In this document: positions 1 to 32,925 of the stretch, piece after piece
Layout: each line of letters starts with the position of its first letter
Numbering within the stretch: the first letter of the stretch is position 1
Notes under the pieces: model-generated
Told to the model about the DNA's origin: nothing
Databases searched by the model: none
What the model saw: only the letters and a program-made list of their open reading frames with translations
Virus record (IMG/VR): IMGVR_UViG_3300022701_000213
Coordinates: 1 to 32,925 of that record
Origin: a virus
Strand: one strand, 5' to 3'
Length of the DNA stretch: 32,925 nucleotides
Position numbers and translations under genes: made by a program

Positions 1-62
1 TAGAAGAGTGTCCTAAACGCTACTTCGATGAAATAGATAAAGTTATAAAGTGTCTTTCTTAG
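1..62 (+). CDS. 3' end of ERF-family gene (redundant copy)
   Basis: This is the last 20 codons plus the TAG stop of the ERF gene that is complete at 32244-32888. It appears here only because the contig ends overlap, and it is not a second gene. Confidence 0.9.
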   Translation, partial: EECPKRYFDEIDKVIKCLS

Positions 63-99
63 GACTACTACAGTCCCTTCTTACGCTCAGTAGGTCCCA
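1..99. repeat. Terminal direct repeat (circular overlap), left copy
   Basis: Bases 1-99 match 32827-32925 exactly. The repeat carries the 3' end of the ERF gene and half of its terminator. A 99-base exact overlap is what a k-mer assembler leaves on a circular or circularly permuted molecule, so I read it as an assembly overlap rather than a biological terminal repeat. The non-redundant unit is 32,826 bp. Confidence 0.95.
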
Positions 100-120
100 T
101 AATGGGGCCTACTTTTATTT
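90..120 (+). terminator. Rho-independent terminator of the ERF operon
   Basis: A 9-bp stem GTAGGTCCC / GGGGCCTAC (one G-T pair, five-base loop) at 90-112 is followed by TTTTATTT. It lies 27 bases after the ERF stop codon. The stem is cut by the assembly seam at position 99. Further on, GGCCTAC at 106-112 can also pair with GTAGGCC at 180-186, so alternative folds exist towards the 3' end of the opposing tail operon. Confidence 0.75.
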
Positions 121-152
121 AAAGCCTCGTGATTATCAGAGAATATCCAACT

Positions 153-168
153 GCCGACAAATTGTCGA
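153..168. promoter_or_regulatory. Short palindrome GCCGACAA-A-TTGTCGA (copy 1)
   Basis: CGACAA-A-TTGTCG forms 6-bp arms around one base. Nearly the same motif, GCCGACAA-C-TTGTCGA, occurs at 30502-30517. Both copies lie just downstream of the last gene of a minus-strand unit. Function is unknown; a protein-binding or recombination site is possible. It is too tight for an RNA hairpin loop. Confidence 0.4.
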
Positions 169-187
169 TGTTTAAAAATGTAGGCCT

Positions 188-406
188 TTATTTTAATACA
201 TATCCATTGCTAATAAACGCATTTTCTATTGGGGCATAAGTATCACCCGTACGAACAAACTTGCCGCATTTGACAAGTTTGTGCCCTTTAGGTGGAAATC
301 CCTGTATCTCTGTCTTGCCGTCCCACTCTATAATGTTAACAACTGCGTTCTTATCATTAACCTGTGCCCAGCGATTATCTTGTATATCAAAATCTAACTC
401 TTCCAT
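188..406 (-). CDS. Small tail-fibre-associated protein, 72 aa
   Basis: This is the last gene of the minus-strand tail operon, directly after the glycine-rich fibre (two-base gap). It begins MEELDFDIQDNRWAQV, continues with VVNIIEWDGKTEI and then a PPKGHKLVKC stretch. This pattern, a statement of variable value plus an IxWDG core, resembles the small proteins often encoded after phage tail fibres, some of which act as fibre chaperones or caps. The family assignment is from memory of that pattern, not a search. There are no membrane segments. It could instead be a minor virion component. Confidence 0.6.
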   Translation of the reverse strand: MEELDFDIQDNRWAQVNDKNAVVNIIEWDGKTEIQGFPPKGHKLVKCGKFVRTGDTYAPIENAFISNGYVLK

Positions 407-408
407 AA

Positions 409-1692
409 CTATCCTAGATATTCTATAACTATAAGTTCTCCTCGAGCTCCAGAGCCTCCAGCACCAGAGTTGACTCCATTCTGGCTACCTCCGCCGCCAC
501 CTCCAGAACCTCCTGGCGCACCGCCATCACCTCCTGAGCCCGCAACACCTAAAGCGTGCTGGCCGCCTCCGCCTCCACCACCCTGGCCGCCAACAAATAG
601 GCCACCAGAAGAAAAAGCTGTGTTATCAAGACCGTCTGCACCATCTATTGTGGAACTCTCAGTGCCACCAGTCGGTCCTGGTAAATACACTGCGCCAGAA
701 ACATAATTAATCGCTGATCCATTACCGCCGCTATATTCTGTTGTTGTATCTGAAGCACCGCCGCCACCTCCAGCGCCAGCACACGAACCTGCCTTAATAC
801 TGCCAGTAATGTTAAAATACGACTCTGCGTCGTCACCGTCTCCACCATTACTTCCAGTTCCACCTCTGCAACACGCTATAGAAAAAAAACTTGAAGCTGT
901 TCCACTAGAAGGAAGCTGAATAAAATATCCAATACTTCCATACGTAGCAACAGTTACAGTTCCTCCTCCAGGTACAACTACTGGGGCAACAGATGGAATA
1001 TATCCATCACATAAACCAAATTGAGATATATTTCCAAAGGCTCCATCATTTCCATCTGTATTATCAACAGTTTGAGGCACTCCCCCTGCAGTTGCCCCAG
1101 CAATAACAACAGGCTCAGAAGAGCCAAGCATTTGAGCTGGACCAGAAAAATGGTATACCCAATTAGAAGATGCGCCTCCTCCTCCACCTCCTCCATCCCA
1201 TGAAGTTGAAGTACCCCTTCTTCCTGAACCACCAGAATTACCAGCATTCCACAAAAAAAACTCTATATATTGAGCGTTAGCATCCTTAGTCCATGTACCA
1301 CTAGTTGTAAACTTAGTTACCTTTACGCCGCTAGACGATGCACTAGAAACACTAAGATCAACCGTATTAGGACCATTAGTTACCGTAACTGATGCATCAG
1401 ACGATATAATATTAGACCATGTGGGACTACCAGCTGTAGATGATACAAGAACTTGCCCATCCGTCCCCTTAGAAGCACTTAAAATACCTGTAGCATCACT
1501 TTGCACAACACCCTCACCAGGATCATCAAGGTTGACCGTTATAGTGTCATCTAGGCCAGTAGTGTTTATATTGAGCCCCCCCAACACGTTTAATGTATTG
1601 GCTACAGGAACCGCACTACCTACGTCCTCAACAAATGTAGTAGGTATAGCGGTTATACCACCAGGAGGTACCTTCAATATTAAATGCGACAT
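409..1692 (-). CDS. Tail fibre with glycine-rich distal domain, 427 aa
   Basis: This is a probable receptor-binding fibre. The N-terminal ~120 residues are beta-rich and contain GTDGQVLVSSTAGSPTW followed by VTNGPNTVDL, a module also found in the fibre at 6347-7003. The C-terminal half is extremely glycine-rich (runs of 6-7 Gly near residues 166-172 and 368-405) with alternating Gly/Ser/Asn, ending in GARGELIVIEYLG. Glycine-rich distal tips with a short closing beta-strand are known from phage adhesins, where polyglycine helices form the receptor surface. The start is supported by AGGAG seven bases upstream. The proline-rich ORF on the other strand is a shadow of the glycine codons. Confidence 0.85.
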   Translation of the reverse strand: MSHLILKVPPGGITAIPTTFVEDVGSAVPVANTLNVLGGLNINTTGLDDTITVNLDDPGEGVVQSDATGILSASKGTDGQVLVSSTAGSPTWSNIISSDASVTVTNGPNTVDLSVSSASSSGVKVTKFTTSGTWTKDANAQYIEFFLWNAGNSGGSGRRGTSTSWDGGGGGGGASSNWVYHFSGPAQMLGSSEPVVIAGATAGGVPQTVDNTDGNDGAFGNISQFGLCDGYIPSVAPVVVPGGGTVTVATYGSIGYFIQLPSSGTASSFFSIACCRGGTGSNGGDGDDAESYFNITGSIKAGSCAGAGGGGGASDTTTEYSGGNGSAINYVSGAVYLPGPTGGTESSTIDGADGLDNTAFSSGGLFVGGQGGGGGGGQHALGVAGSGGDGGAPGGSGGGGGGSQNGVNSGAGGSGARGELIVIEYLG

Positions 1693-1700
1693 AATAACTC

Positions 1701-1997
1701 CTATATTTCAACCTTAGAATCTCTTGTTGACCTATCTTTATAGTCTTCCTGGGAAAACACCAACTGCGCAAACGCATCTTTATCCGTTGGTAGAGACTCT
1801 GCACCACGCGCAGCAAGTTTAGGCTCCCACTCAGCCTTTAATCTCTTAAAGCATTGCTCATACTTGTGATTAATTATATAAAATATTCTGCGCTTAATAT
1901 CTTCTTCAAAGTTCTCTGACTTAATATCGTTTTTAAGAACTTTCTTTTGAATCTCTGTAATCTCAAAAAGATCTTCATTGTCTACTTTTATTTTCAT
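1701..1997 (-). CDS. Conserved phage tail-region protein, 98 aa
   Basis: A charged, mainly helical protein. Its C-terminal half has YEQCFKRLKAEWEPKLAARG followed by SLPTDKDAFAQLVFSQ and DYKDRSTRDS, a pattern I recognise from small conserved genes in phage and prophage tail operons whose role is not established. It lies between two fibre genes with an eight-base gap to the next start and has an AGAGGATAG ribosome site. It has no signal peptide or membrane segment. A chaperone or minor tail protein is the most likely role, by position only. Confidence 0.6.
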   Translation of the reverse strand: MKIKVDNEDLFEITEIQKKVLKNDIKSENFEEDIKRRIFYIINHKYEQCFKRLKAEWEPKLAARGAESLPTDKDAFAQLVFSQEDYKDRSTRDSKVEI

Positions 1998-2007
1998 ATC
2001 TATCCTC

Positions 2008-2655
2008 TTAACAAATTAATATTCCCATGATATGCGCTGCATAATTATCAATAATCTTAGTGCTACCAGAAACCATAAATGAAGCAGTTGCTGTATCAGA
2101 TGTGTCCATATCAGCTATAATACCAAGATTACACCTAACGTATACGCCACTGGCAGTTTGTGTTTTAAATATTCCCCCATAATTTACATAATCAAAGTAA
2201 TATGTTCTATTTGATGTAATTAATCTCACATCAAGGTGTGTGTGTGATGTTGTTCCGCCATAGCACGAAATCAATCCGACAAATATATATTTTCCTGTAG
2301 TAGGTGCTGTAAAAGTGCTAGACGCATAATTAGACCCTTGATCAAAAATTTCTGTTCCAAATAACCGTTGATACACAGTTCCGTCACCGGTGACATTGGC
2401 AGGGTCATTACTTTTAAAAGCACTAAAAGCGGGATTAAGTCCATGTGTAACGTGTCCGGCGCTATCAATTACAGTTGTATCGCTTGTACCTAATGCACTG
2501 CCTTGACTGATACGAAACGAATCGTCTGTATCATCAACACCTATGCGAAATTCTCCCGTACCATTTATATTAAATTGTACAAATGAATCTCCTGAAGCTC
2601 CAGGGTCAATTGTAAGCTCTTCAGACTTATTGTTTATACTATTTACTTTTGCCAT
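2008..2655 (-). CDS. Tail fibre / C1q-like receptor-binding protein, copy B, 215 aa
   Basis: Paralogue of the neighbouring 2667-3311 gene. Both share an N-terminal module (KVNSINNKSEELTIDPG..., then SGSALGT or QGSALGT) and a C-terminal domain with FTAPTTGKYIF, the hallmark of C1q/TNF-like jelly-roll trimers used as receptor-binding tips. I chose the start at MAKVN (2655) rather than the longer frame from 2688. The shorter start has AGGAAG upstream, matches the paralogue in length (214 aa) and removes an overlap. Divergence is strongest in the distal part, as expected for two specificities or a gene duplication under receptor selection. Confidence 0.8.
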   Translation of the reverse strand: MAKVNSINNKSEELTIDPGASGDSFVQFNINGTGEFRIGVDDTDDSFRISQGSALGTSDTTVIDSAGHVTHGLNPAFSAFKSNDPANVTGDGTVYQRLFGTEIFDQGSNYASSTFTAPTTGKYIFVGLISCYGGTTSHTHLDVRLITSNRTYYFDYVNYGGIFKTQTASGVYVRCNLGIIADMDTSDTATASFMVSGSTKIIDNYAAHIMGILIC

Positions 2656-2666
2656 TAGATATCTTC

Positions 2667-3311
2667 CTATGTAGCTAAAAACCCACAAAACCTTGACTCT
2701 GTAGCCAAAATATCAACTATCTTTGTGCCCCCAGAAACACTCGTTTTAACATATGCTGTGTCAGATGCGTCCATATCGGCTATAGCAGTAACAAGACCTA
2801 TATATTCATTATTGCTATCCATAGCATTACCCATATCTATACTTAGACCGCCATAATTGCGATTCGACGTATTAATACTTAATGATGCTTGAGTATTTGC
2901 AGATCCAAGACCTCCATAATACATAGTTGTTATAAATATATATTTTCCTGTAGTAGGCGCTGTAAAAGTTGAAGTTCCATCAAAATCACTGTTTTGATCC
3001 CAGATTTCGTTTGCAAAAACCACGGTATAGGCGGTAGCATCGCCTGTTACATTCGATTGCAGGTCTGCATATGCATGAAAACAGCTAGTTAAAGGCTTTG
3101 TCACCTCTCCAGCTGCAGTTACAACAAACGAATCATTTGTTCCCAGCGCCGAGCCAGAGCTTATCTTAAACTTGTCACTATCGTCATCGTCTACACCAAT
3201 CCTAAACTTGCCAGACGCGTTGATGTCTAACTGCAAAAATGAATCCCCTGACGAACCAGGATCAATGGTAAGCTCACCGCTCTTGTTATTTATATTATTT
3301 ATCTTGGCCAT
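2667..3311 (-). CDS. Tail fibre / C1q-like receptor-binding protein, copy A, 214 aa
   Basis: Paralogue of 2008-2655. The N-terminus is MAKINNINNKSGELTIDPGS; residues 30-70 form a repeated beta module (FRIGVDDD..., FKISSGSALGT). The C-terminal ~120 residues hold STFTAPTTGKYIF and an aromatic beta pattern typical of the C1q fold. It overlaps the end of the upstream small membrane-protein gene by 17 bases, suggesting coupled translation. It is probably a trimeric virion adhesin. The fold assignment rests on the TFTAPxxGxYxF signature; receptor and attachment point are unknown. Confidence 0.8.
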   Translation of the reverse strand: MAKINNINNKSGELTIDPGSSGDSFLQLDINASGKFRIGVDDDDSDKFKISSGSALGTNDSFVVTAAGEVTKPLTSCFHAYADLQSNVTGDATAYTVVFANEIWDQNSDFDGTSTFTAPTTGKYIFITTMYYGGLGSANTQASLSINTSNRNYGGLSIDMGNAMDSNNEYIGLVTAIADMDASDTAYVKTSVSGGTKIVDILATESRFCGFLAT

Positions 3312-3522
3312 CGTAATCCTTTTGAATTTTAGATACTTCTTCAGATTCAGACTCTTTATCTGGAGTATCTGGGCTTAAGTCAATACTGTACCCTGTTTCA
3401 TTTTCAATGATCTCTTCCGCTATCTCTTCAACCGGATTGTCTGTCTTTTTAAAAATAAAACGAGATGCTATACCAGTAACGATAGTTGCTATAACAAGTA
3501 TTATTCCAATTACCTTTGCCAT
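3295..3522 (-). CDS. Small single-pass membrane protein, 75 aa
   Basis: Residues 4-22 (VIGIILVIATIVTGIASRF) form one hydrophobic segment, followed by FKK and a strongly acidic, presumably extramembrane tail (EEIAEEIIENE..., SPDTPDKESESEE). There is a strong ribosome site, AGGAGTTAAT before ATG. It sits between two fibre genes and overlaps the next by 17 bases. The topology would suit a class II/III-type holin or a regulator of lysis, but no endolysin is seen nearby, so this is only a guess. Confidence 0.6.
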   Translation of the reverse strand: MAKVIGIILVIATIVTGIASRFIFKKTDNPVEEIAEEIIENETGYSIDLSPDTPDKESESEEVSKIQKDYDGQDK

Positions 3523-3530
3523 ATTAACTC

Positions 3531-5480
3531 CTATGCAATCGTTATATTTCCTGTTGGAATCCCAACAAAATCAGTATCTGCAACCGTACACTTCAATCTA
3601 ATACAATCATATTGTGTCGTTGAGGCAAGAGATCCACCTACTCCAGTTGTTGTACTTGATCCAAGAATGTGTATTGTTTGACCAGCATTCTGAGCTATAG
3701 ACCAGCCATTTGATGAATTACCCCATACTTCTATAACATCACCAACCGCAGCAGCTGAAGGCAGTGTATATGTACAAGATCCAGATCCATAATTAGTAGT
3801 ATATTCAGTGTTTACAGCCATAGCCTGCGTAGCACCTGTAGCATCAACTCTATCCATAGGCGCAGCACCAGCAATAGACCCTAGCTGACCATTAGAATCA
3901 ATAACTACCGTGCCATCAACGCCGCCAGCTGGAGTCGTATTATATATACCGGCTATATAACAGCGATTTTGTTGTCCTACGCCTGTACCTTGTTCACCAA
4001 TGCGAATAGTATTGTTATCTCCAGCTGTGCCATTATTTCTTATGAGCACATTGTCAGAATCAGAACCCGTTAAACTTCCACCAGCATCTTCTCCGATAGC
4101 TGTATTATAGCTTCCAGATGTTATTGAAATTAAAGAAGCGACGCCAACGCCGGTGTTTCGTTGCCCAGATGTAAGAGAGGTGCAAGCTTGAAGACCAAAT
4201 CCAATGTTATTGACCCCGTCAACAACGTTTCTAAGTGCTGCTGTTCCAAATGCTGAGTTATTTGTTCCTGTTGTAACATCCTGAAGAACCTGATGCCCAA
4301 GACCAGTGTTGTTATCGCCACTTGTTAAAGAAGCAAGCACACCATCCGTTCCAACGCCAACGTTGCCAGTTGCTCCAGAAAGGGTTCCATTTCCTGTTCC
4401 AGAACCAATAAACGTATTATTTGTTCCGTAACTATGTGCCCACCTTGTACCATTAACCTCTATAACACCCTCAGTAAGCGCTGCATTAGTCGTAGGAAGA
4501 TTAAAGTTCCCACCTGTTGAAACATCTCCAGGAAATGATGGACTAATTAAACTTAGGTCTTGGTCGCACATAGTTATTGTACGAGTTGTTGCGGCCGTTA
4601 TAGACGAACATTCAAAAGCAAGTTCTTTAGTATTATCGCCGTCATCAAGAACCCTAAATAGGTCATCGGTAAACTCACTCCCTGGACTAGTTGTAGAACC
4701 AAGTTGACCATTTGCATCTATTATTACGGTCTCAGTTGCGCCAGCAGGCGTAACACCGTGTATACCTGCAACGTAACAGGTATCTTGTTGACCTGCGCCT
4801 GCACCTTGCTCACCTATTCTTATAGTGTTATTGTCGCCAACAACACCTAAGCTTCCTATTAAAACATTGCTTGAGTCATTTAACGTTAAATTTATTCCTG
4901 CTCCAACACCTATTGCTACGTTTTCATTTCCAGTTGCTATTGTTTCAAGTGCGCCTTCACCTATTGCAACATTATTGTCTCCACTTGTAAGTATAAGTAA
5001 AGATTCTGCTCCTATTGAAACATTTCTTTGCCCATCTGTAAGGAGTGGTGATGAATTACTCCCTATTGCAACGTTATTTATACCGCTTGTTAGCGATTCT
5101 AATGATTGATAACCAATGCCAGTATTATCTGTTCCTGTGTTGGTCCCATTTCCACTATCCGGACCTATAAATATATTATCCACCCCATAGGCATGAAGCA
5201 TTCTAACACTATTAATTTCTAATACGCCTTCAGTAAGAGCTGCATTTGTGACTGGCATATTAAAGTTTCCACCAGTTGTAACATCTCCAGGAAACGAAGG
5301 AGCAATAAGGCTAAGATCCTGATCACACATGGTAATAGTGCGCGTCTGCCCAGAGGTTATTTGGTCTGCTTCAAAAGCAATAAGCTTAGTATTATCGACA
5401 TTGTCATAAACCCTAAATACATCATCGGCGAACGTAGTTGCTCCACCACCTCCTCCTGTGGTAACTATTATTTGTGACAT
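3531..5480 (-). CDS. Large tail fibre with YadA-head-like repeats and internal duplication, 649 aa
   Basis: An adhesin-like fibre. After a polyglycine linker (TTGGGGGATTF), a module of about 250 residues occurs twice: DDVFRVYDNVDNTK, ITMCDQDLSLIAPSFPGDV, then a run of NVAIG/NTGIG repeats about 14-24 residues apart, then IRIGEQGAGAGQQ and CYVAGIHGVTPAG. The second copy starts near residue 270 with slightly changed sequence. The NxAIGxxAL repeats resemble the left-handed beta-roll head of trimeric autotransporter adhesins such as YadA. The C-terminal ~110 residues (from MDRVDATGATQAM) differ and probably form the tip. Ribosome site AGGAG. Confidence 0.85.
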   Translation of the reverse strand: MSQIIVTTGGGGGATTFADDVFRVYDNVDNTKLIAFEADQITSGQTRTITMCDQDLSLIAPSFPGDVTTGGNFNMPVTNAALTEGVLEINSVRMLHAYGVDNIFIGPDSGNGTNTGTDNTGIGYQSLESLTSGINNVAIGSNSSPLLTDGQRNVSIGAESLLILTSGDNNVAIGEGALETIATGNENVAIGVGAGINLTLNDSSNVLIGSLGVVGDNNTIRIGEQGAGAGQQDTCYVAGIHGVTPAGATETVIIDANGQLGSTTSPGSEFTDDLFRVLDDGDNTKELAFECSSITAATTRTITMCDQDLSLISPSFPGDVSTGGNFNLPTTNAALTEGVIEVNGTRWAHSYGTNNTFIGSGTGNGTLSGATGNVGVGTDGVLASLTSGDNNTGLGHQVLQDVTTGTNNSAFGTAALRNVVDGVNNIGFGLQACTSLTSGQRNTGVGVASLISITSGSYNTAIGEDAGGSLTGSDSDNVLIRNNGTAGDNNTIRIGEQGTGVGQQNRCYIAGIYNTTPAGGVDGTVVIDSNGQLGSIAGAAPMDRVDATGATQAMAVNTEYTTNYGSGSCTYTLPSAAAVGDVIEVWGNSSNGWSIAQNAGQTIHILGSSTTTGVGGSLASTTQYDCIRLKCTVADTDFVGIPTGNITIA

Positions 5481-5489
5481 ATTAAACTC

Positions 5490-5831
5490 CTATCTGAAGT
5501 GTCTATATGATGAACATACGACAACAGAGCCACTTGTAGGATTAACGCCACCATGTCTTTTTGCGTATAGCGTTGTACCCTGCCTAAAGTCTCCACCGTT
5601 TGCGCCAACATCAGAGACAAATGTTGCCCCAGAAGGTAATAATATATGATCAGTTACGCCATCAAGGCTAATCCATATGTTAACATCGGTTAAATTATAT
5701 AAAAGATACTGATATGACACTTCTTCCAGCTCACCTAAAAGAGCATAATTTGCACCTATTCCACCAAACGCGAGTTCTTTTGCTTCTTCAAATTTTGTAT
5801 TAACGGTATCTAATTTTACATATCTATTCAT
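5490..5831 (-). CDS. Probable minor virion protein, 113 aa
   Basis: A soluble beta-rich protein: YQYLLYNLTDVNIWISLDGV, then HILLPSGATFVSDVGANGG and TSGSVVVCSSYR. This order, a statement of fluctuating phase followed by xxLPSGxxF, is seen in small phage structural proteins near tail fibres, but I cannot name the family with confidence. It overlaps the upstream basic-protein gene by four bases (ATGA), so the two are translationally coupled, and it precedes the large fibre gene. It could be a fibre-attachment or decoration protein. Confidence 0.6.
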   Translation of the reverse strand: MNRYVKLDTVNTKFEEAKELAFGGIGANYALLGELEEVSYQYLLYNLTDVNIWISLDGVTDHILLPSGATFVSDVGANGGDFRQGTTLYAKRHGGVNPTSGSVVVCSSYRHFR

Positions 5832-6205
5832 TTCTTCTTCCTCTTTTTAACGGAAATACGAACACTTTTTTTTGCTTGTTTATTATTATTTTTTTTTAAT
5901 GTTGGATACCTTTTATAAACTGCGCGTCTTATTCCAGCTGGGTTTGGAGCTTTTCTTGCTTGCGCTAATGCAGCTCGAGCTCTAGATATGGTATCTATCG
6001 GATATGAATATTTAGATGCTCCGCCAGCAGCGCCAACAAAGTCCTTTGCCTCAACATCCTTATATTTTCCAGTGTTTGAGCTTCCCTTCATTTTTTTTAA
6101 TTTAGCTTTTTCCTTAGAAGATATTCTAACGTTTTTAGCAACTTTAGAGGCAGTTGCCTTCTTTTTATTGCCTGAATTTCCATATTTACGCATCGGTCTT
6201 GCCAT
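5828..6205 (-). CDS. Very basic protein with capsid-associated YPIDT-ARAAL-RYP motif, 125 aa
   Basis: The N-terminal 50 residues and the last 25 are lysine-rich and low in complexity. The core, residues ~56-101, reads DFVGAAGGASKYSYPIDT, then RARAALAQARKAPNPAGI and AVYKRYPTL. That YPIxxxxxARAALxxA...AVxxRYP arrangement is a known short module in many phage proteins, often next to head proteins and proteases. Its function is unclear; with this charge it may bind DNA or the packaged genome. It is the first gene after the terminator at 6279-6310, so it starts a new transcription unit. Ribosome site AAAGG. Confidence 0.7.
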   Translation of the reverse strand: MARPMRKYGNSGNKKKATASKVAKNVRISSKEKAKLKKMKGSSNTGKYKDVEAKDFVGAAGGASKYSYPIDTISRARAALAQARKAPNPAGIRRAVYKRYPTLKKNNNKQAKKSVRISVKKRKKK

Positions 6206-6278
6206 GGACTAACCTTTCTTAAAAATAACTAGTTACATAGTCAGAATATATCCATACATATTAAAAAGAAATTACAAT

Positions 6279-6310
6279 AAAAAACCCCTACAGCGTTGCA
6301 CCTGTAGGGG
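6279..6310 (-). terminator. Rho-independent terminator after 6347-7003
   Basis: CCCCTACAG and CTGTAGGGG (6285-6293 and 6302-6310) form a perfect 9-bp stem with an eight-base loop. On the minus strand it is followed by TTTTTT. It separates the ejection/fibre block from the tail-fibre block, so a promoter for the latter is expected in 6206-6278, which is AT-rich but has no clear -35. Confidence 0.9.
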
Positions 6311-6346
6311 CTCCTATGAAGAAAAAACAAAAATTTAAGACGAAGC

Positions 6347-7003
6347 CTAGCTCAGCACTAAGAATGCAATTGTGATATCACTATCGACAGCAGCAGCTCC
6401 GTTGTTAGTTATTGTTACATCAAATGTTCCAGCTCCAGGATCAACTCTTGTTACTGTGCATTGCGCATCATTTACAACAGTAGGGTTTGACGCTGTAACA
6501 AGTATTGCTGATGTAGCTGTTACGGTATTATTTGCTATAGTAAATACCTGCGTTGCAGCTGCGGCAGTTGTAAACCCAGTATAAGTAACCGAACCAATGC
6601 GAGCATCGACATTGGATGCTGCTGTTGGTGATGCTTGCGTGTCAGTTGTCGGAGCTCCTAATACAACATCAAGCGTATTTGCTCCAGCTGTTATATCAAG
6701 TGTATCGTCAGCAGATGTAAGGCTAGCCCAAGACGAGGCTGCACCTGTTGCTCCAATAAGAAGCTGTCCATCGTTGCCGCCGTTTGTTAGGTCTGCAACT
6801 TTACCCCAGTTTGCTACAGGTGGTGGACCAGTAACATCAACCAAAATAAATAACTCATTACTCGTAGTGTTGAGCCACAGCCTACCTTCTTCGGTAATAT
6901 CCGTAGTTAATGGATCACGCTCATACTTAAGCGCTAGATCATATAATCTGGCATATTTAACATCTCTCGTTGTAACAAGCGATGGATTGTCGACTATTGC
7001 CAT
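6347..7003 (-). CDS. Tail fibre-like protein, 218 aa
   Basis: The N-terminus (MAIVDNPSLVTTRDVKYARL) is followed by GRLWLNTTSNELFILVDV, a common pattern at the virion-proximal end of fibres. Residues ~75-112 carry GNDGQLLIGATGAASSW followed by DITAGANTLDV, the same module as in the 427-aa glycine-rich fibre at 409-1692. The rest is Thr/Ala/Val-rich beta structure ending in DSDITIAFLVLS. It is followed at once by a strong terminator. Ribosome site GAGGAGA. It is probably a short fibre or an adaptor onto which the distal fibres dock. Confidence 0.75.
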   Translation of the reverse strand: MAIVDNPSLVTTRDVKYARLYDLALKYERDPLTTDITEEGRLWLNTTSNELFILVDVTGPPPVANWGKVADLTNGGNDGQLLIGATGAASSWASLTSADDTLDITAGANTLDVVLGAPTTDTQASPTAASNVDARIGSVTYTGFTTAAAATQVFTIANNTVTATSAILVTASNPTVVNDAQCTVTRVDPGAGTFDVTITNNGAAAVDSDITIAFLVLS

Positions 7004-7071
7004 TATTGTCTCCTCAGTTAACTTTTAAAAACAATTTCCTAATCAATATACTACGTTACTAAAAAAGGACA

Positions 7072-8598
7072 CTAGCGACTCATACTTCTTGCCCACTCTT
7101 TCTCCCAGTCAGACAGTGGACGATTTAACATCTCTCCTAGGCCAGATCTAAATCCACTATAAGACCTCTTACCTTTTTCTATAACGCTAGGAGCACCAAC
7201 TAGACTTTCTATTTGCCTGCCTACCCCAGAAAGACCTCTTGGAACTGCATATGATACAAACCCTCGCTCTTGAAACTTCTGTTCTTGTGCCGCAGATTTT
7301 TTTTCAGCAGACGCCGTAACTCCTAAAACTTTGTTTCTATATTTTCTATAAAAAGGCTTCATTTTTTTTGATATCTTTTCTCTGAAGTCATCAGTAAATT
7401 GATACTTATTTGCCTTCTTTATTCTTTTTGCCTCTTTAATTTCAGCATTTTCAAGTTTAGATTGAGCTATAAGCATATCGATAATTCTTTGGCGACCAGC
7501 TGGAGACTGCATTAAATTTGGAACCTGTTTTTCAATTTGTTCGACCATCTTATTAGTGACCCTACCTACACCCTTCATTTGCATTATTTTTCTTGTAATT
7601 ATATTTGCTGTAAGTTTTTCAAATGTTTGAGCATCAACAGGCATATAACCAGAAGCATCACCAAGCTTTTTAGCAAGCCATCCTTTAGCAATAACATTAA
7701 ATCCTTGATATCCAAATTCTGAATTTGGATCACTATTTAGTTTGCTCATAATTTTAAGAGTTTCTAGATCTTGCTCTAAAAACATCTCTTTGTCCATAAG
7801 GTTATTGTAATATTCTCCATGCTTATCATCTAATCTCTTTATTCTTAAATCTTCTCTTTTAGCATCTCTTTCACTTAAAGTGCTCAAATATTTTTCACGC
7901 TCGAAAGCAAACTTTCGATCTTCATTTTCTTGATTCCTAGCAATTTCTGCCTGCTTAAGCGAAATTTTCTCTTGATTTATAAGATTTTTTACTAGGTTAT
8001 CTTTTCTTTTTGAAAGCTCCTGTGAAACCTGCATATATCGTTTTTCATCAAGATTTGAAGACATTAATGCTTGCTCAATTTGACCAATCTCAGCAGCTTC
8101 TTCATTTGCAGCCCTAATTACTTGCCTTTCTGAGAAACTTCCCTTTGGAGTATTTTCTAAATCAGGTAAAGCCTCAAGCTGTGAAGAACCCTCTAAACCT
8201 GGAGTCTCTTGTTGCATCATTTGAGCGTCTTCTGGTGCAAGTTGTTGCTCAGCCGGCTGCATAGGCGCCTGCTCTTGAGGCATCATTCCACCGCCTCTAC
8301 CAGCAGACATAACATCCACAAACTCCCTTGATTGTAAACCACCCAATACATCTTTTAGTTGTCCTGCTGGAACCCTGGACATTTGATCTAATTGCTCATC
8401 AGGCATATTTGGATAAGAAGCCTGCAAGACACGCTTGTTGCCTTCAAATTCTCTACGCATGCGGTCTTCTTCAAGTTTCGCACTTAAATAACCGCCCAAT
8501 ACAGTCCCAAGCCCACCAGTAACAACACTTGCTACTTGCGCAGCAGGGGACATCCCCCTGTATATAGGGTCATATTCATATCTTTGATTATAAGCCAT
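7072..8598 (-). CDS. Probable DNA-ejection (internal virion) protein, 508 aa
   Basis: It begins MAYNQRYEYDPIYRGMSPAA, then a Gly/Ala segment (VASVVTGGLGTVLGGYLSA, residues 22-40) that could insert into membranes, a Gln/Met/Pro-rich region (~100-150) and a long charged coiled-coil stretch (~155-290). It is third in a row of three large genes between the tail-nozzle gene and the fibres, the position of P22-type ejection proteins gp7/gp20/gp16. These are poorly conserved, so the call rests on position, size and composition. No lytic transglycosylase motif was recognised. Confidence 0.6.
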   Translation of the reverse strand: MAYNQRYEYDPIYRGMSPAAQVASVVTGGLGTVLGGYLSAKLEEDRMRREFEGNKRVLQASYPNMPDEQLDQMSRVPAGQLKDVLGGLQSREFVDVMSAGRGGGMMPQEQAPMQPAEQQLAPEDAQMMQQETPGLEGSSQLEALPDLENTPKGSFSERQVIRAANEEAAEIGQIEQALMSSNLDEKRYMQVSQELSKRKDNLVKNLINQEKISLKQAEIARNQENEDRKFAFEREKYLSTLSERDAKREDLRIKRLDDKHGEYYNNLMDKEMFLEQDLETLKIMSKLNSDPNSEFGYQGFNVIAKGWLAKKLGDASGYMPVDAQTFEKLTANIITRKIMQMKGVGRVTNKMVEQIEKQVPNLMQSPAGRQRIIDMLIAQSKLENAEIKEAKRIKKANKYQFTDDFREKISKKMKPFYRKYRNKVLGVTASAEKKSAAQEQKFQERGFVSYAVPRGLSGVGRQIESLVGAPSVIEKGKRSYSGFRSGLGEMLNRPLSDWEKEWARSMSR

Positions 8599-8607
8599 TA
8601 TAAGCTC

Positions 8608-10779
8608 CTATTTTTTACTTAATTTTATATCTTGTGCTGTTGGCGTAAACGATCTTCTCACCTGCTCTTGAAGCAGCGGTTGTCCAATAGCTGATAAACC
8701 TGATCCAACAGCCTCAAGTACTTCAGGAGTTGATCCATATGCAGGTACAGGCTGCAAACCTGGGTATATTCTTAGCGGTTGCCCTGACTGTATTTCATCT
8801 ATCGCTATATTTCTACGCTGCGCAGCTAGTTTTGCACGCTCTGTTTCTCCTGCACCTCTTAGCCCACCCATTTGAGCCTTCCTAGCAAACCTTTGTTGCT
8901 GTTGCTGTTGTTGTAGTGTCTCAGCTGCCTGCTGTATCGGCGCTGCAGCCTGTTGTGCTCGTTGTTGCGCAGCAAGTGACTGTGCTTTGCTTCTTATTTT
9001 TGAGCCAGTAAGTTCTTGCTCTACAATTTGAGGAGTTAATGCTGCCAACATTTCTTCATCTATGCCACTCAAAAGGGCTTGAGCAGGTGGTGAATACCCT
9101 AAATATCCCCGTGACTGCCGCTGAAGCTCTGGCACCATCCACGCATATGCTGAAGGCAAAATGCTTGCAGCCATGTTTTGACCACCAAGCGAAGCATTTA
9201 GACCAGGCCTACGACTTACCAATCCAAGCTTTTCGGCAATCCACCTAGCTTTTTCACCAAGTCCAAGTTCATTCCCAAGATCATATATAGCTTTTCCAGC
9301 AGATAATATGTTTCTTAATTGAGATGCACTACCGGGTTGTTGTAAAAATCTACCTGCTGTCCTCACACCACTACCCAATGCGCCTCTGAGTCTACCAATA
9401 CGTCCAGCAGGTTGACTTGCTCCACCAAAAAGCGCTCCCAGCTTAGATACAGGTTGCTCACCAGATATAAGGCCAGCTAATCCACGAGTTCCAGCACTAA
9501 AGTAGCCTGGAGCCTCACCAGCAAGACCAGTTCCTATGTTGTAAAATTCTGATTTTGGCTGCGCTAATTTATTGAGACCATATTGCCCGGCTGCGCCTAA
9601 TAGAGAGCCTGCGAGACCCCCTAGTGCTCCTCCTAGTGGACCACCAACAATATTCCCAGCTACTTGACCTATAGTTGTCCCTGTAGGCGTTGCAAGCCTA
9701 GAAGCGCCAGATAAAAATCGTTGCCCAGCCGTACGCTCAGGTCTTACAAGATTAACGAACCTATCATATGTGCCCAACATTCCTGGTGCATTAGGGTTGC
9801 CAAATTGAGCTATAGGCTCTTCACCCTGCTGAATTGCATTTATAACCTGTGGTGTAAGTTGTTGAAACCCTTGTGATAAAATTTCTCCACGTCTTTGTAC
9901 TTCCGCGTTACGTTTTTTGATTTCTTTGTTTTGAGTTATTATCTTTCTACGCTCGTCTTTAGTTGCGCCTTTTGGTATCTCAATTTCAGCTTCTTGACCA
10001 TATGATGGTATTCTACTAGCAAGTTCATTTATTAGCTGTTGTGATTGCTGTGTTATTATATCGCCCGTACCAGTTGGCATCATGGAAGATTGTTGCGCCT
10101 GCTGAGATTGACCAGGGTTTACCACGTCAAATCCTTGAGTACCGCGTTGCGCCTCTTGCAGCTCTTGCGCTGCCTGAGCTTGCTCTTGAGATACGGTAGA
10201 ACCACTAGACTTACCAGCTATAAGATTATAAAGATTTGATAATCCATGATTCTTATATTTTTCAGATACATCCTCAAAGTCAGACAATGACTTTGACCTT
10301 AAAGAATCGATGTAGTTTTTTGCCGCAACTTCATTATCTCTTTGTTCTTTTGGAAATCTACTATCAGTTTTAAGGTCACCTCTTGCAATTCGCTCAAGAT
10401 CTTGATCCGTTAATCCAAGATTTTTCTTAAGGTTTATAAGGTCGTCTATTGTAACCTTGCCAGTTGATTGCTCTTTTCCAGATAGAGTTTTATATATATC
10501 TGCTAGCTCAGTTCCCTTATATTCTTTAGGCATATAGTCACTAAAGCTACTTGCTTTACCAAATCTAAAATCAATATATTCTTTAGCTGCTTTTTCCTTT
10601 TCTCTTTGCTCTTTTGACAAACCTTTTCTTGTATTTGGCTCACCCCTAACTATACGACCAATATCGTATGCGCTAAGGCCCAAGTTTTTCTGCAAGTTTA
10701 TCAGAGAAAGCATTGAAGCTTGTCCTGTTATCCTCTTTTCATCAATTATCCACTGTTTCCATGCCGGTCTTTTAGCCAT
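8608..10779 (-). CDS. Probable DNA-ejection protein with duplicated N-terminal domain, 723 aa
   Basis: Residues 26-102 and 114-190 are tandem copies of one helical domain: LINLQKNLGLSAYDIGRIVRG against LINLKKNLGLTDQDLERIARG, then SKEQREKEKAAKEYID against PKEQRDNEVAAKNYID. Around residues 370-400 lies a Gly/Ala-rich hydrophobic stretch (GNIVGGPLGGALGGLAGSLLG) with GxxxG spacing, suited to pore formation, and the C-terminal third is Gln-rich. The start codon overlaps the upstream stop by one base (TAATG) after AGGAGG. By position it is an internal virion protein delivered with the DNA. The repeated domain looks HTH-like (NLGLSxxDIxRIxRG) but I cannot name it. Confidence 0.65.
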   Translation of the reverse strand: MAKRPAWKQWIIDEKRITGQASMLSLINLQKNLGLSAYDIGRIVRGEPNTRKGLSKEQREKEKAAKEYIDFRFGKASSFSDYMPKEYKGTELADIYKTLSGKEQSTGKVTIDDLINLKKNLGLTDQDLERIARGDLKTDSRFPKEQRDNEVAAKNYIDSLRSKSLSDFEDVSEKYKNHGLSNLYNLIAGKSSGSTVSQEQAQAAQELQEAQRGTQGFDVVNPGQSQQAQQSSMMPTGTGDIITQQSQQLINELASRIPSYGQEAEIEIPKGATKDERRKIITQNKEIKKRNAEVQRRGEILSQGFQQLTPQVINAIQQGEEPIAQFGNPNAPGMLGTYDRFVNLVRPERTAGQRFLSGASRLATPTGTTIGQVAGNIVGGPLGGALGGLAGSLLGAAGQYGLNKLAQPKSEFYNIGTGLAGEAPGYFSAGTRGLAGLISGEQPVSKLGALFGGASQPAGRIGRLRGALGSGVRTAGRFLQQPGSASQLRNILSAGKAIYDLGNELGLGEKARWIAEKLGLVSRRPGLNASLGGQNMAASILPSAYAWMVPELQRQSRGYLGYSPPAQALLSGIDEEMLAALTPQIVEQELTGSKIRSKAQSLAAQQRAQQAAAPIQQAAETLQQQQQQQRFARKAQMGGLRGAGETERAKLAAQRRNIAIDEIQSGQPLRIYPGLQPVPAYGSTPEVLEAVGSGLSAIGQPLLQEQVRRSFTPTAQDIKLSKK

Positions 10780-11588
10780 TATATGCCTCCTATCGCAGTC
10801 CTACCCGATTGAGCATATGGCGACTGCATTCCTACTTGATATTTACGCAGCGCTTGCTGCCTTTCTTCGCCAGACAACATATTTCTAAGTCGTTGTTCCT
10901 CTAATCCATATTGCTGCTGTCCAAGATAACCTTCTTGCATTCCAGCTTGCTGTTGCATGCGAAGATTATTTAATAGAGATTGAAGTTTTTTCTCTGCATC
11001 AGACATCTCCATTGATGTTTGCCCAGCCTCTATATCTGCCATTGCATTACGAGTTGCATAATCTCCTAGAAGCTTCATGACATTTTGCGTATACCCTATA
11101 GCTCCACCTTTTAGTGCATCACGCATCATTCCGTATTCAGCAGAAGAGCCTCCTCCGCCTCGTGCGCTTCTCCCCGGCATACGCCTTGCCCCTATCTGCG
11201 CCACGGCTGACTCATAACCACGCCTTGCCATAGTAGCCTGATTATCTAAAAGCGCAGCTAAGCCTCCAGGTCTTTGAGGTGTAATATTACCACCAATTTG
11301 TGAACTAAGTCCTGCTGTAACATCTCGTTGAGACATTTGGGTAATTGGACGTGGAGCAAATACTTGCTGCGGTGTTTTCAATGCTTGCAACCCTTCAAGC
11401 ATATTTCTACGTCGTACATCATATTGTTCTGGCGTAATCCCAATTTCTTGTAACGCTTCTTGTTTCCTAAAACCAACAGGGTCCCTTAATTGTCGTAACT
11501 TACGCAGACCGGCAGAGCCAAGCCGTGCAAGGCCGCCAGCAGCCCAGGCACCTAGTGGAAGCCATGGTAAAATCGCAGATATAGCCAT
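10779..11588 (-). CDS. Probable small DNA-ejection protein, 269 aa
   Basis: The N-terminal hydrophobic segment (AISAILPWLPLGAWAAGGLA) is followed by basic residues, GITPEQYDVRRRNMLEG, then a Gly/Ser linker and a Gln-rich coiled coil (~200-250). It is first of the ejection trio and coupled to the 723-aa gene by a TAATG overlap. It resembles P22 gp7-class proteins in size, position and helical composition only. Its promoter must lie in the 83-base divergent spacer shared with the plus-strand gene at 11672. Confidence 0.6.
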   Translation of the reverse strand: MAISAILPWLPLGAWAAGGLARLGSAGLRKLRQLRDPVGFRKQEALQEIGITPEQYDVRRRNMLEGLQALKTPQQVFAPRPITQMSQRDVTAGLSSQIGGNITPQRPGGLAALLDNQATMARRGYESAVAQIGARRMPGRSARGGGGSSAEYGMMRDALKGGAIGYTQNVMKLLGDYATRNAMADIEAGQTSMEMSDAEKKLQSLLNNLRMQQQAGMQEGYLGQQQYGLEEQRLRNMLSGEERQQALRKYQVGMQSPYAQSGRTAIGGI

Positions 11589-11617
11589 AAAAAAACTCCT
11601 CTATAATATATTATTTA

Positions 11618-11631
11618 AAGAACATGTTCTT
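11618..11631. promoter_or_regulatory. 14-bp perfect palindrome in divergent spacer
   Basis: AAGAACATGTTCTT is a perfect palindrome in the middle of the 83-base spacer between the divergent genes at 11588 (minus) and 11672 (plus). AT-rich -10-like sequences flank it on both sides (TATAAT at 11602, TATATT at 11635). It is a plausible operator controlling both genes. It is unrelated in sequence to the TGACAC operators. Confidence 0.5.
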
Positions 11632-11671
11632 AGTTATATTAGTAGGAATAAAAATAAATTGAGAGGAAATT

Positions 11672-12154
11672 ATGCCAGGTGATAGGTTAATAGCTAGCAA
11701 GGTCAATTTCTCGCAAAATGATAAAGAACTTATACGAAATATATACAGAAAAACAGATGAGCTTGTATATCTAATAAATACAAAAGATACTGCCATATAT
11801 GACTATGAAGAGATATTCACATCACAACAATGGTACGCAGGACAAGAACAAAACGAACAAAAAATGATCTACAGAAAAGTAATAGACTTTGGCGCACTTC
11901 CAGCAGCAGGAACGAAATCAGTAGCACATAATCTAAATAAAGATATAACCGGCGCAACTATACCTATCAACGCAAACTGGGACTTTATAAAAATACGACT
12001 TAAAGCCTTTGACCCAGCATCAGTAACATGGTTTGCTAATCTTGGACACTTTTGCTCTGTATCAGTTAGCGCATTAAACGTCTTAGTGCAAGTACAAACT
12101 AATCTAAGTGCATTTACTCAAAGCGAAGTAATACTTGAATACACCAAACAGTAA
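11672..12154 (+). CDS. Virion-like protein on the opposite strand, 160 aa
   Basis: This is the only plus-strand gene in the whole late block. It has a helical, charged N-terminus (~1-70) and then RKVIDFGALPAAGTKSVAHN, a motif I recognise from phage virion proteins (IxFGxLPNxxTKSVAHxI) of unknown exact role. The C-terminus is beta-rich (VILEYTKQ). Ribosome site GAGAGGAAATT. It converges on the nozzle gene with a single base between the stop codons, so no terminator separates them. Its opposite orientation suggests separate timing or recent inversion/insertion. Likely structural; tail or fibre component. Confidence 0.7.
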   Translation: MPGDRLIASKVNFSQNDKELIRNIYRKTDELVYLINTKDTAIYDYEEIFTSQQWYAGQEQNEQKMIYRKVIDFGALPAAGTKSVAHNLNKDITGATIPINANWDFIKIRLKAFDPASVTWFANLGHFCSVSVSALNVLVQVQTNLSAFTQSEVILEYTKQ

Positions 12155-12155
12155 T

Positions 12156-14249
12156 CTATATGTATAAAGATGGCTCAGCATATACCATTATCGCGTTTAT
12201 AGTAAGCTCCTGAAACGGCAAAGTGTCGTCAAGTAATAGCTCAGGTGAAGCATTGTCAATGCAAAATGACACCGATTCTCCTCTTGTCTGAAAATAAACT
12301 GTATGCCAAACTCTGTCTTGTGATGCCTCTTCAGGCTTAAATACGTCAGCTTCTGTTTCGAGTAATGATTCACCCAAATAAAAAGCAGGCAGATTAGTCT
12401 CACTCGAAGAACCATTTGGCGCACCTACTATTCTATATGTGCCATTGTCATTAGTTTTATTTACGTTAAAACTTAATTTGTTAATTGATGTACCAAACCC
12501 TTTTTGCATATAAAAATTAAACTGTTTTGACACAAGAAAAACAGGATCAATATTTAAAATAGTTGCATCACCTCTATAATTAGCATCAACAACATCAGCA
12601 AACGCATTTATTATCGTCACGACATCATCTGACACTCTTATTATTACCTGGTATGAGCGATTTAAGTTTGCTAAAGACGAATTTTCAACTCTTATTGGAT
12701 CACCAACATTCAGTTGATGATTTGGGATAGTTAATTCAACAGAGATTGCAGTTATTCTTGATATGCTTGAAATATGCTGATAAGAATCATTTTTAAATTC
12801 ACTTAAAGAAAAGGTCTTAATATAACCCTTATGGTTTCCCATAATACTTGCTGGCGATACTATCCTTGACAATACACCACCAACAGCTTTATTGTTTCTT
12901 TCCCCTAAAGCAGTACAATATTCATCTGCAATACTAAATGTATTATTTTTATAGTTATATATAATAATATTATCTGGATATTGATTATTTAATTCAGTAG
13001 AGATTGGTATGTATACTAATTCATTTAAAACATCTTTATAAATTTGGCAAAACCTATAATCAACAGCACCATCAAAAAGCCCATCTATATCTTCACTTAT
13101 TTTAATGATATTTCTTCCATCAAAGACGTGTATACCAAAATTATTAGCAAACAACAGCCTATTATCAACTTCAACAACATTTGGAGATCTTGATCCGTGG
13201 GTACCGTCAATCAAACTAGCAGCAAACGGCTCTATAGGGTTTCCGGTATAAGATAACTGCCATATAGATGTTTCTGTAAAAATAATAAGCCTATCATCTA
13301 GTGGCTCAGCACAAACTATTCTTTCACCTACATCCAGGTCAATAAATCCACCCCTATTAGATGAATCAGGCGGCTGATACCAGGCATCAGTGCTAGATGC
13401 ATCACTATATGCGCTATATCGTATCCTATTTCTATGACTTATGATTGGAGCTGGAGCACCGTTTGTTTCTCTTGTGTCAAAAAGCAGCAAGCGAGACTGA
13501 AAAACAACTGCAAATGTTGCCCCTTGTATATTATAGTTTGCGGCAGCCGAAAAAGGCTTAATAAAGGCCGAAAAAGATCCTGCTGTTTGCGTGTAAGCTA
13601 CCACGTTAGTATTGCTAGTTACTAAAAATAAAGTGTTTTCTCCAGATATAGAGCTATAAAATTGTGTATAGTTAGATCTAAAATTTATATCCCCTATATA
13701 TAAACCAAACGTTGTTGTAACACGCTCAAATCCGGTAGCCTCATATCTATATATAAATTTTGTATCGTTAACATATTCTTCAATGGTTCCGTCTGTTTTT
13801 AGATACGTACCAAATCCAAGAACTGGATAACAAGGATACCAGTATACATCTGTCGCTGGATCTGCACCTAAAATAGTCACAGTTCCTGTTGCCGTGTCAA
13901 ACGTACCGGCAGATCCCAATGGCGCCTTCAATGGTGATAATCCAGTTGCGAATACCGTATATATATCATCACCAACAGAAAACTGTTGCCCCACTTCACC
14001 TGTTCCACCAGGAACAATAGTAGCACCAAGGTTGCCTAAAATATCTGTAGTCCCAATATTTATACGCAACCTACTGTTTAAAGATCTAACATTATTAGGA
14101 TCAAGCGATACACTAGCAGGTCTTTTTTTTATTTTTCCATCCTGAACTAAAACATTTTGCAAGCTGGTAAAAAAGTCTTCTGGAGTAAAAAACGGAACTA
14201 CATCAGTCTTTAAACCACCTTTAACGGGGCCTATTAAATACCTATCCAT
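12156..14249 (-). CDS. Tail nozzle / P22 gp10-like hub protein, 697 aa
   Basis: The N-terminus (YLIGPVKGGLKTDVVPFFTP, then NVLVQDGKIKKRPAS) matches the start pattern of podovirus tail proteins of the P22 gp10 / T7 gp12 kind. The middle has beta-propeller-like blades (RLIIFTETSIWQLSYTGNP, NRLLFANNFGIHVFDG). The remainder is beta-rich. Such proteins form the tail tube end and hold the DNA in. I set the start at MDRYL (14249), which has GGAGATATT before ATG, rather than five codons upstream. It overlaps the connector gene by eight bases. The class is inferred from pattern, length and position. Confidence 0.65.
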   Translation of the reverse strand: MDRYLIGPVKGGLKTDVVPFFTPEDFFTSLQNVLVQDGKIKKRPASVSLDPNNVRSLNSRLRINIGTTDILGNLGATIVPGGTGEVGQQFSVGDDIYTVFATGLSPLKAPLGSAGTFDTATGTVTILGADPATDVYWYPCYPVLGFGTYLKTDGTIEEYVNDTKFIYRYEATGFERVTTTFGLYIGDINFRSNYTQFYSSISGENTLFLVTSNTNVVAYTQTAGSFSAFIKPFSAAANYNIQGATFAVVFQSRLLLFDTRETNGAPAPIISHRNRIRYSAYSDASSTDAWYQPPDSSNRGGFIDLDVGERIVCAEPLDDRLIIFTETSIWQLSYTGNPIEPFAASLIDGTHGSRSPNVVEVDNRLLFANNFGIHVFDGRNIIKISEDIDGLFDGAVDYRFCQIYKDVLNELVYIPISTELNNQYPDNIIIYNYKNNTFSIADEYCTALGERNNKAVGGVLSRIVSPASIMGNHKGYIKTFSLSEFKNDSYQHISSISRITAISVELTIPNHQLNVGDPIRVENSSLANLNRSYQVIIRVSDDVVTIINAFADVVDANYRGDATILNIDPVFLVSKQFNFYMQKGFGTSINKLSFNVNKTNDNGTYRIVGAPNGSSSETNLPAFYLGESLLETEADVFKPEEASQDRVWHTVYFQTRGESVSFCIDNASPELLLDDTLPFQELTINAIMVYAEPSLYI

Positions 14250-15231
14250 AATATCTCCAGTCATTAGCTATGTTTTGAGAGGTATTATATATAGTTTTAG
14301 ATCTTTCTTTTGACAAATCGCGCTCTGTCTTGCGCATGACAAGTATTTTTTGCCGATCGTATTCAGGCATTATATTTGCAAGCATTTCATAATCAGAAGA
14401 ATCTTCTAGTATTTTTTTTGCTGTACCATATGCAATAAACTGCCACCATTGCCTAACAAGTGGGACATCAGTATCTAAGTCAAACTCACCCGGTTGAACA
14501 CTAACTTCAAGTTTTACCTCATATACTTTGTCTGGAACAGGCCTTAAAGTGAAAGTATTATCAAAAAATAATATACCTGTAGGTAAGGATGGATTAAAGG
14601 TAAATAACTCATAGGTAATATCTTCTCCATTAGCTGGAGCAGATGGAAACGTAACATCTATCGCTCCCGTAATATAATTTATTGTTCCAATGTTGTTGTT
14701 TGCCTGATCTCGTAGTTCACCTGTGTTAGCCTCACGCTCAAAGGCATCTGTATCTGGCTCATCTTTAACTATTAACGCAGCTCCAGCAGCATTAACAGAG
14801 CCTAAAATAACAGACCTATGCAATACTTTTGTTGGCAACGTATAAGTAAAATTTGTTGTTACACCGTCTCCAGTACCAAAACTCCCACGAGCTTTCGTGC
14901 TATAATAGGTGTTATTAAATTGTTCTGGAGATTGAAACAATTGTATCTGCTGACCAGAAACATACACGGTAGTATCGGTAGTAACCACAAAATCAACAAA
15001 ATCCTTTAGGTTCAATATATACGCCCCATTTGTCGTAGAATAAGCATCAACGTAGGGAGTTGTAGCAAACGAGATATTTTTCTTTAAGTCCCGAGTCTTT
15101 ACAATCTGTGGAAAATCATAAAGATAGAACGTATTAACATACTCTTTTAAACTTGCCTCAGATAATTGTGATACCTGAGTTCTTTTTGTTAAAAGCCGTA
15201 CCTTTTCTTTTATCTTTGCAAACGTTGACAT
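14242..15231 (-). CDS. Head-tail connector / tail adaptor with inserted beta domain, 329 aa
   Basis: The helical N-terminus (TFAKIKEKVRLLTKRTQVSQ, then LKEYVNTFYLYDFP) and C-terminus (VRQWWQFIAYGTAKKILED) resemble podovirus adaptor proteins that ring the portal. Between them, about residues 115-215, sits a beta insertion: GTGDGVTTNFTYTLP, ILGSVNAAGAALIVKDEPD, NNIGTINYITGAIDVTFPSA. That GDGxTxxFxxxL...GTIxYxTGxIxVTF pattern is a recurrent phage tail module. Ribosome site GGGGAG. Family unnamed; function inferred from position just before the nozzle gene. Confidence 0.65.
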   Translation of the reverse strand: MSTFAKIKEKVRLLTKRTQVSQLSEASLKEYVNTFYLYDFPQIVKTRDLKKNISFATTPYVDAYSTTNGAYILNLKDFVDFVVTTDTTVYVSGQQIQLFQSPEQFNNTYYSTKARGSFGTGDGVTTNFTYTLPTKVLHRSVILGSVNAAGAALIVKDEPDTDAFEREANTGELRDQANNNIGTINYITGAIDVTFPSAPANGEDITYELFTFNPSLPTGILFFDNTFTLRPVPDKVYEVKLEVSVQPGEFDLDTDVPLVRQWWQFIAYGTAKKILEDSSDYEMLANIMPEYDRQKILVMRKTERDLSKERSKTIYNTSQNIANDWRYYG

Positions 15232-15247
15232 GCAACTCCCCTTTTAT

Positions 15248-15598
15248 TTATAGATTATTGTCGTATAAGTCATCTATACGTCTAAACATATACCTATCAA
15301 CAAGTTCTTTTTTTGTTCTTAAATAATTACCTTTTTCATCTACTTCGTGCACACTTGCAAAATAAGAACATCTATTTAAATGACGAGCAACATCTAGAGG
15401 AATAGTATATTTTTCACCGTCTTTTAACTCGTAAACCTCTGCAGGCTTCCCTTTAAATCGTTTACCTTGAGAAAAACTAAACTTAATAGGACTACCCTCT
15501 ATCTCAAGATTTTTAAATATACCCGTCACCATCTCAATTTTATCTTTTTGTTTTGACTTCAAGTTATTATCTATGATTTCATCTAACTTTTTTGACAT
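15248..15598 (-). CDS. Conserved small structural-region protein, 116 aa
   Basis: The N-terminal 30 residues are charged and helical. The core reads FKGKPAEVYELKDGEKYTIP followed by LDVARHLNRCSYFASVH, and it ends MFRRIDDL. The pattern 'Y.L.dG..Y.iPl.VARHLN..C.Y' is one I associate with small proteins encoded near the capsid and connector in N4-gp56-type phages; its role is unknown. It is the first gene after the strong terminator at 15613-15638. Its ribosome site (AAGGAG) lies immediately after that terminator's T-tract. Confidence 0.65.
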   Translation of the reverse strand: MSKKLDEIIDNNLKSKQKDKIEMVTGIFKNLEIEGSPIKFSFSQGKRFKGKPAEVYELKDGEKYTIPLDVARHLNRCSYFASVHEVDEKGNYLRTKKELVDRYMFRRIDDLYDNNL

Positions 15599-15612
15599 AT
15601 ATAGTTCTCCTT

Positions 15613-15638
15613 AAAAAAGGGAGGGGCTAACCCCTCCC
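15613..15638 (-). terminator. Strong terminator between head and connector genes
   Basis: GGGAGGGG (15619-15626) pairs perfectly with CCCCTCCC (15631-15638) around a four-base loop. On the minus strand a run of six T follows. It ends the capsid transcription unit and probably lets a minority of transcripts read on into the connector and tail genes, setting the high capsid-to-tail ratio. Confidence 0.92.
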
Positions 15639-15643
15639 ATCAT

Positions 15644-16570
15644 TTATACGTTCCAAGAGTTACCTGCAACCCAGTAAATAACGTCGTTAGCAACACCACC
15701 CGGAGCAGCTGCGCCAGCTGGAAGTTGGAACCCACGTATTTGAGGGTTTGTACCTGGTCCCGTCATAGGAACAACTTCTGCTTTTTGAGCAAGTGTTGTA
15801 CCCGTAACAGGGAATGTGAATGCTGTATATGATCTTGTGTCTAGGTCTACTGTTATAGTGTTTGTGTTTGCTGCCAAATCAATATCAGTATCAACAACCT
15901 TTACCTCTTTAAGGTTAGCTTCTGTCATACCGTATTCTGGACCAACAAACAATCTTACATAGTCACCTACTGAGTATTCGTGTGTCACAGACAATGTAAT
16001 AACAGCTTGAGCGGCTTGTGTAATATTGGTGATAAATCTTGTTCTTGGATAGACAAGTTTATCGTATTTTACACGGTAGATTGAACCTGCGTTAGCAGAT
16101 ACAACTACTGTTGGACCAAAAGCCAACTCAACACTTGTATTTAGCGTTATATCTCTAATTGTGAAGTCCATACCATTTAACTGTGTTGCGCCAGGAGTTG
16201 TTTGTATTCTAACGATGTCGTTTTCATATAGACCAGCAGTTGCGGCCATTGTTATTTTTGCAGGAGCATCAGCTGTCACGCCTGTTGTTGCAATAGCGGC
16301 AGACAACGGATTATCACCTGTGTTAACCTTGGTAATAGCAGTATTAGCAGCTAAAACATCAGTTGCTAAAGCACCTGTAACAGCGGTTTTTGTATAACGC
16401 ATACCATACGCCATACCTTCTTGCCAGAAAGCTTCTACAACCTGTCCAGCGCCAGCTGCAGCTGTTTGCGTAAGATTAACAATCTTAATAAAGTTCGCAT
16501 CAAAAGGAACTTCAAGTATTTTAGTTTTGCCGTCAGCTGTGTAATAGCCTTGCATTAGTTCATTGTTCAT
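15644..16570 (-). CDS. Head accessory / decoration protein candidate, 308 aa
   Basis: Beta-rich and Ala/Thr/Val-rich throughout. The N-terminus (NNELMQGYYTADGKTKILEV) has no signal peptide. Motifs include ITMAATAGLYENDIVRIQTT, ITLSVTHEYSVGDYVRLFVG and a Gly/Pro-rich C-terminus ending IYWVAGNSWNV. It lies 13 bases after the major capsid gene in the same unit and before the terminator, so it should be made in capsid-like amounts. It could be a decoration protein, a head fibre or a highly expressed tail component. Family not recognised. Ribosome site AAGGAGATAATT. Confidence 0.65.
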   Translation of the reverse strand: MNNELMQGYYTADGKTKILEVPFDANFIKIVNLTQTAAAGAGQVVEAFWQEGMAYGMRYTKTAVTGALATDVLAANTAITKVNTGDNPLSAAIATTGVTADAPAKITMAATAGLYENDIVRIQTTPGATQLNGMDFTIRDITLNTSVELAFGPTVVVSANAGSIYRVKYDKLVYPRTRFITNITQAAQAVITLSVTHEYSVGDYVRLFVGPEYGMTEANLKEVKVVDTDIDLAANTNTITVDLDTRSYTAFTFPVTGTTLAQKAEVVPMTGPGTNPQIRGFQLPAGAAAPGGVANDVIYWVAGNSWNV

Positions 16571-16583
16571 AATTATCTCCTTA

Positions 16584-17528
16584 TTACAGACGTTTTACAC
16601 AACGCATTCTAAGCATATATGACTCGTTAAGAATTTTACATGCTTGAACCCATTTTACAGCCGCGGTATAGTTTTGTCTTAATGGATCAATTGGAGAATT
16701 AACTAAGAACTCACCATTGCCTTCAAGGTTAACTCGTGCAGCTGCTTCTTTACCCATACAGAAGACATTATAAACATTATTTCCACCTGTTGATGGAGTA
16801 ACATCTATAGAACCTTGCGAAGAAGTATGAACTGCAAATCCATTAATAGATCCATGCTCAGAATGCCTTGTTCCCATCATGTTAGGATAGTTGATTTTCT
16901 GAGTGAAACTTGGAAGATTATCTAAATCTGATATTAAGTCAGAGTGACACAATGCAAAGTAAGACTCTCTTACTGGGTTTGTGTTAAATTTGTCTTCGCC
17001 TTCACGACCCATAACACAAGGGAATGCATCGTTTGATCTAAGTGTTTGATATGCTTTAGACCAGTCAGCATCGTCCATATCTGTTGGGTTATCTACAACA
17101 GTACCATTTACACAGTCCTGTATAGAAGCTGTAGCTGCAAGCACATTTCTGATAATTGCATCATCAGTTTCCAACATAAATTGTCCAAGACCTTCTGCAG
17201 CCATATTAAGCACAGGATCTTGGTTAGTTAATACAACCTGCTCATTAAGAGTCGTATACATGCCATACCATTGTGGTTTAGCATCAATAGTAACAGCTGT
17301 TAATAGTTTTGGTGGGGGTGTAGCGCCTGAGCTACCAAGTGGGGTTGTGTCAACATCAAAAGGTACACGTCTTCTAAATCTTAATGTTCCGCCTTTATTT
17401 TTACCCAGCGTCTTTTGTTCGAGAGGTAATCCGTGAATAAGATTTCTTGTTCTAGCAAGAAGCAACTTACCTGCGTATTCTTGTTCGACTGCTGGAGGTA
17501 AAATACTTGTGGTAGTTATACCAGCCAT
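16584..17528 (-). CDS. Major capsid protein, N4-gp56 type, 314 aa
   Basis: Residues ~15-55 (AGKLLLARTRNLIHGLPLEQ, then KTLGKNKGGTLRFRRRVPFD) match the N-terminal arm of the N4-gp56 family of HK97-fold capsid proteins: a helix, then KxxGxTLxFRR. Further typical parts are AKPQWYGMYTTLNEQVVLT, LETDDAIIRNVLA and the C-terminal AVKWVQACKILNESYMLRMR. It follows the scaffold gene and a 186-base leader with GC-rich repeats. It should be the most abundant virion protein. Ribosome site AAGGAG. The family identity is from motif memory but the context (portal, scaffold, accessory) supports it strongly. Confidence 0.88.
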   Translation of the reverse strand: MAGITTTSILPPAVEQEYAGKLLLARTRNLIHGLPLEQKTLGKNKGGTLRFRRRVPFDVDTTPLGSSGATPPPKLLTAVTIDAKPQWYGMYTTLNEQVVLTNQDPVLNMAAEGLGQFMLETDDAIIRNVLAATASIQDCVNGTVVDNPTDMDDADWSKAYQTLRSNDAFPCVMGREGEDKFNTNPVRESYFALCHSDLISDLDNLPSFTQKINYPNMMGTRHSEHGSINGFAVHTSSQGSIDVTPSTGGNNVYNVFCMGKEAAARVNLEGNGEFLVNSPIDPLRQNYTAAVKWVQACKILNESYMLRMRCVKRL

Positions 17529-17582
17529 GATTTACTCCTTAATCTTCAAAATTAATTAATTATGATCGGCAAATACACATAT

Positions 17583-17655
17583 GCCTAGGATGACAAGTCC
17601 TTATGGCCTAGGTCGGCGAAACCCTATACAGCCTAGGAGGGCGAGTCCCTGTACA
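17583..17655 (-). repeat. Three GC-rich ~25-nt tandem repeats in the capsid gene leader
   Basis: Units at 17583-17605, 17606-17630 and 17631-17655 each begin GCCTAGG and share a consensus GCCTAGG-NGGCGA-NTCCCT-NTACA; a partial fourth starts at 17656 (GCCCAAGAG). Each unit contains the palindrome CCTAGG. The block is far richer in G+C than its surroundings and lies between the scaffold stop and the capsid start. On the minus strand it would form most of the 5' leader of the capsid message. It may be an RNA stability or processing element, or a protein-binding array. Confidence 0.8.
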
Positions 17656-17714
17656 GCCCAAGAGCAGCCTTACTCAATGTCATTTACAAATATATGATAT
17701 AAAAATTTTTACTA

Positions 17715-18470
17715 CTAATAATTGTTAATAGCGTCGTCCATTTGCCTTCTTAAATAGGCTCTACGTTCTGGCGTCATATGACCATTAGCATCTAAGCCAA
17801 TATTAGAGACAGAAGACGTCCCTTTAAGAGTAGCTGCCGAACGCGGAACTTGTTTTTGTGGCATAGATTGCGGCATTGACTGCTTTATAGTCTGCTTTGT
17901 GTTATCTCCAAGAAACTTCTTTATAAGCCTATAAGTAGCTTTTCCACGATTATATAATGGGTCATTGCCTCTAACAGTAGACGATAGTTCAGGATATTCC
18001 TTTAATAATTTTTCAACATTTTTAGATGTAACAACATTATTAAAATCGTTAAATTCAGATGTAAGCTTAAGCTCTGCAGTAACCTCTTCGTTATGAGCCT
18101 TCCATTGCTGAACTTCACGCTTAAGTTCTTCAACACTTTTATTTACTTTACCAAGATGCTTACCTTCGACATAGTCATCATCAGACAACCCAAGAGGATT
18201 TGGAGCTTGCTGAGGCTGTTGTTTTTGTTGTTGTTGAGCCTGTATATATTGCATTAATTGGTCGCGCTCATATTCTGCTCTAATAGCGCGCTCTCGCTCA
18301 AGTTCTTGTTGCTCCCTAAGCTGACGAAAATTAACTTGATCTTGGTTTGGCGTCTCAGGCTGCTCAATAGGCGCCTGCTCTGGTTGCTGTTCTGCAGGCG
18401 GAGCAACGTCAGACTGTACCTGTGTTTCTTCGGTAACCTCAACCTCATTTACATTAGCTTCTTCTATCAT
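17715..18470 (-). CDS. Scaffolding protein, 251 aa
   Basis: The N-terminal ~50 residues are acidic and Pro/Glu/Gln-rich. A coiled coil follows (~50-85, LREQQELERERAIRAEYERD), then polyglutamine (QQQQKQQPQQ), a second helical region (~110-190) and a basic C-terminus. Acid N-terminus, coiled coils and no conserved enzyme motif, immediately upstream of the major capsid gene, are the classical picture of a phage scaffold. Two-base gap to the upstream gene; ribosome site GAGGAG. There is no protease domain, so scaffold removal may be by exit rather than cleavage. Confidence 0.82.
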   Translation of the reverse strand: MIEEANVNEVEVTEETQVQSDVAPPAEQQPEQAPIEQPETPNQDQVNFRQLREQQELERERAIRAEYERDQLMQYIQAQQQQKQQPQQAPNPLGLSDDDYVEGKHLGKVNKSVEELKREVQQWKAHNEEVTAELKLTSEFNDFNNVVTSKNVEKLLKEYPELSSTVRGNDPLYNRGKATYRLIKKFLGDNTKQTIKQSMPQSMPQKQVPRSAATLKGTSSVSNIGLDANGHMTPERRAYLRRQMDDAINNY

Positions 18471-18472
18471 TA

Positions 18473-19009
18473 TTAACTCCTCGCAATCATGATTTTATTA
18501 TTTTTTTTAGCTATTTTAATATCTTCTAAATATTTTCTTTTGGCAAAAGCAAGATTTGTATATTTTTCAAGGTTATCATATAAAAACTTTTCGTTATCTG
18601 TAAGCTGCAATACGTTTAATCGTAGGTGTTTTGATGTCTCTACGCCAGGAACAACCCACATAAACTCTATATTTTCATCGTCGGCGTGATATTTATAAGC
18701 AGCCTGATCATGGAAAGGATGTGGGCAGGTGCGACGAGCAGCAAAGATGCGCTTTGTAACGCCCTGTAATATTCGATCATGCACAAACAAGACTTCTACA
18801 AAAAAGTCTCCATCAAAATGCTTCTTACCATTTTCAACACACTTAATAACCTCATCTACAAAATCTTTTAGTTCTTCACGAGCTTGATCTCTGGCGGTAT
18901 GTGTTTGATCAGCTAAATCTTTATGCTTCTCCGCAAGTTCAACACCAAAATTAGGTTCATCTTTATCCCTTAACTCGGTGTATCTGATCCAACCTTTATG
19001 AACTTCCAT
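18473..19009 (-). CDS. Conserved head-operon protein of unknown function, 178 aa
   Basis: This is the first gene of the head operon, directly upstream of the scaffold. The N-terminal half is helical (LAEKHKDLADQTHTARDQAR). The core has FFVEVLFVHDRILQGVTKRI, then AARRTCPHPFHDQAAYKYH and FMWVVPGVETSKHLR. Similar proteins with a C-P-x-P-x-x-D-x-x-x-Y core are, as I recall, common just before capsid genes in podo- and N4-gp56-type phages, with no assigned role. Ribosome site GGGAG. It is divergent from the small-protein operon at 19076, sharing a 66-base spacer. Confidence 0.65.
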   Translation of the reverse strand: MEVHKGWIRYTELRDKDEPNFGVELAEKHKDLADQTHTARDQAREELKDFVDEVIKCVENGKKHFDGDFFVEVLFVHDRILQGVTKRIFAARRTCPHPFHDQAAYKYHADDENIEFMWVVPGVETSKHLRLNVLQLTDNEKFLYDNLEKYTNLAFAKRKYLEDIKIAKKNNKIMIARS

Positions 19010-19075
19010 ATTTTATACTCCCATATATGATATAATAATGATGGTTAATAACACTTTAAATGGAAAGGAATTTTT
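19010..19075. promoter_or_regulatory. Divergent promoter spacer, head operon / small-protein gene
   Basis: These 66 bases separate divergent starts at 19009 (minus) and 19076 (plus). A perfect TATAAT is present at 19031-19036 on the plus strand; -35 matches are weak on both strands. There is no TGACAC operator here, so head genes and the 19076 gene seem to be controlled differently from the operator-linked genes. Confidence 0.45.
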
Positions 19076-19351
19076 ATGGAAATTCTTAAACCGGTTATCG
19101 CGATCTCCATGTTATTAAGCTCACCAATTATTGCTAGACAAAACCAACAAAAAATAGAGATACACAATGCAGCAGAAGCCGTCGATGACATCATAGAAAT
19201 CATCGAAGAAATACAATATGAACAAGAAGAACCTAATACAACATTTGGAGAACGAGCAAAATGTTTACCATCAACAAAGAAAATACTTAAAAAAGTAGTA
19301 AAAATAACAGCAATGATCGCAGTATTAATAGCTGGCATATTCAAAAAATAA
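19076..19351 (+). CDS. Small exported or membrane protein, 91 aa
   Basis: The N-terminal segment EILKPVIAISMLLSSPIIAR resembles a signal peptide with possible cleavage near residue 20. A charged acidic region (~28-55) and a C-terminal hydrophobic helix (VKITAMIAVLIAGIFKK) follow. With two hydrophobic ends it could be a two-helix membrane protein, such as a holin or a superinfection factor. Ribosome site AAAGGAATTTTT. It is followed at once by its own terminator, so it is a single-gene unit. The opposite-strand ORF here is a shadow. Confidence 0.6.
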   Translation: MEILKPVIAISMLLSSPIIARQNQQKIEIHNAAEAVDDIIEIIEEIQYEQEEPNTTFGERAKCLPSTKKILKKVVKITAMIAVLIAGIFKK

Positions 19352-19353
19352 CC

Positions 19354-19378
19354 AGGGGGCCTAGCGCCCTCTTTTTTT
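19354..19378 (+). terminator. Terminator after 19076-19351
   Basis: AGGGGGC (19354-19360) pairs with GCGCCCT (19364-19370) with one G-G mismatch around a CTA loop, followed by C and seven T. It separates the 91-aa gene from the operator-controlled operon beginning at 19385. Confidence 0.8.
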
Positions 19379-19384
19379 AACTAA

Positions 19385-19413
19385 TTGACACACTTTTAAT
19401 TATGTGTCATACT
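19385..19413 (+). promoter_or_regulatory. Promoter with embedded TGACAC operator (site 1)
   Basis: TTGACA (19385-19390), a 17-base spacer and CATACT (19408-19413) form a good sigma70 promoter. The 24-bp operator TGACAC-N12-GTGTCA (19386-19409) overlaps the -35 and abuts the -10. Its arms extend to 7 bp (TGACACA/TGTGTCA). It drives the small-protein operon 19468-20954, which ends with the tandem RHH gene. Confidence 0.85.
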
Positions 19414-19467
19414 ATATATGAATATATAAGTTAAATTTTGGTAACCAGGTATATTTTTTGGGGAAAC

Positions 19468-19719
19468 ATGAAAAAATTAATACCATTTCTATTTGTTTTA
19501 TCAATTGGTGCGATGGAAAGGTCACCAGAGTGGACTGATGACGACTTTACAAGAATGCGAGATGCCTACAAGAAGCAAAGAGAAGAAGACCTAAAAGAGG
19601 TGGTGCGCATAACGAGTGAAGTAGAACGTGAATACGATAAACGACTCAGAGCAATACGCGTCTTAAAAAACATATCTAAATCAATAAACGAGAGAAAAGA
19701 AGCCGAAAGTAACGATTGA
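19468..19719 (+). CDS. Small secreted/periplasmic helical protein, 83 aa
   Basis: The start MKKLIPFLFVLSIGAMERSP (19468) gives a typical signal peptide ending near residue 15. I prefer it to the ORF start ten codons upstream, which lacks a ribosome site, whereas GGGGAAAC lies just before this ATG. The mature part is highly charged and helical (a probable coiled coil, ~25-80). This is the first gene of the operator-controlled plus operon. Signal peptides of the form MKKLI...AME are frequent in some intracellular bacterial lineages, a weak hint about the host. Function unknown. Confidence 0.6.
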   Translation: MKKLIPFLFVLSIGAMERSPEWTDDDFTRMRDAYKKQREEDLKEVVRITSEVEREYDKRLRAIRVLKNISKSINERKEAESND

Positions 19720-19721
19720 AC

Positions 19722-19868
19722 ATGGGAGCGTTAATATTTTTATTTATACTTTACCTTATTTTTAGACGAAAAAGAGTTTACCACTGTTGTTGCGAATGCA
19801 ATACAGAAAATAAAGTATGTAAACAAACTATAAAAGACAAATTGTACGATGATTGCAATAAAATATAA
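19722..19868 (+). CDS. Cysteine-rich mini membrane protein, 48 aa
   Basis: A short ORF starting at ATG 19722, two bases after the upstream stop. It is MGALIFLFILYLIFRRKR, that is one short hydrophobic helix and a basic stop-transfer signal, then a cytoplasmic tail with six cysteines (CHCCCEC-like cluster at residues 22-26, plus 33 and 45). The cluster suggests metal binding or disulphides. It sits in frame order within the operon, between the secreted 83-aa protein and the 114-aa gene. No homologue recognised; the tight spacing supports expression, but its small size leaves doubt. Confidence 0.5.
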   Translation: MGALIFLFILYLIFRRKRVYHCCCECNTENKVCKQTIKDKLYDDCNKI

Positions 19869-19879
19869 GAAAGGAACCA

Positions 19880-20224
19880 ATGCAAAATAAAATAAGCCTT
19901 AAAGAATTTAGAAAGAAAGACAAAGAACTTCTTATCTCCTCCAAAAAGATAGATAAGGAAAACGATATCTATGAAGCAACGTTTATCTTTGACAAAAAAG
20001 CCGAGGTCAAACTAAGCAATATACCAGGACAATGGGTAAAAGAAGACGGCAAAGCATATGATCCAAAGAAAGATAAATTAAGCGAAGAAGACCAAGCAAA
20101 CCTGGTAAATAGGCGCATAGACTCATTATTAGCGCAACTACAACAAACCATATTTACTATTGAATTCTATGGTGGATCAATTGAGGGGTTTGTAAGTAAA
20201 AAGGAAGAAGATGGCAAAAAGTAA
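19880..20224 (+). CDS. Unknown soluble protein, 114 aa
   Basis: A charged protein with no membrane segment: MQNKISLKEFRKKDKELLIS, then beta-type IYEATFIFDKKAEVKLSNIP and a helical LVNRRIDSLLAQLQQTIF. Ribosome site AAAGGAACC. It overlaps the next gene by 14 bases, which implies translational coupling. It is in the operator-controlled operon and so probably early. The family is not recognised; possible roles include host take-over or anti-defence, neither shown by the sequence. Confidence 0.6.
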   Translation: MQNKISLKEFRKKDKELLISSKKIDKENDIYEATFIFDKKAEVKLSNIPGQWVKEDGKAYDPKKDKLSEEDQANLVNRRIDSLLAQLQQTIFTIEFYGGSIEGFVSKKEEDGKK

Positions 20225-20528
20225 ATATAAAGGCATACTCGACAGAATAATAAGTAAAGCTGTTATAATGACAAGCCTTACAGACGCCAACAAGAATCTT
20301 GATGTAGGAACAAAACTAATACAAAAAGCAACCTGTTTAGCCATATTAGAACCAGCGTTTAAATATATGGAAAAAAGCAAAGACGAAAACCTACAAAAAG
20401 TGGCTATTGAATACAAGCAAGCCATACAGATCCTAAAAGATGAGGGCGTTATAGAAACCGTAAACAATATAGAAGACTTACTGGATGGACAAAATAATGA
20501 AAATAGTGATGACAAAGCTCAAGGATAA
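20211..20528 (+). CDS. Unknown helical protein, 105 aa
   Basis: Mostly alpha-helical: GILDRIISKAVIMTSLTDAN, then KLIQKATCLAILEPAFKYME and an acidic C-terminal tail (DDKAQG). It overlaps both neighbours, by 14 bases upstream and 32 downstream, giving a chain of coupled genes. It has no recognised domain, signal peptide or membrane segment. Its size and charge would fit a small adaptor or inhibitor, but that is not evidence of function. Confidence 0.6.
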   Translation: MAKSKYKGILDRIISKAVIMTSLTDANKNLDVGTKLIQKATCLAILEPAFKYMEKSKDENLQKVAIEYKQAIQILKDEGVIETVNNIEDLLDGQNNENSDDKAQG

Positions 20529-20664
20529 GTACGAAGAACAGTTTAGGTATATCTTAAAAGCTAAAAGCGTTAAAACTGAATGGCAGCATATACCAAAAGA
20601 CTATGAAATCATGCTTGAAGGACTTGAACTGCTTTATAATAAATACAAAAAAGCAGGTGATTAA
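20497..20664 (+). CDS. Unknown mini protein, 55 aa
   Basis: ATG at 20497 opens a 55-codon frame inside the end of the previous gene, and its TAA shares a base with the ATG of the RHH gene (TAATG at 20662-20666). The protein is helical and charged: MKIVMTKLKDKYEEQFRYIL, then KTEWQHIPKDYEIMLEGLEL. This double coupling makes it a likely real gene. Function unknown; a partner of the RHH protein is possible given the direct coupling. An internal start at residue 5 is also possible. Confidence 0.6.
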   Translation: MKIVMTKLKDKYEEQFRYILKAKSVKTEWQHIPKDYEIMLEGLELLYNKYKKAGD

Positions 20665-20954
20665 TGAAAGTAAAAAGATCTATTAGCTTTACAGATAGAA
20701 GTATTAACCTTCTTAATAAAATACAGAATAAATTAGACGACATGAATACATCAATTATCTTTGAAGCTGCTATAAACAAATTCTACGCCATTGGCAAAGT
20801 AGATACTCCAGAAACAGAGAACGACTCTGATGAAAAAAGAATTACTATATACTTAGACGAAGCAACCAACGCTAAACTAAATGAACTCGCATTTATATAT
20901 AAAATGTCATACAAGGACATATCAAACTTGATCATAGAAAAGATATATGGATAA
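20664..20954 (+). CDS. Tandem ribbon-helix-helix regulator candidate, 96 aa
   Basis: It contains two consecutive RHH-like halves. Residues 2-41 read KVKRSISFTDRSINLLNKIQ, then an ITSxxxEAAINKF-like second helix (STIIFEAA region). Residues 57-96 read EKRITIYLDEATNAKLNELA, then MSYKDISNLIIEKIYG. Each half has the short beta-strand with alternating polar residues and two helices of MetJ/Arc-type dimers. A single chain with two halves could act as an intramolecular dimer. It is last in the operon controlled by operator site 1, so it may regulate its own transcription. Start coupled by TAATG. Confidence 0.65.
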   Translation: MKVKRSISFTDRSINLLNKIQNKLDDMNTSIIFEAAINKFYAIGKVDTPETENDSDEKRITIYLDEATNAKLNELAFIYKMSYKDISNLIIEKIYG

Positions 20955-20955
20955 A

Positions 20956-20974
20956 GGAGGGGTATTACCCCTCC
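20956..20974. terminator. Hairpin between convergent operons
   Basis: GGAGGGG and CCCCTCC (7 bp, TATTA loop) lie directly after the RHH stop codon. On the minus strand it is followed by TTTAT, and on the plus strand there is no T-tract. It probably ends the portal-region minus transcript and may stabilise or stop the plus operon. Confidence 0.65.
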
Positions 20975-20988
20975 CCAAGAAAAGAGTA

Positions 20989-21084
20989 CTACTTACTTCG
21001 ATTACGTTTCTCTTTTTTTCTTTTACCAAACACACGTTCAAATATGCGCTTGGCTATCCCTTTAGGGCGTATAGCAACAGGCAT
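20989..21084 (-). CDS. Tiny basic peptide, 31 aa
   Basis: Its ATG (21084) shares a base with the stop of the upstream gene (TAATG), a sign of translational coupling. The product is strongly basic: MPVAIRPKGIAKRIFERVFG followed by a Lys/Arg-rich tail. It may bind DNA or RNA, or be an amphipathic membrane-active peptide. It lies after the portal and 57-aa genes and before the hairpin at 20956-20974. Too short for homology; the coupling is the main support. Confidence 0.45.
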   Translation of the reverse strand: MPVAIRPKGIAKRIFERVFGKRKKEKRNRSK

Positions 21085-21257
21085 TATTTGCCCTTTTTGC
21101 CTACTTTACCAGCCATTGGAACAACAGCCGAGTAAAACTTTGTAGGCATCTTGTGGCCGGAACCCTTTGACATGTTCCAAAGAGCCATCAAGTCTTTTTT
21201 TGATCCTTCATAGCCAGCAAATGGCTCATAGTACGAAGAATTGTACTTCTTTTTCAT
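21084..21257 (-). CDS. Small basic protein after the portal gene, 57 aa
   Basis: The start MKKKYNSSYYEPFAGYEGSK (21257) has AGGAG eight bases upstream and is preferred to the frame extending to 21293. It continues DLMALWNMSKGSGHKMPTKF and ends GKVGKKGK. Aromatic and glycine residues near the N-terminus and a basic end suggest a minor virion or DNA-associated protein. It follows the portal gene by 82 bases and is coupled to the tiny basic peptide. Family not recognised. Confidence 0.55.
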   Translation of the reverse strand: MKKKYNSSYYEPFAGYEGSKKDLMALWNMSKGSGHKMPTKFYSAVVPMAGKVGKKGK

Positions 21258-21339
21258 AATATAACTCCTATGGTTATTAACGTTAAAACACAAATATCAA
21301 CGGGGCACCACAGGGGCACCCCCATGAAAGGAGAAGCTA

Positions 21340-23463
21340 TCATATTAAACCCTGCTCGTCAGGCTGCATCATTGTTTCCTGGAAAGATTGCTCTAATGGC
21401 GCTTCTGCCTGTGATATAGGATCCAAGCTTTGTATGCCAGATATAAACTGGTCTTCTGGCGATGCAAGGTCAGATGATTTTACATCACTATGCATCTCTT
21501 TACGCTCCTGCTGTATTATACGCATGAGCGCCACGAGTTCGTCTATCTTGTCAGGATCAGATTGCTCTAAGTCCTTAAGCACTTTTATAGCCTCTAAGTC
21601 AGATTTTTGTTCTTGTCTATTGGTATCCATCGCTTCTTTTATCATATCAAATTTATCTTTTTCTGATTCACTATCGCGTTTTCTTGCGTTAGCTATATCA
21701 GCCTGCGCCCGAGCATTCATCATATTCATTGTAGCTTGTTGCTCTTGAGCATTTATTTGAGCTTGCTGCTCTTGTATTTGTTGTGCTTGTTGCTTCTGCT
21801 CATTTATCGCATTAATAAGCTCATCTTTATTTTGCAAACTAGCTGCCTTAATAATAGACGCATCAGGTATTTCAATACCCTTGTCTCTAAGATATATAAG
21901 ACGTAGAAATTCTTCTTGACGTTGCGTAGCAGTATCAAAGCCTTCTTCGATAGATATTTTATACTTCGCAAATACCTTGTCATAGAATTCCTGCACTGGC
22001 TCTTCATCTAGAATCCGCATCACCTTAGCAGGTGTATAATTATTTTGTATAATCTGAACCATAGTTGCTCCAAGGTTCTGCAAAGAATTATCAAGCTGAT
22101 CGAATAATGTCTGCAATGTTACAAGACCTTGACCTTGGCGGAGCTTAGCCAATATAGCTGCCTTATCGTCTTCAGCCATACCCATAAGCTCTTCATTAGC
22201 ACCCGACACATACATTAAATTTTTCTCGTGAACCTCATTAAGTCTGAAGTGAGACTCAGGAATATCTTGTGGTGCCATAGTAATAAAATCGCCCATATCG
22301 GCACCTTTTTTAAGCCTAATCATTTTACCGTCAAATGGATTTAACGGCTCTTGAGGGTCAACAAGGGAGTCTTCCTTGTATATATAGCCAACATTGGCAC
22401 GAGCCTCCAAAGAGTTTTGCTCTAATATAATGCGTCGGTTATACAAGAACTGAGAATCACGCATAGCACGCACAACGCCCTGAATACGCAAAGAAAAATC
22501 ATTAAGGTTAGGATCAAAATAACCAAAAACAGGTACGAACGGATAATCGTCTATACCAAGCGGGTTCTCACCATTATACACAACATGACCATTAACAAGG
22601 ATCGCCAACTTAACAGTAGGAATTTCATCTCTTTGCACTTCAACATCAGGATATTGAGCTAACTGCTCGCGTAGTTCCGCCTCTGTACCACGCCACTCCA
22701 ACTTATCCTCTGTTTGCTTATCTATAAGTAATACGCGCTTTCTATAGTCACGATAATAGTACTCATCATAAGCTAACAAGTCTTTCCTAAAACGGGATGC
22801 TTCAGGCATATAGTTGAACTTGTCATCTTTGTAGTTACCAGAGAACGAATCTATTTCGTCTGCCTTATCCGGAACTAACCTTTTGCACGTTTCTTTGGCT
22901 AAAAAGGAACGCTTTAATATTCCATTACAATCAGATAAATCTTTTTTTCTAAAATAGGGGTCTATAAAGAAACTGTTATACGCACAGTTTTCTATACGTA
23001 TGTCCCCAGAAACTGGGTCATCAGAATAATCTACATAGATCTCTAAAAGGTTAAGGCCTGTTACCACAGCCCCTTCATACGCTTCAGATATAATAGAATA
23101 CCCGTCTGCATTTCTTAAAATAGCAGACATTAACTTTGTATATTGGTCAGCACCTTGTTGATGTCGAAGTTCAACAGGCTTAACTATTATTGTCTTTCTG
23201 TTTGCTCGCTGGTAGCCAACAATTAAATTTGTAACCGGTCTTATACGGTTAACATAAAAGTTCTTTCTCGTCTTTAAAGGAATATTATAATACTCGCTCA
23301 CTAATATCTGATCACCAGCATTAAAGCGAGCATCTATATTAGCCTCATTGTGAAACGCCTGATTCACCAATAAGGCTTCATTATAGAAGGTCTCCGCCTG
23401 CTGTTTTATCTCAGCGTAGTCCTCCGTATATGGAATATTTTGTTCCATTGGATATAAAGCCAT
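21340..23463 (-). CDS. Portal protein, P22-like, 707 aa
   Basis: It forms the dodecameric DNA-entry ring. The N-terminal part has QAETFYNEALLVNQAFHNEA then NIDARFNAGDQ, FYVNRIRPVTNLIVGYQRAN and VTGLNLLEIYVDYSDD, the order seen in P22-like portals. Next come DPYFRKKDLSDCNGILKRSF and FVPVFGYFD, then the stem and wing region. From ~560 to 650 a Gln/Ala/Lys-rich coiled coil (QQAQINAQEQQATMNMMNAR) corresponds to the C-terminal barrel of P22-type portals. Length is near that of P22 (about 725 aa). It is transcribed separately from TerL because of the terminator at 23521-23560. Ribosome site AGGAG. Confidence 0.87.
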   Translation of the reverse strand: MALYPMEQNIPYTEDYAEIKQQAETFYNEALLVNQAFHNEANIDARFNAGDQILVSEYYNIPLKTRKNFYVNRIRPVTNLIVGYQRANRKTIIVKPVELRHQQGADQYTKLMSAILRNADGYSIISEAYEGAVVTGLNLLEIYVDYSDDPVSGDIRIENCAYNSFFIDPYFRKKDLSDCNGILKRSFLAKETCKRLVPDKADEIDSFSGNYKDDKFNYMPEASRFRKDLLAYDEYYYRDYRKRVLLIDKQTEDKLEWRGTEAELREQLAQYPDVEVQRDEIPTVKLAILVNGHVVYNGENPLGIDDYPFVPVFGYFDPNLNDFSLRIQGVVRAMRDSQFLYNRRIILEQNSLEARANVGYIYKEDSLVDPQEPLNPFDGKMIRLKKGADMGDFITMAPQDIPESHFRLNEVHEKNLMYVSGANEELMGMAEDDKAAILAKLRQGQGLVTLQTLFDQLDNSLQNLGATMVQIIQNNYTPAKVMRILDEEPVQEFYDKVFAKYKISIEEGFDTATQRQEEFLRLIYLRDKGIEIPDASIIKAASLQNKDELINAINEQKQQAQQIQEQQAQINAQEQQATMNMMNARAQADIANARKRDSESEKDKFDMIKEAMDTNRQEQKSDLEAIKVLKDLEQSDPDKIDELVALMRIIQQERKEMHSDVKSSDLASPEDQFISGIQSLDPISQAEAPLEQSFQETMMQPDEQGLI

Positions 23464-23520
23464 TTAACCACTCCTATCTTAGAAATTTCTATAAATTCAG
23501 TATAAGCGTAAAACAATAAA

Positions 23521-23560
23521 AAAATTAAAATAAAAAACGGGTGGCGATTAAACCACCCGA
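23521..23560 (-). terminator. Terminator after TerL
   Basis: CGGGTGG (23539-23545) pairs with CCACCCG (23554-23560) around an eight-base loop. On the minus strand this is followed by TTTTTTATTTTAATTTTTTT. It ends the packaging operon 40 bases beyond the terL stop. The portal gene must therefore start from its own AT-rich promoter in 23464-23520. Confidence 0.92.
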
Positions 23561-23600
23561 CATCTAGATAACAATAAGGCTGAAAAAGGAGATAAACAAC

Positions 23601-25961
23601 TTATCGAGATCTAAATACTGGAGAGAAATATGAGTCTTTTCCGTAACGTAATTTTTGACGCTTTAAATTAAACTCTTCAGTCGACATGACAGAGGACGAC
23701 ATTTTAGATAACGACATACACATATAACGAAACGCATCACAATAGTCGTTTGCCCATGTCTCAGTATCTGTAGGCATAAACCTGTCGGTCTTATCGTTTT
23801 TCTTCTGCGCGTAAGACTCTAACGCGCTTACTAATTTTCTACATTTGTTTTCATCTATAAATATACGAGCAAAGGTATTTCGTACTACCTCTATGCCGTC
23901 AGTCAACCTTCCACGATCTAAACGAGTAACCTTAATGCCCAACTGCTCAAGCATCTGGATACGAGTTAGTCCATCATTTAAACTATGCTTTTTAGAGTCA
24001 TGGGGCACAAAGTGTTCTCCGTAATTGTAGTTTTTCTCTCTAGCAAACATATTAAGCGTGCTAACATAGTGCGCTAGCTTCTCGTTTCGCTTGTGATACA
24101 TGTCTATAACACATACTTTTTGCTCTATTATCTGATAAAAGAGTATAACCGTTGGACATGCCCATCCAAGATCCCATGCCGTGTGGACGTTATGTGTAGG
24201 GTCATGCGGCACGAACCCAATACGTCCCTCAGAGTAAGCCTGCTGTATATATTTAGAATAGAAGTACCCGTCACCTGCAATCTCGAACGAACAGAAATAC
24301 TCCTGCATAAAGAGCTCTTCTGACATTCGAGCTCGTTCTCTTGCAAGCCCTACGGGATCCATGTGCTGCGTATCGTTTACCGTTAACAGCTTTGTATACC
24401 AAGTTGGATCTTCACCGCTCCGAGCATACTTATAGAGATCATAAAATCTGTTATGTCCATAAGGAGTAGATATAAACATTACCCAGCCTTTATTTGCAGT
24501 AAGGACCGGAGCTATAACACCATCATATGCATGAGGGTGTTTAGTTTGTGCAAATTCTGAAAAGACAACACCAACGGGATTGGATCCGCGCAATGAGTTG
24601 CCAGACCAACACTCTCTACCATTACGACGAACCTTTATTACACCAGAAGGAACCGTCACACAATATACTTTACCGCTATAATGCTTCTTGCTTATATAAC
24701 TTTTCTTTGTAGAACTAAAATATTTAAACTTGGATGTTCTAACTCTAATTTGATATAGATCGTGCTTATATGTTATCTGTCTTCCTCGTATAATACCGCC
24801 AGGAGAGCCAGCCTTTGCTTTAATATAAACATAACCACAATACCCTATCTTTAATATAAGCTCTTGAACATCATCAATTAGTTGCTTTGAGCATGAATAG
24901 TAAAGCGTTGATCCATTTTTGCGTACTGTCCCGTCACCGAGAACAAGCCAATCAAATAATGTTTTCAAGTAGCTTTTGTCGAGCTCTAAAACAAAACGAG
25001 GAATATATCTTTGACACTGAAGGCCAAACTGAGAAAAATAAGAGTACAAATCTTTACTATAAAAGTAATAAGCATCTGCCCTCTTTTTATAATTTAAACC
25101 ACAGCGGTCTAAAAGCTCCTCTATCTTACTCCTAACATGCGGTTTTTTTTGCGCAATACAAACACTATAGCCCTTCTTGCCTCGATAAGAAGACCCCTCA
25201 GACAAATAAATACCAAGAAGAGCCATAAAATCTTCCATCGATATTGTTATATTTGTTCCCGGAAAGGTAAAAGTTTTTCTTTTTTTACCATGCCAGTCTG
25301 ATCTTGCAGGAATAGAATAGCGTGCAATTGTCGGGTCTGATATACGCTTAAACTTATAAACACCCTTACCAGACCGAACAAAAAACCTGTGATTTGGCGT
25401 AACTAACATATCTATAGCATCGTTTTTTACGGAGTACATATCGCCACTGTAATCTTGCTCGATATAATCTGTAGGTTTTTCATAAACCATACAACCATCT
25501 TTAAGTGTCGCAACCTTTTCTTTACCGGTTAATCCACTAAAAAGTAGCCACCCACGGTCCGTTAATATCTCAGTCTTATTGTCATAGCAATCGGCCCGAT
25601 CGCAGCCATTAAACTCTATAATGCTACCGTTAACGAGCGTTATCTTCATTTGAGCTTCATTTTTTTTAGCTATAAGCTCTTTCGGTATAAAGTCTAAAAA
25701 TTTCTCGCCAGTTATAAGTATCGAATCCCAAACGGCCTTACGGCACTGATCTTTTTCTGGATAGAGATAATAATAAACACCAACGCGCTTAAACGCTTGA
25801 CGAAGCATAATATTAAGGGCAACAACATCCTTGCCTGCTCGGCGAGGAAATATCGCAATAAACTTACGCTTGTCTGAGTGCTCTATAGCATTTATCAAGT
25901 CACGCTGATACCAGCGCGGCTTAAACTTACTTACTAGAACTGTCTTTGTTGACTCGTCCAC
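23601..25961 (-). CDS. terL: Terminase large subunit with intein, 786 aa precursor (455 aa mature)
   Basis: The DNA-packaging ATPase and nuclease. The N-extein has Walker A FPRRAGKD at 38-45; the C-extein has the Walker B-like VVFSEFAQ, motif III FISTPYGHN and the RNase H-like nuclease residues in HTAWDLGWACP, FVPHDSKKHS and DYCDAFRYM near the end. Residues 125-455 are an in-frame intein; removal joins GCDRAD to SLRGSNPVG, restoring a normal terminase. Extein length (455) is typical. The start codon is GTG with AAGG upstream, one base after the previous gene. It is the last gene of the packaging operon driven from operator site 2 (27915-27943). Confidence 0.93.
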   Translation of the reverse strand: MDESTKTVLVSKFKPRWYQRDLINAIEHSDKRKFIAIFPRRAGKDVVALNIMLRQAFKRVGVYYYLYPEKDQCRKAVWDSILITGEKFLDFIPKELIAKKNEAQMKITLVNGSIIEFNGCDRADCYDNKTEILTDRGWLLFSGLTGKEKVATLKDGCMVYEKPTDYIEQDYSGDMYSVKNDAIDMLVTPNHRFFVRSGKGVYKFKRISDPTIARYSIPARSDWHGKKRKTFTFPGTNITISMEDFMALLGIYLSEGSSYRGKKGYSVCIAQKKPHVRSKIEELLDRCGLNYKKRADAYYFYSKDLYSYFSQFGLQCQRYIPRFVLELDKSYLKTLFDWLVLGDGTVRKNGSTLYYSCSKQLIDDVQELILKIGYCGYVYIKAKAGSPGGIIRGRQITYKHDLYQIRVRTSKFKYFSSTKKSYISKKHYSGKVYCVTVPSGVIKVRRNGRECWSGNSLRGSNPVGVVFSEFAQTKHPHAYDGVIAPVLTANKGWVMFISTPYGHNRFYDLYKYARSGEDPTWYTKLLTVNDTQHMDPVGLARERARMSEELFMQEYFCSFEIAGDGYFYSKYIQQAYSEGRIGFVPHDPTHNVHTAWDLGWACPTVILFYQIIEQKVCVIDMYHKRNEKLAHYVSTLNMFAREKNYNYGEHFVPHDSKKHSLNDGLTRIQMLEQLGIKVTRLDRGRLTDGIEVVRNTFARIFIDENKCRKLVSALESYAQKKNDKTDRFMPTDTETWANDYCDAFRYMCMSLSKMSSSVMSTEEFNLKRQKLRYGKDSYFSPVFRSR
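24597..25589 (-). mobile_element. Intein with LAGLIDADG homing endonuclease in TerL, 331 aa
   Basis: The intein runs from Cys125 (CYDNKTEILTDRGWLLFSG, block A) to Asn455, followed by Ser456. Block B is LVTPNHRFF (Thr188, His191). The C-terminal blocks are KVYCVTVPSG and RRNGRECWSGN before S. The penultimate residue is Gly rather than the usual His. Between them is a two-motif LAGLIDADG endonuclease: ALLGIYLSEGS (~247-257) and LFDWLVLGDGT (~335-345), each with the acidic catalytic residue. The insertion point, before the conserved SLRG/Walker B region, is in the ATPase active centre, as usual for inteins. Confidence 0.95.
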
Positions 25962-25962
25962 T

Positions 25963-26208
25963 CTATACCTTAACTTCTTTTTTTCTAGTTACTCTTCGAG
26001 GTCTATAAACTTTTTTTTCTAGCTCAGATATTTTGTGCTCATTTCTTAAAATGCTGTTGTAGCTACTATAAGTGCGGGCCTGAAGATCATGAATCTTCTC
26101 TTCCATATCATCTATCGTACGTGTTGCCTTGTAGTATAGTATAGCGGTCACAAATATATCAAGACCTACAAGCGCCATAAAAAAATAAGGAATCAAAAAA
26201 ATAAACAT
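25963..26208 (-). CDS. Membrane-anchored coiled-coil protein, 81 aa
   Basis: Residues 2-24 (FIFLIPYFFMALVGLDIFVT) are one N-terminal membrane helix. A coiled coil (TRTIDDMEEKIHDLQARTYS, then EHKISELEKKVYRPRR) and a basic tail follow. This topology is that of inner-membrane spanins (Rz type), which link membranes at lysis, so a lysis role is possible. No matching outer-membrane lipoprotein gene was found, and the gene lies next to terL rather than a lysin. Coupled to terL (one-base gap). Confidence 0.55.
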   Translation of the reverse strand: MFIFLIPYFFMALVGLDIFVTAILYYKATRTIDDMEEKIHDLQARTYSSYNSILRNEHKISELEKKVYRPRRVTRKKEVKV

Positions 26209-26218
26209 AACACCCTTT

Positions 26219-26413
26219 CTATTTAGATATGAATAATACTTCGATTATAGATTTCCAAAACGACGTAGCCATATAGATGATTGGTATCCCGAACACAACA
26301 AACCCTATTGTATACATTGGAACGCCGAAGCAACCCACAAGAAACCAGAGCACAAAAGCTGCAATAGTCATAGCCATAGCATAAATATAAAAATTACGTT
26401 CTTCTTCACACAT
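26219..26413 (-). CDS. Two-helix membrane protein, 64 aa
   Basis: I set the start at MCEEERNFYIYAMAM (26413), preceded by GGAGATGTA, rather than the ORF start at 26515 which lacks a ribosome site. Two hydrophobic helices (AMTIAAFVLWFLVGCFG and YTIGFVVFGIPIIYMA) are joined by a short turn, with a charged N-terminus. That is the size and layout of class II holins. It is ten bases from the spanin-like gene. With no endolysin in the genome the holin idea remains a guess. It overlaps the preceding frame by eight bases. Confidence 0.6.
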   Translation of the reverse strand: MCEEERNFYIYAMAMTIAAFVLWFLVGCFGVPMYTIGFVVFGIPIIYMATSFWKSIIEVLFISK

Positions 26414-26651
26414 TACATCTCCTTTTGATTTCACGTCCAACCCGGACGACCATCCGTCCGAACCAATTGAACGCACGCCCACAGGGACGCAGGACCAACT
26501 TAATATCTTGGCCAAGTATACTTGGATGACACTTTTTTAAAAGCGTGTCACCTAAGTTATGATGGCATGATAAAGAAAAGCAGCTTGCTATTAGGGGTGT
26601 AGAGGCGATCTTAATAGTCAGACGTGGCACTGCATCACTGTAGGCAAACAT
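26406..26651 (-). CDS. Possible small protein over a palindrome-rich region, 81 aa
   Basis: An 81-codon frame starting MFAYSDAVPRLTIKIASTPL with a very good ribosome site (AAGGAG, seven bases before ATG). The composition is unlike its neighbours (Arg, Cys and Pro-rich, few Lys/Asn), and the DNA under it contains a TGACAC operator (26527-26550), the overlapping palindromes at 26507-26525 and alternative hairpins at 26434-26460. Either the gene is real and overlaps regulatory DNA, or it is a chance frame over a leader region controlling the membrane genes and terL. Function unknown. Confidence 0.4.
   Translation of the reverse strand: MFAYSDAVPRLTIKIASTPLIASCFSLSCHHNLGDTLLKKCHPSILGQDIKLVLRPCGRAFNWFGRMVVRVGREIKRRCNV
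26434..26460. promoter_or_regulatory. Alternative hairpins upstream of the membrane gene
   Basis: Three half-sites CGTCC (26434-26438), GGACG (26444-26448) and CGTCC (26455-26459) allow two mutually exclusive stems; the second extends to CGGACG/CGTCCG (26443-26460). The arrangement lies 20-45 bases before the start of 26219-26413 and resembles an attenuator or translation switch. Confidence 0.4.
26507..26525. promoter_or_regulatory. Overlapping palindromes next to operator site 5
   Basis: CTTGGCCAAG (26507-26516) overlaps CCAAGTATACTTGG (26512-26525, perfect 14-bp palindrome). Together they give three CTTGG/CCAAG half-sites, directly adjoining the TGACAC operator that starts at 26527. It may be a binding array for a second regulator. 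Confidence 0.5.
26527..26550. promoter_or_regulatory. TGACAC operator without obvious promoter (site 5)
   Basis: TGACAC-N12-GTGTCA, 24 bp, same size as the promoter-linked copies. The hexamers at the usual promoter positions are poor here (GTGACA and CATCCA on the minus strand). It lies inside the packaging operon and inside the questionable 81-aa frame. It may act as a roadblock or a decoy site. Confidence 0.7.
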
Positions 26652-26675
26652 TTAAAACTCCTTAAAGTGGGATAA

Positions 26676-26957
26676 TTAAGCTTTTTTATCCCTATTGATT
26701 ATCCTTCTTAGTAGCCGCTTAACTTTGTCGCATACTCCCTTTATGAACGGCTTTAAGTAATCCTGTATCTCTTTCTCAAACAGCTTCTGTATAACCATGG
26801 TACCCAAGGCGCCTGTCACCATCCCAGCGGCCCCCCTGTGTCGACGTACTGTGTCTTGCGCCTTGTGATATACCATAGTAATGCCATTAGACTTACGCAC
26901 TACTGGGATAGCATAAGTAGCCGTAAGCAAACAAAAGCATAATATTAATTTTTTCAT
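26676..26957 (-). CDS. Small exported protein, 93 aa
   Basis: A signal peptide MKKLILCFCLLTATYA with likely cleavage near residue 16 is followed by a basic mature part with a Gly/Ala hydrophobic stretch (GAAGMVTGALGTMVIQKLF, ~42-60) and Lys/Arg-rich helices. It may be membrane-active. It belongs to the packaging operon, between terS and the membrane genes. No homologue recognised; the signal peptide resembles that of the 83-aa plus-strand protein at 19468. Confidence 0.6.
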   Translation of the reverse strand: MKKLILCFCLLTATYAIPVVRKSNGITMVYHKAQDTVRRHRGAAGMVTGALGTMVIQKLFEKEIQDYLKPFIKGVCDKVKRLLRRIINRDKKA

Positions 26958-26967
26958 TCGTTATCCT

Positions 26968-27054
26968 TTATCGCTTGCCATAAGCAGGCAGCGCCTTAAT
27001 TATCCGTTGTTTTATTGAAATATATATAAGATCGTCTCTTTCTTTTTTAGTCAT
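26968..27054 (-). CDS. Mini protein after terS, 28 aa
   Basis: The frame MTKKERDDLIYISIKQRIIK... starts within the last codons of the terS candidate (ATGA-type overlap of eight bases) with AGGAAG just upstream. It is charged and helical and ends PAYGKR. The longer frame up to 27195 lies inside terS and is a shadow. Coupling and ribosome site support it; its size makes the call uncertain. Confidence 0.4.
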   Translation of the reverse strand: MTKKERDDLIYISIKQRIIKALPAYGKR

Positions 27055-27523
27055 CCTTCTTCCTATAGTCTTCGAACACGACCTTGATGTCTCGTCGGTC
27101 TTCGTTATCAAGTTTAAGTTTGGCTTTATCTTTATTGGCTTTGTCCCACTCTTCGCTGTAGAGGTGTGTTGTATGGTTAAGCATCTTAGGATCATGTTCG
27201 TACATAGTATTTTCTCGTCTAAGGCCTATAAGCTCTCTACAAAAGTGGTGTCGTTTATTAAGGTATTGGGATCGCTTTAACCATTTGCAGTATACATCTT
27301 TGGTTACGCCTCTAGCTATATAGTATTCGGTGATTGACATACACTTTGCATTGTTAGCCACATAGGTTACCATTTGATCGGCGAATACTTCGAGCATCCG
27401 ATCTGTCATATAATGCCCTGAAATAAACAGTTCTTCTGGTTTTAGGTCTTCAAATGTAGTAGCCGCATATTGCTTTCTATGGGGTGCTATTTTATATTTT
27501 TTTGTTTGCTCTTTTTTTGGCAT
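27047..27523 (-). CDS. Terminase small subunit candidate, 158 aa
   Basis: A DNA-recognition subunit by pattern and place. Residues ~62-85 (MSITEYYIARGVTKDVYCKW) form a helix-turn-helix like those of phage small terminases. A long helix with LIGLRRENTMYEHDPKML and EEWDKANKDKAKLK follows, and the C-terminus is DIKVVFEDYRKKDD; the IxVVxE beta-strand near the end is common in this family. It is first but one in the operon that ends with terL, although three or four small genes lie between. Ribosome site AAAAGGAGAGT. It overlaps the previous gene by 32 bases. Confidence 0.65.
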   Translation of the reverse strand: MPKKEQTKKYKIAPHRKQYAATTFEDLKPEELFISGHYMTDRMLEVFADQMVTYVANNAKCMSITEYYIARGVTKDVYCKWLKRSQYLNKRHHFCRELIGLRRENTMYEHDPKMLNHTTHLYSEEWDKANKDKAKLKLDNEDRRDIKVVFEDYRKKDD

Positions 27524-27887
27524 ACTCTCCTTTTGGTTTATAAGGTTTGATTATAATTTCGGTATGTGGTTGGTTGCTATATTCTTTAAGTATGCTGATA
27601 TTATAGAGGTTTTCGTGTTTATATACTTTTCCTTTTAGCATTTTATTGGCGAATCTGAGCATTTCGATGGCTGATGGTTCTGACTTGTTGGTATCTTTGA
27701 TATAGAATTTGAATATAGCTTGTATTGGTTGTTTGATTAGTTTTTCGTTTTCGAATTGGTTTTCTATGCAGACGTAGAATCTGATTTTACCTTCTCTGTA
27801 TGTATCTAGCGGTTGTCGTCCTTCTGCTTCTGATTTATATGTTTTAGAAGGTTCACCAGGTATTATAAATACATACTTGCTTTTCAC
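27492..27887 (-). CDS. Possible degenerate RusA-fold protein, 131 aa
   Basis: The N-terminus (YVFIIPGEPSKTYKSEAEGR) and the later beta-strands (QAIFKFYIKDTN, then LYNISILKEYSNQPHTEIII) follow the layout of RusA-type Holliday-junction resolvases, which start with IPGxPxxK and end with a PxTxIxI strand. The conserved aspartates of the active site (DxDN and the later DD) are not visible; the corresponding segment reads PSAIEMLRFANKMLKG. It could be an inactive relative or an unrelated small protein. The start is GTG with AAAGGA upstream. First gene behind promoter site 2. Confidence 0.4.
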   Translation of the reverse strand: MKSKYVFIIPGEPSKTYKSEAEGRQPLDTYREGKIRFYVCIENQFENEKLIKQPIQAIFKFYIKDTNKSEPSAIEMLRFANKMLKGKVYKHENLYNISILKEYSNQPHTEIIIKPYKPKGEYAKKRANKKI

Positions 27888-27914
27888 ATCTTTATCCTTT
27901 CATACTACTTTACC

Positions 27915-27943
27915 ATTATGACACACTTTTATATCCGTGTCAA
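27915..27943 (-). promoter_or_regulatory. Promoter with embedded TGACAC operator (site 2), packaging operon
   Basis: On the minus strand TTGACA (27943-27938), exactly 17 bases, then CATAAT (27920-27915). The 24-bp operator TGACAC-N12-GTGTCA occupies 27919-27942. It lies about 30 bases ahead of the GTG start at 27887 and should drive the operon through terL. A 26-base core is identical to site 3 at 29024-29049. Confidence 0.88.
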
Positions 27944-27957
27944 GTTATTTAAATATA

Positions 27958-28191
27958 CTAAGAATGGTACGTATTACAATCGCAGCTACTCCCCATGCAA
28001 AGACACACATAAGTATTCCATCTATCATCATCTCTTGTCCCGTTTATTTGTGTCCATATATCGTGTGTATTTGTTCTGTCTGTAAGTATCCATATTTCAT
28101 TGTTCTTGATGTCAAGCCACACCGATTCTATGGAGTATTCTGGTCTGATCTTGGTTTTTAATTGTTTTTGCTTACCGTCTACCTTTGTCAT
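27958..28191 (-). CDS. Unknown protein, 77 aa
   Basis: A soluble, charged protein: MTKVDGKQKQLKTKIRPEYS, then IESVWLDIKNNEIWILTDRT and NTYVCLCMGSSCDCNTYHS with five cysteines near the C-terminus. The Cys cluster may bind metal. It starts two bases after the upstream gene's stop and ends 15 bases before operator site 2, so it is last in the unit driven from site 3. No family recognised. Confidence 0.5.
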   Translation of the reverse strand: MTKVDGKQKQLKTKIRPEYSIESVWLDIKNNEIWILTDRTNTHDIWTQINGTRDDDRWNTYVCLCMGSSCDCNTYHS

Positions 28192-28193
28192 TC

Positions 28194-28412
28194 TTAATCA
28201 ACTTCTATTTTGTTTGCGGCTTCTTTTATATCGGCCTCGAGGTTTAGATACTCTGTTGTAAGCGTCTTTAAAACGCCCCTTATACCACTAGTTGGATCGC
28301 CTTTGCTGACAGTTTCTGCATATATTTCCTCGTACTTGATTAGTCTACTGCATGTTCTGTCATATGCTTCTATTAGGTTTTTTATGTGTAAAATGTGTGG
28401 ATTATGAGTCAT
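28194..28412 (-). CDS. Unknown helical protein, 72 aa
   Basis: Two predicted amphipathic helices: HILHIKNLIEAYDRTCSRLI and LKTLTTEYLNLEADIKEAAN, joined by a Gly/Ser/Pro turn. No membrane segment. Ribosome site AAAGGATAAAA. It belongs to the early unit started by the RHH gene. It could be a helical-hairpin dimer. Not recognised. Confidence 0.55.
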   Translation of the reverse strand: MTHNPHILHIKNLIEAYDRTCSRLIKYEEIYAETVSKGDPTSGIRGVLKTLTTEYLNLEADIKEAANKIEVD

Positions 28413-28424
28413 TTTTATCCTTTA

Positions 28425-28751
28425 TTACGCCGTGCCAGTATCCTGGAATTTTTTATAGACAGGGCACCATATATACACCCTTTTATAGCGGCCCTCTATG
28501 TTTAATATCAGAACAATATCATCTGGATGTTTCCAGTATATACTATTAAACATCCCTATAAAATCATCTTCGTCTAGATAGTTTAAGCCTATTGCATAAA
28601 TCCGGATATCTATTCCATGCCCAGGCATTTCGTGTTCATACTCTATAAGGCTGAGATAATCATTTTTTTTAAGCCATGCATTAAGAGCGTTAATATTGTT
28701 TTTGTCCTCTATAAGGGACGTGGTTAGCACAACGCTTGTAACTAAGGCCAT
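28425..28751 (-). CDS. Unknown protein, 108 aa
   Basis: A mixed alpha/beta protein: MALVTSVVLTTSLIEDKNNI, then LNAWLKKNDYLSLIEYEHEM, YLDEDDFIGMFNSIYWKHPD and RVYIWCPVYKKFQDTGTA. The alternation of hydrophobic strands and helices suggests a compact folded domain. Ribosome site GGGAAGAG. It is in the unit behind promoter site 3. No homologue recognised and no catalytic motif visible. Confidence 0.55.
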   Translation of the reverse strand: MALVTSVVLTTSLIEDKNNINALNAWLKKNDYLSLIEYEHEMPGHGIDIRIYAIGLNYLDEDDFIGMFNSIYWKHPDDIVLILNIEGRYKRVYIWCPVYKKFQDTGTA

Positions 28752-28821
28752 ATTTTTGCTCTTCCCTTGTGTCTATTTTTTATTTCGTTTGTTTTCATGA
28801 TACCTTTATACATAGGTGCCT

Positions 28822-28986
28822 TCAAGTGGCCTGTTTATCCTTTTTGTATTGGTCTATCATTTCTTTTATCTTGTCTATAACCATATACGACATAGACCTA
28901 TATTTTTCTTTAGACATTTCTTTAAATTCCTTGTGGATATCTGCGGGCATTCGTATAACCATTTGTTTGATAACTGGCCTTTTCAT
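28822..28986 (-). CDS. Arc-like ribbon-helix-helix repressor, 54 aa
   Basis: A short gene: MKRPVIKQMVIRMPADIHKE, then KEMSKEKYRSMSYMVIDKIK, with a Lys/Asp-rich end. This is the classical RHH layout: a beta-strand QMVIRMP with exposed alternating residues that enter the DNA major groove, helix A (ADIHKEFKEMSKE), a turn, then RSMSYMVIDKIKEMI. Arc of P22 (53 aa) is the same size. It lies 35 bases behind promoter/operator site 3, so it probably represses itself, and it is the best candidate to bind all TGACAC-N12-GTGTCA sites. Ribosome site AAAGGA. Confidence 0.85.
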   Translation of the reverse strand: MKRPVIKQMVIRMPADIHKEFKEMSKEKYRSMSYMVIDKIKEMIDQYKKDKQAT

Positions 28987-29020
28987 ATTTTTCCTTTCTA
29001 TAGCGTTATATTATAATGCT

Positions 29021-29049
29021 ATCATGACACACTTTTATATCCGTGTCAA
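29021..29049 (-). promoter_or_regulatory. Promoter with embedded TGACAC operator (site 3), RHH gene
   Basis: On the minus strand TTGACA (29049-29044), 17 bases, then CATGAT (29026-29021); the -10 is weaker than at other sites. The operator is 29025-29048. It shares 26 identical bases with site 2. It sits between the 232-aa gene's stop and the RHH gene, which fits autoregulation. Confidence 0.85.
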
Positions 29050-29054
29050 CGTTT

Positions 29055-29753
29055 TTACTTGTTTTTATAGGTTTCATAGGAGTCTATGTCTCCGGTTTTG
29101 AGGTAATACACTATAAAGTTATAAACTGGCGGACAAAGATTTTTCCACATTACATATATTTTTTTCAGGCCTTCTATATTTACCTTACCGGTACGCAATG
29201 CTTTTTTAAGTTCTTCAACGGGATCTATAATCTCCCTGCGTTGGTCATCTTGCGGCATACGTTCTGGTTCATCGTCTGGCTTTTTACATGGATTAGTATC
29301 TTTATCTATTGCTTGATCTGGGTATTTATATTCTTTTCCATGTTTCCAATAAGTGAGACCTTGATTGAACGTTGGTCCACGCTGTGCTCTTGATGCCCTA
29401 CTAGCTGTACCTGTGTTTTGATATGTCTTTGGTTTATTTTTATACTCTTTGATAACCTCCTTGACTATATCGCCATCGAAGGTTTCTCCGTCTTCAGTTA
29501 CCATACCGTTTTCATCAAATGGCATATCATCTAGTTTTGACCAGTCTGGCTTTTCGTTGAGTTCCCGTACCATATGACAACAAATACCATAAAAAATGTT
29601 ATACGGGGACTCTGGTGGTTCATTATAGTCCCGCTCAAACCTTTTGTTTGCGCAGTATATTGTCTTGTCTGTAAAAGGTGTTAGTCTACGCTTTCCTGCA
29701 ACGGTTAACTTTAAGTATCTTAACTTATATTCGATTGCACTTGATATACGCAT
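29055..29753 (-). CDS. Unknown early-region protein, 232 aa
   Basis: N-terminal half: SSAIEYKLRYLKLTVAGKRR, then IYCANKRFERDYNEPPESPY and NIFYGICCHMVRELNEKPDW. Middle: a low-complexity linker (TASRASRAQRGPTFNQG). C-terminus: IDPVEELKKALRTGKVNIEG and KKIYVMWKNLCPPVYNFIVY, with helical character. Preceded by a TATAAT -10 (29797-29792) but no clear -35. It could be a replication initiator or DNA-binding protein, given the origin-like region just upstream, but no motif shows this. Not recognised. Confidence 0.6.
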   Translation of the reverse strand: MRISSAIEYKLRYLKLTVAGKRRLTPFTDKTIYCANKRFERDYNEPPESPYNIFYGICCHMVRELNEKPDWSKLDDMPFDENGMVTEDGETFDGDIVKEVIKEYKNKPKTYQNTGTASRASRAQRGPTFNQGLTYWKHGKEYKYPDQAIDKDTNPCKKPDDEPERMPQDDQRREIIDPVEELKKALRTGKVNIEGLKKIYVMWKNLCPPVYNFIVYYLKTGDIDSYETYKNK

Positions 29754-29821
29754 TACTACTCTCTCCTTTATACTTCCCTTTTAAGTAAATCATTATATCA
29801 TACCTTTTTTTGCTTTCACTC

Positions 29822-29851
29822 TTGATATAAATGATATCACATATATATATT
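29822..29851 (+). promoter_or_regulatory. Candidate promoter for the noncoding RNA
   Basis: TTGATA (29822-29827), 18 bases, TATATT (29846-29851). Transcription would start near 29858, about 20 bases before the left arm of the long inverted repeat. The AT-rich setting makes chance matches likely, so confidence is limited. Confidence 0.4.
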
Positions 29852-29857
29852 TATTAC

Positions 29858-30208
29858 AACTTTTTTATAAATTATTTTTAAGCCAGCACGTTAACCGTCC
29901 CCACTCAAAGCAAAAGCAGGCTACATATAATTTCTATGGAAAAAGATATCTATTTAAATGTGTATATTGGTTTACAAAAAGAAAACGGTAAAACCGTATT
30001 TTTATTTCTATTATAAAAGATGCGGTATTCTGGATACACACCGCCGAGAGCGGTGCATTAGCATAGCTTCGAAGTCTTTTAGTATGATAATACTTATGTG
30101 TTACGCAAGTAACTTTGATATCCTTACTGGGGTCAAGTAGCTTATCACTTACATTTGCATCGTCATTGTGCTTTGAATGGGGTCGGATAACGTGCTGGCT
30201 TTTTTTTT
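29858..30208 (+). ncRNA. Candidate structured noncoding RNA closed by a 32-bp inverted repeat
   Basis: 29880-29911 pairs with 30170-30201 at 29 of 32 positions (mismatches at 29894, 29898 and 29904), and nine T follow the right arm (30200-30208), as in an intrinsic terminator with a 258-nt 'loop'. The loop contains ACGGT-AAA-ACCGT (29985-29997), CACCGC-CGAGA-GCGGTG (30039-30055), AGTAT-GATA-ATACT (30081-30094) and GTTAC-GCAA-GTAAC (30100-30113, a GNRA-type loop). No tRNA or known RNA family was recognised. A small mobile element with terminal inverted repeats is the main alternative. Confidence 0.5.
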
Positions 30209-30284
30209 ATATATATATATAGAGAGAGATTAGGATGAAAAGCAGAAGCAACGAAGAAATAAACTCACTCTAGAAAACAAAAAC

Positions 30285-30332
30285 ACTTACTCGCTACGCT
30301 CGTAAGTATGACACGTACTATCGAGCTGTCAA
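30285..30332 (-). promoter_or_regulatory. Degenerate operator promoter (site 6) followed by a hairpin
   Basis: On the minus strand TTGACA (30332-30327), 16 bases, CATACT (30310-30305), with arms TGACA/TGTCA around it (30309-30331). Directly beyond, ACTTAC...GTAAGT (30285-30307) forms a hairpin, followed on the minus strand by GTTTTTGTTTT. A transcript from here would run antisense to the candidate noncoding RNA and towards the 232-aa gene, and might be stopped early by the hairpin. Confidence 0.5.
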
Positions 30333-30370
30333 GTAAAAAGTGAAAATAGTCTAATAGACATAACACGTAA

Positions 30371-30396
30371 ACCCTAGTTGTAATTAAATATAGGGT
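30371..30396. promoter_or_regulatory. Inverted repeat ACCCTA-N14-TAGGGT
   Basis: Two 6-bp arms separated by 14 AT-rich bases, ending 12 bases before the promoter at 30408. Spacing and total length (26 bp) are operator-like, but the sequence differs from the TGACAC family. It is a possible site for another regulator or an initiator protein. Confidence 0.4.
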
Positions 30397-30407
30397 ATCA
30401 CCAACAC

Positions 30408-30436
30408 TTGACTATGTTAAAATGGTGTCTTAAAAT
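30408..30436 (+). promoter_or_regulatory. Plus-strand promoter, operator-like variant
   Basis: TTGACT (30408-30413), 17 bases, TAAAAT (30431-30436). The spacer ends GGTGTCT, so the whole looks like a diverged member of the TTGACA-operator-CATANT promoters with weakened arms. No gene follows on this strand; the next structure is the hairpin at 30458-30486. Confidence 0.5.
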
Positions 30437-30457
30437 AGAGAGGCTTCATTACTTTTA

Positions 30458-30486
30458 GAGGTAGGTCACCGCGCAGTGCCTACCTC
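30458..30486 (+). ncRNA. Strong hairpin, possible end of a short RNA
   Basis: GAGGTAGG and CCTACCTC (8 bp) enclose a bulged T and a further CAC/GTG stem. With the promoter at 30408 this would give an RNA of roughly 45-55 nt starting near 30443. The sequence after it (GTCTTATATATA) is only a weak terminator tail. It lies downstream of ruvC on the opposite strand, so it could instead protect the 3' end of the ruvC message. Confidence 0.4.
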
Positions 30487-30501
30487 GTCTTATATATAAA
30501 C

Positions 30502-30517
30502 GCCGACAACTTGTCGA
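30502..30517. promoter_or_regulatory. Short palindrome GCCGACAA-C-TTGTCGA (copy 2)
   Basis: Second copy of the motif at 153-168, here 15 bases beyond the ruvC stop. It overlaps a second palindrome, TTGTCGACAA (30511-30520). Same open question as copy 1: protein-binding, recombination or transcription-end site. Confidence 0.4.
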
Positions 30518-30532
30518 CAATCGATATTACTC

Positions 30533-31036
30533 TTATATAAAACTGTCCTGCCTATCTACCGTAGGTGGAGCCCCACCGAACAACACACATAACCCTAAAG
30601 CTAGAGCGTCTGTAACATCGTCCCGTAACCCATCCTCTAACTCAACAAAATACTTATGTACAACCAACGACACATCCTCCTTAGATGCACTACCAGTACC
30701 CGCAACCGATAACTTAACATCCCGAGGAGTAACCTCATGTAAGGCAAGCCCATACCTACCACTCAATAAATATAGAACGCCACGTAAATAACTCAACTTA
30801 CCATAGGTAGATACAGACCTGCCCATAAAGGGAGTCTCAATAGCTAGATCCGTTATAGGATAATCATCCAGTAAATCTACAAAGAAATCATAAAACCTAA
30901 CAACCCTATCTCTTAAAGGATCCTTACAACCTAACACTAAACACCCATAACCCAAAAGATCAGTATGCTTGCCATCACGCCGCATAACAGACCAGCCAGC
31001 ATAACGAGTACCAGGATCAATAGCCAATAACACCAC
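30533..31036 (-). CDS. ruvC: RuvC-like Holliday-junction resolvase, 167 aa
   Basis: It cleaves four-way junctions in recombining or concatemeric DNA before packaging. The RNase H-fold acidic residues are present: Asp7 in LAIDPGTRYAGW, Glu67 in LAIETPFMG, and Asp140 and Asp143 in RDDVTDALALG, the same order and spacing as bacterial RuvC (D7, E66, D138, D141). SxxTYGKLSYLRGVLY and HEVTPRDVKLSVAGTGSASK also match the family. Length is standard. The start codon is GTG after AAGGAGAG. It is co-transcribed with ssb (18-base gap). Phage RuvC proteins often act on branched replication intermediates. Confidence 0.93.
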   Translation of the reverse strand: MVLLAIDPGTRYAGWSVMRRDGKHTDLLGYGCLVLGCKDPLRDRVVRFYDFFVDLLDDYPITDLAIETPFMGRSVSTYGKLSYLRGVLYLLSGRYGLALHEVTPRDVKLSVAGTGSASKEDVSLVVHKYFVELEDGLRDDVTDALALGLCVLFGGAPPTVDRQDSFI

Positions 31037-31054
31037 ACTACTCTCCTTTTTAAC

Positions 31055-31435
31055 CTAAAACGGTAACACACCCGCCGCCTCAGCAACTACATCAGTGTCC
31101 TTAGCGTCATTATCGCTTTTAGACATAAAAACAACACGGTCAGCAACCACAATATGCCTACTCCTCCTACTACCATCTTTGTCTTCCCAAGACTCATACT
31201 TAAGCCTCCCCTCAACTAACACCGAAGAACCCATCTCCAAATAACGCTTACAAGCCGTACCCTGACTACCCCACACATCAACATCTATAAAACAAACCTC
31301 ACTGCGATCCTTGTCCTTAAAGGTGCGGTTAACCGCTAACCCCAACCGACACACACACTTCGTATCATTTATCTCCCTATAGTCAGGATCACGAGTCAAA
31401 TTACCTACCAATACAACCCTATTAAAATTAGCCAT
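31055..31435 (-). CDS. ssb: Single-stranded DNA-binding protein, 126 aa
   Basis: An OB-fold SSB: MANFNRVVLVGNLTRDPDYR, then GLAVNRTFKDKDRSEVCFID, WGSQGTACKRYLEMGSSVLV and EGRLKYESWEDKDGSRRSR. It protects ssDNA and recruits partners. The C-terminal tail is short, and the tip is AAGVLPF, not the acidic DDIPF of bacterial SSB, although the final PF is kept; contacts with host proteins may be altered. Divergent from the recombination operon at 31584. Its promoter must be in 31436-31500, where only weak matches were seen. Confidence 0.95.
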   Translation of the reverse strand: MANFNRVVLVGNLTRDPDYREINDTKCVCRLGLAVNRTFKDKDRSEVCFIDVDVWGSQGTACKRYLEMGSSVLVEGRLKYESWEDKDGSRRSRHIVVADRVVFMSKSDNDAKDTDVVAEAAGVLPF

Positions 31436-31507
31436 AAGAAAAACTCCCTTATATTAAAGACTTTAAACATCAACACATATTAAAATAAAAATAAATTAAA
31501 AAAAAGC

Positions 31508-31536
31508 TTGACACGTTTTTAAAAGTGTGTCATACT
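31508..31536 (+). promoter_or_regulatory. Promoter with embedded TGACAC operator (site 4), recombination operon
   Basis: TTGACA (31508-31513), 17 bases, CATACT (31531-31536); operator 31509-31532. It lies 48 bases before the ATG of the zinc-ribbon gene and controls it and the ERF gene. Being between divergent units, a bound repressor might also affect ssb-ruvC. Confidence 0.88.
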
Positions 31537-31583
31537 GTTCATGTAAGTAAGTTGAATAATCCATTAACCTAAGGAAGACAAAA

Positions 31584-32234
31584 ATGGATACAAATTTAAA
31601 AGCACAAATAAAAGAACTAGAAAATACAATCGAAAGACTTGTAGAAGCTAACGCAACAGACAAGGTGATCGGTAGATTAGAAGTGAAAAGACAAGAGTTA
31701 ATTAAAAAATGTAATTTGCTAAATACTGAAGTCAAAACTAGTACTCGAAATGAATCTACCGATCACTTAAAAAAAGAACTCAAAGAAATTGATAGACTCC
31801 TACAAACAACAAGCCAAAACGTAAAACACTCAGCAGAAAGATTCGACAGACTAATAACAAGACGATTCGAAATAGTAGACGCATTAAGACAAGAAGAAAA
31901 ACAAATACCAAACAAAAAAATAATAGAAAACCTAAAAAAACTATCAGAAAGAGACGCCGATTTTATAAATAGAATGCGACGTCTAGGTAATAGATTTAAC
32001 TCGATTCGATCAGAGAAGTGTCCAGTGTGCGAAACCCGATATTGGACACTTCCTGGTCAGCCAGTAGAATGCTGCTGCACATTGTGCCAAGAAGAATATA
32101 CCCTCAACATAAAAAGGGCAGAGCCAGAAGAATGTATAGCGTGCAACGAAGAATATAAACCACGAGCAAATGATATATTAAATTGCTGTAGCCAAGAGTG
32201 TGAAGCCGTAGCTGAAATTAAAGAATTATACTAG
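31584..32234 (+). CDS. Coiled-coil protein with C-terminal zinc ribbons, 216 aa
   Basis: Residues 1-135 are long charged helices (coiled coil). Residues 146-206 hold two cysteine sets: C146-x2-C149 with C165-x2-C168 (plus C163 and C164), then C184-x2-C187 with C201/C202 and C206, consistent with two zinc ribbons. Helical rod plus zinc ribbons is reminiscent of Rad50-hook or nuclease-accessory proteins, but no ATPase or nuclease motif is present. It is first in the operon with ERF, so a partner in recombination or a ssDNA-binding helper is plausible. Ribosome site AAGGAAG. Family not recognised. Confidence 0.65.
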   Translation: MDTNLKAQIKELENTIERLVEANATDKVIGRLEVKRQELIKKCNLLNTEVKTSTRNESTDHLKKELKEIDRLLQTTSQNVKHSAERFDRLITRRFEIVDALRQEEKQIPNKKIIENLKKLSERDADFINRMRRLGNRFNSIRSEKCPVCETRYWTLPGQPVECCCTLCQEEYTLNIKRAEPEECIACNEEYKPRANDILNCCSQECEAVAEIKELY

Positions 32235-32243
32235 GGGACAACA

Positions 32244-32888
32244 ATGAATAAAGCATTATACGAAAAGCTACTACAAGTTCAAAAACACCTTGATACGCTA
32301 AATATTGATACAGACTCAAGTGTTAACTACGGAAAAACAAAGTTTAAGTACCTGTCTCTAAGAAAACTACTTCCAATAGTTAGATCAATATGCGATCAAT
32401 ATGGCCTACACTTTACACAAACCTATGACATAATGTGCTTTGATGGGTATGGACCGAGAGAAATACTTGTAACAACCATATCCCTTGGAGACGAAGAAAT
32501 AGTAAGCAAGAACTTGCTAGACAAATTTATAATAAAAGAAACAACAGTCAAAAAGAATAAAGATGGCAGCGAAACAACTATAACTAAAACATACACAGAA
32601 GATAAAGACTGGGGTGGACATACAACATACAAAAGACGATACAGCATATTCGCTATGCTAGGAATTCACCAAGGAAATGAAGAAAATAATCCAGAGACAA
32701 AACACCTAAAACAAGAACCAACGCTAACCAGTGGAGAGATTAAGTTCATAAAAGATAACGTAAAAAAAGACAAATCCGCTGTTGATAGACTTATAAAATT
32801 CTTAAAAAGTAAAAATATAGGAAAACTAGAAGAGTGTCCTAAACGCTACTTCGATGAAATAGATAAAGTTATAAAGTGTCTTTCTTAG
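32244..32888 (+). CDS. erf: ERF-family single-strand annealing protein, 214 aa
   Basis: A recombinase that anneals ssDNA, first known from P22. Typical features in order: NKALYEKLLQVQKHLDTLNI, KFKYLSLRKLLPIVRSICDQ, YGLHFTQTYDIMC and, near residue 125-150, WGGHTTYKRRYSIFAMLGIH, which corresponds to the conserved 'G-Y-A-R-R-Y-x-L-x-x-L-L-G-I' block. The C-terminal ~60 residues are variable and basic. It is next to a zinc-ribbon protein and opposite ssb-ruvC, a compact recombination module. ATG after AGGGG. The last part of the gene is duplicated at 1-62 by the contig overlap. Confidence 0.9.
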   Translation: MNKALYEKLLQVQKHLDTLNIDTDSSVNYGKTKFKYLSLRKLLPIVRSICDQYGLHFTQTYDIMCFDGYGPREILVTTISLGDEEIVSKNLLDKFIIKETTVKKNKDGSETTITKTYTEDKDWGGHTTYKRRYSIFAMLGIHQGNEENNPETKHLKQEPTLTSGEIKFIKDNVKKDKSAVDRLIKFLKSKNIGKLEECPKRYFDEIDKVIKCLS

Positions 32889-32925
32889 GACTACTACAGT
32901 CCCTTCTTACGCTCAGTAGGTCCCA
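32827..32925. repeat. Terminal direct repeat (circular overlap), right copy
   Basis: Identical to bases 1-99. Joining the ends makes the ERF gene run straight into its terminator at 90-120 and places the plus-strand recombination operon convergent with the tail-fibre operon. Confidence 0.95.

Follow-up and report, generated by a model that had tools for sequence, protein, structure and literature searches.

The DNA analysed here (the window, meaning the whole stretch) is a virus record of 32,925 bases from a podovirus-like phage, in which genes for a portal, a terminase, a major head protein, SSB, RuvC and an Erf-like protein were identified. Matches of the portal to named phages were distant only, at 21–27% identity, and neither of two prokaryote-genome scans run with profiles of the capsid and the portal found a relative. 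The head and tail genes lie at 188-19009, and a further gene (19076-19351, plus strand) is set apart from the promoter behind it, promoter A, by a hairpin resembling an intrinsic terminator (19354..19379, plus strand). Promoter A reads into a small-protein operon (19438-21135, plus strand) that holds the genes of a 59-residue protein of family A2 (20485..20664, plus strand) and of a 96-residue tandem-RHH protein of family A1 (20664..20954, plus strand). No plus-strand terminator was found between promoter A and the tandem-RHH gene. A second small protein of the RHH type, 54 residues long and Arc-like, is encoded on the minus strand at 28822..28986.

The exact 24 bp inverted repeat TGACAC-N12-GTGTCA occurs five times in the window and nowhere else in it: at 19386..19409 (dyad A, plus strand), 26527..26550 (no strand assigned), 27919..27942 and 29025..29048 (both minus strand) and 31509..31532 (dyad E, plus strand). 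Only 0.00096 such repeats are expected under a first-order Markov model of the window's own sequence. When all arm spacings from 0 to 30 were scanned, no match appeared at any spacing other than 12, and every position given for the five repeats in the initial annotation, as well as their single spacing, proved correct. The count of dyads with three mismatches allowed was not above chance in the window, so that only the exact sites and a shortened one at 30309 merit attention. Each site can be divided into two inverted 12 bp half-sites, the best half being TGACACACTTTT. At 27919, 29025 and 31509 this extended half is the one next to the −10; at 19386 it is the one next to the −35. The 27919 and 29025 sites are identical over 26 bp with otherwise unlike flanks; they may derive from one duplication, which would leave three independent promoter sites. 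No dyad was found in the head and tail genes across 188-19009, as had been claimed.

Four of the five dyads are embedded in promoters. Dyad A lies inside a TTGACA-17-CATACT promoter (19385-19413) reading into the small-protein operon, and dyad E inside another (31508-31536) that lies 5′ of the gene 31584-32234 and the Erf-like gene 32244-32888, both on the plus strand. On the minus strand, the 27919 dyad sits within a TTGACA-17-CATAAT promoter (27943-27915) 5′ of the gene 27492-27887, and the 29025 dyad within a TTGACA-17-CATGAT promoter (29049-29021) directly 5′ of the gene for the 54-residue Arc-like protein. All four share TTGACA, a spacer of 17, a −10 of CATAMT or CATGAT and a TG before the −10. 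Indeed, when the whole contig was scanned with a sigma70 weight matrix, the promoters at 27919 (minus), 31509 (plus), 19386 (plus) and 29025 (minus) took ranks 1–4, in that order, and rank 5 fell to the promoter at 30309 (minus). The combination expected of an extended −10 sigma70 promoter (TTGACA, a spacer of 16–18, TGn, and a −10 with A2 and T6) is likewise present at these four dyads and in 30332-30305 on the minus strand. The overlap is intimate: the left arm consists of five bases of TTGACA followed by a C, and the right arm starts with the G at −16 and continues through the TG of the extended −10 and a T to C/A at −12/−11. The window thus has two features of dispersed phage operators, namely several copies, far more than chance predicts, at several operons and promoter overlap in four of five and in a degenerate sixth. 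No Rfam match to a structured RNA was obtained at the dyad sites and, as the dyads span −35 to −11, they lie outside the transcripts of their own promoters.

The remaining sites call for separate treatment. The initial annotation had described its sites 1–4 as promoters with a spacer of exactly 17, a description that holds for 19386, 27919, 29025 and 31509 and fails at the second site, 26527. This dyad lies between two minus-strand genes (26676-26957 and 26219-26515), and no promoter was found there in either direction, the best reading being GTGACA-17-CATCCA; the assignment of a packaging-operon promoter to this position is therefore unsupported. The site sits in what remains of a ∼129 aa gene that is intact in three relatives of the phage (G003, G004 and G005), and at the equivalent place in G004 and G005 the arm TGACAC is already present. 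Moreover, the inner 12 bp of 26527 fit the TGACACACTTTT half-site, as only 0.0014 of the window's AT-matched 12-mers do equally well. Perfect arms and an inner consensus thus occur together here without a promoter, which shows that the dyad can exist apart from promoter function. The degenerate site at 30309, also proposed earlier, is real and coincides with a minus-strand promoter (TTGACA-16-CATACT, 30332-30305), its dyad being shortened to TGACA-N13-TGTCA (30309..30331) and its spacer to 16; in position it is orthologous to the third early promoter of the relatives. The variant listed at 30408 is promoter-like as described and was rejected as a site, having no TG, no dyad and no plus-strand gene until 31584.

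The close fit between dyad and promoter suggests the most serious competing reading, namely that the sites are merely strong extended −10 sigma70 promoters in which a dyad arises without a repressor. TTGACA and TGTYATAAT are partly complementary, and the known extended −10 form of Gram-positive promoters, −17TRTG−14 (PMC2613000), explains much of the right arm. In addition, the equivalent loci in relatives of the phage retain TTGACA, TRTGnTATAAT and a spacer of 17 while their dyad is imperfect, and at promoter A the T at dyad position 18 never varies although it lacks a symmetric partner. As controls, 86 promoters of the form TTGACA-N14-TGTYATAAT were taken from other phage contigs, from among the matches listed and not as a random sample. 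Only one of these 86 carries the full dyad, five have C at −12 and eight have C after TTGACA, whereas the full dyad is present in four of four window promoters, or three of three if 27919 and 29025 are counted as duplicates, which is well off the control background. Having C at −12 takes a promoter away from the consensus, yet all five early promoters of the window have it and none of 18 promoters in relatives does. Nor does promoter function require the extended half to change sides, as it does between 19386 and the other three, and 26527 combines a perfect dyad and a fitting inner consensus with the absence of a promoter. Taken together, these observations make promoter consensus an improbable explanation for the dyads.

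The motif was also sought more widely. A scan for TTGACAC-N12-GTGTCATAMT returned 94 stretches from unrelated contigs, almost every one of them carrying a single site, and some of the inner sequences were hairpins, for example AGACTTCGGTCT. The mostly single sites and these hairpin inners rule out the motif as a widespread operator class. A scan of viral contigs for TGACAC-N2-TTTTA-N5-GTGTCA returned the phage's own near-identical fragments and scattered single matches, the latter being taken as chance.

Relatives were defined as syntenic contigs found by portal searches. Three of them (G003, G004 and G005) are ∼33–35 kb long with portals 57–60% identical; further relatives are G017 (L031/L032), L030 and L017, and a more distant clade comprises L033, L034/G012 and L039/G014. 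Extended −10 promoters at the recombination and left operons are kept in all full-length relatives, and promoter A is kept also in the first clade; in the distant clade promoter A is unlike, with TTGCAT and a spacer of 18. The initial annotation had made its reading depend on the site being present at equivalent promoters of related phages, and here the answer varies between loci. At promoter A of the first clade, all six relatives have TTGACAC-N12-GTG[TC]TA, a relaxed dyad (TGACAC-N12-GTGYTA), and the pair C6/G19, which is specific to the dyad, is found in six of six compared with 4 of the 86 controls (nominal p 3e-7, a value that ignores shared descent, the relatives not being phylogenetically independent). 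At the recombination promoter, orthologues of which are present in G003, G004, G005, G017, G012 and G014, the pair is found in two of six relatives; at the left promoter it is found in none, and at the third early promoter the dyad is absent altogether. Away from promoter A, positions 6 and 19 were also examined for covariation, which was rejected: the T/A pairs in G012 and G014 are suggestive, but a hand count (6 of 10 pairs complementary, ∼4.4 expected) does not exceed expectation.

The perfect dyad at five places is confined to the window and its near-identical fragments and is absent in the relatives. As judged from these comparisons, the relaxed dyad predates the window, whereas its perfection and multiplication belong to the lineage of the window alone. 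Since the perfect multi-site form occurs in one genome only, it is not attributable to one regulator by co-occurrence.

Next, the small proteins of the window were considered as binders. Every relative whose sequence includes the locus encodes the 96-residue tandem-RHH protein. Its predicted fold (pLDDT 89.7) runs E3-10, H11-23, H29-43, E57-64, H66-78 and H83-95, that is, strand-helix-helix twice, and its best structural match is TraY (chain E of the F-plasmid relaxosome; Z 13.0 over 94 residues, rmsd 2.0, 15% identity), the next family following at Z 8.5. A profile search gave no sequence match to TraY, and the score against Pfam RHH_1, 15.2 bits, lies below the cut-off of 20.5. The 54-residue protein matches the Arc-like repressors of PHROG 3180 (E 2.3e-6) and scores 16.1 bits against Pfam Arc, below the cut-off of 20.4; its single-sequence fold was of low confidence and uninformative. 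No homologue of the 54-residue protein was found in the relatives or in the viral contigs searched, so that it is specific to the window, as are the perfect sites, a single coincidence and not a correlation. The family A2 protein, RHH-like by sequence pattern only and with no Pfam match, is a weaker candidate, and neither RHH protein has relatives among named phages. An association of residue 59 of the tandem-RHH protein with loss of the C/G pair (R in the dyad clade; K or M in L033, L034 and L039) was set aside because too few lineages are available.

The binder is most probably an RHH protein. The tandem-RHH protein, whose operon lies behind dyad A, has an even chance of being the repressor, and the 54-residue Arc-like protein, encoded directly behind the 29025 dyad, is a more tentative candidate. 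A host regulator or another, non-RHH phage protein might bind the dyads instead, the phage borrowing or feeding a host circuit. In favour of this, promoters built in the same way occur three times in an unrelated phage contig (G020), where the 9 kb examined gave no RHH match; a search for a regulator in the part of it that was read further yielded structural and packaging genes only. Such a binder is nevertheless unlikely, given that two of the sites have RHH genes immediately behind them and that the whole family carries the tandem RHH, and no homologue of the helix-turn-helix protein of the relatives (HTH_36) was shown in the window. Least credible of all is that a host variant sigma factor prefers C at −12, with the symmetry as a by-product: this C is indeed common to all five early promoters of the window and found in none of 18 promoters of relatives (Fisher 3e-5), but a variant sigma leaves unexplained the C after TTGACA, the inner half-sites on either side and the promoterless 26527.

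We consider it likely that the dyads are operators of one phage-encoded repressor acting over the early promoters, and that together they constitute an autoregulated regulon. The coherent regulon claimed in the initial annotation is upheld in so far as the operator reading outlasts the explanation from promoter consensus, and has to be amended in that 26527 lacks a promoter and the perfect dyad is absent in relatives. For the proposed circuit we infer the steps of binding, repression and timing as follows. Host RNA polymerase would transcribe the strong dyad promoters early, and the repressor, itself the product of one such promoter, would accumulate and bind the two 12 bp half-sites of each dyad. 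Bound repressor would cover −35 to −10 and exclude polymerase, and so might shut its own operon, the recombination operon and the operons at 27919 and 29025 together. The promoterless dyad at 26527 could act as a roadblock or a titration site, and the late head and tail genes, which have no site, would stay free. Lysogenic immunity is an alternative purpose for such a circuit; early shut-off is favoured because a search of seven family records gave neither a tyrosine nor a serine recombinase, although these records may be incomplete.

A fuller and more speculative version, which we hold to be rather doubtful as a whole, is that the single-chain tandem-RHH protein represses all early promoters across the family through a dyad made of sigma70 elements, that one lineage converted −12 to C in all its early promoters and so perfected its relaxed sites, and that unrelated phages such as G020 arrived at the same arrangement independently.

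If the operator reading is true, it would provide a first regulatory map for an uncultured phage family, with two candidate repressors and defined sites. The relatives would then form a natural series, from plain promoter through relaxed dyad to perfect dyad, of an operator evolving inside a sigma70 promoter. The comparison with 86 promoters also offers a simple means of telling, from sequence data, whether a strong promoter is an ordinary one or contains such an operator.

Dispersed phage operators are already known, and what is notable here is a site built from the promoter's own elements. The CIRs of the Streptomyces phage phiC31, a temperate phage with an HTH-type repressor, are dispersed inverted-repeat operators at early promoters. 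The window shares with them dispersed inverted repeats at early promoters; the sequence and length of the repeats differ, and no integrase was found here. Arc of phage P22 is a small RHH repressor whose operator overlaps a promoter, to which the Arc-like PHROG match of the 54-residue protein may be compared; however, the operator sequence differs and P22 has a single regulatory locus.

In the cluster A mycobacteriophages the sites are asymmetric 13-mers, located within promoters or in short gaps between genes (PMC9283540). These stoperators, of the L5 gp71 type, likewise pair one repressor, which in the window is putative, with many identical sites of which some lie outside promoters (PMC9283540). 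The L5-type repressor, which binds as a monomer and has an HTH and a stoperator domain, serves >20 sites per genome, oriented with transcription (PMC9283540), whereas the window has five 24 bp dyads with the stronger half on either side, in place of asymmetric sites, and no L5-type repressor was seen in it. AvtR of the archaeal virus AFV6 is a tandem-RHH protein that represses its own gene and binds an imperfect inverted repeat (PMC5569661); it acts on archaeal promoters through another motif, and its structural similarity to the 96-residue protein (Z 7.9) is below that of TraY. TraY of the F plasmid is a monomer holding the whole fold of an RHH dimer (PMC12117103), a single-chain tandem RHH like the one predicted here, but it is a relaxosome and oriT protein of a plasmid. 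Overall, with membership in neither group claimed, the system in the window would work by analogy with stoperators or with the autoregulation of AvtR and Arc.

The promoters at 27918-27943 and 29024-29049 share 26 identical bp that take in the complete spacer, and such identity within unlike flanks suggests either a very short duplication or a spacer sequence under strong constraint. A long, gene-poor stretch (29753-30533) containing several hairpins separates the third early promoter from the first gene that follows it; this stretch is missing from the related contigs, where the same promoter is found ∼ 36–60 bp before the gene.

The promoterless dyad at 26527 is adjoined by a perfect 14-bp palindrome, CCAAGTATACTTGG (26512-26525). 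The same sequence is present in the syntenic contig G003, with a near-match in each of the relatives G004, G005 and L030, and in these phages the palindrome may be no more than the coding sequence of a conserved PSILG-like peptide.

Two of the relatives encode a helix-turn-helix protein of ∼ 275 residues (G004, 18524-19351; G005, 26623-27450; both minus strand) that matches Pfam HTH_36 and, weakly, RP-C. In the window its locus is occupied by small unrelated genes and the 54-residue RHH protein, and the HTH_36 protein is possibly a replication initiator that has been replaced here. The large terminase gene (23601-25961, minus strand) is interrupted at approximately residues 124–460 by an intein-like insertion, in which a LAGLIDADG domain is recognized (Pfam PF14528, E = 1e-10). 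Most of these residues are skipped in alignments with the G003 and G004 terminases.

Finally, the unrelated phage contig G020 (L084) contains three promoters of the form TTGACAC-N12-GTGT[TC]ATAAT (G020 positions 17530-17558, 22113-22141 and 23364-23392), two of which precede small-terminase-like and capsid-like genes. Possibly, these represent a promoter-shaped operator like that of the window, which arose independently.
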